From contig NZ_JACCBJ010000001.1 in NCBI RefSeq assembly GCF_013408745.1, positions 682,001-746,000 of the forward strand: a stretch of 64,000 bases of DNA, in the 5' to 3' direction. The notes below the pieces were generated by a model. That model was not told where the DNA came from. It searched no databases and worked only from the letters and a program-made list of their open reading frames with translations. Every line of letters starts with the position of its first letter. Positions within the stretch are counted from its first letter, which is position 1. Source of the stretch: Leifsonia soli. GTDB taxonomy: Bacteria > Actinomycetota > Actinomycetes > Actinomycetales > Microbacteriaceae. This document shows, piece by piece, positions 1-64,000 of this stretch. The translations under genes were made by a program, and so were the position numbers.

Positions 1-427
1 CCAGCTCGCCGTTGAGCCAGGTGCGGACGCGGAGGGCGTCGGGGTCGAGGTCGGCCGCCGCGAGCACCGCCGGGCCGAGCGGGGTGAAGCCGTCGCCGCC
101 CTTCGACCGGACGTTGGAGCCCTTGTCCGCGGCGCGGAGGTCGTAGAGCCCGAAGTCGTTGGCGGCGGTCACGCCGGAGACGGCCGCCCAGCCGTCTTCC
201 GGCGAGACGCGGCGGGTGGGGCGGCCGATGATCAGGGCGATCTCGCCTTCGAACGCGAGGAGCTCGGTGCCCGCGGGCCGTTCCAGTTCGGAGCCGGAGG
301 CGGCCACGGAGGAGGAGGGTTTGAAGAAATAGGACGGCTGTGCCGGGGTGCGCCCGCGCTGCGCAGCGCGCGACCGGTAGTTCAGGTGCACCGCGATGAT
401 CTTGCCGGGCCGGGCGATGTCCGTCAC
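1..427 (-). CDS. Fumarylacetoacetate hydrolase family protein, 3' part cut by window
   Basis: The first 142 codons of an FAH-fold hydrolase; the rest lies left of the window. Visible family signatures are an N-terminal GKIIAVHLNYRSR strand, a PSYFFKPSSSV loop and an FEGEIALIIGR segment whose acidic residues bind the divalent metal in this fold. Next to HpaH- and HpaI-like genes the likely role is the HpaG-type decarboxylase/isomerase of homoprotocatechuate meta-cleavage, but FAH proteins act on many oxo-acids, so the substrate is inferred. The GTG start is preceded by GAGGAGG at good spacing. An operator-like motif (480-491) lies in the 83-base gap behind the aldolase gene, so this gene may have its own promoter. 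Confidence 0.85.
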   Translation of the reverse strand, partial: MTDIARPGKIIAVHLNYRSRAAQRGRTPAQPSYFFKPSSSVAASGSELERPAGTELLAFEGEIALIIGRPTRRVSPEDGWAAVSGVTAANDFGLYDLRAADKGSNVRSKGGDGFTPLGPAVLAAADLDPDALRVRTWLNGEL

Positions 428-479
428 GGGTGGTGCCTCCTCATCGTCGGGGATCAGTTCGAGCGGGAACGTATTCGAG

Positions 480-491
480 ATCATATACAAT
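480..491 (-). promoter_or_regulatory. Operator-like motif, copy 1 (before FAH gene)
   Basis: On the minus strand this reads ATTGTATATGAT. Very similar 12-mers occur at 2141-2152 and 4185-4196, each before a gene of the same catabolic group. The shared GTATAT core with mirrored AT flanks resembles operators of GntR/FCD-type regulators, an inference from family knowledge; no such regulator is in the window. Confidence 0.5.
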
Positions 492-510
492 CTGTCGGGG
501 CTGCGCCACC

Positions 511-1323
511 TCAGTAGCTCGCCGGAGGAGCGGAGTCGGTCGCCGCGCCGATGAAGCGATCGGCGAGCGCCTCGGATGCCCGCGCCAGCAGCGTGACGTC
601 GGCCCCGACGAGCACGTAGGCGGCGCCCGCCGCCACATAGCGGTCGGCCGTGGCGGGGTCGAACGCGTTCACGCCAACGGGTGTGCCGGCGGCGCGTCCG
701 GCGGCGATCACACCCTCCACGGCCGCGACGACATCCGGGTGATTCTGCTGGCCGAGGAGCCCCAGGGAGGCCGCGAGGTCGGCCGGGCCGACGAGCAGCG
801 CATCCACCCCGTCGACCGCGGCGATCGCCGCGGCCTCTCCGACCGCGTCGGCCGTCTCGATCTGCACGGTCAGCGAGACCAGGTCGTCCGCGCGGGCCAG
901 GTAGTCGGGGATGCGGCTCCATCGGGACGAGCGGGCGAGCGCGCTTCCGACGCCGCGGACGCCGTGCGGCGGGTACCGCACCGCCCGCACCATGGCCTCG
1001 GCGTGCGAGACGCTGTCGACCATCGGGACGAGGATGTTCTGGGCGCCGAGGTCGAGGAGCTGCTTCAGCACCACCGGCTCCCCGAACGGCGCGCGCACCA
1101 CCGGAACCGCCGGGTACGGGGCGACCGCCTGCAGCTGCGCGAGGATCGACTCCAGATTCACGGGGGAGTGCTCCCCGTCAATCAGGACGATGTCGAGCCC
1201 GCTGCCCGCGCAGATCTCCGCGACCAGCGGGCTGCCGGCGCAGGACCACATCCCCACCAGGGCGCGGTCGGCGGAGCGGAGCCGGTCGGCGAACGTCGGC
1301 GCGGGGTCTAGACGAATCGGCAT
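511..1323 (-). CDS. hpaI: HpaI/HpcH-family class II aldolase
   Basis: A 270-residue member of the HpaI/GarL metal-dependent aldolase family (usual length 250-267). Family marks are DGEHSP at residues 49-54 (base region), Arg77 in the RAPFGEP loop, QIET at 154-157 with the metal-binding Glu156, and GPADLAASLG at 179-188. In the homoprotocatechuate pathway HpaI splits 4-hydroxy-2-oxo-heptanedioate into pyruvate and succinic semialdehyde. The ATG start overlaps the end of the upstream hydratase gene by 16 bases, so the two are very likely co-translated; HpaH makes the substrate of HpaI, which supports the assignment. Other HpaI-like aldolases act on keto-deoxy sugar acids, so substrate certainty is moderate. 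Confidence 0.88.
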   Translation of the reverse strand: MPIRLDPAPTFADRLRSADRALVGMWSCAGSPLVAEICAGSGLDIVLIDGEHSPVNLESILAQLQAVAPYPAVPVVRAPFGEPVVLKQLLDLGAQNILVPMVDSVSHAEAMVRAVRYPPHGVRGVGSALARSSRWSRIPDYLARADDLVSLTVQIETADAVGEAAAIAAVDGVDALLVGPADLAASLGLLGQQNHPDVVAAVEGVIAAGRAAGTPVGVNAFDPATADRYVAAGAAYVLVGADVTLLARASEALADRFIGAATDSAPPASY

Positions 1324-2093
1324 GTGACGGCTCCCAGGGTTCCGTAGTCGGCGTGGACGGTGTCGCCGCGCTCCACCCACACCGGGCGGGTGAACGAGCC
1401 GGCGAGGACGATGTCGCCGGCCTCGAGCCGGCTTCCGTGCTGGGCGAGCTTGTTCGCGAGCCAGGCGACCCCGGTGGCGGGATGGTCGAGCACGGCCGCC
1501 GCGACGCCGGACTCCTCGATGGTCTCGTTGCGGTACAGCAGCGCCGAGACCCAGCGGAGGTCCACGGCATCCACGGCGACGGGCCGGCCGCCGACGACCA
1601 TCCCGCCCATCGCCGCGTTGTCCGAGATGGTGTCGACGATCGTGCGTCCCTGCAGTTCGATACGCGAGGACAGGATCTCGAGCGCCGGCACGACGTACCG
1701 GGTCGCGCCGAGGACGTCGAACAGGGTGACGTCGGGGCCTTCGAGCGGGTCGGCGAGGACGAAGGCGAGCTCCACCTCGATGCGCACGTTCGAGAACCGG
1801 TCGAAGGGGATGACGGAGCCGGTCTCGTAGACCATGTCCGAGAAGATCGCGCCGTAGTCGGGCTCCGTGATGCCGGTCGCCTGCTGCATGACCTTCGACG
1901 TGAGGCCGATCTTGCGGCCGATGAGGCGTCGGCCCTCGGCGAGGCCGCGTTCGACCCACACGCGCTGGACGGCGTAGGAGTCCTCGACCGTCATGTCCGG
2001 ATGCCGTGCGGTCAGCAGGGGGACCGTCGTCCGGTCGCGCTCGGCGGTCGCGAGTTCGTCGGCGATGGCCTGGATGGTCGGGCGATCGAGCAC
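1308..2093 (-). CDS. hpaH: 2-oxo-hept-4-ene-1,7-dioate hydratase (MhpD/HpaH family)
   Basis: A 261-residue soluble enzyme matching MhpD/HpaH-type hydratases in length and motifs: an IGRKIGLTS stretch, EVELAFVLADPLEG with the metal-binding acidic residues, and a C-terminal segment with NKLAQHG and ag-D-hVLAGSFT. It would hydrate the diene product of the FAH enzyme and feed the overlapping aldolase gene. The chosen GTG begins with LDRPTIQAIADEL, the normal family N-terminus, and follows GAAGGGA; longer in-frame versions run through an intergenic repeat and the operator-like site and are implausible. The operator-like 12-mer lies about 50 bases upstream of the start. Confidence 0.88.
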   Translation of the reverse strand: MLDRPTIQAIADELATAERDRTTVPLLTARHPDMTVEDSYAVQRVWVERGLAEGRRLIGRKIGLTSKVMQQATGITEPDYGAIFSDMVYETGSVIPFDRFSNVRIEVELAFVLADPLEGPDVTLFDVLGATRYVVPALEILSSRIELQGRTIVDTISDNAAMGGMVVGGRPVAVDAVDLRWVSALLYRNETIEESGVAAAVLDHPATGVAWLANKLAQHGSRLEAGDIVLAGSFTRPVWVERGDTVHADYGTLGAVTCRFV

Positions 2094-2140
2094 TCGGGGG
2101 TCCCTTCGACGTCGGAGGAGGGGACGATGTCCCCGAGTGG

Positions 2141-2152
2141 ATCGTATATCTT
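2141..2152. promoter_or_regulatory. Operator-like motif, copy 2 (before hpaH-hpaI)
   Basis: Plus strand ATCGTATATCTT. It lies about 50 bases before the hpaH start, within the probable promoter of the hpaH-hpaI operon, and matches copies 1 and 3 in the GTATAT core and AT flanks. Confidence 0.5.
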
Positions 2153-2186
2153 CCTGTACACCGCGGCCACCCGGACGTGCGGGGCG

Positions 2187-2241
2187 CCGAGTCGTGACTC
2201 GATGTCGGTATCCGGTTCGAGTGGCGACAGGATGTCGCAAC
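2187..2241. repeat. Dispersed intergenic repeat, copy A
   Basis: This 55-base segment is about 85 percent identical to 45710-45764. Both begin CCGAGTCGTGACTCG, contain TCGAGTGGCGAC and end GATGTCGCA. The second half of copy A can fold: CGAGTGGCGAC pairs with GTCGCAACTCG across AGGAT with one mismatch. It lies 21 bases past the stop of the regulator gene, so it may also serve as that gene's terminator. It looks like a REP-type element. Confidence 0.75.
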
Positions 2242-2261
2242 TCGGGGAGGGACGGCGTCGC

Positions 2262-3158
2262 TCAGGAGGCGGGACGGCGGGCGGACGTGGGGGCGGAGCC
2301 GGCGGAAGCGGGGGAGGAGAGCGCCGGCTCGTCGGCGGCCTGCTGCCGGCCGAGCTCCCGCAGAGCGGCGGCGGACGCCGATCCCGGCGCGGCGTGATAG
2401 ATCACCAGCAGCTGGCCGCCCGAGTCGCCGATCGGCAGCTTCTCGCGGCTCAGCTCCAGCATCCCGACCCGCGGATGATCGAGCCGGGCGGCGCCTCCGC
2501 CCAGCCCGCGCACGTCGTGCCGCGCCCACAGCTTGCGGAAGTGCTCGCTGCCCAACGACAGCTCACCCACCAGCCGGGCGATGCGCGGGTCGTCGACGTC
2601 GCTGCCGATGGACGCGCGGAACGACGCGATCAGGCCGGCCGTCGCCTGCTCCCAGTCCGGGTACAGCGCCCGTTCGTCCGCGTCGAGGAAGAGCGAGCGG
2701 AGCCGGTTGGCGCCCGGGCGGATGCTGGGGGAGAGCGCCGTCGCGAGCTTGTTCGCGGCGAGCACGTCGAACATCCTGTCCTCCACGAAGGCAGGCAGGT
2801 CGAGCACCTCCAGCAGCTGGAGGACGCCCTTCGGCACCGCACGGCGGGCGGGGCGCCTGGCGCGTGATGGCTGCGGCTCGGCGAGGCTCAGCAGGTACTC
2901 GGTGGCGGCCGCGTCGAGATCGAACACGCGGGCCAGCGCGTTCAGCACCTGGGCGGACGGGTGACGGTCTCTGCCCTGCTCGAGGCGCAGGTAGTAGTCC
3001 GCGCTGATGCCCGCGAGCGTCGCGACCTCCTCGCGACGAAGTCCCGGCGTCCGGCGGACACCGGTGACGCGCAGGCCGACGGAGGCGGGATCGACGAGCT
3101 CGCGCCGGGCGCGGAGGTACTCGCCGAGGGAGTTCGGTTCGGCGCGGGAGGAGGGCAC
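2262..3158 (-). CDS. Xre-family regulator with MmyB-type ligand-binding domain
   Basis: A 298-residue regulator. An Xre helix-turn-helix covers about residues 10-85 with the hallmark PGLRREEVATLAGIS at 38-52 and YYLRLEQGRD just after. The rest (about 100-265) matches the MmyB-like domain, thought to bind a small ligand. The last 30 residues are Ala/Ser-rich and low in complexity. It is divergent from the aldo-keto reductase gene across a 102-base gap; this arrangement is common for MmyB-type regulators and oxidoreductases, so control of that gene plus autoregulation is the best guess. The ligand is unknown. Downstream lies the dispersed repeat, then hpaH on the same strand. Confidence 0.88.
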   Translation of the reverse strand: MPSSRAEPNSLGEYLRARRELVDPASVGLRVTGVRRTPGLRREEVATLAGISADYYLRLEQGRDRHPSAQVLNALARVFDLDAAATEYLLSLAEPQPSRARRPARRAVPKGVLQLLEVLDLPAFVEDRMFDVLAANKLATALSPSIRPGANRLRSLFLDADERALYPDWEQATAGLIASFRASIGSDVDDPRIARLVGELSLGSEHFRKLWARHDVRGLGGGAARLDHPRVGMLELSREKLPIGDSGGQLLVIYHAAPGSASAAALRELGRQQAADEPALSSPASAGSAPTSARRPAS

Positions 3159-3260
3159 AGCGCGAGTCTAGGAGCCAGCAGGGAGCGCATCCAGGTCCTC
3201 CCGCCCCCAGGATCGCGGCGGCACTGCCTGGCGCGCGGACGGCGCAGCAGAGTGGATGCC

Positions 3261-4139
3261 ATGACAGACATCGACACCACCCGCGCCGCCCTCCCCGGCG
3301 GCAGCTACCGCACCGGCGACCTCGACCTCACCCGCTTCGGCTACGGCGCGATGCAGCTCGCCGGCCCGGGCGTCTTCGGTCCGCCGGCCGACCGGGACGG
3401 AGCGATCGCGGTCCTCCGCGCGGCCGTCGAGGCCGGCATCACGCACATCGACACCGCCGAGTTCTACGGTCCGCACGTCACGAACGAGCTCATCCACGAG
3501 GCGCTCGCGCCCTATCCCGACACCCTTCACATCGTCACCAAGGTGGGCGCGGAGCGCGACGCCGAGGGCAACTGGCCGCATGCGCGGTCGCCGCAGCAGC
3601 TTCGCGACCAGGTGCACCAGAACCTGCGATCGCTCGGAGTCGAGGCGCTGGATGTCGTCAACCTGCGCGTCGGCGGGTTCGACCGCCCCGAGCCGGGGTC
3701 GCTCGCCGAGCAGTTCGGTGCCCTGGCCGACCTCCAACAGGAGGGACTCGTCCGGCACCTCGGGCTCAGCACGGTGAGCGCGGAGCAGCTGGCGGAGGCG
3801 CAGGCGATCGCGCCGGTCGTCACCGTGCAGAACTTCTACAACATCGCCAACCGGCAGGACGACGCGCTGGTCGACCAGACCGCGCGCGAGGGGATCGCGT
3901 ACGTGCCGTACTTCCCGCTCGGCGGGTTCACGCCGCTCCAGTCCGGTGAGCTCGCTTCCGTCGCCGAGCGGCTCGGCGCGACGCCGCTGGCCGTCGCGCT
4001 GGCCTGGCTGCTCCACCGCTCGCCGAACATCCTGCTGATCCCGGGCACGTCGTCGGTGGCGCATCTGCGTGACAACATCGCGGGGGCAGGGCTGCGGCTT
4101 CCCGAGGACGCGATCGCGGAACTCGACGCCGTCGGCTGA
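3261..4139 (+). CDS. pdxI: Aldo-keto reductase of the PdxI/YdbC (pyridoxal reductase) type
   Basis: A 292-residue NADPH-dependent aldo-keto reductase. Asp64, Tyr69 and Lys94 form three of the four catalytic residues (HIDTAEFYG, IVTKVG). The usual catalytic His is replaced by Arg136 in LDVVNLRVG. From memory, E. coli YdbC, since named pyridoxal reductase PdxI, has the same LDVVNLRV and closely similar GYGAMQLAGPGVFGPP and IPGTSSVAHLR segments, so an orthologous role in vitamin B6 salvage is likely. The ATG was chosen because the family N-terminus starts just there. It is divergent from the MmyB-type regulator, its probable controller, and lies inside the catabolic gene group without sharing its operator motif. 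Confidence 0.85.
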   Translation: MTDIDTTRAALPGGSYRTGDLDLTRFGYGAMQLAGPGVFGPPADRDGAIAVLRAAVEAGITHIDTAEFYGPHVTNELIHEALAPYPDTLHIVTKVGAERDAEGNWPHARSPQQLRDQVHQNLRSLGVEALDVVNLRVGGFDRPEPGSLAEQFGALADLQQEGLVRHLGLSTVSAEQLAEAQAIAPVVTVQNFYNIANRQDDALVDQTAREGIAYVPYFPLGGFTPLQSGELASVAERLGATPLAVALAWLLHRSPNILLIPGTSSVAHLRDNIAGAGLRLPEDAIAELDAVG

Positions 4140-4184
4140 GCCGCGAAGGGGGGTGCGAACATCGTCCGTTGCGTCGGATGCGAA

Positions 4185-4196
4185 ATCGTATATCAT
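4185..4196 (+). promoter_or_regulatory. Operator-like motif, copy 3 (before MHS transporter)
   Basis: ATCGTATATCAT, 59 bases before the transporter start. Eleven of 12 bases match copy 2, and it shares the core with copy 1, suggesting co-regulation of transporter and enzymes. Confidence 0.5.
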
Positions 4197-4254
4197 TGCC
4201 GGATCGGAGCGCCGCTCCGGGACAACGATGTCGCAGCACTGGGAGTACACAACG

Positions 4255-5652
4255 ATGAGCACATCCCCCTTCACGCCCACCGGCAGCATCCGCTCGCAGA
4301 CGGATCGCCGCCGCGTCGTCTTCGCCACCGTCATCGGAACGACGGTCGAGTGGTACGACTTCTTCATCTACGCCTCCGCCGCCGGCCTGGTCTTCGGCCA
4401 GCTCTTCTTCGCGCCGGCCGGCCCGCAGTTCGCGACCGTCCTGTCGTTCCTGACGGTCGGCGTGAGCTTCCTGTTCCGTCCGCTCGGGGCGTTCCTGGCC
4501 GGGCACTTCGGCGACCGCTACGGCCGGCGCCAGGTGCTCGTCGTGACGCTGATCCTGATGGGACTCGCCACCGCGCTCGTCGGCCTCCTGCCGACGTACG
4601 AGGCGATCGGGATCGCGGCGCCCATCTTCCTGATCCTGCTGCGAGTGCTCCAGGGCATCTCGGCCGGCGGCGAGTGGGGCGGCGCCGTGCTCATGGCGGT
4701 CGAGCACGCTCCGACCGCCCGCCGCGGCCTGTTCGGCGCATCGCCTCAGATCGGTGTCCCGCTCGGCCTGCTGCTCGCCTCCGGCGCCATGGCCCTCATG
4801 ACGGTGATCGCCCCCGGGGACGCGTTCCTCGCCTGGGGCTGGCGCGTGCCGTTCCTGTTCTCCGTCGTGCTCATCGCGATCGGCTACTGGGTGCGCCGCC
4901 GCGTCGAGGAGAGCCCGGTCTTCACCGAGATCGCGGAGCGCCGAGAGCGCACCCGGATGCCGATCGTGAAGGTGTTCCGCAAGCACGCCCTGCTCGTGGT
5001 CGTCGCCGCGCTGGTCTTCGCCGGCAACAACGCCGTCGGCTACATGACGACCGGTGGCTACATCCAGAACTACGCGACCAACCCCGAGGGGCCGCTGAAA
5101 CTGGAGCGCGGCCCGGTGCTGTGGGCCGTCGCGGCGTCCGCCGTGACCTGGCTGGCCGCGACCTGGTTCGCCGGGTGGCTGAGCGACCGGATCGGCCGCC
5201 GCACCACCTACATCATCGGGTGGATCCTGCAGCTGGTGGGCGTCTTCGCGCTGTTCCCGCTGGTCAACACCGGGAACGTCGGCCTGCTGTTCCTCGGCCT
5301 GGCGATCCTCACGATCGGTCTCGGCTTCACGTACGGCCCGCAGGCGGCGCTCTACTCGGAGCTGTTCCCGGCGTCCATCCGCTTCTCCGGCGTCTCGATC
5401 TCGTACGCGATCGGGGCGATCCTGGGCGGCGCGTTCGCCCCGACCATCGCGACCGCGCTGGTACAGGCCACCGGGAGCACGCTCTCGGTCACGTGGTACC
5501 TCGCCGGGATGACGCTGCTCGGTCTCGTCGCGACCCTGCTGCTGCGCGACCGCACCGGCATCCCGCTCGGACCCGACCACGAGGCGGAGCAGGCGGCCAG
5601 CCCGATCCGCGGCACCCGCCGCGCCGCCGCCGCGGAGCCCGTGCGCGGCTGA
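4255..5652 (+). CDS. MFS transporter, metabolite:H+ symporter (MHS) family
   Basis: A 465-residue membrane protein with about twelve hydrophobic segments. The N-terminal TVIGTTVEWYDFFIYASAAG is the signature of the MHS branch of the major facilitator superfamily, which takes up dicarboxylates, aromatic acids and osmolytes by proton symport. Loop motifs GHFGDRYGRR and AGWLSDRIGRR are the usual MFS A-type loops of the two halves. The ATG follows GGGAG by nine bases; an upstream in-frame ATG at 4228 lacks a good ribosome site. Linked by the shared operator-like motif to the FAH, hydratase and aldolase genes, it is probably the importer of the compound they degrade; the exact substrate cannot be read from the sequence. 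Confidence 0.88.
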   Translation: MSTSPFTPTGSIRSQTDRRRVVFATVIGTTVEWYDFFIYASAAGLVFGQLFFAPAGPQFATVLSFLTVGVSFLFRPLGAFLAGHFGDRYGRRQVLVVTLILMGLATALVGLLPTYEAIGIAAPIFLILLRVLQGISAGGEWGGAVLMAVEHAPTARRGLFGASPQIGVPLGLLLASGAMALMTVIAPGDAFLAWGWRVPFLFSVVLIAIGYWVRRRVEESPVFTEIAERRERTRMPIVKVFRKHALLVVVAALVFAGNNAVGYMTTGGYIQNYATNPEGPLKLERGPVLWAVAASAVTWLAATWFAGWLSDRIGRRTTYIIGWILQLVGVFALFPLVNTGNVGLLFLGLAILTIGLGFTYGPQAALYSELFPASIRFSGVSISYAIGAILGGAFAPTIATALVQATGSTLSVTWYLAGMTLLGLVATLLLRDRTGIPLGPDHEAEQAASPIRGTRRAAAAEPVRG

Positions 5653-5662
5653 CGCCCCAAGG

Positions 5663-5716
5663 ATTCGTGGCGAATGTGCGATATGGCGCGGGCGAGAGCG
5701 CACATTCGGCACGAAT
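5663..5716. terminator. Long inverted repeat between convergent genes (bidirectional terminator)
   Basis: An 18-bp stem with one mismatch (5663-5680 with 5699-5716, arms beginning ATTCGTG and ending CACGAAT) and an 18-base loop. It fills the gap between the transporter and the hydrolase gene, which converge, and so can stop transcription in both directions. Confidence 0.7.
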
Positions 5717-5725
5717 GTCGAGGGG

Positions 5726-6529
5726 TCAGGCTGCGAGGTAGGGGATGAGGTGCTGCGAGAGGGCCTCGCCGGAGACGTCGTGCGTCTGGCCGGCCACCAC
5801 CGCGAACGCGCCGTCCTGGGCGGAAGCGGCGACGCCCTCCGCGCCGAACCGCAGGAAGCCCGGGCTCTGCTCGCCCGCGAGCGCCAGGACCGGGATGCTG
5901 ATCGCCTGCAGCAGGCCGTCCGGGATGCGGCTGTCGCCCATCGCGGCGTCGTCGTAGGCGAGGGTGGGCGCGAGCGCCAGCGTGCCCTCCCAGCCGGGCG
6001 AGCGGCGCATCCCCTCGATCCCGGCGTCCGGGACGCCGACCCGGCGGAGGAACAGCCCGACGGCCCCGGCACGGTCGCCCGCCGCCAGCGCGGCTCCGAG
6101 CTCGCTCGTGTACGCGGCGGCGGAGGAGAGTATCGGGTCGGGTAGGTACGGCGGCTCGTAGACGGCGACGCGCGGCACGCGGTCGGGGCCGAGGGCGGCG
6201 GCCGCGGCGAGTGCCAGCGCCCCGCCCGACGACATCCCGAACAGCGCGGCCGAGCCGCCCGCGGCATCCACCAGGGCGGCGATGTCCTCGATCTCGCGCA
6301 CGACCGAATCCGCGCGCGCCGCAGGGTCGGCCAGCCGGTCGTCGCTCTCGCCGCGGCCCCTCCGGTCGTAGAGGACGACGGTGAGCCGTTCGCGGAGGGC
6401 GGCGGCGACCGCTCGCATGGGCCCCGCATCGCGGGAGCACAGGGCGCCGTCCACCAGGATCACGGCCGGGCCGGTCCCGTCGATCTCGAATGCGATCGTG
6501 GTGCCATCGGCGGAGGCGAGGGTGCTCAT
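5726..6529 (-). CDS. Alpha/beta hydrolase
   Basis: A 267-residue soluble alpha/beta-hydrolase-fold protein with no signal peptide. The oxyanion/turn region LVDGALCSRD follows strand 3, DRRGRGES precedes the helix before the nucleophile, and GMSSG at 98-102 is the nucleophile elbow with Ser100. An acid residue in the strand following SIPVLALAGEQSP and a His near residue 248 (AGQTHDVS) complete the likely triad. The family holds esterases, peroxidases and hydrolases of many small molecules; nothing nearby fixes the substrate. It is transcribed alone on the minus strand and converges with the MHS transporter gene across a hairpin. Confidence 0.85.
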   Translation of the reverse strand: MSTLASADGTTIAFEIDGTGPAVILVDGALCSRDAGPMRAVAAALRERLTVVLYDRRGRGESDDRLADPAARADSVVREIEDIAALVDAAGGSAALFGMSSGGALALAAAAALGPDRVPRVAVYEPPYLPDPILSSAAAYTSELGAALAAGDRAGAVGLFLRRVGVPDAGIEGMRRSPGWEGTLALAPTLAYDDAAMGDSRIPDGLLQAISIPVLALAGEQSPGFLRFGAEGVAASAQDGAFAVVAGQTHDVSGEALSQHLIPYLAA

Positions 6530-6572
6530 GGTGTGCAGCGTAGCCCCTGCCTCTGGCGCTCAGCGGATGCGG

Positions 6573-6770
6573 TCAGCGCCCCTGCCGCCGGCGCACGCCG
6601 AAGCCGATCAGCACCGCGCCGCCGATCGCGACGAGGACGCCCGCGCCGCGCACGAGCCACTGCGTCTCGCCGGTCAGCGCATCCACCAGCAGCGGACCGG
6701 CCAGCCCGACGGCGACGAGCGCGACTCCCACGATGAAGAACCAGGGGGAACCGTTCGTGCGCTCGACCAT
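6573..6770 (-). CDS. Small two-helix membrane protein
   Basis: A 65-residue protein with two hydrophobic helices (about residues 10-30 and 39-57) joined by a short polar loop, and a basic RRRQGR tail that should face the cytoplasm. It resembles the many small membrane proteins of Actinobacteria without known role. The start codon is ATG and composition matches the neighbouring genes. It stands alone between the hydrolase and phosphatase genes, all on the minus strand, and no operon link is evident. Confidence 0.6.
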   Translation of the reverse strand: MVERTNGSPWFFIVGVALVAVGLAGPLLVDALTGETQWLVRGAGVLVAIGGAVLIGFGVRRRQGR

Positions 6771-6782
6771 GCCCCGAGCCTA

Positions 6783-6818
6783 TCCGGCACGGCCCTGTCC
6801 GGCACGGCCCTGTCCGGC
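6783..6818. repeat. 15-bp tandem repeat, 2.4 copies
   Basis: TCCGGCACGGCCCTG occurs twice head to tail (6783-6797, 6798-6812) and a third partial copy TCCGGC follows. It lies in the 82-base gap between the small membrane protein gene and the phosphatase gene stop. A replication-slippage product is the simplest view; no function is visible. Confidence 0.7.
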
Positions 6819-6852
6819 GTCGTCGGACCGGGCATGATCGAGCGCACCGAGC

Positions 6853-8526
6853 CTACGGCAGGTAGTACGTCGGGTTCGGCAGCTTCACGGTGCGGTCGGC
6901 GTAGCCGCCGATCAGGTCGCTGTACTGATCCCCGAAGTTCGCCACGATGTCGTACCGGCCACCGGACGGCGACTCGATGTGCGCCCGGGTCTGCGACTTG
7001 TACTCGATCGTCGTGCACTTCGCCGTGGCGCACGCGATGTACGACGGCTGCTGGGAGGCGCCGACGCCGGTCCACTTGGTGTAGAAGTTCTGCGCGGTGA
7101 ACCCGGTGTAGCCGACCTTCGCGAGGTTGCCGAGCGTCGCGGCCTTCTGGTCGTCGTTGCGTCCGGTCAGCCCGATGACGGTGCAGCCGGCCTTCTGCGC
7201 CACGGCCGCCAGCGTCGTCATGTGCGGTGTCGCCGGGAACCGCTGCTGCTGCACCCACACGTTCTGCTCGACCGGATCGAACTGGAAGTGCATGTCCGCG
7301 ACCTCCATGTCGTAGGTCCAGAGCGTGGTGTCGTCGGTGTCGAGCACGATCGCCGGGTTCTTGTGCAGCTTCCTTTCCACGAAGCAGGTCGCGGCGAGCA
7401 CGGGAGCCTGGCGCAGCACGATGGAGCGCAGCTCGCGGATGTACGGAGAGTCGTCCTTGTTCGCGATCCCGGTGCCCGGGTCTCCGAAGTAGGTGGCGAT
7501 CGTCTTCTTGACGGAATCGATGTTCGGGATCCCCTCACCGCCCTCGGTTGCGCCGCTCGAGCCGTCGGGCGCCATGGTGAAGTGCGTGCGGGGTGCGAGC
7601 TGCGGCTCGGAGACGCCGGGCAGGTCCGGCGACGGCAGGTAGTAGGTCGGGTTGGGCAGCTTCAGCGCCTCCTCGGCGTAGCCGCCCTGGAGGTCCGACC
7701 ACTGGTCGCCGACGTTGAGGGTGATCGTGTAGCCGAGGTCCTGGATGTGCTTCCTGGTCTCCGCCTTGTACTCGACGGTCGTGCAGCTGGTCGCCGCACA
7801 GGTGATGTAGGAAGGCTGCTGGGACGCGCCGGTCCCCGTCCACTTCGTGTAGAAGTCGTCCGCCGTGAAGGCCGTGTAGCCGACCTTCGCGAGATTGCCG
7901 AGCGTCGCCGCCTTCTGGTTGTCGTTGCGACCGGTGAGCCCGAACACCGTGTAGCCGAGCGCTGCGGCCTGGTTCACGAAGTCGACCATGCCCGGAACGG
8001 CGGGGAAGCGCTGGCCCTGGACCCAGACATCCTGCTCGGCCGGGTTGAACTGGAAGTGCATGTCCGCGACCTCCATGTCGTACGTCCACAGCGTCGTGTC
8101 GTCCGCGTCGAAGACGATGGCCGGCTTCTGGCCCTGCTGCACCGCACGGTCGTACTCCGGCTTGAGCTCGGCCTTCTCGCGGGCGAGGATGCCGCCGAGT
8201 TCGCGGATGTAGGGCGAGTCGGTCTTGTTCGCGATCCCGGTGCCCGGGTCGCCGTAGTAGGTGGCGATCGTCTTCTTGACCGAGTCGATGTTGGGGATGC
8301 CCTCGCCGCCCTGCGTGGCTCCGCTCGTCCCGTCCGGCGCCATCGTGAACGACGTGCGCGGTGCGAGGGCGGTGTCGCCGTGTCCGTGCCCGTTGCCCGG
8401 TCCCGGATCCCAGGCCAGCGCCGCCGGGGCGTCCGCGAGGCCGACGCCGAGCGCGAGCACGAGGGCGCCGGCGGCGCCGACGAGCGCCCGGCGGAATCGG
8501 GAGGGGGTGTGGAGGGAATCGGACAT
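6853..8526 (-). CDS. Secreted HAD-family acid phosphatase, tandemly duplicated domain
   Basis: A 557-residue exported protein. Residues 1-39 are a signal peptide (basic start, hydrophobic core, cleavage after DAPAALA). Two HAD acid-phosphatase domains follow, about 54-298 and 310-557, each beginning LAPRTxFTMAPDG and ending KLPNPTYYLP. Each keeps the catalytic HAD motif (FDADDTTL at 139-146, LDTDDTTL at 395-402), a GLTGRND motif and a late GDQ(W/Y)SDL motif. Long stretches are identical between the halves, so the duplication is fairly recent; the least similar part is about 110-135 versus 366-390, before the catalytic aspartates. Single-domain homologues are about 250-300 residues. The likely role is phosphate scavenging outside the cell. 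The ATG follows GAAGG. Confidence 0.9.
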   Translation of the reverse strand: MSDSLHTPSRFRRALVGAAGALVLALGVGLADAPAALAWDPGPGNGHGHGDTALAPRTSFTMAPDGTSGATQGGEGIPNIDSVKKTIATYYGDPGTGIANKTDSPYIRELGGILAREKAELKPEYDRAVQQGQKPAIVFDADDTTLWTYDMEVADMHFQFNPAEQDVWVQGQRFPAVPGMVDFVNQAAALGYTVFGLTGRNDNQKAATLGNLAKVGYTAFTADDFYTKWTGTGASQQPSYITCAATSCTTVEYKAETRKHIQDLGYTITLNVGDQWSDLQGGYAEEALKLPNPTYYLPSPDLPGVSEPQLAPRTHFTMAPDGSSGATEGGEGIPNIDSVKKTIATYFGDPGTGIANKDDSPYIRELRSIVLRQAPVLAATCFVERKLHKNPAIVLDTDDTTLWTYDMEVADMHFQFDPVEQNVWVQQQRFPATPHMTTLAAVAQKAGCTVIGLTGRNDDQKAATLGNLAKVGYTGFTAQNFYTKWTGVGASQQPSYIACATAKCTTIEYKSQTRAHIESPSGGRYDIVANFGDQYSDLIGGYADRTVKLPNPTYYLP

Positions 8527-8528
8527 GA

Positions 8529-10411
<1,883 letters not shown>

Positions 10412-10445
10412 GCCGGCAGCTGCGGCCGCGGTGCAGGGCACGGGC

Positions 10446-10727
10446 TCAGGGCACTGGGGCCAGGTCGACCTCGTCGGCGATCGCCTCGAGCGCGGACGGC
10501 AGCGACGGGAACGTCGTCCCGTAGACGAGCCCTGACGGGCCCGCCGCCGTCCACGCCTGCGCGCCCCGCGTGACGCGCCCGACGAGATAGCGGCGGTGAC
10601 CGCCGAGCACCTGCCGCTGCGCGATCGGCAGGGTGAGCGGGAACGCGTACACGTCGCCCTGGGGGCTGACGACCAGCTCCCAGCGGGCCCGCCCAGGGCT
10701 GAACTTGCTCGTGAAGATGCGCGACAT
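10446..10727 (-). CDS. Conserved hypothetical protein, 93 aa
   Basis: A 93-residue protein with no signal peptide or membrane segment and no motif that I recognise. It starts MSRIFTSKFSPGRARWELVVSPQGDVYAFPLTL and reads as a compact mixed alpha/beta domain with two strands containing WELVVSP and DVYAFPL. It converges with sufU across 34 bases. Codon usage (third-position G/C) is like that of the neighbours, which supports it being real. Confidence 0.55.
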   Translation of the reverse strand: MSRIFTSKFSPGRARWELVVSPQGDVYAFPLTLPIAQRQVLGGHRRYLVGRVTRGAQAWTAAGPSGLVYGTTFPSLPSALEAIADEVDLAPVP

Positions 10728-11127
10728 GATCGACCGTTTGTACCGCGTGGCCGAGCGCGGTCGCCACGAAGATGACGACCTGTTGCGAACAACTGCGCCG
10801 CGTTACGTGCGAGGCGTGTCGGGCATCGTGAGCTTGTCTGTCCGGATCCATCCGGTCTCCGGTCGGGAGGGCCAGACGGTCGGGATGTGCTCCAGCTCGG
10901 CCGCGACCGTCACGTCACCATCAGCGTCCCGAGCGTCGGCTCTCGTCCGTCACATCGAGGATTCGCGTCACGCTCCGCACTTCCCTGCGTCCTAACACAT
11001 GACGGGGGAGCCCCGTCTTGTCGTGGACGAAGCGCCCTCCGCTCGGCGGGTGGGGTACCGCTACGGTCTGAAGTCCTGCACCGGATAACGCAGGGGACCG
11101 ACGAAGGAAGTCAGCACTGGGAGAAGT
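10728..11127. other. 400-base stretch without a recognisable gene
   Basis: No ORF here has convincing codon bias. Visible items are a short hairpin (GACGGGG at 11001-11007 with CCCCGTC at 11011-11017) followed by TTGTC, and a possible -10 TACGGT just before 11070 for the small downstream gene. G+C is somewhat lower than in neighbouring genes. It may be decayed sequence. Confidence 0.4.
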
Positions 11128-11379
11128 TTGCGAGTCGCGGAGACGATTGTGGCCGGGGCCATGGGTACCTTGCTGGCGATTCGCATCGTCCTGTCGCTGA
11201 CAGACGCTCTCCCAGGGTTTCTCAATAGCCCGCTGGATGTTGCGGTCTACTCATTGTTCTCCCTTCTGTGCATTCTGATGGGCGTGGAGCAGGCAAAGCG
11301 GCGCCGACCGAAGCACGCGTTGGCATGCTTCGTCGGTGCCGCGGCCTGGTTGGCGTTCGCCGTCCTGATTCTGAAGTGA
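11128..11379 (+). CDS. Small membrane protein, low-GC, unknown
   Basis: An 83-residue protein with three likely hydrophobic helices (about 4-24, 34-50, 62-81) and a basic QAKRRRPKH loop between the last two. The TTG start sits four bases after GGGAG, a short spacing; GTG at 11149 or ATG at 11161 are alternatives. Third-position base use is more relaxed than elsewhere (TTC/TTG, ATT, CTC mix), suggesting transfer or weak expression. No family recognised and no operon partner: the next gene is on the other strand. Confidence 0.5.
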   Translation: MRVAETIVAGAMGTLLAIRIVLSLTDALPGFLNSPLDVAVYSLFSLLCILMGVEQAKRRRPKHALACFVGAAAWLAFAVLILK

Positions 11380-11428
11380 GTTCGGAGAGCGAAGCACGCT
11401 GCGTATGGGAGAGGCCGATCGCGTCGCG

Positions 11429-12394
11429 TCAGCCGCCGAGGGACTCCAGGAAGCCCCGGGTCGGCGCGAAGAAGGTCGTGCCGGTCGCGGCGGTCGAGAA
11501 GTCGAGGATGCGGTCGTAGCTGCCCTCCGGGTCGCCCACGAACATGCGCTCCAGCATCCGCTCGATCACCCAGAGGGCGCGGGAGTAGCCGATGAAGTAG
11601 GTGCCGAACTCGCCGTGGCCCGGGCGTCCGAACGGCATGTTGTCGCGGAGGATGTCGTGCTCGACGCCGGCCTCGTCGACGATCGTCGCGAGGGTCTTGT
11701 GCGACTTCTGGCCGTGCTCGGCGTCATCCAGCTCGATGTTCTCGACCTTGGTGCGACCGATCACGCCCTCCTGCGACGGCACGGGGAGCCTCTTCCAGGA
11801 GCCGAGGTCGTGCAGGTACTTCTGGACGACGACGTAACTGCCGCCCGCGTGCTCCGGATCCTCGTCGCCGACGATGGCCGCCTGCGACATGTCTCCGCCG
11901 GCCGGATTGGCCGTTCCGTCGACGAAGCCGAGCAGATCGCGCGCGTCGAAGTAGCGGAACCCGACCACCTCGTCCACGACCTCGACGGCGTCGCCGAGCG
12001 CATCGAGCAGCTGGCGTTCCAGCTCGAATGTGAAGTCGCTGCGCTCCGCGCGGATGTGGAACAGCAGGTCGCCCGGCGTCGAGACCGCGGTGTGCACGGA
12101 CCCGGCGATCTCACGGAACGGGTGCAGCTCGCGCGGCAGCGGCGTGTCGGTGAGGCGCGGCCACAGGGTGGCGCCGATCCCGACGTTGCACGACAGCCGG
12201 GCGTCGAGGTCGCGGAACCCGACCGTCTTGACCTGGTCGGTGATGCCGCCGAGCACGTCCTTCACCGTGGCGAGCGCCTCGGGTGTCTCGCCGACCGTCA
12301 CCACCAGGAAGACGGCGGCACGCGACAGCGGTGCGTCGACGCTCTGCGGATCGATGGGGACGCGCTGCCAGGACTGTTCGCCGGTGTTCGCCAT
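11429..12394 (-). CDS. DyP-type heme peroxidase
   Basis: A 321-residue DyP-type peroxidase, without a Tat signal, so cytoplasmic or an encapsulin cargo of the YfeX/type B class. GFVDGTANP at 156-164 contains the family GxxDG with catalytic Asp159; the probable proximal heme ligand is His232 in KSHKT, and the distal Arg lies in ILRDNMPFG at about 250. It oxidises dyes and phenolics with H2O2, or acts on porphyrins; the physiological substrate is unknown. No encapsulin gene is adjacent and no encapsulin-targeting tail is obvious. Divergent from the AlaX-like gene. Confidence 0.93.
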   Translation of the reverse strand: MANTGEQSWQRVPIDPQSVDAPLSRAAVFLVVTVGETPEALATVKDVLGGITDQVKTVGFRDLDARLSCNVGIGATLWPRLTDTPLPRELHPFREIAGSVHTAVSTPGDLLFHIRAERSDFTFELERQLLDALGDAVEVVDEVVGFRYFDARDLLGFVDGTANPAGGDMSQAAIVGDEDPEHAGGSYVVVQKYLHDLGSWKRLPVPSQEGVIGRTKVENIELDDAEHGQKSHKTLATIVDEAGVEHDILRDNMPFGRPGHGEFGTYFIGYSRALWVIERMLERMFVGDPEGSYDRILDFSTAATGTTFFAPTRGFLESLGG

Positions 12395-12480
12395 GCGGCC
12401 ATGCTGCCGTACCGGAGCATCCCGTCGCCACCCGTGCGTGCGCGCGGGCGTGCCGGCCGCGCCCGACCTAGGCTGGAGGG

Positions 12481-13359
12481 ATGAGCCTGCCCAGCACCGA
12501 CACCGCCGTCACCTACCCGGACGGCGACCTGACCTCCACCGGCGCCGTCGTCTTCGTCCAGCCGCTGGACGACGGCCGCACCGCCGTCGTCCTCGACCGG
12601 ACCGCCTTCCATCCGGTCGACCCCGTGTGGCCCGACCAGCCCGCGGACGCCGGGACGATCACCGTCGACGGCCGAGCGTACGAGGTCGTGGATGCGGTGG
12701 TCGGCGCGACGGACGGCACGACCCTGCATGTCGGTGACGCGCCGGTCCGCACCGGCACGGAGGGCTGGGCGTTCGTGGTGTGCCACCTCGTTCAGGACGC
12801 GACGGGCATCGAGCCGGGGGCCGCTGCCGCCGTGAGCGTCGACCCGGCCCGGCGCCACGCGCTGTCCGCCGGGCACACCGCCTGCCACCTGGCGTCGCTC
12901 GCACTGAACGACGCCCTCCCCGGCCTCTGGACCAAGGAGGTCGCCGTCGACGGACGGGGCCGCCCGAACTTCGACCAGCTGGCGATCACCAGCTCGCGCA
13001 TCCTGGAGGGCGGTTCGGTCGACGAGTACCGGATCGGCAAGAGCCTCCGGAAGAAGGGCTTCGCGGCCGCCGACCTGCCCGCGCGGCTCGACGAGGTGAC
13101 CGCCGCGGCGAATCGGACGCTCGCCGACTGGATCGCGAGCGGCGCCGCCATCTCGATCGTCCGCGAGGGCGGACGTCCGGGCCTCGGCGACCGACGCCGC
13201 TGGCATGCCGAGCTGCCGGACGGCGTCGTCGAGATCCCCTGCGGCGGGACGCACCTGCGGTCGCTCACCGAGCTCGCCGGCGCCGACATCCACCTGGACC
13301 TCGCCGAGACCGAGGGCGCCGTCGTCCTGACCATGCGCACCACCGCGCATCTCGCCTGA
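12481..13359 (+). CDS. AlaX-like alanyl-tRNA editing protein
   Basis: A 292-residue stand-alone editing domain related to AlaX and the AlaRS/ThrRS second additional domain. The zinc/active-site motifs are HTACH (His132 and His136) and PCGGTH (Cys254, His258), with TAFHP at 41-45 in the N-terminal beta-barrel. It should hydrolyse Ser-tRNA(Ala) (or Gly-tRNA(Ala)) in the cytoplasm. The ATG is preceded by GGAGGG and by TAGGCT, which could serve as the -10 box of a very short leader. Divergent from the DyP gene and convergent with the NERD gene. Confidence 0.88.
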   Translation: MSLPSTDTAVTYPDGDLTSTGAVVFVQPLDDGRTAVVLDRTAFHPVDPVWPDQPADAGTITVDGRAYEVVDAVVGATDGTTLHVGDAPVRTGTEGWAFVVCHLVQDATGIEPGAAAAVSVDPARRHALSAGHTACHLASLALNDALPGLWTKEVAVDGRGRPNFDQLAITSSRILEGGSVDEYRIGKSLRKKGFAAADLPARLDEVTAAANRTLADWIASGAAISIVREGGRPGLGDRRRWHAELPDGVVEIPCGGTHLRSLTELAGADIHLDLAETEGAVVLTMRTTAHLA

Positions 13360-13382
13360 CCGCTCCCGCCTCCCACGCCGAC

Positions 13383-13437
13383 AGCTCCGGAGTTTTTCGC
13401 CTCTGCGGGGCGGAAAGAGCGGAAAAACTCAGGAGCT
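13383..13437. terminator. Bidirectional hairpin terminator
   Basis: A 16-bp stem with one mismatch (13383-13398, AGCTCCGGAGTTTTTC, with 13422-13437) whose arms hold T5 on one strand and A5 on the other, between the convergent AlaX-like and NERD genes. The T tract follows the GC part in both directions. Confidence 0.75.
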
Positions 13438-13467
13438 GCGGGTGGGGGAGCCGGTCAGGCGGGCCCG

Positions 13468-14229
13468 TCAGTGGGGGAGGAAGGGGAGCGCGGCGGCGAG
13501 GAGGGCGAGCCCGCCCGCGAGGCCCCAGCCCGCGCGAACCAGCTGCGCGCTCCGCACTTCACGCTCGATCGCGCTGAAACGCTCCGCGGTGTCGTGCGGC
13601 GATGCGACGGCGCGCCAGCTCGCGGGGTCGTCGAACAGTTGAGTCGCCTGCGCCAGGGTCTCGTCGTCCAGAACGGCCGGCCGGCGGGTGAGCCAGCGCA
13701 CGAGCGAGTCCGAGCGCAGGACAGCGGTGCGGACCGGCTTTCGGTGGATGCGCACCTCCTTCGCGCCGACGACCACGATCGCCGCGTGGACCGGCGCTTC
13801 GATCCCGGCACGGACCAGGAGCCCGCGGACCCGTGAGGCCTCGAGATCGGCGTTGCGCAGGTACGGCTTCTTGACGCCGTTGACCAGCACCGAGCGGTCG
13901 TAGACCGCCAGGCGTGCGCCGCGGTGATGCTTCGTGTTGACGACGAACACACCTCCCGGTCCGACGACGAGATGGTCGACGTCCGCGTCGCCGGAGCCGA
14001 CGGGGACGGCGTGGAAGGCGCTCCAGTCGATCGGAAGCCGTCCGAGCGCCGCGCCGACCTGTCGCTCACCGAGCGCGCCCGTGAACCAGGGCTGCGCGTC
14101 GGCGGGCAGCGGATCGACCCCGAAGGCGCGGGCGAGCGACGATCGCGGCGGTGTGGCCTCCTGCAGCCGGACCACCTGCTCCATCACGGCTGTTCCCGGG
14201 GCGCGATCGCGCATCCGCTGTCCACTCAT
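13468..14229 (-). CDS. NERD (nuclease-related) domain protein with C-terminal membrane segment
   Basis: A 253-residue protein. Residues about 48-165 form a NERD domain, related to Holliday-junction-resolvase-like nucleases: an AGExQVG-like GALGERQVG helix start, VDHLVVGPGGVFVVNTKHHRG with the catalytic-type Asp and Lys, and a later AIVVVGAKEVRI strand. A single hydrophobic segment near 233-250 suggests membrane anchoring. NERD proteins occur often in Actinobacteria; activity is mostly unproven. The ATG start is isolated from other genes; the small acidic protein gene upstream is on the same strand, 63 bases away. Confidence 0.8.
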   Translation of the reverse strand: MSGQRMRDRAPGTAVMEQVVRLQEATPPRSSLARAFGVDPLPADAQPWFTGALGERQVGAALGRLPIDWSAFHAVPVGSGDADVDHLVVGPGGVFVVNTKHHRGARLAVYDRSVLVNGVKKPYLRNADLEASRVRGLLVRAGIEAPVHAAIVVVGAKEVRIHRKPVRTAVLRSDSLVRWLTRRPAVLDDETLAQATQLFDDPASWRAVASPHDTAERFSAIEREVRSAQLVRAGWGLAGGLALLAAALPFLPH

Positions 14230-14292
14230 CCGGCCACGGTATCGACCGGTCCGGCGGCGGCCCAGTCCCCGGTCGGGGACGGATCGTCGCGG

Positions 14293-14499
14293 CTACCCCT
14301 GGGCGGGGGTCCCGTTGGCCTCGGGATCCTCGTGGGTCCGGGGGAGGTCGCTGCCGTCCGGGAGACGCTCCTCCAGGGACGCGTTGTGCTCCTCGACCGC
14401 CTCGAGGCGGTCGGTGTCGGTCGCGCCGAGCTCGCTCACGGCGTCCGTGAGCTCGTCGGCGTCGCGCGGTGCTGGGGTGTCGTCCGGTCGATCGGTCAT
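14293..14499 (-). CDS. Small acidic hypothetical protein, 68 aa
   Basis: A 68-residue hydrophilic protein rich in Asp and Glu (MTDRPDDTPAPRDADEL onwards), likely disordered apart from a central helix (residues 14-46). No family recognised. On the minus strand TACAGT ends seven to eight bases before the ATG, so transcription is probably leaderless. Located between the NERD gene and the divergent 87-residue protein gene. Confidence 0.55.
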   Translation of the reverse strand: MTDRPDDTPAPRDADELTDAVSELGATDTDRLEAVEEHNASLEERLPDGSDLPRTHEDPEANGTPAQG

Positions 14500-14601
14500 G
14501 CGGCGCACTGTACCCGCGATCGTTGGGTGCGGCCGGTTCGGGCCGTCCGGTTCGGGGCGTCGGCCTGCGGCGCGTGGCCGGGACGGGCTAGCATGCGGCA
14601 C

Positions 14602-14865
14602 ATGAGCCGCATTGAAACGGGGATCGTCTCCTACACACTGTCCGGCGACTACTACGCCCGCGTCGGCGCCGACTTCGACACGGAGGCGGTGGACGACGCC
14701 ATCCTGGCCGAGCTCAACCGGATGCTGCCGCGCGGCGTCGTCGTCGAGCGCAGCGGACGGGTGCTCGCCGACGAGGAGGTCGCCGACGAGGCGCGCTCGA
14801 TCGACTGGGAGTCGCTGCTGCGCAGCATCGACGTCGACCAGATCCTCGCCGAGCACGGCCGCTGA
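14602..14865 (+). CDS. Hypothetical protein, 87 aa
   Basis: An 87-residue acidic soluble protein with an N-terminal strand pair (ETGIVSYTLSGDYYARV) and two predicted helices; the C-terminus IDWESLLRSIDVDQILAEHGR looks like an amphipathic helix. No family recognised. TAGCAT at 14589-14594 lies seven bases before the ATG, so the mRNA is probably leaderless. Convergent with the photolyase gene. Confidence 0.6.
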   Translation: MSRIETGIVSYTLSGDYYARVGADFDTEAVDDAILAELNRMLPRGVVVERSGRVLADEEVADEARSIDWESLLRSIDVDQILAEHGR

Positions 14866-14889
14866 GCCCGGCCCCGCGGCGCGCTCCAA

Positions 14890-16266
14890 TCAGCGTGAGC
14901 GCTTGACGACGTCGTAGGCGGCGAGGGCGGCCTGGCGTGTCTCCGCGAGGTCGACGATGGGCTCGGGGTAGTCGGGGGTGTCCCACTCCGGCACCCAGCG
15001 GCGCACGTAGTCACCCTGCGGGTCGAACTTCTTCCGCTGCAGCTCCGGGTTGAAGATGCGGAAGTACGGCGCGGCGTCCGCGCCGCTCCCGGCGACCCAC
15101 TGCCAGTTGAAGGCGTTGTTCGCGGGGTCGGCGTCGACCAGGGTGTCCCAGAACCACTGCTCGCCGCGGCGCCAGTCGATGAGCAGGTTCTTGATCAGGA
15201 AGGACGCGGTCACCATGCGCACCCGGTTGTGCATGACGCCGGTTCTCCACAGTTCCCGCATCCCGGCGTCCACGAGGGGGACGCCGGTGCGACCCTGTTC
15301 CCAGGCCCGCAGCGCAGACGGATGCAGCCGCGGCCACGGAAAGGAGTCGTACTCGCGATGGATGTTCACGGTCGCCAGGTCGGGGTGCTCGAACAAGGTG
15401 TGGTAGGCGAACTCGCGCCAGCCGACCTCCGAGAGGAAGGTCGACGCGCTCTCCGCCGTCGCGCCTCGCCGCTTCTCGATCGTCGCGTGCCACACCTGGT
15501 GGGGGCTGAGCTCGCCCCAGCGCAGACGCGGCGAGAGGCGCGAGGTCGCATCCACTCCTGGCACGTCGCGCTGCTCGCGGTAGTCGCCCAGATCGTCGGA
15601 GAGGAAGCGCTGCAGCTGCTCGTGCGCGGCCTTCTCGCCCGGCTCCCACGTCTCGCGCAGGCCGCCGGCCCAATCGGGACGGGTCGGCAGCAACCCCAGA
15701 TCGTCGAGCGTCACGGTGTCGAGCGACTGCGGGACGGATGCCCCCTGCACTTCGCGCGGCGCCGGTCCCGGCCTGCGTGGCGCGGCAGCCGCCAGACAGG
15801 ACCGCCAGAACGGCGTGTACACCGAGAACGGGGTGCCCTGGCCGGTGCGGATCGTCCACGGTTCGAAGAGCAGGTTCGCGGCGAAGCTGGCGGCTTCGAC
15901 GCCGGCCGCGCGCGCTGCGGTCTTCACCGACTCATCGATGCGCCGCTCGACGCCGCCGTACCGCCGGTTCCAGAAGATCGCCGCCGCATCGGTCTCGCGC
16001 AGCAGCGTCGCGATCACGCTCTCACTCGGCCCGCTGAGCAGGACGAGCCGGGAGCCCAGACGCTCCAGCGACTCCGCGAGCGACGCCAGGCTGTGGTGCA
16101 GCCACCACCGGCCGGCACCGCCGGGCGCCCGGAGCTCTGGCGTCTCGTCGTCCCAGACGAAGACGCAGAGCACCGGGCGGCCCGTCTGCGCGGCCGCGTG
16201 GAGAGCCGGGTTGTCGGCGACCCGGAGGTCGTCGCGGAACCAGACGATGGCCGGGCGATCGCTCAC
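14890..16266 (-). CDS. phrB: Deoxyribodipyrimidine photolyase (class I)
   Basis: A 458-residue DNA photolyase that repairs cyclobutane pyrimidine dimers with blue light. The N-terminal Rossmann-type antenna domain starts IVWFRDDLRVADNPAL. The C-terminal FAD domain has LSPRLRWGELSPHQVW, FLSEVGWREFAYH, GMRELWRTGVMHNRVRM and NNAFNWQWVAGSG, the FAD- and DNA-binding motifs. The GTG start overlaps the stop of the upstream metallo-hydrolase gene by GTGA, so the two form an operon. Cryptochrome-like use cannot be excluded, but the motifs fit CPD photolyase. Confidence 0.93.
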   Translation of the reverse strand: MSDRPAIVWFRDDLRVADNPALHAAAQTGRPVLCVFVWDDETPELRAPGGAGRWWLHHSLASLAESLERLGSRLVLLSGPSESVIATLLRETDAAAIFWNRRYGGVERRIDESVKTAARAAGVEAASFAANLLFEPWTIRTGQGTPFSVYTPFWRSCLAAAAPRRPGPAPREVQGASVPQSLDTVTLDDLGLLPTRPDWAGGLRETWEPGEKAAHEQLQRFLSDDLGDYREQRDVPGVDATSRLSPRLRWGELSPHQVWHATIEKRRGATAESASTFLSEVGWREFAYHTLFEHPDLATVNIHREYDSFPWPRLHPSALRAWEQGRTGVPLVDAGMRELWRTGVMHNRVRMVTASFLIKNLLIDWRRGEQWFWDTLVDADPANNAFNWQWVAGSGADAAPYFRIFNPELQRKKFDPQGDYVRRWVPEWDTPDYPEPIVDLAETRQAALAAYDVVKRSR

Positions 16267-16901
16267 AGGTCGAGGGAGTCGCCGGGCTCCAGTGCGGAGA
16301 ACGCGCCGCCGTTCTGCTCGGTCGCCCACGCGAGGCGCCCGTTCGCCATGTCCTTGCCGGCGCGCGAGAGCACCATCTCGTGGATGGGGAACGCACGTTT
16401 CGGCTTCACCGCGAGCACGTAGTCCATCGTCTCGGCGATCTTCATCCACGGGGCGCCGGCCGGGGCGGCCAACACATCCACCTCGACGCCCTCGGGCACC
16501 GAGAACGAGTCGCCGGCGTAGTACAGGGTGTCATTGATGAGAACGCCCACGTTGTCGACAACGGGGATGCTCTCGTGGATGACGGCGTGGCGGCCGCCGA
16601 AGAAGCGGAGCGCGAACGGGCCGGCTTCGACGGTGTCGCCCGGGTGGACGACCGTGATGTCGAAGTCCGCGGCGGCCGTGGCGACACCCTCCGGCCCGAA
16701 GATCTTCGCATCGGGGGAGAGCTCGAGCACGCGCTTCAGCTGCTCGGGGGTCCAGTGATCCGCGTGCTCGTGCGTGATGACGACGGCGACGGCGTTCGCG
16801 GTGTCGGTGAGAGGAGAGGTGAAGCTGCCCGGGTCGACGTAGAGCTTCTGTCCGTCCTTCTCGAGGAGGAGTCCGGCGTGCTCGAACTTGGTGAGTCTCA
16901 T
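16263..16901 (-). CDS. MBL-fold metal-dependent hydrolase
   Basis: A 212-residue metallo-beta-lactamase-fold protein of the short UPF0173/YtkL-like type. The metal motif THEHADHW covers residues 43-50 with His44, His46, Asp48 and His49; a second ligand Asp lies in LYYAGDSFSVP and a His in AFPIHEM. Substrate unknown. The ATG at 16901 was chosen because the family begins MRLTKFEHAG; an in-frame TTG at 16937 would only add unrelated residues. It overlaps the photolyase gene by four bases and is divergent from the copper ATPase gene. Confidence 0.85.
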   Translation of the reverse strand: MRLTKFEHAGLLLEKDGQKLYVDPGSFTSPLTDTANAVAVVITHEHADHWTPEQLKRVLELSPDAKIFGPEGVATAAADFDITVVHPGDTVEAGPFALRFFGGRHAVIHESIPVVDNVGVLINDTLYYAGDSFSVPEGVEVDVLAAPAGAPWMKIAETMDYVLAVKPKRAFPIHEMVLSRAGKDMANGRLAWATEQNGGAFSALEPGDSLDL

Positions 16902-16958
16902 GGTTCCCAGGAAATACCGGATGGGATGCTCACGCAAGCGCGGCGGGCTTGAGGAATA

Positions 16959-16973
16959 TACCCCTAGGGGGTA
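16959..16973. promoter_or_regulatory. CsoR-like copper operator palindrome
   Basis: TACCCCTAGGGGGTA, a near-perfect palindrome of the TACCCC-TA-GGGGTA kind typical of CsoR-family copper-sensing repressors. It ends 14 bases before the start of the copper ATPase gene, where bound repressor would block transcription until copper is present. The repressor gene is not in the window. Confidence 0.7.
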
Positions 16974-16987
16974 CTGTTGCGAGAGAT

Positions 16988-19114
16988 ATGGACGAGAAGA
17001 ACGAGCACACAGCGGTCCACGACCACGGGAGCCACGGGCATAACGACCACGCGGCGCACGATCACGCCGAGCACGACCATTCGGAGCACGCGGGTCACGA
17101 CCATGACCACTCGGGTCACGAGGGTCACGCCGGTCATGACCACTCCGGTCACGCCGGCCACGACCCGGCGATCTTCCGCCGCAAGTTCTGGCTGACGCTC
17201 GTCCTCACCATCCCGACGCTGGTGTTCTCGACGGGGCTGCAGGAGATCCTGGGTCTCGACGGGCCCCGATTCCCCGGCAGCCAGTACATCCCCGCGGTGT
17301 TCGGCGTCGCGATCTTCTTCTACGGCGGCCTGGTCTTCCTTCGCGGGGCCGTGGACGAGCTGAAGGCCAAGCAGCCGGGCATGATGACCCTCATCTCGCT
17401 GGCCATCGTCGTCGCCTTCGGGTACAGCGTCGCCGTGACCCTGGGCCTGCCCGGCATGGACTTCTGGTGGGAGCTGGCCACCCTCATCCTGATCATGCTG
17501 CTCGGTCACTGGATCGAGATGTCCGCCGTCATGGGGGCGCAGGATGCCCTCGGCGAGCTGGCCAAGCTGCTGCCCGACACCGCCGAGCGGGTCTCCGACA
17601 TCCACGCGGAGCCCGTCGCCGTCCCGGTCTCCGACCTGCGGGTGGGCGAACTGGTGCGCGTCCGCCCCGGTGCTGCCGTGCCCGCCGACGGCGAGATCGT
17701 CGACGGCCGGAGCGACCTGGACGAGTCCCTCCTCACCGGGGAGTCGAAGCCCGTGACGCGCGGGCCGGGGGAGCAGGTCGTCGCCGGCAGCATCTCCGGC
17801 AGCGGCTCGCTCGTCGTCCGCGTCGGGCGCACCGGTGGGGACACCGCGCTCGCCGGCATCATGAAGCTCGTCGCCGACGCCCAGGCGAGCAAGTCGGGCA
17901 CCCAGGTGCTCGCCGACCGTGCGGCCGCCTGGCTGTTCTACGTCGCGCTCGCCGTCGCCACGGTCACGCTGATCGCCTGGACCCTGCTGCGTCCAGGTGA
18001 CCCGGCGTTCGTCCTGGAGCGGGTCGTGACCGTGCTCATCATCGCCTGCCCCCACGCGCTGGGCCTCGCCATCCCGCTTGTCGCGCAGATCTCGACTGCC
18101 ATCGGCGCCCGGAACGGCCTGCTGATCCGCGACCGCCACGCGATGGAGGACGCCCGCCGCGTCGACGTCGTCCTGTTCGACAAGACCGGGACCCTGACCG
18201 AGGGCCGCCAGGGCGTGGCCGCGGCAGTCGCAGAGGACGGCGATGCCGACGCGCTGCTGGCGCTCGCCGCTGCGGTGGAGGCGCCGGCGGAGCATCCGAT
18301 CGGCGCGGCCATCGTCCGCGAGGCCCGCCAGCGCGGGCTGACGATCGCGCCGGTGTCGGGCTTCGAAGCCCTCGGCGGTCGCGGCGCGTCCGCGGTGGTC
18401 GATGGTCAGCGTGTCGCCGTCGGGGCGCCCCGCCTGCTCACCGAGGGCGGGCTGGCGGCGGGCGAGGCCGTCCGCGCGGCCGCCGACGAAGCCTCCGGCG
18501 CGGGTCAGACCGTCGTCTACGTGCTCCGCGAGGAGCGCGTGGCCGGCATGATCGCGCTGGCCGACGTGGTCCGCCCGGAGTCGCGGGAGGCCGTCCGGTC
18601 GCTGCGCGACCGCGGCGTGCGCGTCGCGATGCTGACCGGCGACGCGCAGGCCGTCGCCGATGCGGTTGCCGCGCAGCTCGGCATCGACGAGGTGTTCGCC
18701 GAGGTGCTGCCGGGCGACAAGTCCGGCACCGTCGCCCGGCTGCAGGCCGACGGTTCCCGCGTCGCGATGGTGGGCGATGGCGTCAACGACGCCCCGGCCC
18801 TCGCTCAGGCGGACGTCGGGATCGCGATCGGCGCCGGGACGGACGTGGCGATCGAGTCGGCCGGGGTGGTCCTCGCCTCGAGCGACCCCCGCGGCGTCGC
18901 GAAGGTGATCACGCTCTCCGCCGCGACCTACCGCAAGATGCTGCAGAACCTCGCCTGGGCCACCGGGTACAACGTGATCGCCCTGCCGCTCGCGGCCGGG
19001 GTCGCGATCGGCGTGGGAATCGTGGTGTCGCCGGCGTTCGGCGCCGTGCTCATGTCGCTCTCGACGATCGTCGTCGCGATCAACGCCCAGCTCCTCCGCC
19101 GCCTCCGGCTCTGA
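16988..19114 (+). CDS. copB: Copper-transporting P1B-type ATPase (CopB-like, CPH motif)
   Basis: A 708-residue P-type ATPase. The N-terminal 60 residues hold about twenty histidines in HDHSGH-like repeats, a metal-binding tail. The metal-site motif is Cys354-Pro355-His356, which marks the P1B-3 (CopB) class; phosphorylation motif DKTGT starts at Asp398, with TGES in the actuator domain and MVGDGVNDAPAL in the hinge. It should export copper from the cytoplasm. ATG chosen because it follows GAGAG and the palindrome; an upstream in-frame start at 16949 would overlap the operator. Single gene with a hairpin after it. Confidence 0.92.
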   Translation: MDEKNEHTAVHDHGSHGHNDHAAHDHAEHDHSEHAGHDHDHSGHEGHAGHDHSGHAGHDPAIFRRKFWLTLVLTIPTLVFSTGLQEILGLDGPRFPGSQYIPAVFGVAIFFYGGLVFLRGAVDELKAKQPGMMTLISLAIVVAFGYSVAVTLGLPGMDFWWELATLILIMLLGHWIEMSAVMGAQDALGELAKLLPDTAERVSDIHAEPVAVPVSDLRVGELVRVRPGAAVPADGEIVDGRSDLDESLLTGESKPVTRGPGEQVVAGSISGSGSLVVRVGRTGGDTALAGIMKLVADAQASKSGTQVLADRAAAWLFYVALAVATVTLIAWTLLRPGDPAFVLERVVTVLIIACPHALGLAIPLVAQISTAIGARNGLLIRDRHAMEDARRVDVVLFDKTGTLTEGRQGVAAAVAEDGDADALLALAAAVEAPAEHPIGAAIVREARQRGLTIAPVSGFEALGGRGASAVVDGQRVAVGAPRLLTEGGLAAGEAVRAAADEASGAGQTVVYVLREERVAGMIALADVVRPESREAVRSLRDRGVRVAMLTGDAQAVADAVAAQLGIDEVFAEVLPGDKSGTVARLQADGSRVAMVGDGVNDAPALAQADVGIAIGAGTDVAIESAGVVLASSDPRGVAKVITLSAATYRKMLQNLAWATGYNVIALPLAAGVAIGVGIVVSPAFGAVLMSLSTIVVAINAQLLRRLRL

Positions 19115-19140
19115 CCGCCGGAGTCCGACGCCCCGACACC

Positions 19141-19173
19141 CCGGCGCCCCGTCTTTCGCAGGCGGGGCGCCGG
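19141..19173 (+). terminator. Hairpin terminator after copper ATPase gene
   Basis: Perfect 11-bp stem CCGGCGCCCCG (19141-19151) with CGGGGCGCCGG (19163-19173) and an 11-base loop, just before the next gene. No T run follows, as is usual for actinobacterial terminators. Confidence 0.6.
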
Positions 19174-19191
19174 TGTGTCATCATCGGGAGC

Positions 19192-20094
19192 GTGACCGCA
19201 CTCCCGCGGGCCGTCGTCGTCGCGGTCAACCCCATGGCGTCCTTCGGCCGCCGGCGCGAGGTCGGTCCGCGCGTGATCGAGCGCCTGAGCGATGCCGGCC
19301 ACCATGTCGTCGCCATGGGCGAGGCGAACATCGAGCTTCTCCGCCGGGAGACGGCACGCGCGCTGAAGGACGGCGCCGACGCGCTCGTCGTCGTCGGCGG
19401 CGACGGGATGGCCAATCTCGGCATCGATCTCGTGGCGGACACGGGCATCCCGCTCGGGATCGTGCCGAGCGGCACCGGCAACGATCTGGCCGACGGCCTG
19501 GGCATCCCGATCGACGATACCGAAGCGGCCATCGACCGGCTGCTGGACGCGCTGCAGCGCGAGCCGCGCACCATCGACGCCGGGACCATCCGCCGCGGCG
19601 AGCTGACCACGTGGTTCGGCTGCGTCGTGTCGGCCGGGTTCGATGCCACGGTCAATGAGCGCGCCAACCTCATGTCGCGCCCGCGGGGCCGCAGCCGGTA
19701 CGTCATCGCCCTGCTGCGCGAACTCGCGACGCTCAGGCCTCGGCCGTACCGCATCCATGCCGACGGCCGGAGCATCGAGGTGGACGCCATGCTCGTCTCG
19801 GTCGCGAACAACCGCTCGCTGGGCGGCGGGATGCGGATCGTTCCGGACGCCGACCTCTCCGACGGTCTGCTCGACCTGTTCGTTGTCGGGCCGATGTCGC
19901 GGCTGCGTTTCCTTCGCCTGTTCCCGAAGGTGTTCCGCGGCGAGCACACCGGCCTTCCCGAGGTGAGCATCCTGCGCGTCTCGTCCGTCCGGATCGAGGC
20001 GGAGGGGGTCGTCGCCTACGCCGATGGTGAGCGGATCGGGCCGCTCCCGGTTGAGGTCTCGGTCGCGGCCGGAGCGCTCCGCGTCCTCGCCTGA
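19192..20094 (+). CDS. Diacylglycerol/lipid kinase family protein
   Basis: A 300-residue member of the DAGK/YegS/BmrU lipid-kinase family. The nucleotide loop GGDGM sits at residues 69-73 and PSGTGNDLADGLGIP follows at about 94, both typical. The C-terminal half is the usual beta-sandwich (DGLLDLFVVGPMSR, YADGERIGPLPVEV). It probably phosphorylates a membrane lipid or polyprenol-type substrate; which one is not visible. GTG start with GGGAG upstream. Single gene upstream of tRNA-Glu. Confidence 0.88.
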   Translation: MTALPRAVVVAVNPMASFGRRREVGPRVIERLSDAGHHVVAMGEANIELLRRETARALKDGADALVVVGGDGMANLGIDLVADTGIPLGIVPSGTGNDLADGLGIPIDDTEAAIDRLLDALQREPRTIDAGTIRRGELTTWFGCVVSAGFDATVNERANLMSRPRGRSRYVIALLRELATLRPRPYRIHADGRSIEVDAMLVSVANNRSLGGGMRIVPDADLSDGLLDLFVVGPMSRLRFLRLFPKVFRGEHTGLPEVSILRVSSVRIEAEGVVAYADGERIGPLPVEVSVAAGALRVLA

Positions 20095-20122
20095 GCGACG
20101 CGCCCGGGAGGGAGCCGCCGTT

Positions 20123-20152
20123 TTGGCAGTGCAGGCCCATCTGTGGCATGAT
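20123..20152 (+). promoter_or_regulatory. Probable tRNA-Glu promoter
   Basis: TTGGCA (20123-20128) as -35 and CATGAT (20147-20152) as -10 with an 18-base spacer; the tRNA begins 17 bases after the -10 box. Confidence 0.55.
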
Positions 20153-20168
20153 CTTCTAGTTGCCAGAC

Positions 20169-20244
20169 GGCCCCATCGTCTAGCGGCCTAGGACGTCGCC
20201 CTCTCACGGCGGTAACGCGGGTTCAAATCCCGCTGGGGTCACCA
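20169..20244 (+). tRNA. tRNA-Glu (anticodon CTC)
   Basis: Acceptor arm GGCCCCA pairs with TGGGGTC (one G-T pair). The anticodon loop carries CTC between a CGCC/GGCG-type stem, and the T arm has GGTTCAAATCC. The order and the ATCGTCTAG D-loop region match bacterial tRNA-Glu. The 3' CCA is encoded (20242-20244). The accessory pair downstream makes the tRNA a possible integration site, but no repeat of its 3' end was found. Confidence 0.95.
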
Positions 20245-20246
20245 AC

Positions 20247-20299
20247 AGCCCGCTTCCCTTGTGAACACAGGAATGTGAACACCGGGAAGCGGGCTTTTT
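20247..20299 (+). terminator. Rho-independent terminator after tRNA-Glu
   Basis: Perfect 12-bp stem AGCCCGCTTCCC (20247-20258) with GGGAAGCGGGCT (20284-20295) followed by a T run. The loop contains TGTGAACA twice. Confidence 0.85.
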
Positions 20300-20341
20300 C
20301 GTTGCCGGCGAAGTGCCCTCGAATGCGGTTGCGTGCCCGTT

Positions 20342-20905
20342 CTATCGCAAGTCGACCGCAGGAGGCCTCCGAACGTCGGGCACGCCGACCCGCAGAATGT
20401 CTTCGAGCATGTCGTACGCGCGCGGAGGCGGAAGCTCGCCCGGATACTGGGACTCGAAGACGGCCTCTGCCTCGTCCGCCGAATCGATGTCGAGGTAGGC
20501 GAGGAGGACGGCTACGTCATCGTCGTCACGTCCGCGCCGTGCCGCCTTCAATTTCATTGCGAGCAGGCAGGGTGGGGTGGCCACCCACACGGAGACCGTG
20601 TCGTCGTCGTGGATGGCCTCCCAGTGGTCGTCGCCGGCGAACGGTATGAACCCTGCCGCTGCCGTGTTGAGCCAATCGGTCGGCCATCCGTGCTCGGCCG
20701 AGATCGACCGGACGATCTCATCGAGGTCGGTATCGGTGCTGATTGACGCGTCGACGTCGGGCGTGATCCGACGGTCCTCGAAGTAGCGCAACATGATCGC
20801 CGCTCCGCCCACAATCCTGATCGTTGCGTGTGCTCCTCGGTCGTGCAGCTCTCGGACCAGCTGGCGCAAGCCGGCGATGACGTCATCGCGACGGAGGGAT
20901 ACCAC
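20342..20905 (-). CDS. Nucleotidyltransferase-like protein (DUF6036/AbiEii-type), probable toxin
   Basis: A 187-residue protein with the minimal nucleotidyltransferase pattern: VGGAAIMLRY at about 32-41, then RRITPDVDAS with the TxDxD catalytic-type acidic pair. The later LAMKLKAARRGRDDDDVAVLL segment is typical of AbiEii/DUF6036 proteins. Such proteins act as nucleotidyl-transferring toxins when paired with a DNA-binding antitoxin. Its GTG start comes one base after the stop of the upstream HTH gene, so the two are co-translated. Toxin activity is inferred from family and context. Confidence 0.75.
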   Translation of the reverse strand: MVSLRRDDVIAGLRQLVRELHDRGAHATIRIVGGAAIMLRYFEDRRITPDVDASISTDTDLDEIVRSISAEHGWPTDWLNTAAAGFIPFAGDDHWEAIHDDDTVSVWVATPPCLLAMKLKAARRGRDDDDVAVLLAYLDIDSADEAEAVFESQYPGELPPPRAYDMLEDILRVGVPDVRRPPAVDLR

Positions 20906-20906
20906 G

Positions 20907-21479
20907 TCACACGCTCCGCAGCGTGTCGCGGGGAATCAGTACGCGTTTACGGAGGAATGCGTCGGGCACGTCCTTCGGGTCCACGGTTGTGACGTACCGG
21001 GAGCCGGTGAAGACAGTCGGAACGTCGAGCGGCTCGGTCGCCGAGACCCAAAGAGGGATCGGTGAGCTGGTCTCGCGCAGATGGTGCTCTGTCACCGCCG
21101 CGAGGGCGGCGTCGAACAGTCGACTGCCGGTCGGCTCCGGGGGGAAGGCGGCGAGCACGACCCGGTTGACAGCGTCCTCCGCGCCCAGCGCGTCGTTGTA
21201 GGCGAGCCAGATGCGGAACGCCTCGGCGTCGTCGGATCCCCTCAGGGCGCGTCGGATTCCTGCGCTCACCTCGAGCGCACCAGGCCGTGTCGTGGGGATG
21301 GCCGCCAACCGCGCATCCGATGCGCGGAGGATGCGGTCGAGCTTGTCGGCACGCGGTGAACGACGGCCGCTCTCGATGACCGACAGGTTGGAGGCGGCCT
21401 CACCTGTCCTCGAGGCAATGATCGTCTGCGGGATGCGCCGCGAGCGGCGTACGGATCCGGCGATCTCTGCAATCGACAT
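20907..21479 (-). CDS. HTH regulator, probable antitoxin partner
   Basis: A 190-residue protein. Residues about 1-62 form an Xre-type helix-turn-helix (IAEIAGSVRRSRRIPQTIIASRTGEAASNLSVIESGRRSPRADKL split over two helices); the C-terminal 120 residues are an unassigned domain ending in RKRVLIPRDTLRSV. A palindrome 13-28 bases before its ATG suits autorepression. It is followed after one base by the nucleotidyltransferase gene. Order (antitoxin first), coupling and operator all fit a toxin-antitoxin operon. G+C is lower than the window average, suggesting transfer. Confidence 0.75.
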   Translation of the reverse strand: MSIAEIAGSVRRSRRIPQTIIASRTGEAASNLSVIESGRRSPRADKLDRILRASDARLAAIPTTRPGALEVSAGIRRALRGSDDAEAFRIWLAYNDALGAEDAVNRVVLAAFPPEPTGSRLFDAALAAVTEHHLRETSSPIPLWVSATEPLDVPTVFTGSRYVTTVDPKDVPDAFLRKRVLIPRDTLRSV

Positions 21480-21491
21480 GGCGCCTCCAAC

Positions 21492-21507
21492 TTATCGTTT
21501 CCGATAA
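21492..21507. promoter_or_regulatory. Palindromic operator of the HTH/nucleotidyltransferase pair
   Basis: TTATCG-TTTC-CGATAA, perfect 6-bp arms, placed 13 bases before the HTH gene start, where a bound HTH protein would block the promoter. Confidence 0.65.
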
Positions 21508-21524
21508 CTATATCAGGAGACGAC

Positions 21525-21657
21525 CTACAGCGTGATGACGCTGACCTGGTCCTTTCCGCGGTCCTTCGCGGTCGGTGTTCTGGCAGACGATGTTGAACTC
21601 GTCGCCGCCGGAGCGGCACACCAGGTCGTCGCCGCCGACGGGATCGCGCCGGCTCAC
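21525..21657 (-). pseudogene. Possible frameshifted small gene remnant
   Basis: A GTG overlapping the stop of the KTSC gene (21654-21657) opens a frame reading DPVGGDDLVCRSGGDEFNIV and then CQNT. After that the same strand reads AKDRGKDQVSVITL then stop (21525-21527) in a second frame. This suggests one short protein with a frameshift between the parts. No family recognised; it could also be chance. Confidence 0.35.
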
Positions 21658-21881
21658 CGGGTTGCGGCCCCGGGCATCCACTCCTCGGGGTAGTGGTCGC
21701 GCACCTCGGCGTTGAAGTAGGAGCCCGCCGACCCGGCGGCGCGCAGCTCGCGCCAGACCCGCGCGGGCACCAGGAAGTAGCGGTACACCTCGCCCGACAC
21801 GAACTCGATCTCGAGCGTCCGCACCGACGGGTCGTAGCCGGCTGCGGCGATCACCGAGCTGTCGAAGGCCTCGCGTTCCAC
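21654..21881 (-). CDS. KTSC domain protein
   Basis: A 75-residue single-domain KTSC protein: SSVIAAAGYDPSVRTLEIEFVSG, then a VYRYFLVPARVWRELRAAGSAGSYFN-like core written here in parts (VYRYFLVP, GSAGSYFN) matches the family, which normally ends with a short F/Y-N segment. KTSC domains are found alone or fused to lysyl-tRNA-synthetase-like or phage proteins; their function is unclear, with RNA binding suggested. Divergent from the riboswitch/terC transcript. Confidence 0.75.
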   Translation of the reverse strand: MEREAFDSSVIAAAGYDPSVRTLEIEFVSGEVYRYFLVPARVWRELRAAGSAGSYFNAEVRDHYPEEWMPGAATR

Positions 21882-21925
21882 GTCGGCACCCTACGCCCGG
21901 CCTCCGACGGCACTAGGATGTCGGA

Positions 21926-22091
21926 AGCGAAGGGGAGTATCCCGAACGGCTCGACAACAGGTGCGAACCTGCGCGACGCCGGCGCTGTGCACGTCATCAC
22001 GGTCCGCGACGAAGGGGGCCCGGGCACAGCGGCACCATCAGGTGCGGGAGAGACTTTCGGTGGATGTCCCGCGCCCTTCGAAAGGTCCCCA
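21926..22091 (+). ncRNA. yybP-ykoY family (Mn2+) riboswitch before terC
   Basis: A 166-base leader between a -10 box TAGGAT (21914-21919) and the terC GTG. It has the 5' conserved AAGGGGAGTATCCCGAACGG segment and the 3' GAGAGACTTTCGG segment that bracket yybP-ykoY riboswitches, plus GTCATCACGG between them. This class senses Mn2+ and commonly precedes TerC/YkoY and MntP genes. GACTTTCG (22052-22059) can pair with CGAAAGGTC (22079-22087), which includes the terC ribosome site AAAGG, so translation control is likely. Recognised by eye; not run through a covariance model. Confidence 0.72.
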
Positions 22092-23159
22092 GTGCACACC
22101 GCTCTTCCCCTCTGGTTCGAGATCGGCTCCTTCGTCGTCCTCCTGCTGATCCTCGCCTTCGACCTCCTGATCATCTTCAAGAGGCCGCACATCCCGAGCC
22201 CGCGCGAGTCGGCGCTCTGGGTCGGGTTCTACGTGGCGCTCGCGCTGATCTTCGCGCTGCTGATGCTGCTGGTCGGGGATGCGGAGCACGCGGGGCAGTT
22301 CCTCGCCGGGTGGCTGACGGAGTACAGCCTCAGCATCGACAACCTGTTCGTGTTCGTGATCATCATGGGCAGGTTCGCCGTGCCGAGGAAGTACCAGCAG
22401 GAAGTGCTCATGGTGGGCATCATCCTGGCGCTGATCTTCCGCGGCGTCTTCATCCTGCTCGGGGCCGGCCTGATCGCCAGCTTCAGCGCGATCTTCTACC
22501 TGTTCGGCGCTTTCCTGCTGTGGACGGCGTTCAACCAGGCCTTCGGCAAGCACGACGACGAGGGCGCGGAGGACTCCTGGTTCATCAGGTTCGCCCGAAA
22601 GCACCTGAAGGTGTCGACCCAGTACAACGGCAACAAACTCCGCACGGTGGTGGATGGTCGCCGGATGTTCACACCGCTCATCATCGTGTTCATCGCCCTG
22701 GGCACCACCGACCTGCTGTTCGCCCTCGACTCCATCCCCGCCATCTTCGGCATCACCCAGAGCCCGTTCATCGTGTTCACGGCCAACGTGTTCGCCCTGA
22801 TGGGCCTCCGGCAGCTCTACTTCCTGCTCGGGCACCTGCTCGACAAGCTGGTGTACCTCAAGTACGGGATCGCGTTCATCCTCGCCTTCATCGGCGTCAA
22901 GTTGGTGTTCCACGCCATGCACGAGAACGAGCTCCCGTTCATCAACGGCGGCGAGCACATCGAGTGGGCGCCCGACATCAGCACCTGGACCTCGCTGCTG
23001 GTGATCGTCGGAGCCATGGTTGTCGCTACGATTGCAAGTCTGGTGAAGCTGCGGATGAGCGGCACCAGCGTCGCCGAGGCCATTCACGGCGACGAATCCG
23101 ACGAGGACGAGGCCGAGGAAACGGTCGTCGACGGCACGCAGGAGGACCCCCGCACATGA
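22092..23159 (+). CDS. TerC family integral membrane protein
   Basis: A 355-residue TerC/Alx protein with seven to nine hydrophobic segments. LSIDNLFVFVIIMGRF and GTTDLLFALDSIPAIFGIT contain the paired acidic residues that define the family, now thought to export Mn2+ or supply metal to exported proteins. The C-terminal tail is acidic (GDESDEDEAEET). GTG start at 22092 follows AAAGG, which the riboswitch can sequester. Its stop overlaps the PP2C phosphatase start (ATGA), so Mn2+ control may extend to the signalling genes downstream. Confidence 0.92.
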   Translation: MHTALPLWFEIGSFVVLLLILAFDLLIIFKRPHIPSPRESALWVGFYVALALIFALLMLLVGDAEHAGQFLAGWLTEYSLSIDNLFVFVIIMGRFAVPRKYQQEVLMVGIILALIFRGVFILLGAGLIASFSAIFYLFGAFLLWTAFNQAFGKHDDEGAEDSWFIRFARKHLKVSTQYNGNKLRTVVDGRRMFTPLIIVFIALGTTDLLFALDSIPAIFGITQSPFIVFTANVFALMGLRQLYFLLGHLLDKLVYLKYGIAFILAFIGVKLVFHAMHENELPFINGGEHIEWAPDISTWTSLLVIVGAMVVATIASLVKLRMSGTSVAEAIHGDESDEDEAEETVVDGTQEDPRT

Positions 23160-23971
23160 GCTCTGTCGTCGGCGTGACCCTCCGGAGCGACACGGGTGCG
23201 GTCCGGCACGTCAACGAGGACAGCGCTCTGGCGCAGGATCCGGTGTTCGTCGTCGCCGACGGCATGGGCGGTCACGCCCGCGGCGACCTGGCCAGCCGGA
23301 CGGCGGTGGAGAGCCTCGCACGCACGCTGCAGCCGGGCTCCCGCCCGACGCCCGACGAGGTGATCCGCGCCATCGACGAGGCGAACGCTGCCGTGCGGTC
23401 GCTCTCCGGCGCCGACGAATCGGGCGCCGCGGTGGCGGGCACGACCCTCGCGGGCATCGTCCGCGTCCGCGTGCCGGAGCTGGCGACGGAGCAGTGGATG
23501 GTCGTCAACGTCGGCGACTCGCGCGTCTACGCGTGGGACGGCCGCGCGCTGCGCCAGCTGACCGTCGACCACTCCGCTGTCCAGGAGCTGGTGGATGCCG
23601 GACTCATCACCGAGGCGCAGGCGGCGGTGCACCCGGAGCGCAACGTCATCACGCGCGCCCTCGGCGCGGAGGATTTCGTGGACACCGACAGCGAGCTGGT
23701 CGCCGAGGACGGACGGCAGATCTTCCTGATCTGCTCCGACGGCCTGACCCGCGAACTGAGCGATGGGAGGATCGCCGAGATCCTCGCCCAGGGGCCGTCC
23801 GATCCTGCCTCCGCTCTGGTGGACGCGGCGAACGAGGCCGGTGGCCACGACAACATCACCGTGATCGTGGTTGAATCGGTGACCGGGGAGGACGCAGCGG
23901 CCCCCGTCGACACGCGTGAACGCGCCGACGGCAGCGGCCGGGAGTTCGAAGACACGCAGCCGAGGGAGTAG
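23156..23971 (+). CDS. PP2C-family (PPM) Ser/Thr protein phosphatase
   Basis: A 271-residue PPM phosphatase that removes phosphate from Ser/Thr with two Mn2+/Mg2+ ions. Motifs: VRHVNEDSA at about 16-24, VVADGMGGHARGD with metal-binding Asp35 and Gly36, VNVGDSRVYAW, CSDGLTREL and the C-terminal GGHDNITVIVVE with the last metal Asp/Asn. It has no membrane segment; a short acidic tail follows the domain. Overlaps terC by ATGA, with GGAGGA upstream, and is followed after seven bases by the FHA gene. It is probably the antagonist of the kinase two genes on. Confidence 0.93.
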   Translation: MSSVVGVTLRSDTGAVRHVNEDSALAQDPVFVVADGMGGHARGDLASRTAVESLARTLQPGSRPTPDEVIRAIDEANAAVRSLSGADESGAAVAGTTLAGIVRVRVPELATEQWMVVNVGDSRVYAWDGRALRQLTVDHSAVQELVDAGLITEAQAAVHPERNVITRALGAEDFVDTDSELVAEDGRQIFLICSDGLTRELSDGRIAEILAQGPSDPASALVDAANEAGGHDNITVIVVESVTGEDAAAPVDTRERADGSGREFEDTQPRE

Positions 23972-23978
23972 GTCGTCC

Positions 23979-25270
<1,292 letters not shown>

Positions 25271-25274
<4 letters not shown>

Positions 25275-26959
25275 GGCGCATGGCCTCGCAGCCGCCCGCG
25301 CTCGACGGCTTCCACTTCATCCGGCTTCTCGGATCGGGTGGGTTCTCGGACGTCTTCCTCTACGAGCAGCAGCTGCCCAAGCGCAGCGTCGCCGTGAAGG
25401 TGCTGCTGACGGACGGCGTCGACGAGTCGGCGCGCGCGCGGTTCGTGGCCGAGGCCAACGTCATGGCCCGGCTCTCCGCGCATCCGTACATCGTCACGAT
25501 CTTCCACGCGGGTGTCGCGGGCGACGACCGCCCCTTCCTCGTCATGGAGTACTGCTCCGGTCCGTCTCTGGCCGACCGGCTGAAGCGCGAGCGGATCGGC
25601 GTCGAGGACGCCCTGCGCACCGGCGTGCGGCTGTCGAGCGCGGTCGCGACCGCGCACGCGGCGGGCATCCTGCACCGGGACATCAAGCCGGCGAACGTGC
25701 TCACTAACGCGCTCGGCTGGCCGGCGCTGACCGACTTCGGCATCGCCTCCGCGCTCGAGGAGCTCCCGGTGCACACGACGACGCTCTCGGAGCTGCGGAG
25801 CTCGCCCTCCGACACCGCGACCTCCGGCAGCCGCAGCGTGGGCCTCAGCGTGCCGTGGTCTCCTCCGGAGATGTTCTCGGACGACCCGGACCCGGACGTG
25901 CGCAGCGACATCTTCTCGCTCGCCGCGACCGTGCACACCCTGCTCGCCGGGCGCACGCCGTTCGAGGTGCCCGGGCGCTCCAACGGCACCCTCGACCTCA
26001 TGGGACGCATCGAGCGCGGGATGATCACGCCGCTCGACCGGCCGGACGTCCCTGCGTCGCTGACCGCGGTCCTGCGCCGGGGCATGGCGACCCGCCGGGA
26101 GGACCGCTACCAGACCGCCGTCGACTTCGCCCGGGCGCTGCAGCGCGTCGAGCTGGAGCTGGGCCTCGCGCCGACGAGCATCGACGTCCCGAACCTCAGC
26201 CTGGGCGATGCGCGACCCGGACCGTCCGCCGACGGCGGTGAGCAGGAGACGCGGGCGCGCTCGGTGGCCACGATCCGGGCCCAGCCCGCCGCGCCGAAGC
26301 CGGCCGATCCGCCTCCTGCGGCAGAGCCCGCCGCCTCTGCACCAGCGCATGCCGAGCCTGAGGCGACGCGCGTCCGCGGCGTCGTGCCGATCACGCCGCA
26401 GCCGTCCGCCCGCACCGGGCCGCGAGACGAGAAGCCCGCGGCGGAATCCGTGGAGGAGCACACCGTCCTCCGCTCCCGCCCGTCCGCCGACGCGGCCGAG
26501 GGGACCGGGGAGTCCGCGGAGGACGCCGCCACCGCCCCGCACGACCCGCGGCGCCGCCTGCTCGCCTGGATCGGCGCAGGCGCCGCGGCCGTCGTCGTCC
26601 TCGCGGTCGTGGCAGCCGTCGTGGTGAACCTGGTCGCGCCGCCCGCCGCATCCACCGGACCGGGCGCGCGACCCGGCGACGGCGGCAGCATCGCCGTCAC
26701 CGTCGTACCGCCTCCCGTCCTGGTCTCGGCCGTCCGCGCGCCGGACGGCGCCAGCGCCACCTTCACGTGGAAGACGGCGGACGCGCAGAAGGACGACCAG
26801 TTCACCTGGCAGCAGGAGGGCACGACCAACGGGCCGTCCGTGACGGCCGACCGGACGGTCACGCTCACGAACCTGACGCCGGGCGTCCCCGTCTGCATCG
26901 ACGTCGCGACCGTCCGGGCCGGACGCACCTCCGAGCAGCTGAAGGCGTGCGCCCCGTGA
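25271..26959 (+). CDS. Membrane-anchored Ser/Thr protein kinase (PknB type)
   Basis: A 562-residue kinase. The catalytic domain covers about 10-300: GSGGFSDVFL (ATP loop, 21-30), Lys43 in VAVKV, HRDIKPANVL with catalytic Asp137, and DFG at Asp155. The next 130 residues are a Pro/Ala/Glu-rich juxtamembrane linker. One membrane helix lies at about 430-455. The outside part is a single FN3-like domain of about 90 residues (VTVVPPPVLVSAV ... TNLTPGVPVCIDVAT), not the PASTA repeats of classical PknB. Starts in the FHA gene stop (ATGA) and shares GTGA with the FHA-HTH gene. In bifidobacterial PFNA clusters the kinase sits beside the same partner genes. Confidence 0.92.
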
Positions 26960-27717
26960 CCGCCGCGAAGCCGCTCACGGTCGAGTTCTGCGGCGAGTTC
27001 TACCGGGTCGACCCGGGAAGCGAGTTCGGGATCGGCCGAGAGGCCGAGCTGACCATCGACGACAACCCGTACCTCCACCGCCGCTTCCTCACTGTCGGGC
27101 ACGACTTCGGGATGTGGTGGCTGAGCAACGTCGGAACCCTGCTGACCGCCACGGTGACCGACGCGACGGGAACCATGCAGGCATGGCTCGCGCCCGGCGC
27201 GAAGCTGCCGATCGTGTTCCAGACCATGCACGTCATGTTCAGCGCGGGCGCGACGACGTACGACTTCACCATCTCGAGCGACGAGGACTACTTCAACACC
27301 GCGGTCCAGGTGGATGCGGCGGGCGGCTCCACCACGGTGCTCCCTGTCACGCTGACCACCAGCCAGCGCCAGCTGATCGTCGCCCTCGCCGAGGGCGTCC
27401 TCACCCAGACCGTCCCGGGACGCGGCACCATCCCGACCTCCGCCGAGGCGGCCGAGCGGCTGGGCTGGAGCATGACGACGTTCAACCGCAAGCTCGATAA
27501 CGTCTGCGACAAGCTCGACAAGCTCGGCGTCGCCGGCCTCCGTGGCGGGCGCGGCAAGCTCGCGACCAACCGCAGGGCCCGGCTCGTCGAATACGCCGTG
27601 ACCACCCGGCTGGTCGGGGTCGAGGATCTCCCTCTGCTCGACCGGCACGACGACGCGGATGTCGAGGCGGCACTTGACCCGACGGCTCCGGCGGAGGACC
27701 GTAGCAGCGACGACTGA
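26956..27717 (+). CDS. FHA-HTH protein, predicted phospho-regulated DNA-binding protein
   Basis: A 253-residue protein combining a divergent N-terminal FHA fold (about 5-95: FGIGREAELTIDDNPYLHRRF then a WWLSNVG strand) and a C-terminal helix-turn-helix (about 135-185: TTSQRQLIVALAEG, then TSAEAAERLGWSMTTFNRKL). The FHA Arg, and a His-Arg pair in place of the usual Ser-His, are visible. The gene overlaps the kinase stop by GTGA, so the kinase is the obvious modifier. A perfect palindrome 41 bases after its stop is a plausible binding site. DNA binding is inferred from the fold only. Confidence 0.8.
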   Translation: MTAAKPLTVEFCGEFYRVDPGSEFGIGREAELTIDDNPYLHRRFLTVGHDFGMWWLSNVGTLLTATVTDATGTMQAWLAPGAKLPIVFQTMHVMFSAGATTYDFTISSDEDYFNTAVQVDAAGGSTTVLPVTLTTSQRQLIVALAEGVLTQTVPGRGTIPTSAEAAERLGWSMTTFNRKLDNVCDKLDKLGVAGLRGGRGKLATNRRARLVEYAVTTRLVGVEDLPLLDRHDDADVEAALDPTAPAEDRSSDD

Positions 27718-27757
27718 GGCGCTTCCCGCGTGGCCCGGCGGGATCGGCCGGCCGCCC

Positions 27758-27775
27758 ATGGGGAGTGCTCCCCAT
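27758..27775. promoter_or_regulatory. Perfect palindrome upstream of the giant repeat protein
   Basis: ATGGGGAG-TG-CTCCCCAT, 8-bp perfect arms with a two-base centre, about 25 bases before a probable -10 TAGCGT (27800-27805). Too short and lacking a T run for a strong terminator, so an operator is the better reading; the FHA-HTH protein encoded just upstream is a candidate binder. Confidence 0.5.
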
Positions 27776-27839
27776 TCCGGACGCGTCGGGGGGTCGTGTT
27801 AGCGTAGACGCGTTTTCCGGCCCGGGGGATTGCAGAGTC

Positions 27840-30800
27840 TTGGTTTCATTGAGTACGTGGTTCCGACAGCGGAAGACGCTCGCCGTGATCACCGCACTCG
27901 CCGTGGTCGCCGGCGTCCCGCTGACGATCGCCGTCCTCCACAAGGGCTTCCCGGTCAACGCGGTCGAGCTCGACACCCGCGATGTCTGGGTCACCAACGG
28001 CGAGAAGCTGCTCGGCGGCCGTCTCAACCATCAGATCGACGAGCTGGATGCCGCGGTGACGGGAGCCAGCGCCGACCTCGACGTTCTGCAGGACGGCTCC
28101 GCCTACTTCCTCACCGACCTCCCGCACGGGACGGTCGACAGGATCGACCCGGCCTTCGTGTCCCTCGGGGGACGCATCCAGGTGCCGGAGGACTCGCAGG
28201 TCGGCTACGGCGGCACCACGCTCTCGGTGCTGGCGCCCAACGGCTCCCTGTGGGTGCTGGACGCCTCGGGCCGGCTCGACTTCGACAAGTCCAAGACCAA
28301 GCCGGTCGTGAAGGCCGGAGCCGGTGCGAAGCTCGCGGTGGCGAAGTCGGGCACCACGTTCGTGGTCGCTCCGAAGGGCAAGCGGCTGATCACGGTCGAC
28401 CGCCCGGGAGCGAAGCCCGAGAGCCGGGACTTCCCGGTGCCCGGCGCCTTCCAGGTGAGCGCGGTCGGCGACCAGGCGGTCGTTCTCGACACGCAGCGCA
28501 ACCGGATGATCACGGGCGGCGGGACCACGGTCGACCTCCCCGCGAAGGGGCTCAGGCTCCAGCAGCCGGGCCCGGACGACCGCGCCGCGGTCGTCGCGAC
28601 CTCGAACAGCCTGCTCAGCGTCCCGCTCGGGGGCGGGGCGGTCACCGCGAGCCCGGCGGGTGCGACCTCGAAGGGCGGCGCCGACGCGGTCTCGGCCCCC
28701 GTCCGGCTGGGGACGTGCTCGTACGGCGCCTGGTCGGGCTCCGGACGCTACCTGTACGCGTGCGACGGCAAGAAGCCCGTCGGCGTCGACATCGACCAGC
28801 CGGTGGCGGGCGACGACCTGGAGTTCCGGGTCAATCACGGCGTCATCGCGCTGAACAACCTGCGCGACGGCAATGCCTGGGTCGTCTCCTCCAACATGCG
28901 GCTGGTGCAGAACTGGGCGCAGCTGAAGCCCAACGACACCACGGTGCAGGGCGAGACCGGCGAGGAGAAGCCGGTCGTGCAGTCCTTCGCCGACACGCTC
29001 GCGCAGCGGACCGATCAGAACAGGCCGCCGATCGCCGTGAACGACACGTACGGCGTGCGCCCCGGCCGGTCGACGGTGCTCCACGTGCTGACGAACGACA
29101 CCGATCCGGACGGCGACGTCCTGACCATCTCCGACGTGTCGGCGATCCCTGCCGCGCAGGGCGTCCTGCAGCTCGTCGAGGGCGGTCGCGCCATCCAGTT
29201 CACGCCGAAGGACGGCCTGAGCGGCACGATCTCGTTCCGCTACTCGGTCGACGACGGCCGCGGCGGGACCGCCTCCGCGCAGGTGGATGCGACGCTCAAG
29301 CAGGCGTCGGTGAACGAGGCCCCGGCATCCGCCCGATCGAGCACCGCGCAGACCGAGGTCGGCCAGTCGGTCACGTACAACGTCCTGAACGACTGGACCG
29401 ATCCGGACGGCGACGACCTCAGTCTCGTCGCGGCGTCCGCGACGACCGAGGACGACGTGCGGTTCAAGCCGAACGGCGACGTCACCTTCACCAGCAAGAC
29501 CGGTCAGGCGGGCTCCAAGGAGGTGCGGGTCACCATCTCCGACGGCCGCGCCTCCGCCACGGGCAGTCTCATCGTCACCGTGAAGCCGGCGGGCACGCTC
29601 GACCCCGTCGCCGTGACCGACTTCGCCGACGGCTTCACCGGGCGTCCCGTCGTGCTGCATCCGCTCGACAACGACCAGTCGCCGTCCGGGGAGCCGCTGA
29701 CACTGGTCGGCGCGGGGCTCGACGGCGGGAGCGGAGCGCAGGTCACCGCGGACAGCGCGCGCGGCACGATCACCGTCCGCAGCAACGCGCCGGGGGAGTA
29801 CTACCTCGTCTACACGCTCGGCGCCGGGCCGAAGACGACGACCGGGCTCGCACGCGTCGACATCGCGCCGCAGGGTGCGAGCGAGGCCCCGCCGATCGCC
29901 GTGACCGACAAGGCGTACGTCCGCCCCGGCGAGCCGACCTCCGTCGCCGTGCTCGACAACGACGTGTCGCCGTCGGGGCGCGTCCTCGCCGTGCGTTCCG
30001 TGTCGGTCGGGAAGGGCGCCGAGGATCTCAACGTCGAGGTGCTCGACAACGCCGTGGTGAAGATCACGGCGCCGACCGTCCTCACCCAGCAGGTGCAGCT
30101 CTCCTACGTCGTGTCCGACGGGATCAACGAGGCCACCGCCGGGATCACGGTGGTCCCCGTCCCGCCGCTCGTGCAGCATCAGCCTCCGGTCGCCGTGGAC
30201 GATCAGGTGCCCGTCCGGGCCGGCGACGTGGCGACCGTGGCGGTGATGCAGAACGATTACTCGCCCGACAACGCCCCCTTCACCCTCGACACGCAGCTGC
30301 GCGACGCGAGCGGTGCCGGGCAGGGTGCGACCGCCTTCGTGAGCGGCGAGAACGTGCGCTACCAGGCGCCGACCGCGCCCGGCCAGTACAACGTGGTCTA
30401 CGGCATCACGGACAAGTACGGCCAGAAGGCGCAGGCGACCGTCACCTTCGTCGTCGGCGCCCCCGACAAGGGCTCCGACCGCGCGCCGCAGCCGCAGCCG
30501 CTGACGGTGCGCGCCTTCGCCGGCTCGTCGGTGCCGGTGGAGGTACCGCTCGACGGCATCGACCCCGACGGCGACTCCGTCTCGCTCTCCGGACTGGCCA
30601 CGCAGCCGACCCTCGGCCGCATCTCCGACTCGACCAGCCGCTCGTTCACGTACGAGGCGTACCCGGACTCGGCGGGCAGCGACACCTTCACCTACGAGGT
30701 GAAGGACACGTACGGGAAGACGGCCACCGGCACGGTGTCGATCGCCGTGATCCCGCGCCCGAGCCAGGTGCGTCCGCCGATCGCGGTGAACGACCCGGTG

Positions 30801-33122
30801 CAGGTGAAGCCGGGCCGCACGATCGCCGTGCCCGTCCTCGACAACGACTCCGACCCGAACGGCTACGCGATCGCCCTCCAGAAGAAGCTGCTGCAGGTGG
30901 ACGACGGCCTGAAGGCGTCGGTGCACGGCAAGATCGTGCTCGTCACCGCACCGAAGGACGAAGGGTCGTTCGTCGTCCGCTACCAGATCACCAACGGGCA
31001 GGGCGGCGTCGCCAGCGCGTTCATCCAGGTGACGGTGACGCCCGACGCCAAGGATGTTCCCCCGACCGCCGTCGATCACGTGCTCGAGCCGGACGAGGTC
31101 GCGAACAAGCAGAGCGTCAAGGTGAACGCGCTTCAGGGAGCGACCAATCCGTCCGGTCTCGTCGACGACCTGAAGGTCGATGTCACCGGGCCGAACGCGT
31201 CGGCCGCAGACGTGGGGAAGGACGGCTCCATCACGGTGAAGCCGGGCGAGCAGCGCACCGCCATCGCGTACACGCTGACCGACACCGTCACCGGGCTGAA
31301 GGGGACCGCGTTCATCGTGGTCCCGCCCAAGGGCGACGCCACGGCCCCTCCGCGCATCAAGGACGGCCTGCCGCAGCAGATCGTCCAGGTCGACGGGTCG
31401 AAGACCTGGAAGCTCTCCGACATCCTCACCGTGCCGTCGGGCCGCGGGTACAAACTCACCGGAGCCTCCGGAGTCAGCGCGACCAACAGCTCGGGGGCAT
31501 CCTCCTACGGCGACGAGCAGACGCTGACCTTCACGGCGGCGAAGGGCTACCGCGGTCCTGCTGCGATCACCTTCAAAGTGAACGACGGGCGCGAGGCCGG
31601 ACAGAGTGCCGACCGCGTGACCACTCTGGTCCTGCCGATCACGGTGGGGGAGCCGGACCAGTCCGACGTGCCTCCGACGTTCACATCGCCCAGCGAGAAG
31701 ATCGAGCCGGGGGAGGCGCCGCTCTCGGTCGACCTGCGGGCGTCGAGCTTCCATCCCAACCCCGAGATCCTCAACAAGCTGACGTACTCCGGCGGAACGT
31801 CGTCCAACCCGAAGATCCAGTCGAACCTGAGCGGCTCGACGCTGACCCTCTCCGCGCCGCTGGGCGTGCAGCCGGGCGAGACGGCGACGGTCGCGGTGAC
31901 GATCAGCTCCGGCACGCACACGATCACCGGCACGGTGAACGTGCAGGTGGTGAGCTCGAGCCGTCCGGTCGCGACGCAGAAGAACCCGCCGCAGACGTCG
32001 GAGGTCAAGCGCGGTGAGACGGCGACGGTCACCGGCGCGTCGAGCGACGCGCAGTGGGTGAACCCGTTCCCGGGGCAGCCGCTGACGATCACCGACGCGA
32101 CGGCCCAGAGCGCGCCGGCGGGCGTCACGGTCACGCACACGGGATCGTCGATCAGCGTCAGCGCATCCTCCGGCGCCGCCATCGGGGCCGTGAACGTGGT
32201 CTACCACGTCGAGGATGCGACGAAGGACCCGAAGCGCACGGCGTCGGCCATCGGCCAGCTGCGCGTCACCATCCACGACATCCCGTCGAAGCCGAGCGCC
32301 CCGTCGAACCCGCAGGCGAGCGACGGGAAGGTCACCGTCTCGATCAAGGCCCCGGCCGACAACGGAAAGCCGATCACGCAGTACGAGGTGACGGACGGCG
32401 CCGGGCACACCGCGACGACGGCATCCGTCGGCAACGTGACGATCGGCGGCCTGACGAACGGCAAGTCCTACTCGTTCACCGTGCGCGCGCAGAACGCCGA
32501 CGGGTGGAGCGAACGCTCCGCCGGGAGCACGCCGGTCACGCCGTACGGCAAGCCGACGCAGGTGAGCGGCGTCTCCCTCCGGAGCAGCGGGAACGCGCCG
32601 AGCGATCTGACCATGAGCTGGAACGCGCTCTCGGACCCGAACGGGACGGGAGGCGGCCAGGCGACCTACTATTACCGGCTCAACGGCGGGTCGTGGCAGA
32701 CGACGACCGGCACCAGTGCGCAGGCGAACAACAAGGGGGCAGGCACCTACTCCTTCGAGGTCTACGCGTCGAACGCCGGCGGCAACAAAGGACCGACGGC
32801 GACCTCCAACAGCGTCGAAGTCAAAGACCCGCCGCCGCCGTCGCCGTCGATCGACCTGGCGAAGGGCGGGCTGAAGCCCGGGTACGCCCACAGCTACACC
32901 TACGACGTGACGCTGCACGATTTCCCCGCGAACCGGACGTTCACCATGCAGGTCCACTGCAATGGCGGCCAGCTGGGCAGCAAGTCGATCTCGACCGACG
33001 GCAACGGCTACGGCCACTACGTCGGCAACCCGAACAGCGATCTCGACCCGTGGTGCGGGTACCACGGCGTCTACGTCGTCGTGAACGGCGTGCAGAGCCC
33101 GGTCCAGGACTGGGCGCCGTGA
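27840..33122 (+). CDS. Giant surface protein with about eleven cadherin/Ig-like repeats and C-terminal FN3 domains
   Basis: About 1760 residues. A membrane helix at 12-32 (TLAVITALAVVAGVPLTIAV) anchors it or serves as an uncleaved signal. Residues 35-380 look like a beta-propeller-type domain. Eleven repeats then begin near 394, 492, 589, 683, 781, 882, 978, 1073, 1170, 1277 and 1374, each opening with (R/Q)PPIAVND-like and NDxDPDGD-like motifs as in bacterial cadherin-like/Ig domains. FN3 domains lie near 1484-1565 and 1570-1660, followed by a C-terminal domain containing two Cys. No LPXTG sorting signal. Start: TTG at 27840 (weak ribosome site) just before STWFRQRKT; TTG at 27849 is possible. 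Followed by moxR after 43 bases. Confidence 0.85.
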   Translation: MVSLSTWFRQRKTLAVITALAVVAGVPLTIAVLHKGFPVNAVELDTRDVWVTNGEKLLGGRLNHQIDELDAAVTGASADLDVLQDGSAYFLTDLPHGTVDRIDPAFVSLGGRIQVPEDSQVGYGGTTLSVLAPNGSLWVLDASGRLDFDKSKTKPVVKAGAGAKLAVAKSGTTFVVAPKGKRLITVDRPGAKPESRDFPVPGAFQVSAVGDQAVVLDTQRNRMITGGGTTVDLPAKGLRLQQPGPDDRAAVVATSNSLLSVPLGGGAVTASPAGATSKGGADAVSAPVRLGTCSYGAWSGSGRYLYACDGKKPVGVDIDQPVAGDDLEFRVNHGVIALNNLRDGNAWVVSSNMRLVQNWAQLKPNDTTVQGETGEEKPVVQSFADTLAQRTDQNRPPIAVNDTYGVRPGRSTVLHVLTNDTDPDGDVLTISDVSAIPAAQGVLQLVEGGRAIQFTPKDGLSGTISFRYSVDDGRGGTASAQVDATLKQASVNEAPASARSSTAQTEVGQSVTYNVLNDWTDPDGDDLSLVAASATTEDDVRFKPNGDVTFTSKTGQAGSKEVRVTISDGRASATGSLIVTVKPAGTLDPVAVTDFADGFTGRPVVLHPLDNDQSPSGEPLTLVGAGLDGGSGAQVTADSARGTITVRSNAPGEYYLVYTLGAGPKTTTGLARVDIAPQGASEAPPIAVTDKAYVRPGEPTSVAVLDNDVSPSGRVLAVRSVSVGKGAEDLNVEVLDNAVVKITAPTVLTQQVQLSYVVSDGINEATAGITVVPVPPLVQHQPPVAVDDQVPVRAGDVATVAVMQNDYSPDNAPFTLDTQLRDASGAGQGATAFVSGENVRYQAPTAPGQYNVVYGITDKYGQKAQATVTFVVGAPDKGSDRAPQPQPLTVRAFAGSSVPVEVPLDGIDPDGDSVSLSGLATQPTLGRISDSTSRSFTYEAYPDSAGSDTFTYEVKDTYGKTATGTVSIAVIPRPSQVRPPIAVNDPVQVKPGRTIAVPVLDNDSDPNGYAIALQKKLLQVDDGLKASVHGKIVLVTAPKDEGSFVVRYQITNGQGGVASAFIQVTVTPDAKDVPPTAVDHVLEPDEVANKQSVKVNALQGATNPSGLVDDLKVDVTGPNASAADVGKDGSITVKPGEQRTAIAYTLTDTVTGLKGTAFIVVPPKGDATAPPRIKDGLPQQIVQVDGSKTWKLSDILTVPSGRGYKLTGASGVSATNSSGASSYGDEQTLTFTAAKGYRGPAAITFKVNDGREAGQSADRVTTLVLPITVGEPDQSDVPPTFTSPSEKIEPGEAPLSVDLRASSFHPNPEILNKLTYSGGTSSNPKIQSNLSGSTLTLSAPLGVQPGETATVAVTISSGTHTITGTVNVQVVSSSRPVATQKNPPQTSEVKRGETATVTGASSDAQWVNPFPGQPLTITDATAQSAPAGVTVTHTGSSISVSASSGAAIGAVNVVYHVEDATKDPKRTASAIGQLRVTIHDIPSKPSAPSNPQASDGKVTVSIKAPADNGKPITQYEVTDGAGHTATTASVGNVTIGGLTNGKSYSFTVRAQNADGWSERSAGSTPVTPYGKPTQVSGVSLRSSGNAPSDLTMSWNALSDPNGTGGGQATYYYRLNGGSWQTTTGTSAQANNKGAGTYSFEVYASNAGGNKGPTATSNSVEVKDPPPPSPSIDLAKGGLKPGYAHSYTYDVTLHDFPANRTFTMQVHCNGGQLGSKSISTDGNGYGHYVGNPNSDLDPWCGYHGVYVVVNGVQSPVQDWAP

Positions 33123-33165
33123 CCCGCGGGCAAAACACGAACGAAGAAACCGAGGAGATGCAGCA

Positions 33166-34134
33166 GTGGCAGTGACACAGGAGCAGGCGGACTGGTTCGC
33201 CGGGGCGTTCTCGCAATTGGTGGCGAACGTCGACAAGGCGATCCTCGGCAAGGAGCACAGCATCCGCCTGGTGATCACTGCGATGCTCTCCGGCGGACAC
33301 GTGCTGCTCGAGGACGTGCCCGGCACCGGGAAGACGGTGCTCGCCAAGGCGCTCGCCAACACGGTCGAGGGCACGCAGTCGCGCATCCAGTTCACCCCCG
33401 ACCTGCTGCCGTCGGACGTCACCGGCGTCACGATCTACGACCAGTCCAGCGGCCGGTTCGAGTTCCATCCCGGGCCGATCTTCGCGTCCGTGGTACTCGC
33501 CGACGAGATCAACCGGGCGAGCCCGAAGACCCAGTCCGCGCTGCTCGAGGTCATGGAGGAGGGCGTCGTGACGGTCGACGGCGTCGGCCACCCCGTCGGA
33601 GCGCCGTTCATCGTGATCGCGACGCAGAACCCGGTGGAGCAGGCGGGAACGTACTCGCTGCCCGAGGCGCAGCTCGACCGCTTCCTGATCAAGACATCGC
33701 TCGGCTACCCCGACCACGCGACGACCGTCGACCTGCTGCTCGACTCGTCCAACCGATCGCGTGCGGCGGCCGTCCGGCCGATCATCGCCTCCGACTCGGT
33801 CACCACGCTCGCGCAGCTGGCCTCCGAGGTGCACACCGACGCCAGCGTCATGGGGTACCTCAGCGAGATCGTCACCGCAACGCGCGACGACAAGGATGCG
33901 GCGCTCGGCGTGAGCATCCGCGGCGCCCTCGCGCTCGCGCGTGCGGCGAAGACGTGGGCGATCTCGGCCGGGCGCACCTTCGTGACGCCGGACGACATCC
34001 GCGACCTCGCCCAGCCGGTGCTCGCGCACCGCGTCATCGTCGACCCCGAGTCCGAGTTCGCGGGTGTGACCGCGGCCGACGTCGTCGAGCGGGCGGTCGC
34101 GTCCGCGACACCGCCCGCCTACCGCGCGGCCTGA
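33166..34134 (+). CDS. MoxR-family AAA+ ATPase (copy 1)
   Basis: A 322-residue MoxR ATPase. Walker A DVPGTGKT at about 50-57 (Lys56), Walker B VVLADEIN, sensor-1-like ATQNPVEQ and the MoxR PEAQLDRF segment are present. MoxR proteins work as chaperones for partner proteins, often with von Willebrand/DUF58 proteins; the next gene is DUF58. GTG start eight bases after GAGGAG. It resembles copy 2 at 51636 closely in the core (ESALLEVMEE versus ECMEERQVT region), with a different C-terminal part, so the two modules arose from an old duplication or separate acquisition. Confidence 0.93.
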   Translation: MAVTQEQADWFAGAFSQLVANVDKAILGKEHSIRLVITAMLSGGHVLLEDVPGTGKTVLAKALANTVEGTQSRIQFTPDLLPSDVTGVTIYDQSSGRFEFHPGPIFASVVLADEINRASPKTQSALLEVMEEGVVTVDGVGHPVGAPFIVIATQNPVEQAGTYSLPEAQLDRFLIKTSLGYPDHATTVDLLLDSSNRSRAAAVRPIIASDSVTTLAQLASEVHTDASVMGYLSEIVTATRDDKDAALGVSIRGALALARAAKTWAISAGRTFVTPDDIRDLAQPVLAHRVIVDPESEFAGVTAADVVERAVASATPPAYRAA

Positions 34135-34175
34135 GCCGCTCCGCACCACCCCGACCCCCGCCCGCGCCCGCGCCC

Positions 34176-34202
34176 GACCCCGACCCCGACCCCGACCCCG
34201 AC
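34176..34202. repeat. GACCCC tandem hexamers between moxR and DUF58
   Basis: Four and a half GACCCC units in the 82-base intergenic gap, next to a CCCGCG doublet. Unlike the GAGCCC linker this lies outside a gene; variation in length would change moxR-DUF58 spacing. Confidence 0.8.
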
Positions 34203-34216
34203 AGGATCCTGCAGCC

Positions 34217-35533
34217 ATGACCACCGACAGCCCCGCTCGCGGACGCCGTCGTCGCGCACCCGGCGCCGACCAGGCGCGCATCGCTGCGGAGCTCGTCGCC
34301 GGCGCGGTCGCGCGCGCGACCGGTGCGGTGACGTCCCGGATCGCGCCTCTCGGGCGCGCGGTCGGGCGTCGTCTCGCGCCGGTCGTCGGCGTGGTGAGCA
34401 CCCTCGGCTGGATCGTGCTGGCGACCGCCGCCGTGTCGGTCGTCCTGGCGGTCTGGCTCGGCTGGGCCGAGTTCGTCTACGTCGCGGCAACGCTGCTTGC
34501 GGCCTTCGTCATCGCGGCCGCCTTCGTGTTCGGCCGCTCCACATACCGCGTCGGCATCGAGCTCAACCCCCGGCGCGTCGTCGCCGGCGGGCGGGCCCTC
34601 GGGCGGCTCACCGTGGCCAACAGCGGATCACGGCCGGTGCTTCCGACGCGGATGGAGCTGCCCGTCGGCGAAGGACAGGCCGACTTCACCATCCCGCGGC
34701 TCGCCCCGGGCGCCGAGACGGAGGAACTGTTCGCCGTTCCGACCGAGCGGCGCGCTCTGATCCTGGCCGGCCCCGCCCTGTCGGTGCGCGGCGACCAGCT
34801 GGGACTGCTGCGCCGCACCAACCAGTGGACCGAGCAGATCGAGCTGTTCGTGCACCCGAAGACGGTCCGCCTTGCCGCGACGGCGCGCGGCCTGGTCCGC
34901 GACCTCGAGGGGCAGACGACCAAGGTCATCACGGACAGCGACCTCGCCTTCCACGCGCTGCGCACCTACGAGCCCGGCGACGACATCCGCAACGTTCACT
35001 GGCGCACGTCCGCCCGGACGGGCCAGCTGATGGTGCGCCAGTGTCAAGAGACCCGCCGGTCACAGCTGCTGCTGGCCTTCGACGCGGAGCGCTCGCACTT
35101 CGCGTCCGACGACGAGTTCGAGCTGGGCGTCTCCGTGCTCGCGTCGGTCGGCTGCCAGGTCATCCGCGAGGAGACCGAGATCCGAGCGCTCTGGCAGCGC
35201 GGACCGATGCGCGTCGAGACGCCGACGGCCCTGCTCGACGATTCCTGCCGCATCCACTCGGTGGACGGGGCGCATCCGACACTCCGCGAGTTCCTGCGGC
35301 AGGCGACCCTGCGGCTGCCCGCGCCGAGTCTTGCGGTGACCGTGGTGGGCTCGCAGGTGGACGCGGCCGAGCTGCGCGGAGCATCGGCCCTGTGGTCGAC
35401 GGACACGGAGACCATCGTGATCCGTGTCGACGAGGCGGCGGAGCCGCGGCTCACCCGACTGGGGCGCTCGATGCTGATCACCGTCTCCGCGCTGCCCGAG
35501 CTGCCGTCTCTGCTGAAGCGGGCGGGCCGATGA
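34217..35533 (+). CDS. DUF58 protein (copy 1)
   Basis: A 438-residue membrane protein. A basic N-terminus, then two hydrophobic segments at about 58-105. The DUF58 domain carries its hallmark YEPGDDIRNVHWRTSARTG at about 250-268, followed by a von Willebrand A-like fold (LLLAFDAERS). DUF58 proteins are the usual partners of MoxR ATPases and are thought to be acted on by them at the membrane. The stop overlaps the next gene by ATGA. Low identity to the copy at 52705 outside the hallmark. Confidence 0.88.
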   Translation: MTTDSPARGRRRRAPGADQARIAAELVAGAVARATGAVTSRIAPLGRAVGRRLAPVVGVVSTLGWIVLATAAVSVVLAVWLGWAEFVYVAATLLAAFVIAAAFVFGRSTYRVGIELNPRRVVAGGRALGRLTVANSGSRPVLPTRMELPVGEGQADFTIPRLAPGAETEELFAVPTERRALILAGPALSVRGDQLGLLRRTNQWTEQIELFVHPKTVRLAATARGLVRDLEGQTTKVITDSDLAFHALRTYEPGDDIRNVHWRTSARTGQLMVRQCQETRRSQLLLAFDAERSHFASDDEFELGVSVLASVGCQVIREETEIRALWQRGPMRVETPTALLDDSCRIHSVDGAHPTLREFLRQATLRLPAPSLAVTVVGSQVDAAELRGASALWSTDTETIVIRVDEAAEPRLTRLGRSMLITVSALPELPSLLKRAGR

Positions 35534-37890
35534 GCGCGGCCACCGGCACCGGAGCCGGCCGCCGACGGGATGCGCGTCCCGCCGCCGCCTCCCCGGTGTT
35601 CGACACCCTGTCGGCGACGACGTGGATCGACATCGCCGTCCTGACCGGTCTCAGCCTGCTCGCCGTTGCGGGCTTCGAGCCGGCGTTCGGGCACTACGCC
35701 TTCGCGCAGGCCGCCATCGGCGGCATCGTCGTCGGCGGGGGAGTCGCGCTGCTCGGCCGGCTTCTCCGGATATCGTGGCCGCTCACCACCGTGATCGCGC
35801 TGGCCGCCTACTTCCTGTTCGGGACGGCGCTCGCGCTGCCCGGGCAGGCGCTGTACGGGGTGCTCCCGTCGCTCGACAGCCTGTCCGGCCTGGTCGTCGG
35901 AGCCGTCTTCGGCTGGTCAGACGCAGTGACACTGCAGGCCCCGCTCGAGGCACCGCCCTATGTCGCGGTGGTCCCGTACGTCGCAGGGTGGCTCGTCTCG
36001 CTCGTGTCGGTGACCCTGGCCGTGCGATGGCTGCCCCGGGTGCGGCGTCCGTCCGCCGGTCGCGCGGCGGTGCTGCTGGCCGGCCCCGTCCTGCTGCTGC
36101 TCTCGGCCATCCTGCTCGGCACCCGCGACCCGTTCTTCGCGGGGGTGCGCGGCGTCCTGTTCGCCGGGATCGCCCTGGTGTGGCTGGCGTGGCGTCGCGC
36201 GCGGTTCGCCCGCGATCGGGTCGAGACGGACTCCGGAGTCCGGCGCAGCCGGCTGCTCGGCGGCGCGGCGGTCGTGCTCGGTGCCGTGCTCGTCGGCGCG
36301 CTGGCCGGGTCCGTGCTGGCGCCGCCCGCCTCGTCGCGTTTCGTCGTCCGCGACGAGATCACGCCGCCGTTCGACCCGCTCGACTATCCGAGCCCGCTCG
36401 CGGGTTTCCGGAAGTACACGAAGGAGCTGCAGAAGACCAAGCTCTTCACCGTCACCGGGCTCAAGCAGGGCCAGGTGATCCGGCTCGCGACGATGGACAG
36501 CTACGACGGCGTCGTCTGGTCCGTCGCGTCCCCGGGAAGCGACAGCGACGCCTCCGGCGCGTTCGAACTGCTCGGCAGCACCATCCCGCGGCCGCCGCTG
36601 TTCACTGCGGGGGCATCGTCGACCGCGACCATCGACGTGCTCGGCTACTCGGATGTCTGGCTGCCGACCCTCGGCTATACCAACACGCTGACGTTCGATT
36701 CGCACACCGGACAGGACCCGGCCTCGACCGTGCGCGTCAACACGGCGACCGGCACCGCGGCGGTCACGAGCGGCGTGCGCAACGGCCTCGACTACACCGT
36801 CGGCGCGACGGCGCAGAAGATCCCGAACGACCGAGCCCTCGCCAAAGTCCCCCCGGCGAAACTGACGCTCCCGTCGGTCACCAACGTCCCGGATGTGGTG
36901 TCGGCGAAGGCCGAGGAGTACGCGGGCTCGGCCGATACGGCCATCCAGAAGCTGCGCAACATCGAGCGGTCGCTGAAGTCGCTCGGTTACCTCAGTCACG
37001 GGCGGGCGTCCGATCCGGTGCCGTCGCGTGCTGGGCAGGGCGCCGACCGCATGACCGACCTGCTGTCCAAGTCGCCGATGGTCGGCGACCAGGAGCAGTA
37101 CGCCAGCGCCTTCGCCCTCATGGCCCGGCGGCTCGGCTACCCGACCCGGGTCGTCATGGGGTTCGCCCCGAAGGTCTCCGGAGGCACCACCACCGTCACC
37201 GGCGACGACGTGACGGCGTGGGACGAGGTCGCCTTCGAGGGCGTCGGCTGGGTGCCGTTCTTCCCGACGCCGACCAAGACGGACGCGCCGAAGAACCAGA
37301 CGACGAAGCCGAAGCTCGAACCCCAGCCGCAGGTGCGCCAGCCGCCGCCCGCCGACCCGCGCGCCGACGACCTGCTGACGCCGGTCAAGACCAAGGACAA
37401 CGACCCGAAGGACAAGGCGTCCACGTTCCGTCTGCCGGTCTGGGCGTGGGTGGTGCTCGGCGTCGTCGGCATCCCGCTGCTTGCGTACTTCGTCCCGCTG
37501 CTGCTCATCGCCGCGCTCAAACGGCGACGACGGCGGAGGCGCGAGACCGCCGGACCGCCGGACCGGCGCGCCGCCGGAGCCTGGGACGAGCTGACCGACG
37601 GCTACGCCGAACTCGGCCTCGACGTCCCCGACCGCGCGACGCGTCTGCAGGCGGCCGCTGCGCTGGAGGAGCAGTCCGCCGCGCAGGATCTCCCGGTCCC
37701 CGACGGTGGGCTCCGCGACCTGGCCCGGCACGTCGACGCCGCGGTGTTCGACGGCAGTGTCGTCGACGAGGAGCGCGTGCAGCACGCCTGGACGTCGGCG
37801 GACGACGCCCTCGGCCGCGCGACCAAGGCGGCCGGGCCACTGCGCTCCCGGCTCGCGGCGTTCCGCTACCGGCGGGCACGCCGCGCCTGA
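35530..37890 (+). CDS. Transglutaminase-fold membrane protein lacking its catalytic triad (copy 1)
   Basis: A 786-residue protein: about six N-terminal membrane helices (30-265), an exported transglutaminase-like domain (about 270-580), a Pro-rich segment, one more helix at about 636-660 and a cytoplasmic DUF4129-like tail (WDELTDGYAELGLD onward). Compared with copy 2 at 54026 in the same core, the catalytic Cys is Gln521 (GDQEQYASAFALMAR), the His is Thr562 (DDVTAWDEV) and the Asp/Glu is Phe578 (WVPFFPT). All three catalytic positions are gone while the surrounding fold is kept, so it is a pseudoenzyme. ATGA overlap with DUF58. The reading frame is intact. Confidence 0.88.
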   Translation: MSAATGTGAGRRRDARPAAASPVFDTLSATTWIDIAVLTGLSLLAVAGFEPAFGHYAFAQAAIGGIVVGGGVALLGRLLRISWPLTTVIALAAYFLFGTALALPGQALYGVLPSLDSLSGLVVGAVFGWSDAVTLQAPLEAPPYVAVVPYVAGWLVSLVSVTLAVRWLPRVRRPSAGRAAVLLAGPVLLLLSAILLGTRDPFFAGVRGVLFAGIALVWLAWRRARFARDRVETDSGVRRSRLLGGAAVVLGAVLVGALAGSVLAPPASSRFVVRDEITPPFDPLDYPSPLAGFRKYTKELQKTKLFTVTGLKQGQVIRLATMDSYDGVVWSVASPGSDSDASGAFELLGSTIPRPPLFTAGASSTATIDVLGYSDVWLPTLGYTNTLTFDSHTGQDPASTVRVNTATGTAAVTSGVRNGLDYTVGATAQKIPNDRALAKVPPAKLTLPSVTNVPDVVSAKAEEYAGSADTAIQKLRNIERSLKSLGYLSHGRASDPVPSRAGQGADRMTDLLSKSPMVGDQEQYASAFALMARRLGYPTRVVMGFAPKVSGGTTTVTGDDVTAWDEVAFEGVGWVPFFPTPTKTDAPKNQTTKPKLEPQPQVRQPPPADPRADDLLTPVKTKDNDPKDKASTFRLPVWAWVVLGVVGIPLLAYFVPLLLIAALKRRRRRRRETAGPPDRRAAGAWDELTDGYAELGLDVPDRATRLQAAAALEEQSAAQDLPVPDGGLRDLARHVDAAVFDGSVVDEERVQHAWTSADDALGRATKAAGPLRSRLAAFRYRRARRA

Positions 37891-37944
37891 CGCCGCCATA
37901 TCGGAGCCCTGGACCGGTCGGCCGGTTTCCGTATAGTGGGCGGC

Positions 37945-38427
37945 ATGGACGACCGCGGATTCATCGTTCCGCCACCCGGCCTCATCCCGTCGCGACCGCC
38001 GGAGCCGACGCCGACGCCCGCGGCCGAGCGCATTGAGGCGGTCGCGCCCGGCCGGGCGCTGCCCGCCTTCACCCCGCCCGCCGGACCGAACGGCCCCGCC
38101 GCGCCCGCCCGTCCGGTCTGGCGACTCGTCCTGCCCGGCGGGCGTGTGGTCCCGCTGACCCGGGCGGTCCTCCTCGGCCGCAATCCCACCCGCGGCGCCC
38201 ATGCCGGCGATGCCGAGCCGATCGCCCTCGACGACCCGACCTCCACCGTCTCGAAGACCCATGCGCTCCTCGTGGTGGAGGGCGACACGCTGACGGTCAC
38301 CGACCTCCACTCGACCAACGGCGTCGTCGTCGCGGGCGCACGAGCGGAGCCGGGAGAACCGGCCGTCGTACCGGACGGGGCGGAACTGCTGCTCGGCGAC
38401 CTGAGCATCCGCGCGCAGTTCGCCTGA
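37945..38427 (+). CDS. Small FHA domain protein
   Basis: A 160-residue protein with a Pro-rich N-terminus (about 1-55) and a C-terminal FHA domain (55-160): LLGRNPTRG, STVSKTHALLVVEG and HSTNGVVV hold the phosphothreonine-binding Arg, Ser/Lys-His and Asn. TATAGT at 37932-37937 ends seven bases before the ATG, so it has its own leaderless promoter rather than being read only with the upstream genes. It lies at the end of the kinase/MoxR cluster and is a likely target of that kinase. Confidence 0.85.
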   Translation: MDDRGFIVPPPGLIPSRPPEPTPTPAAERIEAVAPGRALPAFTPPAGPNGPAAPARPVWRLVLPGGRVVPLTRAVLLGRNPTRGAHAGDAEPIALDDPTSTVSKTHALLVVEGDTLTVTDLHSTNGVVVAGARAEPGEPAVVPDGAELLLGDLSIRAQFA

Positions 38428-38465
38428 CGGCGGGCCCGCCGGGATCGGGTGATACCCTGTCACTC

Positions 38466-38510
38466 GTGTACGCGGGTCTTCTCCTCCTTAGCCGCCGCGG
38501 CGAGTCCTAG
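38466..38510 (+). CDS. leuL: Leucine leader peptide
   Basis: A 14-codon ORF, GTG then VYAGLLLLSRRGES stop, with four consecutive Leu codons (CTT CTC CTC CTT). CTT is rare in this DNA, so the codons should be sensitive to Leu-tRNA supply. TACCCT at 38453-38458 lies seven bases before the GTG, so translation starts at or near the first base of the mRNA. Leader peptides before leuC or leuA are known in actinobacteria. The product itself has no role beyond stalling the ribosome. Confidence 0.85.
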   Translation: MYAGLLLLSRRGES

Positions 38511-38532
38511 TCTCAGGCCACTCTCGCCGCGG
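38495..38532 (+). promoter_or_regulatory. Leucine attenuator hairpin
   Basis: Perfect 10-bp stem CCGCGGCGAG (38495-38504) with CTCGCCGCGG (38523-38532), whose left arm lies inside the end of the leader peptide gene. A ribosome stalled at the Leu codons would cover the left arm and prevent the stem. A second palindrome CCGTCGACGG (38536-38545) follows. The alternatives may act on transcription or on access to the leuC site AAGGAG at 38564-38569. Confidence 0.7.
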
Positions 38533-38580
38533 AGTCCGTCGACGGCTGATCCGTTCACACGCTAAGGAGTTCGTACGAGC

Positions 38581-40080
38581 ATGAGCAACCCCACCGGTCC
38601 CGTCGCTGCGGGGCCACTGACACTGGCAGAGAAGGTCTGGAACGACCACCTGGTCGCTAAGGGCGAGGAGGGCTCGCCCGACCTCATCTACATCGACCTG
38701 CACCTGGTGCACGAGGTCACGAGCCCGCAGGCCTTCGACGGCCTCCGGATGGCCGGCCGTCCCGTCCGCCGGCCCGATCTCACGATCGCCACCGAGGACC
38801 ACAACACCCCCACGATCGGCATCGACAAGCCCATCGCCGACCTGACCAGCCGCACCCAGATCGAGACCCTGCGGCGCAACGCCGAGGAGTTCGGCATCCG
38901 CCTGCACTCGCTGGGCGACGTCGAGCAGGGCATCGTCCACGTGGTCGGCCCGCAGCTCGGCCTGACCATGCCGGGAATCACCGTCGTCTGCGGCGACTCG
39001 CACACCTCGACGCACGGCGCGTTCGGTGCCATGGCCTTCGGCATCGGCACCAGCGAGGTCGAGCACGTCCTCGCCACCCAGACCCTCCCGCTGAAGCCGT
39101 TCAAGACCATGGCGATCACGGTCGAGGGCGAGTTGCGCCCCGGCGTGACCGCGAAGGACATCATCCTCGCCGTCATCGCCAAGATCGGCACAGGCGGCGG
39201 CCAGGGCTACGTGCTCGAATACCGCGGCAGCGCCATCCGCTCGCTCTCGATGGAGGGCCGGATGACGATCTGCAACATGTCCATCGAGGCGGGCGCGCGT
39301 GCCGGCATGGTCGCCCCGGATGAGACGACGTTCGCCTACCTCAAGGGCCGACCGCATGCGCCGGAGGGCGCCGACTGGGACGAGGCCGTCGCCTACTGGA
39401 AGACGTTGCAGACCGACGACGACGCCGTCTTCGACGCCGAGGTGTACCTGGACGCCGCCGAGATCGAGCCGTTCGTCACCTGGGGCACGAACCCCGGCCA
39501 GGGCGTCTCGCTCAGCCAGCCCGTGCCGGACCCGGCGGCGATCGCCGACCCCAACGCCCGGGCCGCCGCCGAGCGCGCGCTGGAGTACATGGACCTGCAG
39601 CCGGGCACGCCGATGAAGAGCATCCCGGTCGACGCCGTGTTCATGGGCTCCTGCACGAACAGCAGGATCGAGGACCTGCGAGCCTTCGCGTCCGTCATCA
39701 AGGGCAGGAAGAAGGCCGACGGCGTCCGTGTCATGGTCGTCCCCGGCTCGGCGCGCGTGCGCATCGAGGCCGAGGCAGAGGGCATCGACAAGATCGTCGA
39801 GGAGTTCGGAGGGGAGTGGCGCTTCGCCGGCTGCTCCATGTGCCTCGGCATGAACCCGGACCAGCTGGCGCCGGGGGAGCGCTGCGCCTCCACCTCCAAC
39901 CGCAACTTCGAGGGCCGGCAGGGCAAGGGCGGCAGGACGCACCTGGTCTCGCCGCTCGTCGCGGCGGCCACCGCGATCCGCGGAACGCTCTCGAGCCCGT
40001 GGGATCTCGAGGCCGAAGGCGACGACACGCCGCGCGGTGGCGGCAGCAGCACACGAATCGGAGAGAAGGTGGGCGCCTGA
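38581..40080 (+). CDS. leuC: 3-isopropylmalate dehydratase large subunit
   Basis: A 499-residue aconitase-family enzyme that, with LeuD, converts 2-isopropylmalate to 3-isopropylmalate in leucine synthesis. Cluster ligands are Cys358 in [12 protein letters not shown], Cys418 and Cys421 in GCSMCLGMN, binding the [4Fe-4S] cluster. [25 protein letters not shown] is the family core. ATG follows AAGGAG with eleven bases between. The leader peptide and attenuator upstream make leucine control likely. Stop and leuD start share a base (TGATG). Confidence 0.97.
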
Positions 40081-40679
40081 TGGAGAAGTTCGAGACCGTC
40101 ACCGGAACCGCCGTCCCGTTCCGGCGCTCCGACGTGGACACCGACCAGATCATCCCGGCGGTGTTCCTCAAGCGCGTCACCAAGACGGGCTTCGAGGACG
40201 CCCTGTTCCACGCGTGGCGCCAGGACCCGGACTTCATCCTCAACCGGCCGGAGTACCAGGGCGCGACCGTGCTCGTCGCCGGGCCGGACTTCGGCACGGG
40301 TTCGTCACGCGAACATGCGGTGTGGGCGCTCCGCGACTTCGGTTTCCGGGTCGTCCTGAGCCCGCGGTTCGCCGACATCTTCCGCGGGAACGCGGGCAAG
40401 CAGGGCCTTCTCACCGGCATCGTCTCCGAGGAGGACGCCGAGCAGCTCTGGGAGGCGATCGAAGCGCAGCCGGGAATAGCGGCGACAGTGGATCTGGTTG
40501 CCAAGACTGCGACCGTCGGTGAAGTCCAGGTGTCTTTCGACATCGACGACTACACTCGCTGGCGTTTGCTCGAAGGGCTGGACGACATCGCCCTCACACT
40601 GCGCGACGAGGCGCGAATCTCCGAATACGAATCGGGCCGCGCGAGCTGGCGGCCCACGACCCTCCCGGTGAAACTTTGA
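40080..40679 (+). CDS. leuD: 3-isopropylmalate dehydratase small subunit
   Basis: A 199-residue swivel-domain partner of LeuC. Typical elements are [31 protein letters not shown] (substrate-binding Ser/Arg loop) and the C-terminal half starting [11 protein letters not shown]. The start shares one base with the leuC stop (TGATG), and the stop lies inside the upstream end of murA (TTGA overlap if the TTG start is used). The leuCD pair is therefore translated as one unit. Confidence 0.97.
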
Positions 40680-40717
40680 ACTCACTTCTTCAGGACGCAC
40701 AGGCAGCAGGAGCACGC

Positions 40718-42046
40718 GTGGGCCTCAAGGGCGATCGCATCACGATCAACGGCGGCCGCCCTCTGCAAGGCCGCATCGAGGTGCGCGGCGCCAAGAACTT
40801 CGTCACGAAGGCCATGGTCGCGGCGATCCTCGGCGAGAGCCCGAGCGTTCTCCGCAACGTGCCGGACATCTCCGACGTCCGCGTCGTGCGCGGACTGCTC
40901 GAGGTGCACGGCGTCAAGGTCACCGATGGTGCGGAAGAGGGGGAGCTGCTGCTCGACCCGAGCGCGGTCGAGTCGGCGCACATGGCCGACATCGACGCGC
41001 ACGCCGGCTCCAGCCGCATCCCCATCCTGTTCTGCGGACCGCTCCTGCACCGCCTGGGCGAGGCGTTCATCCCCGACCTCGGCGGCTGCCGCATCGGCGA
41101 CCGGCCGATCGACTACCACCTGGAGGTGCTGCGCAAGTTCGGCGCGGTCGTCGAGAAGCTGCCCAGCGGCATCCGCATGACGGCCCCCAACGGCCTCCAC
41201 GGCGCGAAGCTGGAGCTCCCGTACCCGAGCGTCGGCGCGACCGAGCAGGTGCTCCTCACGGCCGTCCGGGCCGACGGCATCACCGAGCTCAAGGGTGCGG
41301 CCATCGAGCCGGAGATCATGGATCTCATCAACGTGCTCCAGAAGATGGGCGCCGTGATCTCGGTCGACACCGACCGCGTGATCCGCATCGAGGGTGTCGA
41401 CTCGCTCTCCGGCTACACCCACACCTCCCTCTTCGACCGCAATGAGGCCGCGAGCTGGGCTGCGGCGGCGCTCGCGACCGGCGGCGACGTCTTCGTCGGC
41501 GGCGCACGCCAGCCCGAGATGCTCACCTTCCTCAACGTCTTCCGCAAGGTCGGCGGCGCTTTCGAGATCCACGACGACGGCATCCGCTTCTACCACCCGG
41601 GCGGCGAGCTCAAGCCGGTTGTCATCGAGACGGACGTGCACCCCGGCTTCATGACGGACTGGCAGCAGCCGCTCGTCGTGGCGCTCACCAAGGCGTCCGG
41701 CGTGTCGATCGTCCACGAGACCGTGTACGAGCAGCGTTTCGGCTTCGTCGACGCGCTCATCGACATGGGCGCCAAGATCCAGGTCCACAAGGAGTGCCTG
41801 GGCGGCCACCCGTGCCGCTTCGGTCAGCGCAACTTCAACCACTCGGCCGTCATCATGGGCCCGGTGGAGCTCAAGGGCGCCGACATCGAGGTCCCGGACC
41901 TGCGCGGCGGTTTCAGCCACCTGATCGCGGCTCTGACCGCCGAGGGCCGCTCGACCGTGAGCAATGTCGGCATCATCAGCCGTGGCTACGAGAACTTCAT
42001 CACGAAGCTCCAGCTGCTGGGGGCCGACTTCGTCCTCGAAGGCTGA
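40718..42046 (+). CDS. murA: UDP-N-acetylglucosamine 1-carboxyvinyltransferase
   Basis: A 442-residue enolpyruvyl transferase, first committed step of peptidoglycan synthesis. It has the catalytic cysteine (residue 124 in the GGCRIGDRP loop), so fosfomycin sensitivity is expected. INGGRPLQGRIEVRGAKN is the family start. The GTG at 40718 was preferred because AGGAG precedes it by five bases; an in-frame TTG at 40676 overlaps the leuD stop (TTGA) and would add fourteen residues with a weaker ribosome site. The gene is in one transcription unit with leuCD, so leucine attenuation could affect cell-wall supply. Confidence 0.95.
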   Translation: MGLKGDRITINGGRPLQGRIEVRGAKNFVTKAMVAAILGESPSVLRNVPDISDVRVVRGLLEVHGVKVTDGAEEGELLLDPSAVESAHMADIDAHAGSSRIPILFCGPLLHRLGEAFIPDLGGCRIGDRPIDYHLEVLRKFGAVVEKLPSGIRMTAPNGLHGAKLELPYPSVGATEQVLLTAVRADGITELKGAAIEPEIMDLINVLQKMGAVISVDTDRVIRIEGVDSLSGYTHTSLFDRNEAASWAAAALATGGDVFVGGARQPEMLTFLNVFRKVGGAFEIHDDGIRFYHPGGELKPVVIETDVHPGFMTDWQQPLVVALTKASGVSIVHETVYEQRFGFVDALIDMGAKIQVHKECLGGHPCRFGQRNFNHSAVIMGPVELKGADIEVPDLRGGFSHLIAALTAEGRSTVSNVGIISRGYENFITKLQLLGADFVLEG

Positions 42047-42055
42047 TCCCGCGGG

Positions 42056-42064
42056 TTATCCACA
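42056..42064 (+). promoter_or_regulatory. Single perfect DnaA-box sequence
   Basis: TTATCCACA, identical to the consensus DnaA 9-mer, in the 54-base gap before the VapBC-like genes. One box alone is not an origin and chance occurrence is possible. Confidence 0.4.
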
Positions 42065-42073
42065 GATACCCTC

Positions 42074-42093
42074 CTGTATCACCCGTGATACAG
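42074..42093. promoter_or_regulatory. Palindromic operator of the VapBC-like module
   Basis: CTGTATCAC-CC-GTGATACAG, perfect 9-bp arms. It covers the -10 box TACAGT (42089-42094), and the antitoxin ATG follows at 42101, a leaderless start. Autorepression by the antitoxin (or complex) is the expected use. Confidence 0.8.
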
Positions 42094-42100
42094 TCCCCTC

Positions 42101-42337
42101 ATGGAGACTGTCAGCGTGAGAGATCTACGAAACCACGGCGGGGACATCCTCGACCGAGTCGGCCGCGGCGAGCACGTGACCATTACGCGAGACGGTGCGC
42201 CCGTCGCCGAGCTGTCGCCCCTGGCCGTGCCCCGCAGGGCGCTGTCGGTGCTGGTCGAGAGCCGTCGCAGCCTTCCTGCCGTCGACCCGGCCGTACTCCG
42301 GGCCGACATCGACGAGATCGTCGACCAGCGATGGTGA
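42101..42337 (+). CDS. Phd/YefM-type antitoxin
   Basis: A 78-residue antitoxin. VSVRDLRNHGGDILDRVGRGEH is the Phd/YefM DNA-binding signature (about 4-26), followed by VTITRDGAPVAEL; the C-terminal half is basic then acidic and would wrap around the toxin. Seven bases overlap with the PIN gene. The palindrome upstream is the probable operator. Phd-type antitoxins pair with both Doc and VapC toxins; here the neighbour is a PIN protein. Confidence 0.88.
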   Translation: METVSVRDLRNHGGDILDRVGRGEHVTITRDGAPVAELSPLAVPRRALSVLVESRRSLPAVDPAVLRADIDEIVDQRW

Positions 42338-42738
42338 TGCGACCGGGGCTCCTCGACACGTCCACGTTGATCCTGCTGGCGCGGGCAGATCCTGATGCGT
42401 TGCCCGACATCCCCTCGATCAGCGCGGTCACCCTGGCCGAGCTGTCTGTGGGGCCGCTCGTCGCGCGCTCGGAGGAAGAACGGGCGGCTCGGCAGGCGCA
42501 CCTGCAGCTGGCGGAGTCCGATTTCGACCCGATCCCCTTCGACGCGGCGGCGGCTCGGGCATTCGCGCGGGTGGCGCAGTCGTTCCGGGATGCAGGGCGC
42601 AAGCCGTCGGCCCGTGCGTTCGACGCGCTCATCGCAGCCACGGCGATCTCGCGCGAACTTCCGCTCCACACCTGTAATCCGGCTGATTTCGCCGGGATCC
42701 CAGCGCTCGACGTCCGCCCGGTCCCCGTGTCGGCATGA
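42331..42738 (+). CDS. VapC-like PIN domain toxin
   Basis: A 135-residue PIN-domain ribonuclease. Acidic active-site residues: Asp9 in LLDTSTLILL, Glu in LAELSVGPL at about 38, and Asp in RAFDALIAATA at about 94, with a C-terminal CNPADFAGI near the end, as in VapC. ATG overlaps the antitoxin gene by seven bases (ATGGTGA). VapC toxins cut tRNA or rRNA in the cytoplasm; the target is unknown here. No sign of decay. Confidence 0.9.
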   Translation: MVMRPGLLDTSTLILLARADPDALPDIPSISAVTLAELSVGPLVARSEEERAARQAHLQLAESDFDPIPFDAAAARAFARVAQSFRDAGRKPSARAFDALIAATAISRELPLHTCNPADFAGIPALDVRPVPVSA

Positions 42739-42793
42739 CGGGGCGCCGTGCGGCATGCTCCGAGCGGGACGCCGGGTCACCGATAATGGGACG

Positions 42794-43564
42794 GTGCCAG
42801 AAACCGCAATGCCCGTGAAGAAGCAGCGCTCCGAGAAGAGCAGACCGTCGGTGTTCTGGGTGCTCGCCGGTCTCGTCGTTCCGATCGGGAGCCTTCTCGC
42901 CCGCTTCCGGATCGTGGACGGCGACAAGTTCCCGCGGACGGGCGCGTTCATCCTGACCCCCAACCACTACAGCGAGATCGACCCGGTCATGATCGGCATG
43001 GTCGCGTGGAAGCTGGGGCGGCTCCCGAGGTTCCTCGCGAAGGAGAGCCTGTTCCGCGTGCCGGTGGTCGGCTGGTTCCTGCGGCGGTCGGGCCAGGTGC
43101 CCGTGTCGCGCGGGGGCAGCGCGCGCGGTTCGGCTCCGCTCGAGGCGGCGCAGAAGATCGCCGACGAGGGCCGGATCGTCGTCATCTACCCGGAGGGGTC
43201 GCTGAGCCGTGACCCCGACATGTGGCCCATGCGGGGCAAGACCGGCGCGGCGCGCATGGCTCTCGAGCACGACCTCCCGGTGATCCCGATCGCGCACTGG
43301 GGCACTCAGCAGGTGATGGCGCGCTACGCCAAGAAGATCAGCTGGTTCCCGCGCAAGACCATCGACGTCAAGGTGGGCGACCCGGTCGACCTCTCGGCCT
43401 TCCGGGGCAAGCCGCTCGACAACTCCACCCTCACCGACGCGACCGCGGTCATCATGGATGCGATCACCGCCCTGCTCGAAGACCTCCGCGGCGAGAAGGC
43501 ACCCGCCGAGCGCTGGGATCCGTCGCAGCACAACCAGAAGGAGACCGGCCGCTTCGATGGCTAA
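42794..43564 (+). CDS. plsC: 1-acyl-sn-glycerol-3-phosphate acyltransferase (PlsC family)
   Basis: A 256-residue membrane-associated acyltransferase. It has the HX4D box NHYSEID at about 58-65 and the acceptor motif YPEGSLSRD near 135, plus FLAKESLFRVPVVGWFL between them. It makes phosphatidic acid from lysophosphatidic acid. GATAAT at 42782-42787 lies six bases before the GTG, so the leaderless GTG was chosen; an ATG at 42809 is possible. The stop overlaps gpsA by eight bases, coupling two steps of phospholipid precursor supply. Confidence 0.88.
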   Translation: MPETAMPVKKQRSEKSRPSVFWVLAGLVVPIGSLLARFRIVDGDKFPRTGAFILTPNHYSEIDPVMIGMVAWKLGRLPRFLAKESLFRVPVVGWFLRRSGQVPVSRGGSARGSAPLEAAQKIADEGRIVVIYPEGSLSRDPDMWPMRGKTGAARMALEHDLPVIPIAHWGTQQVMARYAKKISWFPRKTIDVKVGDPVDLSAFRGKPLDNSTLTDATAVIMDAITALLEDLRGEKAPAERWDPSQHNQKETGRFDG

Positions 43565-44687
43565 GGCAGTGAAGGCTCCCATCGTCCGCCCCCGCCGCAT
43601 CGCCGTGCTCGGCGCCGGCAGCTGGGGCACCACGTTCGCGAAGATCCTCGCCGACGGCGGCTCCGACGTCGTGCTCTGGGCGCGACGGCCCGAGCTCGCC
43701 CGCGAGATCAACGAGGTCAAACGCAACAGCGACTACCTCGAGGGCATCAACCTCCCGCGCAACCTCCGTGCGACCAGCAGGCTCGGCGAAGCGATGAGCG
43801 GCGCGGAGCAGGTGTTCGTCTCCATCCCCAGCCAGACGCTCCGCTCCAACCTGGAGGCGATGATCCCGTTCCTCGGGCCGGAGACCGTCGTCGTCAGCCT
43901 CATGAAGGGCGTCGAGAAGGGCACCGGCCTGCGGATGAGCGAGGTCGTCGCGCAGGGCCTCCCGATCGAGCTGGAGCGGATCGCGGTGGCATCCGGCCCG
44001 AACCTGGCGCTGGAGATCGCGCGCGAGCAGCCGACGGCGGCCGTCGTGTCGTCGGCGAGCCTGGAGACGGCGCAGGCGGTCGCTGTCGCGGCGACCAACC
44101 GCTACTTCCGCAGCTTCGTCAACACCGATGTCATCGGGACCGAGTTCGGCGGTGTGCTGAAGAATCTGATCGCCGTGGCGATCGGCATCGTGGACGGCGT
44201 CGGCTACGGCGAGAACACGAAGGCGTCGATCATCACGCGCGGCCTGGTCGAGATGACCGACTTCGCCGTGGCGTACGGCGCGCAGCCCGAGACGCTGTCG
44301 GGTCTCGCCGGTCTCGGCGACCTCATCGCGACGTGCGAGTCGCCGCTGAGCAGGAACAACACGGCCGGCCGACTGCTCGGTCAGGGCTACGGCTTCCACG
44401 ACGTCGTGAAGCAGATGAACCAGACGGCCGAGGGTCTCGCCTCGGTCGCGCCCATCCTGCACCTCGCCGAGGCGCGTGGCGTGGACATGCCGATCGTGCG
44501 TCAGGTGAGCCAAGTGCTCGCCGGTACGCTCGATCCAAAAGACATCGCACCGCATCTCACGACGGATTCGGACGAGCCGCAAGGCGAAAGGACTACGGAT
44601 GACGGACAAGGTCGCGGTCGCACTTCTGTTTGGGGGTCGCTCAAGCGAGCATTCGATCAGCTGCGCGACGGCGGCAGGCGTCCTTGA
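43557..44687 (+). CDS. gpsA: Glycerol-3-phosphate dehydrogenase [NAD(P)+]
   Basis: A 376-residue enzyme that reduces dihydroxyacetone phosphate to glycerol-3-phosphate for lipid synthesis. NAD site VLGAGSWGTTFA near 17-28; LMKGVEKGTG, GVLKNLIAVAIGIVDG with the catalytic Lys, and SRNNTAGRLLGQG follow. It is about 30-40 residues longer than usual: a tail from about 340 (TDSDEPQGERTTDDGQGRG) is read in a frame that overlaps ddl by 89 bases. The ATG overlaps the plsC stop. Confidence 0.94.
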   Translation: MAKAVKAPIVRPRRIAVLGAGSWGTTFAKILADGGSDVVLWARRPELAREINEVKRNSDYLEGINLPRNLRATSRLGEAMSGAEQVFVSIPSQTLRSNLEAMIPFLGPETVVVSLMKGVEKGTGLRMSEVVAQGLPIELERIAVASGPNLALEIAREQPTAAVVSSASLETAQAVAVAATNRYFRSFVNTDVIGTEFGGVLKNLIAVAIGIVDGVGYGENTKASIITRGLVEMTDFAVAYGAQPETLSGLAGLGDLIATCESPLSRNNTAGRLLGQGYGFHDVVKQMNQTAEGLASVAPILHLAEARGVDMPIVRQVSQVLAGTLDPKDIAPHLTTDSDEPQGERTTDDGQGRGRTSVWGSLKRAFDQLRDGGRRP

Positions 44688-45693
44688 GGCGATCGACCGC
44701 GACAGGTACGAGGTCATCCCGGTCGGGATCACGCGGGACGGCGCATTCACGCTGCAGCCGGACGACGCATCCCGCTTCGCGCTGAACCGGGAGAAGCTGC
44801 CGGAGGTCGAGGACAACGGCTCGCGCATCCTGTGGCCGGACAGCGTCGCGACCCGCGAGCTGTCGGTCGTCGACCGTGACGGCGTGCGCTCGTCGCTCGG
44901 CGAGGTGGACATCGTCTTCCCGATCCTGCACGGTCCGTGGGGCGAGGACGGCACGCTCCAGGGGATGCTGGAGCTCGTCGGGCTTCCGTACGTCGGCAGC
45001 GGCGTGCTCGCGAGCGCGCTGGGCATGGACAAGCACTTCACCAAGACCGTGCTGCAGCAGGCGGGCATCCCGGTGGCCCCGTGGGTCACGGTGAGCGCCT
45101 ACGAGTGGAGCACCGGCGCGGATGCGGTGCGCGACGCAGCACGCGAGCTGGGCCTTCCCGCGTTCGTGAAGCCGGCCCGGGCGGGGTCCAGCGTCGGCGT
45201 GACGAAGGTCAAGGACTGGTCGGAGCTCGACGGGGCGATGGAGATCGCGCTGGCCGAGGACGACCGGGTGCTCATCGAGTCGATGGTCACGGGCCGCGAG
45301 GTCGAGATCGCCGTGCTCGGCGGACGGCCCGGCGAGCCGGCCCGGGCCTCGGTCGCGGGCGAGATCGTGGTCAGCGGCCGCGACTTCTACGACTTCGCGG
45401 CGAAGTACCTGGACGCGCCGGGCATCGATCTGGTGTGCCCGGCCGACCTCACGGACGCGCAGCTGGCGGAGATGCGCGAGCTCGCCATCCGCGGCTTCGA
45501 CGCCATCGGCGGGGAGGGTCTCGCGCGCGTCGACTTCTTCCTGACGGCTGACGGCTTCGTCATCAACGAGATCAACACGATGCCGGGGTTCACCCCGATC
45601 TCGATGTTCCCGCGCTGCTGGCAGGAGTCCGGCGTGAACTATCCCGCTCTGATCGACGAGCTCATCCAGGTCGCCATCGCACGCGCCGCCTGA
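44599..45693 (+). CDS. ddl: D-alanine-D-alanine ligase
   Basis: A 364-residue ATP-grasp ligase for the peptidoglycan terminus. LLFGGRSSEHSISCATA opens the domain; HGPWGEDGTLQGMLEL, VKPARAGSSVGVTKV and the C-terminal INEINTMPGFTPISMFP (metal and substrate loop) are diagnostic. The ATG was kept although it lies 89 bases inside gpsA, because the family starts there. GAAAGGA precedes it. It sits in the plsC-gpsA-ddl unit and is followed, after an intergenic repeat, by a convergent lipoprotein gene. Confidence 0.95.
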   Translation: MTDKVAVALLFGGRSSEHSISCATAAGVLEAIDRDRYEVIPVGITRDGAFTLQPDDASRFALNREKLPEVEDNGSRILWPDSVATRELSVVDRDGVRSSLGEVDIVFPILHGPWGEDGTLQGMLELVGLPYVGSGVLASALGMDKHFTKTVLQQAGIPVAPWVTVSAYEWSTGADAVRDAARELGLPAFVKPARAGSSVGVTKVKDWSELDGAMEIALAEDDRVLIESMVTGREVEIAVLGGRPGEPARASVAGEIVVSGRDFYDFAAKYLDAPGIDLVCPADLTDAQLAEMRELAIRGFDAIGGEGLARVDFFLTADGFVINEINTMPGFTPISMFPRCWQESGVNYPALIDELIQVAIARAA

Positions 45694-45709
45694 CCCGGAC
45701 TTTCGCTCA

Positions 45710-45764
45710 CCGAGTCGTGACTCGGTGCCGGAATCCGGGTCGAGTGGCGACCAGATGTCGCACC
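45710..45764. repeat. Dispersed intergenic repeat, copy B
   Basis: The partner of 2187-2241, about 85 percent identical over 55 bases. It starts with the perfect hairpin CCGAGTC-GT-GACTCGG and lies between the convergent ddl and lipoprotein genes, where it may stop transcription. Confidence 0.75.
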
Positions 45765-45774
45765 GGGGCGGAGG

Positions 45775-46278
45775 TCAGGGACTCGGGGTCGGGCTCGCCG
45801 TCGGGTCCGTGTCGAGGGTCGACAGGCATTTCTGCGTCTGCTTCACCGACGAGACGGCGCTGGCGAACTCGGGCAGCACCGACGAGTCCGAGACGCCGGA
45901 GACGTGGTCGATGATGACCTCGGTCGCGGGGGTGCGGCCGAAGGTCTGGTAGACGATCGTCTTCGCGGCCGGGTCCGTCATGAGCACCCAGTCGACGCCG
46001 TTGACGGTGATGCACGGCTTGGTCGTCGGTCCGATCGGCGGGACGCCGCAGCGCAGGATCACGGCCGCCGGGTCGCCCCACGCGCCGGTCGCCTGCGCAT
46101 CCGTCTCCCGCTTCGCCTTGTCGGCGACGGAGTCGGGAAGGCGCACGCTGATCTCAGCGCAGCCGGGGGCGTTGCTGTTCGCGGCGGGGTCGAGGGAGAC
46201 GGTGGGCGCACAGCCGGCGAGGAGCAGGGCGGCGCCCGCGAGCAGGACGGCAGGAAGGGCGCGGCGACGGGACATCAT
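45775..46278 (-). CDS. DUF3515 family lipoprotein
   Basis: A 167-residue lipoprotein. Signal peptide with a lipobox ending LLLAGC (Cys about 23), then a DUF3515 domain: ISVRLPDSVADK, WGDPAAVILRCGVPPIGPT and VNGVDWVL; it ends in a Pro/Ser/Thr-rich tail. Function unknown; it is often next to ddl and thiL in Actinobacteria, suggesting an envelope role. Two ATG codons lie next to each other at the start; the first is given. Divergent from thiL. Confidence 0.85.
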   Translation of the reverse strand: MMSRRRALPAVLLAGAALLLAGCAPTVSLDPAANSNAPGCAEISVRLPDSVADKAKRETDAQATGAWGDPAAVILRCGVPPIGPTTKPCITVNGVDWVLMTDPAAKTIVYQTFGRTPATEVIIDHVSGVSDSSVLPEFASAVSSVKQTQKCLSTLDTDPTASPTPSP

Positions 46279-46303
46279 CGGATTCAGGCTACCGTTTCAG
46301 ATC

Positions 46304-47305
46304 ATGGGAATCTCTGGGAGCGACGCGGCCGGCACCACCATCGGGGAGGCGTCGGAGCGGGAGGCGCTCAGGCGCATCTTCCCGCGGCTCCCGGAGTCCG
46401 ACGCCACGCTCGTGGGTCCGGGCGACGATGCGGCGGTGCTCGCCGCCCCGGACGGGCGCTTCGTGGTGACCACCGACATGATGGTGCACGGCCCGGACTT
46501 CCGGCTGGCATGGTCGGGACCGGAGGACCTCGGCTGGAAGGCCGCCGCGACGAACCTGTCGGACATCGCCGCGATGGGCGCCGTCCCGACCGCCCTCGTC
46601 GTCGCCATCGCCGCGCCGCCGGAGACGCCGGTCGCCTGGCTGGAGGGCGTGGCCGACGGCTTCCGGCTGGCCTGCACGGAGCTGGCTCCGGGATGCGGCG
46701 TCGTCGGCGGCGACCTGTCGGTGTCGGCCACCCTGACGTTCGCGGTGACGGCCTTCGGCGACCTGGGCGGCCGTCGTCCGGTGCTGCGCAGCGGGGCGCG
46801 CCCCGGCGACGTCGTGGCGGTGTCCGGTGCCCTGGGGAGGGCCGCCGCCGGGCTGCACGCGCTGTTCACGGAGGCGGTGGATGCGGCGGGAGAGCCGGAC
46901 GCGTCCCGTCTCGCGGCCGTCGTGGCCGCCCATCCCGACACCGTCTCGGCCCAGCTGCGTCCGCGTCCGCCGATCGGCGACGGCCCGCTCGCGGCAGACG
47001 CGGGCGCCACCGCGATGCTCGATCTGAGCGACGGGCTCGCGCTCGACGCGCGCCGGGTCGCGGAGGCGAGCGGCGTCGCGATCGACCTGGATCCGGCCGC
47101 TCTCGGCCCGGACCTCCGCACAGCGCTCACCGGGGGAGAGGACCACGGCCTGCTGGCCACCTTCCCGCCCGGGACGCGCCTCCCCGGCGGGTTCCGCACC
47201 ATCGGCGCCGTCCACGAAGGCCGGGGCCTCCGCGTCGGCGGCCGCCCCTTCGACGAGCGTGGCGGCTGGGACCCCTACCTCGAATGGGACGGCCGCCGCG
47301 GCTGA
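46304..47305 (+). CDS. thiL: Thiamine-monophosphate kinase
   Basis: A 333-residue kinase that forms thiamine diphosphate from the monophosphate. GPGDDAAVL (ATP/Mg site), VTTDMMVHGPDF, KAAATNLSDIAAMGA and GGDLSVS are the usual AIR-synthase-fold motifs; TGGEDHGLLATFP is near the end. TACCGT at 46290-46295 lies eight bases before the ATG, so it is probably leaderless. Divergent from the lipoprotein gene and convergent with rsmD. Confidence 0.93.
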   Translation: MGISGSDAAGTTIGEASEREALRRIFPRLPESDATLVGPGDDAAVLAAPDGRFVVTTDMMVHGPDFRLAWSGPEDLGWKAAATNLSDIAAMGAVPTALVVAIAAPPETPVAWLEGVADGFRLACTELAPGCGVVGGDLSVSATLTFAVTAFGDLGGRRPVLRSGARPGDVVAVSGALGRAAAGLHALFTEAVDAAGEPDASRLAAVVAAHPDTVSAQLRPRPPIGDGPLAADAGATAMLDLSDGLALDARRVAEASGVAIDLDPAALGPDLRTALTGGEDHGLLATFPPGTRLPGGFRTIGAVHEGRGLRVGGRPFDERGGWDPYLEWDGRRG

Positions 47306-47337
47306 CCCCCCTCCGCCCCGCGCCCCCCCGCCTCTCG

Positions 47338-47415
47338 CCCCCACCGTCGAGTCCGCACAAATTGCACACGAACACCCCCGTGAGCGTGCAATTTGTGCGG
47401 ACTCGACGGTGGGGG
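47338..47415. terminator. 30-bp perfect inverted repeat between thiL and rsmD
   Basis: The arms 47338-47367 and 47386-47415 are complementary over 30 bp with an 18-base loop; they contain the run CCACCGTCGAGTCCGCAC and its complement. It lies between two convergent genes and should end transcription in both directions. The length is unusual for a simple terminator. Confidence 0.8.
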
Positions 47416-47416
47416 A

Positions 47417-47995
47417 TCAGGGGCGGTCGGGGGTGAGCCAGTGGATGGCGGTCTCGCCGTAGGATTTGCGGCGCATGAGTGCGAGACCGGCGGGGAGGCT
47501 GGGGTCCGGCGTGCGGGTGCTCCGCTCGACGCAGACCTCGGCGTCGTCGGCGAGGAGCGGCTCCAGCGCGGTCAGCACCGCGAGCAGCTCCGCGTCGGGC
47601 ACGTCGTACGGCGGGTCGATGAACACGACGTCGAACGGTCCGCGGGCGGCACCGAGATACGCCTGCACGGCCGACGTCCGCACGTCGATCGCGGGAACAG
47701 GCACCCGCGCCGCGCGCGCCGCCGAGACGACCGCGGCCGCATTGCGCTTGCCTACCTGCGCGGCCGCCGCCGCCCTCTCGACGAGCACGACGGAGGCGGC
47801 GCCGCGGCTGGCAGCCTCGAGCCCGAGGGCGCCCGATCCCGCGTAGAGGTCGAGGACGCGGGCTCCGTGCAGCGCATCGCGCGCGTCCAGCGCCGAGAAG
47901 ATCGCCTCGCGCACCCGGTCGCTGGTGGGGCGGGTGCCGCTCTTCGGCACCTGGAGGCTGAGCGAGCCGGCGAATCCGGAGACGATGCGGGTCAT
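47417..47995 (-). CDS. rsmD: 16S rRNA (guanine(966)-N(2))-methyltransferase
   Basis: A 192-residue class I methyltransferase. TRPTSDRVREAIFSAL, the SAM site VLDLYAGSGALGLEA, and the catalytic FIDPPYDVP are present, the last like the DPPY-type motif of N-methyltransferases. It methylates G966 of 16S rRNA in the 30S subunit. Start ATG in reverse; in many bacteria this gene is next to coaD, and coaD is indeed 3.1 kb away, separated by two genes. Confidence 0.92.
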   Translation of the reverse strand: MTRIVSGFAGSLSLQVPKSGTRPTSDRVREAIFSALDARDALHGARVLDLYAGSGALGLEAASRGAASVVLVERAAAAAQVGKRNAAAVVSAARAARVPVPAIDVRTSAVQAYLGAARGPFDVVFIDPPYDVPDAELLAVLTALEPLLADDAEVCVERSTRTPDPSLPAGLALMRRKSYGETAIHWLTPDRP

Positions 47996-48038
47996 GGCCC
48001 CCCGAGCCTAGCGTCGGCACCCGGAGTGCCGCCAAGAT

Positions 48039-48779
48039 ATGGGCATGGAGGAACGCCTGGAGCAGGCAGAGCTCGACGCGCTGTGGCTTCCCGGCGACCC
48101 GATCGCCTCCGCAGAACGGCTGGCCGCTGCTGCCGCCGAACGGGACCGGTCGGAGGTCGTCCGGGCCGAGCTCGAGACCCAGCGTGCCCGCGCGCTCGGG
48201 CTGCAGGGCCGCTTCGACGAGGCGGAGGCGCTCCTCGAGTCGCTGGAGCCGGCGGGAGGGGTGCTGGAAGTGCGGGTGCTGCTCGAGCGCGGCCGGCTCC
48301 GGACCGCCTCCGGCCGATCGGATGATGCGGTTCCCGTTCTGGAGGCCGCGCTCCGAGCCGCCCGCCGCGACGGCGATCTCTCGCTCGGGGTCGAGTCGGC
48401 GCTCGTGCTCGCCGACGCCGACCGCCCGCGGGCGCTGCAGTGGATCGAGGAGGGTCTCTCCGACCTCGCGGCGACCGGCGACCCGCGCACCCTGCGCTGG
48501 GGTACTGTGCTGTACGACCTGCGCGGCTGGGTGCTTCTGCGCGACGGCGACGCGGATGCCGCGCTCGCCTCGTTCGAGGACGCGGTGGAGTACGCGGAGG
48601 CGTACGGCACCCTCGATCAGCAGTTCGCCGCGCACTGGGCCGTCGGACGCTGCCTCCGCGAGCTCGGCCGGACGTCCGAGGCGCGCGAGATCCAGCGGCG
48701 CCTGGCGTCGGAGCGTCCGGACGAGCCGGCGGTACAGGCCGAGCTGGAGGCGCTGTCGAGCGCACCGGACGAGACGTGA
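48039..48779 (+). CDS. TPR-repeat protein
   Basis: A 246-residue all-helical soluble protein. Helical pairs such as ALGLQGRFDEAEALLESLEP, ASGRSDDAVPVLEAALRAAR and RDGDADAALASFEDAVEYAE are TPR-like, so it should bind another protein. No enzyme domain. The first ATG (48039) is used as GGAG precedes it; MEERLEQ at 48045 is an alternative. It lies between rsmD (divergent) and recG, which has its own leaderless promoter. Confidence 0.75.
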   Translation: MGMEERLEQAELDALWLPGDPIASAERLAAAAAERDRSEVVRAELETQRARALGLQGRFDEAEALLESLEPAGGVLEVRVLLERGRLRTASGRSDDAVPVLEAALRAARRDGDLSLGVESALVLADADRPRALQWIEEGLSDLAATGDPRTLRWGTVLYDLRGWVLLRDGDADAALASFEDAVEYAEAYGTLDQQFAAHWAVGRCLRELGRTSEAREIQRRLASERPDEPAVQAELEALSSAPDET

Positions 48780-48836
48780 CCGCACGACCGGTGATCCCGG
48801 CGGTGGAATGCCGGAGGGGAAGAATACGATCGAGTC

Positions 48837-51068
48837 ATGACCTCCGCCCCCGCCCCGGCCGGCTCCGGGCCTGCTGACGCCGGCACCGTCGGTCTCGACA
48901 CCCGGCTGAGCGGCGTGCTCGGGGGACGCACAGCGTCCGCGTTCGAGAAGGCGTTCGGGATGCGCACGGTGGCCGACCTGCTGAGCCACTTCCCGCGGCG
49001 GTACGCCAAGCGGGGTGAGCTGACGGCACTGGCGAACCTGCCGCTCGACGAGAACGTGACGATCATCGCCGAGGTGCTGCGGGTGCAGGAGCGCCCGATG
49101 CGGGCCAGGCGCGGCAGCATCCTCGAGGTGAAGATCTCCGACGGCGAGGGCATCCTGACCCTCACCTTCTTCAATCAGGCATGGCGCTCGCGCGAGCTCC
49201 TTCCCGGCGTCCGCGGTATCTTCGCGGGCAAGGTGTCGGCGTACCGCGGCGCCCTGCAGCTCGCGCATCCCGACTACGAGCTGTTCGAGCCGGATGCGGA
49301 GAACGCGGTGATCCCCGGCAGCGCTGCCGCGAAGGAGTGGGCGCAGACGCCCATCCCGATCTACCCGGCGACGGGCACGGTGGCCAGCTGGCAGGTGCAG
49401 AAGGCCGTCGGGCTCGCCCTGGACGCGCTCGGGCCTGTGGACGATCCGGTGCCCGACCGCGTCGTCGTGGAGCGCGGGCTGGTGCCGTACCGCGATGCGC
49501 TTGAGGGGATCCACCGGCCGCAGAAGGATGCGCAGTGGCAGCGGGCGCGCGACACGCTGCGATTCCAGGAGGCGTTCGTCCTCCAGGCGGCGCTGCTGCA
49601 GCAGCGTGCCGCGTCCCGGCAGGTCGCGGCCACGCCGCGCGCGGCCGTGCCCGGAGGGCTGCTCGAACGATTCGATGCCGCCCTGCCCTTCTCGCTCACC
49701 GGCGACCAGGATGTGGTGGGCGGCGAGATCGCGCGCGACCTGGCCGGAACCGCGGCGATGCACCGTCTGGTGCAGGGCGAGGTCGGCTCCGGCAAGACGC
49801 TCGTGGCGCTGCGCGCCATGCTCGCCGTCGCCGATTCCGGCGGGCAGTCGGCCCTGCTCGCGCCGACGGAGGTGCTCGCCGCGCAGCACCTGCGGTCCAT
49901 CGCAGCGATGCTCGGCCCCGATCTCTCGGCGCAGCTCATGCCGACCCTCCTCACCGGCCAGCTCTCGGCCGCAGAGCGGAAGCGCGCACTCCTGCGGACC
50001 GTGTCCGGGCAGGCCCGCATCGTCGTCGGGACGCACGCCCTCCTCGGCGACGCGGTCACCTTCTTCGATCTGGGGCTGGTGGTGGTCGACGAGCAGCACC
50101 GCTTCGGCGTCGAGCAGCGGGAGGCGCTTCGCGCGAAGGGCGGCACTCCGCCGCACGTGCTGGTGCTGACCGCGACGCCCATCCCGCGCACGGTCGCGAT
50201 GACCGTGTTCGGCGACCTGGACGTGTCGACGATCGCGCAGCTGCCCGCGGGGCGGCAGGGCATCGAGAGCTTCGTCGTGCCGCTCGCCGACCGCCCCGGA
50301 TGGGAGCGCCGGATCTGGGAGCGCGCATCGGAGGAGATCGCGAAGGGCCGCCAGGTGTTCGTGGTGTGCCCGGCGATCTCGGGCAAGGATGCGGAGGACG
50401 ACGGCGAGGAGCCGGAGCCCGACGAGCCGGATGCCGACGGGGCTCCGCCGCGGCCGATCGCGAATGTGGAGGCAGTCGCCGCGCAGGTGCGCGCCGACCC
50501 GCTGTTCGCGGGCTCGCGGATCGGCGTGCTGCACGGCCGCCTGCCGTCGGACGAGAAGGACGAGGTCATGCGCGCGTTCGCGGCGGGCGCCATCGACCTG
50601 CTGATCGCGACGACAGTGATCGAGGTCGGGGTGAACGTGCCGAACGCCTCGGCGATGGTGGTGCTGGATGCGGACCGGTTCGGTGTGTCGCAGCTGCACC
50701 AGCTGCGCGGCCGTGTCGGGCGCGGCGAGATCCCCGGCCTCTGCCTCCTCGTCACGGCGGCGGAGCAGGGCACCCTCGCCCGGGAGCGGGTCGACGCCGT
50801 CGCGGCGACGCTGGACGGGTTCGAGCTGGCCACCATCGACCTCGAGCTGCGCCGCGAAGGCGATGTGCTCGGGAGCCGTCAGTCGGGCGGTCGATCGTCT
50901 CTCCGGCTGCTGCGCGTCGCGACCGACGGCGAGCTGATCGCTGAGGCGAGGGTCGCCGCGGAGGAGACCCTCGAGGAGGATCCGCCGCTCGCCGAGCATC
51001 CCGCGCTGGCCGCGGCGCTGGCCCGCAGGCTCGACGAGAGCGAGCGGGCGTTCCTCGGCAAGTCCTGA
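48837..51068 (+). CDS. recG: ATP-dependent DNA helicase RecG
   Basis: A 743-residue superfamily 2 helicase that remodels stalled forks and Holliday junctions. The wedge OB domain is in the first 180 residues; helicase motifs are GEVGSGKT (Walker A), [16 protein letters not shown], and RGRVGRGE near 630. A Glu/Asp/Pro-rich insertion ([15 protein letters not shown]) lies between the helicase lobes at about 520-540. TACGAT at 48825-48830 ends six bases before the ATG, giving a leaderless start. Downstream is coaD. Confidence 0.95.
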
Positions 51069-51141
51069 GCCGCCCGGACGAAACCCGTTGGTAACGGATT
51101 CACAACGAAATGCCGGGAACCGCGGGATAGTCTGGGGGTCT

Positions 51142-51624
51142 ATGAACAGGATCGCCGTTGTCCCTGGATCGTTCGACCCGGTCACCCTCGGGCACCTCGA
51201 TGTGATCGAGCGTGCCGCCGGTCTGTGGGACGAGGTCCACGTCGTGGTGGTCCACAACCCGGACAAGTCGGCCCTGCTGCCCATCGCGCAGCGCGTGGCC
51301 CTGCTGGAGCGATCGATCGAGGATGCCGGCATCGTCGGGAACATCGTCATCGCCTCCTGGTCGGTCGGGCTGCTCGTCGACTACTGCACCGACGTCGGCG
51401 CCCACGTGCTGGTGAAGGGCATCCGGTCGTCGGTCGACGTCGCCTACGAGACGCCCATGGCGATCGTGAACCGCCACCTGGCCGAGGTCGAGACCGTCTT
51501 CCTGCTGCCGAACCCGGCCAACGCCCACGTCTCCAGCTCTCTGGTGCGTCAGGTGTCGGCTCTGGGCGGTGACGTGAGCCCGTACGTGCCGCCGGCCGTG
51601 CACGAGTACCTCCAAGAGACCTAG
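51142..51624 (+). CDS. coaD: Phosphopantetheine adenylyltransferase
   Basis: A 160-residue nucleotidyltransferase for coenzyme A synthesis. [15 protein letters not shown] contains the HxGH-type TxGH loop, and [11 protein letters not shown] is the ISSTxxR-like motif; [12 protein letters not shown] is also typical. TAGTCT precedes the ATG (eight bases). The next gene, moxR copy 2, starts 11 bases after the stop, so the module at 51.6-56.3 kb may be read from the coaD promoter. Confidence 0.95.
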
Positions 51625-51635
51625 CCGGGGGAGTC

Positions 51636-52703
51636 ATGAACAGTTACGCGACGCGCCAGCCCACCGAGTCCTCCGTCGCACCCGAGGAGGACGCGGGCAC
51701 AGCTCCTCTCATGGACCTCGACGAGCTGCGGCGCGCCGCGGAGCAGATCACCGCCAACGTGGAGTCGGTGATCGACGGGAAGCACGAGGCGGTGCAGACC
51801 GCTCTGGTGGTCCTGCTGGCCGAGGGGCACCTGCTCATCGAGGATGTGCCCGGCGTCGGGAAGACCATGCTGGCGAAGTCGCTGGCCAAGTCGGTCGACT
51901 GCACCGTCAGCCGCATCCAGTTCACCCCGGATCTGCTGCCGAGCGATGTGACCGGTGTGTCGGTCTACAACCAGGCCGAGCGCCGGTTCGAGTTCAAGCC
52001 GGGTGCGATCTTCGCGAACATCGTGATCGGCGACGAGATCAACCGCGCGAGCCCGAAGACGCAGTCCGCACTGCTGGAGTGCATGGAGGAGCGCCAGGTC
52101 ACCGTCGACGGCTCCACCTATCCGCTCGCGGCGCCCTTCATCGTGGTCGCGACGCAGAACCCGGTCGAGATGGAGGGCACCTACGCGCTGCCGGAGGCGC
52201 AGCGGGACCGGTTCATGGCACGCATCGCGATGGGCTACCCGGACGAGGACTCCGAACTCGCCATGCTGACGACGCGCGACACCTCCAGCCCGCTGTCGCG
52301 CATCCGGCCGGTGGTCACGTCGGACGAACTGCGCGCGATGATGGTGACCGCCCGCGCCGTGTTCGCCTCGACGCCGGTCAAGCAGTACGCCGTCGACCTG
52401 GTGCGAGCGACGCGCGAGGACCGCGACCTGCGGCTCGGCGCGAGCCCGCGGGCCACCCTCCAGCTCATCCGCGCGGCGAAGGCGATGGCGGCGCTCGCCG
52501 GCCGCGACTTCGTCCTCCCCGATGACGTGGACGCGCTGGCCGTTCCGGTGCTCGGCCACCGGCTGCTGCCGACCAGCCGGGCGCTCGGGCACCACCACGA
52601 GAGCGCGCCCGTGATCGCGGACATCGTCCGCCGGATCGTCGCGTCGACACCGGTGCCCGTCGGCTCCGGCGGGGCCGCGGCGCCGGGCGCGACGGGTCGC
52701 TGA
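51636..52703 (+). CDS. MoxR-family AAA+ ATPase (copy 2)
   Basis: A 355-residue MoxR ATPase with Walker A EDVPGVGKT near 71-79, Walker B VIGDEINRASPKTQSALLE, sensor VATQNPVEMEGTYALPEAQRDRF and a C-terminal helical lid. ATG follows GGGGGAG. It is the first of three coupled genes (MoxR, DUF58, transglutaminase) and is separated from coaD by 11 bases. It differs in its N-terminus from copy 1 at 33166. Confidence 0.93.
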   Translation: MNSYATRQPTESSVAPEEDAGTAPLMDLDELRRAAEQITANVESVIDGKHEAVQTALVVLLAEGHLLIEDVPGVGKTMLAKSLAKSVDCTVSRIQFTPDLLPSDVTGVSVYNQAERRFEFKPGAIFANIVIGDEINRASPKTQSALLECMEERQVTVDGSTYPLAAPFIVVATQNPVEMEGTYALPEAQRDRFMARIAMGYPDEDSELAMLTTRDTSSPLSRIRPVVTSDELRAMMVTARAVFASTPVKQYAVDLVRATREDRDLRLGASPRATLQLIRAAKAMAALAGRDFVLPDDVDALAVPVLGHRLLPTSRALGHHHESAPVIADIVRRIVASTPVPVGSGGAAAPGATGR

Positions 52704-52704
52704 C

Positions 52705-54036
52705 ATGCCGCAGGGCGGCCGTTCCTCCTCTCCGCTGAAGCGGCCGCGTCCGACCGCCCGCGGCTGGACCCTCGGCGCCGTCGGGGTGGTGGCGCTCGTC
52801 GCCTCCGCCCTCTTCGGGCGGACGGACGTGCTCTTCGTCGGCGTCTTCCTGACCGTGCTCCCGCTGGCCGCGATGATCTCCGTCACCGTCGACCGGCCCC
52901 GGCTGACCGTCACCCGCAGCTTCCATCCGGATGTGGTGGCGGTGGGGGAGAAGGCCACCATCGTCACGACGGCGCGCAACCAGGCGCCGCGCCCGAGCCC
53001 CGCCGCGCACTGGCGGGAGTCCGCTCCGGCCGCGGTGGGCGTGCAGGGCTCGGCGCCCTTCCCGCGGCTCGAAGGCCATCAGGCCGACAGTCGCCTCGGG
53101 CGGGACACCGTCGTGCTCCGCCAGGACGTCGTCCCGGAGCGCCGGGGCGCGCATCCCGTCGGGCCGCTGGTGGTGAGCCGCGCCGACCCGTTCGGGATCG
53201 CCTACGCCGAGTACGCGATCGGACAGCCTCGTCAGCTGCTGGTCACCCCGCGCGTCGTCCCGCTCTCCCGCGGCGAGCTGGATGTCGCCCACAGCGAGGG
53301 AACGGAGCACGAGCTCCTGCGCCACAGCATCCCGAGCGCCGACGAGCTCATCGCGCGGGAGTACCGGCCGGGCGACCCGCTGCGTCGCGTGCACTGGAGG
53401 GCCACCGCGCGGCACGATCAGCTGATGGTGCGCCAGGAGGAGCAGCGGAGCAACCCGGAGGCGTGGATGCTGATGGACACCCGCCCCCTGCCGCCGCACA
53501 CCCCGGAGGCGGCCGACGAGTTCGAGACCCTCGTCGACCTGGTCGCCTCGATCGGCGTGCACCTGCTGGACGAAGGATTCGCGGTGAGCGTCGTCGAGAC
53601 CGGCGAGCGTCAGCTGTCCGGTCGCAGCGGCGCGGGCCGCACCGGGACGATGGGGGCGACGACGGCGACGTACGACGTCGGCAGCGCCGACCGCATGCTC
53701 CTGGCCGACCTCGCGGCGGTCGAGACCAGTGTCGCGTCCCGCGACGACGCGGTCGCCGAGCTCGGTGCCGGCCTGCGCCGCGCCGGACGGCCCGTCCCGG
53801 TGTTCGCCGTGCTGGCCGGGTCGCCGCCGGCGGAGCTGGGTGCTCTCGCGGCCCTGCGGTCCATGGGCGATCCGGCGGTGGCGTTCGTGGGTGCGACCCT
53901 GCCGCAGGAGACGGCGGAGGTGCTCGCCGACGCCGGCTGGCTCTGCGTGACCTTCGCCGCGGGGGACGACCCCGCCGAGTGCTGGCAGCGCGCCCTCCGG
54001 CGGCAGCGTGCGGGGGCGGTGGCGCGTGGCGACTGA
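52705..54036 (+). CDS. DUF58 protein (copy 2)
   Basis: A 443-residue protein with two membrane segments near 20-60 and a DUF58 domain marked by REYRPGDPLRRVHWRATARHD at about 217-237. A von Willebrand A-like part (AWMLMDTRPL) follows. The start lies one base after the moxR stop. Its C-terminus overlaps the transglutaminase start by 11 bases, so the three proteins are made together. Confidence 0.9.
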   Translation: MPQGGRSSSPLKRPRPTARGWTLGAVGVVALVASALFGRTDVLFVGVFLTVLPLAAMISVTVDRPRLTVTRSFHPDVVAVGEKATIVTTARNQAPRPSPAAHWRESAPAAVGVQGSAPFPRLEGHQADSRLGRDTVVLRQDVVPERRGAHPVGPLVVSRADPFGIAYAEYAIGQPRQLLVTPRVVPLSRGELDVAHSEGTEHELLRHSIPSADELIAREYRPGDPLRRVHWRATARHDQLMVRQEEQRSNPEAWMLMDTRPLPPHTPEAADEFETLVDLVASIGVHLLDEGFAVSVVETGERQLSGRSGAGRTGTMGATTATYDVGSADRMLLADLAAVETSVASRDDAVAELGAGLRRAGRPVPVFAVLAGSPPAELGALAALRSMGDPAVAFVGATLPQETAEVLADAGWLCVTFAAGDDPAECWQRALRRQRAGAVARGD

Positions 54037-56293
54037 GTCCGTGGCGTTCCCCGTCTCTCGCGTCGGCGTGCGGCGCCGGGTCGGCTACTGGCGCATCACC
54101 GGCGCACTCGTGCTGCAGGTGGTGGCGCTGAGCTACGCGCTCTCCGGGCTCATCCAGGGCGTCGGCTGGTGGTTCGCCCTGGTGGCGACCGCCTCCGCAG
54201 TGCTCGTCACCGGTGCCGGACTCCGCAGCCTCGGCATCCCGAAGGGCGTCGTGCCCGTGCTGCTGCTCGTGGAGTCGGCGGCGATCATGACCGTGGCGTT
54301 CGGCCGGGGGAGCGGGCTGCTCGGGGTCATCCCCACCCCGACGACGGTCACGAACTGGATGCAGTACCTCCAGCAGGCGATGCTCTCGATCTACCAGCAG
54401 GGAACACCGGCGGAGGCACTGCCCGAGTTCCTGTTCCTCGTCGTGGGCGGCGGGTGCCTGCTCGCGCTCATCCTCGACACCCTCGCCGTGGCGGTCCGCA
54501 CGCCCGCTTTCGCGGCGATCGGCATCGCGGCGGTGCTCGTCGTGCCGGGCGCGCTGCTCGGCGACGGTCTCGACCCGATCGCGCTGGCCGCGTCGGCGGC
54601 CGCCTACCTGTGGCTGCTGCGCTGCGACGTGCGCAGCCGCCGCCCGGGCACACCGCGCCCCGGTGCAGCGCTCTCGGTCGGCGCGTCCGCGGTGACGATC
54701 GCGGTCGTGCTCGCCGGCACGGCCCCCGGCTTCGACCAGGGCGGCGCGACCTCCTTCACCGCAGGGGGAATCTCGATCGGCGGCACCGTCACGCCGCTGG
54801 TCGACCTCGGCAAGGACCTCCGCCGACCCGCGGCGGTGCGCGCCCTCACGTACACGACAAGCGCGGCCACCGGCCAGTACCTCAAGCTCGCCTCGCTCGA
54901 CCAGTTCACCGGCTCGGTGTGGAAGCACCGGGAGCGCGACACCAACCGCCTGAGCGATGGCGCCAAGATCGGCCCGGTCGCCGGGCTCTCGGACACCGTC
55001 AAGACGACGAAGATCACCACGACGGTCGCCATCGACAACATGACGAGCCGCTGGCTTCCCGCCCCGGCGCCCGTCCAGTCGGTGAAGGGCCTGAGCGGCA
55101 CCTGGTCGTGGGACCCGGACGACCTGACGATCGGCGGCATCAACTCCACGACGCAAGGGCAGAAGTACACCGCGACCTCCCTGGTGCTGCAGCCGACGGT
55201 CGACCAGCTGAAGGCCGCGGGCGGGTTCGTTCCGGTCGAGGTTCAGCGCGACCTCTTCCTGCCGCCCAATCTGCCGTCGATCATCGAGGACACGGCGCTC
55301 ACCGCGACGAAGGATGCCATCTCCGAGTACGACAAGGCGGTCGCCCTGCAGGACTACTTCCGAGACAACGGCTTCGTCTACTCCACGCAGACCCCGCTCA
55401 AGCAGGGATACGACGGGGACGGCGCACGGGTGATCGCGAGGTTCCTCGAGGTGAAGAGCGGGTACTGCGTGCACTTCGCGTCCGCGATGGCGCTGATGGC
55501 CCGCACCCTCGGCATCCCGTCGCGGGTGGCGGAGGGTTATCTGCCGGGTGCGACCAGCGGGGGGACGGCGACCAACCCCGGCGAGTACACGGTGACGAGC
55601 GACGACCTGCACGCGTGGCCCGAGCTCTACTTCGCCGGTGTGGGCTGGGTGTCGTTCGAGCCGACCGTCGGCCGCGGCACGGTCCCCGACTACACCCGCC
55701 CGCAGACCGACCCGGCCGCGGCGCCGCCGAGCTCGGCCGCCACCTCCAGCTCCGCACCGCGCGCACTCGTGCCGACCGACCCCGCCAACCCGGCCGGGTC
55801 GGCCACGTTCACGCCGTCGTCGGGCGCGCAGCCGCTCGCGACCGGCATCGGGGTGGCTCTCCTCGTCATCGTCGTGCTGCTCGTCCCGGCGGTCTGGCGC
55901 AGGATGCGGCGGCGCAGACGGCTGCGTGAGCTGACCGACGAGTGGGGAGGAGCATCCATCGTCTGGGACGAGCTGCGCGACACCGTGCGCGACCTGGGCT
56001 GGACCGCCCCGCCGACCGAGACCCCCCGCGTCTTCGCCGGGCGGGTCGCCGCGGCGGTGGCCGGGACGCCGGCGGAGGACGCGGTGCTCCGGCTGCTCGG
56101 CGAACTCGAACGCGACGCCTACGGTCCGCCGACCCGCCGCTGGGCGGGCGGCCTCTCGGACGATCTCGAGACCGTCCTGTCGGCCCTGGAGGCGCAGGCC
56201 GGCCCCGTGCTGCGGACGAAAGCGCTGCTCATTCCTGTGTCCTTGCTGCCAGCGGGCTGGCCTTCCGCCGTCCGTCCCCGTGGAGCGGCGTAA
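54026..56293 (+). CDS. Transglutaminase-like membrane protein with intact triad (copy 2)
   Basis: A 755-residue TgpA-like protein: six to eight membrane helices (about 22-235), an outside transglutaminase core, a final helix at about 612-632 and a cytoplasmic DUF4129-like tail. Catalytic residues are present: Cys481 in KSGYCVHFASAMALMAR, His529 in DDLHAWPELYF and Glu545 in WVSFEPT. It probably crosslinks or cleaves cell-surface proteins. GTG at 54026 overlaps DUF58 by 11 bases; GTG at 54041 is an alternative. The 786-residue relative at 35530 lacks this triad. Confidence 0.9.
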   Translation: MATESVAFPVSRVGVRRRVGYWRITGALVLQVVALSYALSGLIQGVGWWFALVATASAVLVTGAGLRSLGIPKGVVPVLLLVESAAIMTVAFGRGSGLLGVIPTPTTVTNWMQYLQQAMLSIYQQGTPAEALPEFLFLVVGGGCLLALILDTLAVAVRTPAFAAIGIAAVLVVPGALLGDGLDPIALAASAAAYLWLLRCDVRSRRPGTPRPGAALSVGASAVTIAVVLAGTAPGFDQGGATSFTAGGISIGGTVTPLVDLGKDLRRPAAVRALTYTTSAATGQYLKLASLDQFTGSVWKHRERDTNRLSDGAKIGPVAGLSDTVKTTKITTTVAIDNMTSRWLPAPAPVQSVKGLSGTWSWDPDDLTIGGINSTTQGQKYTATSLVLQPTVDQLKAAGGFVPVEVQRDLFLPPNLPSIIEDTALTATKDAISEYDKAVALQDYFRDNGFVYSTQTPLKQGYDGDGARVIARFLEVKSGYCVHFASAMALMARTLGIPSRVAEGYLPGATSGGTATNPGEYTVTSDDLHAWPELYFAGVGWVSFEPTVGRGTVPDYTRPQTDPAAAPPSSAATSSSAPRALVPTDPANPAGSATFTPSSGAQPLATGIGVALLVIVVLLVPAVWRRMRRRRRLRELTDEWGGASIVWDELRDTVRDLGWTAPPTETPRVFAGRVAAAVAGTPAEDAVLRLLGELERDAYGPPTRRWAGGLSDDLETVLSALEAQAGPVLRTKALLIPVSLLPAGWPSAVRPRGAA

Positions 56294-56304
56294 AATAGTC
56301 GCTC

Positions 56305-56856
56305 GTGACCACCAAGAACTCGCCGTACACCGTCAATGTGTACGACCTCATCCGCCGCCCGGGCACGATGCGCGAACAGCGCATCTCCATTCCTGTGTCG
56401 GAGAAACTCGGCGAGGGCCTGATCGGCGTCCCGGAGGGCGAGACCATCGATCTCGACCTCCGTCTGGAGTCGATGCACGAGGGAATCCTCGCGACCGGAG
56501 ACGCCCAGACGACCGCCGTCGGCGTGTGCGGCCGCTGCCTGATCGACATCGAGCAGACCGTCCAAGTCGATTTCCAAGAACTTTTCGCGTATTCTTCTGA
56601 CGAAGCTTTCGATCATGAGGTTCACGACGACCACGTGGATCTTGAACCTCTGATCAGGGATGCGGTAGTGCTGGCACTGCCGTTCCAGCCGGTGTGCCGG
56701 CCGGACTGCCCAGGTCTCGACCCCGAGACCGGGGAGAGGCTGGCGGATGTACCGGACCGCGAGCCGTCGCAGATCGTCGATCCGCGCTGGTCTGCGCTTG
56801 CGGCCTTCCAGGCTTCCGACACCGATGAACCCCGACCGAACACAGAGAAGAGATAG
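56305..56856 (+). CDS. YceD/DUF177 family protein
   Basis: A 183-residue protein of the DUF177 (YceD) family, which in bacteria stands before rpmF and is linked to 23S rRNA processing. Zinc-type pairs CGRC at about 72-75 and CRPDC near 132 are visible; [21 protein letters not shown] is the family core. A leaderless GTG is likely, as TAAAAT lies eight bases upstream. Followed by rpmF after two bases. Confidence 0.93.
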
Positions 56857-56858
56857 TC

Positions 56859-57062
56859 ATGGCCGTCCCGAAGCGGAAGCAGTCGCGCGCCAACACCCAC
56901 GCCCGTCGTTCGCAGTGGAAGGCTGAGGTCCCCACGCTCGTCAAGACGATCGAGAACGGCAAGGTCACCTACAGCCTGCCGCACCGCGCGAAGGTCGTCG
57001 AGGACTCTGCGGGCACCGCCCTCTTCCTCGAGTACAAGGGCCGCAAGGTCGCCGACGTCTGA
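56859..57062 (+). CDS. rpmF: 50S ribosomal protein L32
   Basis: A 67-residue bL32: [20 protein letters not shown] is the strict family start. The zinc cysteines found in many bL32 are absent; the stretch they occupy reads [10 protein letters not shown]. This is the zinc-free form, which occurs as a C-minus paralog. AGAGAAGAG precedes the ATG, and the gene is in the DUF177-rpmF-rnc-mutM order. Confidence 0.97.
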
Positions 57063-57078
57063 TCGTCGCTGACGATCG

Positions 57079-57801
57079 GTGAACACGGTGGTCGGAGAGA
57101 ACACTGACCGCACAGCACTTCTCGAGAAGCTCGGGGTCGTCATCGACCCCGAGCTTCTCGAGCTTGCGCTGACCCACCGCTCGTACGCGTACGAGCACGG
57201 GGGCATCCCCAACAACGAGCGCCTCGAGTTCCTCGGCGACTCGATCCTCGGGCAGGCCGTCACGGTCAAGCTGTTCCGGGAGAACCCGGACCTCGACGAG
57301 GGCGAGCTCGCCAAGCGTCGCGCCAGTCTCGTGAGCTCGGTCGCCCTGGCCGAGGTCGCACGCGGCATCGGACTGGGGGAGTACCTCCGGCTGGGCCGCG
57401 GCGAGAACCAGAGCGGCGGCCGCGAGAAGGCGTCCATCCTCGCGGACACGGTCGAGGCGCTCATCGGAGCGACGTACCTGGACGCGGGAGGCGATGCCGC
57501 GACCGCACTCGTCCTGCGGTTGGTCGAGCCGCTGCTCGACGACCCGGACCGTTTCGGCGCGGCCATGGATCCGAAGACCAGCCTGCAGGAGGTCGCGGCC
57601 CACCGCGGCGCGGGCCTTCCCGTCTACACGGTGACGAACACCGGCCCGGACCACTCCAAGATCTTCCACGCCACGGTCGAGGTGGGCGGGCTCGTCACCG
57701 CCACGGGCGAAGGGACGAGCAAGAAACAGGCCGAGATGGCCGCGGCGCTGAGCGCCTGGACGGAACTGACGAGACGACGTGCCCGAGCTTCCCGAGGTTG
57801 A
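57079..57801 (+). CDS. rnc: Ribonuclease III
   Basis: A 240-residue RNase III that cuts double-stranded RNA, as in rRNA maturation. NERLEFLGDSILG holds the catalytic Glu and Asp; the second acidic pair is in ADTVEALIGATYLDAGG. The C-terminal dsRBD begins about DPKTSLQEVA and ends KKQAEMAAA. GTG start; a short hairpin (57061-57067 with 57071-57077) lies just before it, and a 19-bp perfect hairpin lies inside codons 15-28. The mutM start overlaps the end by 23 bases. Confidence 0.96.
   Translation: MNTVVGENTDRTALLEKLGVVIDPELLELALTHRSYAYEHGGIPNNERLEFLGDSILGQAVTVKLFRENPDLDEGELAKRRASLVSSVALAEVARGIGLGEYLRLGRGENQSGGREKASILADTVEALIGATYLDAGGDAATALVLRLVEPLLDDPDRFGAAMDPKTSLQEVAAHRGAGLPVYTVTNTGPDHSKIFHATVEVGGLVTATGEGTSKKQAEMAAALSAWTELTRRRARASRG
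57121..57162 (+). promoter_or_regulatory. Perfect 19-bp hairpin with tetraloop inside rnc
   Basis: 57121-57139 pairs perfectly with 57144-57162 across the loop TCAT; the arm begins CTCGAGAAGCTCGGGG. A perfect stem this long in coding sequence is an ideal RNase III target and suggests self-cleavage of the rnc mRNA. Confidence 0.7.
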
Positions 57802-58702
57802 GGTCGTCCGCGCGGGCCTGGCGCCCGCGGTCACCGGCGCGACCATCCTCGGGGTCGAGGTCTTCGAGCCGCGATCGCTGAAGCGGCACGACCCCGTCGC
57901 CGGCGCGTTCGAGGCGCTCCTGACCGGCCGGGTCATGGAGCAGCCGGTGCGCCGGGGCAAGTTCCTGTGGATCCCGCTGGCCGGCGATCCGCGACGCGCC
58001 ATCGTGGCCCACCTGGGAATGAGCGGCCAGATCCTCCTGCGGGAGCCCGGAACCGAGGAAGCGGGGCTGCTGCGCATCCGTCTGCACATCGAGCATCCCG
58101 TGCACGGCGAGCTCTTGGTCGATTTCGTCGACCAGCGGATCTTCGGCTCCATGGCGGTGGACGCGCTCGTCCCCACCGCGGACGGCGCGCCGGGCGGCCG
58201 GGGCACCGACGAGCCGCTCGTGCCGACCCAGGTGACCCACATCGCCCGCGACCCGCTCGATCCCGCCTTCGACGACGCCGGCTTCGCCGCGGCGCTCTCC
58301 CGCAAGAACACGGGCATCAAGCGCGCCCTGCTCGATCAGACGCTGGTCAGCGGCATCGGCAACATCTACGCCGACGAGGCGCTCTGGGCCGCGCGCATCC
58401 ACTACGCCCAGCCGGCGAACTCGCTCAGCCGGGCGAAGGTGCGCAGCCTGCTCGCGGAGGTGCGCCACGTGCTCGACAGGGCCCTCGCCGAGGGCGGGAC
58501 CAGTTTCGACGCGCAGTACGTCAACGTGAACGGCGCCTCGGGGTACTTCGCGCACAGCCTCAACGCCTACGGACGCCAGGGCCGGCCGTGCCCGCGCTGC
58601 GGCACGCTGATCGTGCGCGAGCAGTTCATGAACCGCGGGTCGCACTTCTGCCCGCATTGCCAGAGGCTGCGACGGGCCCGCCCCCTGCCTGCCGCGAGCT
58701 GA
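57779..58702 (+). CDS. mutM: Formamidopyrimidine-DNA glycosylase
   Basis: A 307-residue DNA repair glycosylase/lyase for 8-oxoguanine. Pro2 and Glu3 (MPELPEVE) are the catalytic N-terminus; KRALLDQTLVSGIGNIYADEALW is the helix-two-turn-helix; the C-terminal zinc finger is CPRCGTLIVREQFMNRGSHF then CPHC. GTG start overlaps the rnc end by 23 bases. The gene order rpmF-rnc-mutM is conserved in Actinobacteria. Confidence 0.97.
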   Translation: MPELPEVEVVRAGLAPAVTGATILGVEVFEPRSLKRHDPVAGAFEALLTGRVMEQPVRRGKFLWIPLAGDPRRAIVAHLGMSGQILLREPGTEEAGLLRIRLHIEHPVHGELLVDFVDQRIFGSMAVDALVPTADGAPGGRGTDEPLVPTQVTHIARDPLDPAFDDAGFAAALSRKNTGIKRALLDQTLVSGIGNIYADEALWAARIHYAQPANSLSRAKVRSLLAEVRHVLDRALAEGGTSFDAQYVNVNGASGYFAHSLNAYGRQGRPCPRCGTLIVREQFMNRGSHFCPHCQRLRRARPLPAAS

Positions 58703-58741
58703 CCGCCGGAACCTCCGCTCCGATCCCTTCGTCGTTGCGGA

Positions 58742-58785
58742 AACGGAGGAGTCGCGTCGCCCGTTCGCCCGCGATCGCCTCCGTT
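58742..58785. terminator. Hairpin between mutM and the GNAT gene
   Basis: AACGGAGG (58742-58749) pairs with CCTCCGTT (58778-58785), and TCGCG (58752-58756) with CGCGA (58770-58774); a small bulge separates the two stems. It lies between convergent genes (58703-58862). Confidence 0.55.
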
Positions 58786-58862
58786 CACAGCCGACACGCC
58801 GGTGCGCAGCCACGAACTCCTCCCTTTCGCCGGCGCGGCCTCCGCTCGCGGCGGGCTGCCGA

Positions 58863-59924
58863 TCAGCCGACGGTCTTCTGCCAGTGGCCGGTGAGCGCGT
58901 GCGGCCGGAAGCCGAAGGCGCGGTTGATCGCGAGCATCGGGTCGTTCTCGTCGGCGTTCCAGGTGAGGATGCGCCGGATGTGCGGTGCGAGGCGGCCCAG
59001 CTCCTGGATGTTCCGGAGCTTCACCGCGGTGCCCAGCCGGTGGCCGCGGTGCGCGCGCGCCACGAGGGTGTCGTACTGCTCGGCCTTCGTCCCGTCGGCG
59101 GGGACGGCCAGCTCGGTGTACGCCGCGATCTCGCCGGTCGCCTCGTGGACCGCCGCCGTGACGAGCAGCGGCTCGCCCCGGGCGACGAGCGTCCGCTCCT
59201 GCGAGCGCACCCGCTCCCCGTCCCAGTCCTCCGGGTCGACGGCGATGCCGCCCTGCGGGATGTCGGTCGACATCCGCGCCTTCATCGCGGCGAACCGCTC
59301 CAGCAGATCGTTCGGGGCGGCGCCCCACCACGACACCAGGCGGAAGCCGCCGGGCGTCATGGTCAGGCCGGCCTCGCGCTCCGGCGGGAGCGGCAGGTGC
59401 AGCTCGCTCGACCGCTCGATCTGACCCAGCCGGTAGCCGTGCCGCAGCGCGAAGCGCACATCCCGGGATGACGCGGGCAGCCCGGCGGTGCCCGCTGGGG
59501 CCCGCACCAGACGGTCGGCGCCCTCCAGCGTCCGGACGGGGTGCTCGGTGTACGCCGAGACGACGCGCCGTCCGCCGTCGGCCGCGAGCTCCTCGCCTTT
59601 CGCGAGCAGCGCCGCTCCGATGCCGCGCCCGCGGAGCGCCGGAACGACATCCACCAGCAGCGACACCGTCTCGGAGTCCTCGTCGAGCGGGAAGATCGCC
59701 TCCACCCGGCCGACGATCGTGCCCTCCTCGATCGCGACGAAGACGATCCGCTCGACGTAGTCCTGCTCGCGATGCGCCGCGAGTGCCTGATCGGCCGTCT
59801 CGACGAAGTCGTCGTCGCCCCACAGATCGACGACGATGCCGTTGAGGACGCCGACCATCTCCTCGAAGGCGGCGGAGTTGGGGGTGCCGAGCGCGTCGGG
59901 GATGTCCAGCCGGGTCACACGCAT
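58863..59924 (-). CDS. Double GNAT-domain N-acetyltransferase
   Basis: A 353-residue soluble protein with two GNAT folds. The first half has VSLLVDVVPALRGRGIGAALL, a classic acetyl-CoA loop; the second half has YDTLVARAHRGHRLGTAVKL and NPMLAINRAFGF-like end (DENDPMLAINRAFGF). Such tandem GNATs include mycothiol synthase MshD, but the residue pattern is not close enough to name it. ATG at 59924 is used as GAGGAGG precedes it by ten bases; a GTG at 59936 touches that site. Convergent with mutM. Confidence 0.82.
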   Translation of the reverse strand: MRVTRLDIPDALGTPNSAAFEEMVGVLNGIVVDLWGDDDFVETADQALAAHREQDYVERIVFVAIEEGTIVGRVEAIFPLDEDSETVSLLVDVVPALRGRGIGAALLAKGEELAADGGRRVVSAYTEHPVRTLEGADRLVRAPAGTAGLPASSRDVRFALRHGYRLGQIERSSELHLPLPPEREAGLTMTPGGFRLVSWWGAAPNDLLERFAAMKARMSTDIPQGGIAVDPEDWDGERVRSQERTLVARGEPLLVTAAVHEATGEIAAYTELAVPADGTKAEQYDTLVARAHRGHRLGTAVKLRNIQELGRLAPHIRRILTWNADENDPMLAINRAFGFRPHALTGHWQKTVG

Positions 59925-60016
59925 GCGGTCGGGCACCTCCTCGAGCCGTTCGACGGCGAAGGATCAGCCTACCCAGGCGCGCGGCACAGTGTGAAGAGTC
60001 GCGCTCGGTTTGGTTT

Positions 60017-60074
60017 CGATCGTGTAAATCTGCGTTCCGATCGTGGTTGCAAAACGTTGCAATCCATGTATTCT
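60017..60074 (+). promoter_or_regulatory. livK promoter with two phased direct repeats
   Basis: TTGCAA (60047-60052) and TATTCT (60069-60074) form a promoter with a 16-base spacer. CGATCGTG occurs at 60017-60024 and 60038-60045, 21 bases apart (two DNA turns), just before the -35 box. A second TTGCAA overlaps the spacer (60057-60062), creating TTGCAA-AACG-TTGCAA. These may be activator and repressor sites. Confidence 0.55.
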
Positions 60075-60146
60075 CAGCACACATATTCGTGGCACGAACC
60101 GGCGAAAACGGCGAGTTCGTGACGGATTAACGTCGAGAGGCAGAAG

Positions 60147-61370
60147 ATGCTACGGAAGAAAGTCACCATCGGTGCGGCTGTTGCAGCGTCAGTCGCACTG
60201 TTCCTCGCGGGATGTGCGAACCAGCCGTCCACGGGAGGATCCAGCGACGGGAACTCGTCGAAGGTCGACATCCCGGCGATCACGTCGGTCGATGTCCCCA
60301 AGGACGCGGTGCTCCCCGCGGGCGACGGAAAGGCCACCTGTCCTGCTGGCCTGACCATCGGCTACGTGGGTGCGGAGACGGGCCCGAACGCCCAGCTCGG
60401 TATCAACATCTACAACGGCATCCAGCTGGCCATCGACCAGCACAACGAAGCCAACAAGGGATGCCAGGTCGGCTTCAAGAAGTTCGACACGGAGGGCGAC
60501 CCGAACAAGGCAACCGGCCCGGTCACGCAGGCCGTGAACGAGACCGACATCGTCGGCGTCGTCGGCCTCCCGTTCTCGGGTGAGTCGAAGGCCACCGGCA
60601 ACATCTTCGAGCAGCAGGGCCTCGTCCACATCACGCCGTCGGCCACCAACCCGGGTCTGACGCAGAACGGATGGAAGACCTTCTTCCGCGGCCTCGGCAA
60701 CGACGCCGTGCAGGGTCCGGCGGCCGCCAAGTTCCTGACGGACAAGCTGGAGGCCAAGAAGGTCTACCTGGTCCAGGACGACTCCGACTACGGCATCGGC
60801 CTCGGCACCCAGACCTCGAAGGCTCTCGGCGACGCGCTCGTCGGAACCGACAAGGTGACCACCGGCCAGAAGGACTTCTCCGCGGTGATCTCCAAGATCA
60901 TCAACGCGAAGCCCGACGCGGTCTACTACGCGGGTTACTACGCCGAGGGCGCCCCGTTCGACCAGCAGCTGGTCAACAAGGGCTACAAGGGCACGTTCGT
61001 CGGCCCGGACGGCGTGAAGGACGACCAGTTCATCAAGCTGGCCGGCGACGCGTCCGGCAACGCGTACTTCACCTGCCCCTGCATCCCGGGTGAGCTGATC
61101 CCCGACTTCGAGTCCGCCTACAAGAAGCTCGCCAGCGCCGAGCCTGGCACGTACTCGATCGAGGGCTACGACGCCGCCACCGTCCTCCTCTCCGGTATCG
61201 ACAAGGGCAAGACGACCCGCGCCGACCTGCTGGCCTGGGTCAAGGACTACGACGCCGACGGTCTGAGCAAGCACTACAAGTGGGACTCCACCGGTGAGCT
61301 CCAGGCCCCGGCCGTCTACGGCTACAAGGTCGAGAACGGCAAGATCGTGCCGATCGGCACCATCGGCTGA
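60147..61370 (+). CDS. livK: Branched-chain amino acid ABC transporter substrate-binding lipoprotein
   Basis: A 407-residue lipoprotein of the LivJ/LivK type 1 periplasmic-binding fold. Signal peptide ends ASVALFLAGC, so Cys24 or so is lipidated. The mature part begins with a Ser/Gly-rich linker; GYVGAETGPNAQLGINIYNG, VVGLPFSGESKA, YLVQDDSDYGIGLG and IINAKPDAVYYAGYYAEG are family elements. It binds Leu/Ile/Val or related amides outside the cell. ATG follows GAGAGG; a 7-bp hairpin (60093-60099 with 60115-60121) lies in its leader. A terminator follows the gene. Confidence 0.92.
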   Translation: MLRKKVTIGAAVAASVALFLAGCANQPSTGGSSDGNSSKVDIPAITSVDVPKDAVLPAGDGKATCPAGLTIGYVGAETGPNAQLGINIYNGIQLAIDQHNEANKGCQVGFKKFDTEGDPNKATGPVTQAVNETDIVGVVGLPFSGESKATGNIFEQQGLVHITPSATNPGLTQNGWKTFFRGLGNDAVQGPAAAKFLTDKLEAKKVYLVQDDSDYGIGLGTQTSKALGDALVGTDKVTTGQKDFSAVISKIINAKPDAVYYAGYYAEGAPFDQQLVNKGYKGTFVGPDGVKDDQFIKLAGDASGNAYFTCPCIPGELIPDFESAYKKLASAEPGTYSIEGYDAATVLLSGIDKGKTTRADLLAWVKDYDADGLSKHYKWDSTGELQAPAVYGYKVENGKIVPIGTIG

Positions 61371-61383
61371 GGCGACACCTGAA

Positions 61384-61424
61384 GGGTGCCGCGGGACACG
61401 ACGGCCCGCGGCACCCTCGTTTTT
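61384..61424 (+). terminator. Partial terminator/attenuator between livK and livH
   Basis: Perfect 12-bp stem GGGTGCCGCGGG (61384-61395) with CCCGCGGCACCC (61405-61416), then TCGTTTTT. Placed after the binding-protein gene in the same operon, it would give more binding protein than membrane parts. Confidence 0.85.
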
Positions 61425-61486
61425 CGACTACGCTCGCTTTGCTTGTCGGATCGACGGAGATCCGGCTCTGAACCCTGGATGCTCGA

Positions 61487-62490
61487 ATGCTCGAAACCCT
61501 CCTCCTTCATCCCGCCCTCGACAGCTCCTGGATCAATTTCGACGTCAACGCGCTGGTCCAGAACTTCTGGAGTGCGACGTTCGACGGCCTCACCTTCGGC
61601 GCGGTCTACGGCCTCATCGCCGTCGGGTACACGCTGGTCTACGGTGTGCTGAACCTGATCAACTTCGCCCACTCCGAGGTCTTCATCGTCGGCGCGTACG
61701 GCGTCGTGATCACCCTCACCTCGCTGGGCTTCGGGCCCAGCGCCCCCAATCTCAGTCCCGGCGCCATCATCGGCGATCTGATACTGGCGCTCCTCGTCGG
61801 TGTCGTCGCATCGGCGATCACCGCCTGGGTCCTGGAACGCGTCGCGTACCGGCCGCTGCGAAGGCGGAACGCGCCACGCCTCGTGTTCCTCATCACGGCG
61901 ATCGGCGCCTCGTTCACCATCCAGTACCTGATCTTCCTGATCCGGGGCGCGAACGCGGAGCCGGCGGTGACGATGTTCATCCCGCAGCCGATCTTCGACG
62001 TGTTCGGCACCATCGTGAACAGCCAGCAGCTCATCATCGTGATCGCCTCGGTCATCCTGATGGTGGCGACGGACTGGTTCATCCGCAAGACCCGCACCGG
62101 CCGCGGTATCCGCGCCGTCGCACAGGACCCGGACACAGCAACCCTGATGGGTGTGAACAAGGAGCGGATCATCCAGATCACGTTCATCACCGGCGGCATC
62201 CTCGCCGGTGCTGCCGCCCTGTTCTACGTCATGCTCGTGCCCTCCGGCGTCATCTACAACGGCGGATTCGTGCTCGGCGTCAAGGCGTTCGCAGCGGCCG
62301 TCCTCGGCGGCATCGGCAACGTCCGCGGCGCTCTGCTCGGCGGTCTGCTGCTCGGCGTCATCGGCAACTACGGCCAGATCCTCCTCGGTGACTCGCAGTG
62401 GACGGACGTCGTGGCCTTCGTGGTCCTCGTCCTCGTGCTGCTGGTCAAGCCGAGCGGCATCCTCGGCACCTCGCTCGGAAGGAGCCGCGC

Positions 62491-62494
<4 letters not shown>
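61487..62494 (+). CDS. livH: Branched-chain amino acid ABC transporter permease LivH
   Basis: A 335-residue permease with eight to nine membrane helices. GLTFGAVYGLIAVGYTLVYGVLNLINFAHSEVF is split here into the LivH hallmarks (GLIAVGYTLVYG, NLINFAHS). The cytoplasmic loop RAVAQDPDTATLMGVNKERI contacts the ATPases, and FAAAVLGGIGNVRGALLGGL lies near the end. ATG start; it overlaps livM by ATGA. An additional ~25 residues before the first helix are family-variable. Confidence 0.93.
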
Positions 62495-63719
<1,225 letters not shown>

Positions 63720-63723
<4 letters not shown>

Positions 63724-64000
63724 CGGACGCACAGAACACGGTTCCGGAGGAGCCGGCGCTCGGCGCGCATGAAGACGAGTTGGAGGCCGCCGGCATCGAT
63801 CTGGAGGTCGCCGAGGCCGCCGCCCCCGACCGCGAGATCGCGGTCGAGGTCGGTGAGAACATCGTCGAGGTGCGCAACCTGACGGTGAAGTTCGGCGGCC
63901 TGACGGCCCTCGACGACGTCACCTTCGACATCCGGCGTGGAGAGATCCTCGGGCTGATCGGCCCGAACGGCGCGGGCAAGACGACCTGCTTCAACGCCAT
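63720..64000 (+). CDS. livG: Branched-chain amino acid ABC transporter ATP-binding protein LivG, 3' end outside window
   Basis: The first 93 codons of a LivG-type ATPase. An acidic tail of about 45 residues ([20 protein letters not shown] onward) precedes the normal start [19 protein letters not shown]; the Walker [10 protein letters not shown] is at about 81-89. It would energise LivH/LivM. The extra N-terminus is absent from most LivG proteins. ATGA overlap with livM. Confidence 0.93.

Follow-up and report, generated by a model that had tools for sequence, protein, structure and literature searches.

A probable manganese riboswitch and a candidate FHA-HTH operator at a PFNA-like kinase cluster of Leifsonia soli

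The genome of Leifsonia soli (3.9 Mb, a single contig) was analysed here over a stretch of 64,000 nucleotides, which we call the window and whose numbering is used unless another is given. A preliminary description of this DNA had laid out a signalling and envelope gene cluster from 21914 to 38427, and both the gene order and the coordinates hold, as do the PP2C, FHA, kinase, MoxR/AAA_3, DUF58, transglutaminase and further FHA domains. The features are the following:

21914..21919, + strand: TAGGAT, -10 box of the terC promoter (TANNNT conservation)
21924..22061, + strand: probable aptamer of a divergent yybP-ykoY-type (Mn2+) riboswitch, P1 strands at about 21928-21933 and 22054-22059 (R2 score, covariation)
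22054..22085, + strand: predicted expression platform, in which the 3' strand of P1 can pair with the Shine-Dalgarno sequence GAAAGG at 22080-22085 (pairing energies)
22092..23159, + strand: terC, Mn2+ exporter of the Alx/TerC family, GTG start (PF03741, TIGR03718)
23156..23971, + strand: PP2C phosphatase, in ATGA overlap with terC (domain match)
23979..25274, + strand: FHA-domain protein FHA1, likely GTG start (domain match)
25271..26959, + strand: Ser/Thr kinase, C-terminus weakly FN3-like (domain match)
26956..27717, + strand: regulator with FHA domain and LuxR/GerE-type HTH, candidate activator (AlphaFold models, PDB comparison)
27758..27775, no strand: putative operator palindrome ATGGGGAGTGCTCCCCAT, 18 bp, upstream of the Ig/FN3 promoter (conservation, co-occurrence)
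27797..27805, + strand: extended -10 element TGTTAGCGT of the Ig/FN3 gene (motif conservation near the start)
27840..33122, + strand: giant Ig/FN3 surface protein, likely TTG start (seven Big_9, fn3; scanned from 27846)
33166..34134, + strand: MoxR AAA ATPase (domain match)
34217..35533, + strand: DUF58 protein (domain match)
35530..37890, + strand: TgpA-type transglutaminase-fold protein, TGM (domain match)
37936..38427, + strand: FHA protein FHA2 (domain match)

The identity of TerC is firm, with 167.8 bits for PF03741 and 357 bits for TIGR03718 ('R_switched_Alx') against a cut-off of 246, and its gene does overlap that of the phosphatase, by the ATGA at 23156-23159. Two other statements had to be corrected. 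The kinase, whose nearest named homologues among the matches listed come from Leifsonia (L. virtsii, 77%), had been described as bearing FN3, and fn3 reaches just 18.7 bits against a cut-off of 25; the giant protein had been given eleven repeats, where Pfam finds seven Big_9 stretches, one fn3 and one Y_Y_Y. The start listed for this giant reading frame, 27765, falls within the palindrome and upstream of the promoter-like element; the true start is likely the TTG at 27840. Sigma-70-like promoter hexamers are also seen at 37910-37937, just before FHA2.

That the cluster is PFNA-like, as had been proposed, stands. Kinase, FN3 protein, MoxR ATPase, DUF58 protein and transglutaminase follow one another in the order and direction known from bifidobacteria, where PP2C and FHA genes are attached as well (extract of PMC8430577). 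Compared with the cluster as that extract depicts it, the window has an FHA-HTH gene between the kinase and FN3 genes, a PP2C and an FHA gene preceding the kinase, terC in front, and a palindromic operator. The role of the bifidobacterial cluster was inferred to be host signalling (same extract of PMC8430577). This likeness in the set and order of the genes is clear.

The leader of terC had been proposed to be an Mn2+ riboswitch, and the public covariance model RF00080 was to decide. It gives no match in the window at its gathering threshold, none in 21600-22300 at E<=10, and none in the whole genome at E<=0.001, the very outcome that the preliminary description had named as fatal to its proposal. 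The score of this model is, however, a curation threshold rather than a property of the RNA. RF00080 also gives no match at E<=10, in the stretch scanned, to the verified alx leader of E. coli, and as a positive control it matched three other loci at 35-49 bits; we dropped it as a decisive test because it is too insensitive. Failing on the window and on alx yet matching these three loci, it leads us to call the terC leader a divergent variant.

A search for TerC in 100 genomes of the family, Microbacteriaceae, gave a match in 97, and 80 loci were fetched, five of which (L117-L121, under 57% identity) were treated as paralogues. With these five left out, paired motifs (GGGAGTA; GAGAC followed by a T-rich run) precede terC in 67 of 76 loci under a relaxed pattern, window included and with a variant GGGAGTA in L115; the other nine lack the pair, and in four of them (L071, L080, L082, L116) a tRNA-like stretch was seen by eye just upstream. 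Sixty-three of 69 motif-bearing leaders, paralogues now counted, were aligned (alignment A1), and a structure made of P1, P3.1, P3.2 and P4 was read off the columns. It replaced an RNAalifold consensus (model R1) that had missed P1 and P4; folding of single sequences was set aside as uninformative. A1 has 85.5% paired cells and both-sided changes at 20 of 25 pairs. Its covariation is 0.419 against 0.064-0.105 for slid partners, a control that leans toward the structure because this was derived from A1 itself; matches of the resulting model outside A1 are the fairer evidence.

Members of the yybP-ykoY family are known by P1, a GGGAGUA loop, a CGUCA / CCGG internal loop, P4 and a GAGAC-UU strand. 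All of these are shared by the terC leaders with RF00080 and alx, the GGGAGUA, CGUCA/CCGG and GAGAC elements forming in A1 a conserved core with covariation, and, as in the family at large, the leader is placed before Mn exporters. Unlike RF00080 members, the terC leaders lie below the detection of the Rfam model, have a P1 of the CGAAGG/CUUUCG type and mostly lack, among the A1 rows, the second hairpin. The terC leader of C. glutamicum cg2157 is a close known system (extract of PMC3890552).

The covariance model R2, built on these 63 leaders, gives 85.9 bits (E 2.1e-17) for the window, itself part of the training alignment, and 42.7 bits for the leader of a second terC paralogue of the same genome (2645414-2645534). 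The alx leader of E. coli is recovered at 34.9 bits (E 9.5e-7), which ties the group by homology to an experimentally verified member, and the mntP leader of E. coli gives no match in the stretch scanned. Within the order, 133 of 198 genomes have an R2 match, and within the phylum 58 of 296; RF00080 matches 10 of 296 phylum genomes, one of them above its cut-off, in a draw that shares the genomes of R2 where these are listed. R2 recovers six of eleven RF00080-positive loci at E<=0.05 and ten at E<=1, one of which is short and partial. The public model thus under-counts Mn2+ riboswitches in Actinomycetota, which leaves many terC and P-type ATPase genes of this phylum without known control. The leader is a real, conserved and structured RNA, and its assignment as a divergent yybP-ykoY-type riboswitch is well supported by comparison of sequences. 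By analogy it would sense Mn2+. It is very improbable that the ligand is another one: variants may indeed shift specificity, but outside the training set the genes downstream of R2 matches encode mostly TerC, otherwise P-type ATPases or a GDT1-like protein (26 loci surveyed, 21 assigned, two of the other five cut by contig ends), and alx is recovered by the very same model. Among the open-licence PMC papers listed for this subject, we saw none on a yybP-ykoY element in Leifsonia.

This riboswitch of the Actinomycetota type would be transcribed from its own promoter. All 66 leaders of 66 have a TANNNT that begins 15-26 nt ahead of GGGAGTA, and a control window placed another 60 nt upstream holds one in a single leader of the 66. 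Transcription of terC presumably starts near 21926. As for the mode of action, intrinsic termination was discarded, no terminator-like site being found on the + strand from 21600 to 38600. The 3' strand of P1 pairs with the Shine-Dalgarno region at a mean of -7.8 kcal/mol, against -4.8 for shuffled arms (p<=0.05 in 26 of 65 leaders), although in a weak test a leader's own arm did only modestly better than arms swapped between leaders. Constraining P1 gives a mean Shine-Dalgarno accessibility of 0.49, against 0.38 when its 5' strand is blocked, with a rise above 0.2 in 16 leaders and a fall above 0.2 in three; the window itself goes from 0.38 to 0.44. Our best guess from these models is a translational ON switch: with Mn2+ bound, P1 would hold the strand that otherwise pairs with the Shine-Dalgarno sequence, and TerC would be made at high Mn2+.

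How far would this control reach? The preliminary description saw the riboswitch governing a single transcript, from terC through PP2C, FHA1 and the kinase to the FHA-HTH gene, and so coupling Mn2+ status to Ser/Thr signalling. The ATGA overlap and the close packing of the genes up to 27717 speak for it, and the terminator or separate promoter that might have parted terC from PP2C is not seen in this genome: the 400 nt before PP2C hold no extended -10, in the window or in the seven named loci where the two genes overlap. These seven come from the named cluster loci, for which the 80 best of at least 537 confirmed were taken, and that set speaks against the model. Overlap is found in just seven of the 43 loci with both genes (Leifsonia, Humibacter, a MAG and Microbacterium sp. 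STN6) and, among the fetched terC loci, in seven of the 21 where both adjoin; 29 of 36 gapped relatives have before PP2C an extended -10 of their own, TGNTANNNT (shuffled mean 0.73), which for those genera is the sort of separate promoter that the preliminary description had named as refuting its proposal. Of the same best 80, terC is present in the orientation of the cluster in 45 and an R2 match in 44, and 35 show no terC in the fetched stretch, seven of which hold less than 3 kb upstream at contig ends. The motif before PP2C was rejected as a general promoter of the cluster, just two of 30 clusters without terC having it. Finally, the platform is likely translational and no terminator-like site was found, so direct control would not go beyond terC unless PP2C is coupled to it through the ATGA overlap. 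We therefore hold the single transcript to be unlikely.

It is nearly an even bet, if slightly less, that terC and the cluster are neighbours by inherited position only, the riboswitch acting on TerC alone. The separate promoter motifs of the relatives point that way, as do six genomes (G001, G002, G033, G043, G053, G085) in which terC and the cluster-type TGM are far apart or on separate contigs; the linkage kept in those 45 of the best 80 of at least 537 loci argues against it, and so does the fact that terC and PP2C overlap in the region of the tree to which the window belongs. There, six of the seven overlapping rows fall with the window in one starred set of nine, L064 standing outside, in a TerC tree whose bootstrap values are not settled. 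It seems that in this clade the PP2C promoter motif was lost or moved, leaving the terC promoter and riboswitch upstream. Where the two genes overlap, and only there, riboswitch control of PP2C is plausible, and part of the Mn2+ response may pass to the phosphatase; coupling of Mn2+ to the kinase is thus possible in the window's clade and not general. The reading confined to TerC is, in any case, compatible with what follows on the FHA-HTH protein and its operator.

The second half of the cluster (Ig/FN3, MoxR, DUF58, TGM) has its own promoter-like element. Of 69 named loci (from the best 80 of at least 537), 48 have an extended -10 near the Ig/FN3 start (shuffled mean 4.2), while in the named loci none was found near the starts of FHA1, kinase, FHA-HTH, DUF58 or TGM, and one near MoxR. 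The element at 27797 points to two transcription units at the least. Before it stands the palindrome; with a score of at least 12 of 16 it precedes Ig/FN3 at 34 of 69 loci (1.2 expected) and PP2C at 12 of 73. A match at 1161-1178 (13 of 16), within long reading frames, was judged to be chance. Exact copies occur at 32 places in 21 of the 100 family genomes, and a reversed-sequence control across the same genomes gave none. In L. soli they lie at genome positions 709758 (window 27758) and 2044935, with a one-mismatch copy at 2048715 and no other within one mismatch. At 16 of 20 sites chosen for their clear target the palindrome ends 22-24 nt before the -10. Before Ig/FN3, the box lies 20-26 nt away at 23 of 34 named-locus sites (shuffled mean 1.6) and 32-33 nt away at ten; before PP2C, with 12 sites, four boxes lie at 21-22 nt and seven at 32-33 nt. 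The two spacing classes are one turn apart and, if the -10 begins at -12, would centre the palindrome near -44 and -54, as is typical of activators.

A candidate for this activator is encoded next door. The FHA-HTH gene has no Pfam support, and structure prediction backs it: the models of the 253-residue protein show an N-terminal FHA beta sandwich and a LuxR-type tetra-helical HTH with its recognition helix, combined in what we take, from models, to be no new fold. A similar pairing is EmbR/PknH of Mycobacterium tuberculosis, a transcription factor with an FHA domain and a Ser/Thr kinase next to it; unlike EmbR, the present protein has its FHA domain at the N-terminus and a LuxR-type HTH, in 253 residues. 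With LuxR/NarL/GerE-type regulators it shares the HTH and, presumably, a palindromic site near -44 or -54, an FHA domain replacing the receiver or ligand domain. Of 55 loci with the FHA-HTH gene, 34 have the palindrome before Ig/FN3, and of 14 without it none does; the gene, present in 36 of the 100 genomes, accompanies the exact palindrome in 21 of 21. This co-occurrence and the predicted HTH make it improbable that some other regulator, merely travelling with the FHA-HTH gene, binds the site, although six of the 36 FHA-HTH genomes lack it within one mismatch. The FHA-HTH protein is thus likely, on sequence grounds, an activator acting at the palindrome.

What else the palindrome marks is the most surprising result, a likely link, drawn from sequence comparison, between the FHA-LuxR protein, its site and type VII secretion. 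The site at 2044935 lies just upstream of a WXG100 gene, one of two in the genome at E<=0.01; that at 2048715 is flanked on one side by the gene of an EssC-like FHA-FtsK/SpoIIIE protein and on the other by a small Esx-like reading frame without PF06013 match, which a T7SS-signal protein follows. Among the 32 exact palindromes, a PF06013 reading frame starts within 300 nt at 16 (13 above the Pfam cut-off), three are at the Ig/FN3 gene, two at PP2C (by translation), and 11 fall outside these classes. Of these 11, one precedes FlgN, one (L276) has a neighbour that looks WXG100-like by eye, four stand at small reading frames with no PF06013 match, or just a weak relative at L277, and L279 had no match; the remainder include sites beside unrelated genes. 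Among the open-licence PMC papers listed for this subject, none treated an actinobacterial link between FHA-HTH proteins, such a palindrome and type VII secretion.

We therefore favour, with a probability of about 0.7, the view that two regulatory systems meet here, an Mn2+ riboswitch on terC and FHA-HTH/palindrome control of the PFNA-like cluster and of type VII genes. From conservation, covariation, operator position, co-occurrence and predicted folds we infer binding, activation, phospho-gating and the Mn2+ response. Kinase and PP2C would set a phosphorylation state read by the FHA-LuxR-type HTH protein; this would bind ATGGGGAGNNCTCCCCAT a short distance before -10 boxes and activate the Ig/FN3 gene together with WXG100 and type VII secretion genes elsewhere in the genome. 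The full scheme, in which a kinase/phosphatase-gated activator switches on the Ig/FN3 wall protein and the WXG100/EssC-like genes from one palindrome (about -44/-54) in Microbacteriaceae, and in which the riboswitch feeds the phosphatase arm where terC and PP2C overlap, is tentative, its chances falling a little below one half. The palindrome and its candidate activator would give a PFNA-like kinase cluster a concrete output, a surface protein and type VII secretion genes; if true, this would also identify what switches the transcription of type VII secretion genes in these actinobacteria.

Some minor observations concern the surroundings. The type VII secretion-like locus of L. soli (L261:3798-11345) comprises the T7SS-signal protein, the small Esx-like frame and the EssC-like FHA-FtsK protein, with a WXG100 gene nearby (L261:2618-2974, - strand). 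In one relative, the gene of a FlgN-like flagellar chaperone is preceded by an exact palindrome (L289). A divergent KTSC-domain gene at 21660-21881 (- strand; PF13619, 82 bits) immediately precedes the terC promoter. Between a tRNA at 20169-20241 and terC, an HTH gene and a DUF6036/AbiEii-like nucleotidyltransferase gene (20342-21479, - strand) resemble a type IV toxin-antitoxin pair, and in some relatives too terC has a tRNA a short way upstream.
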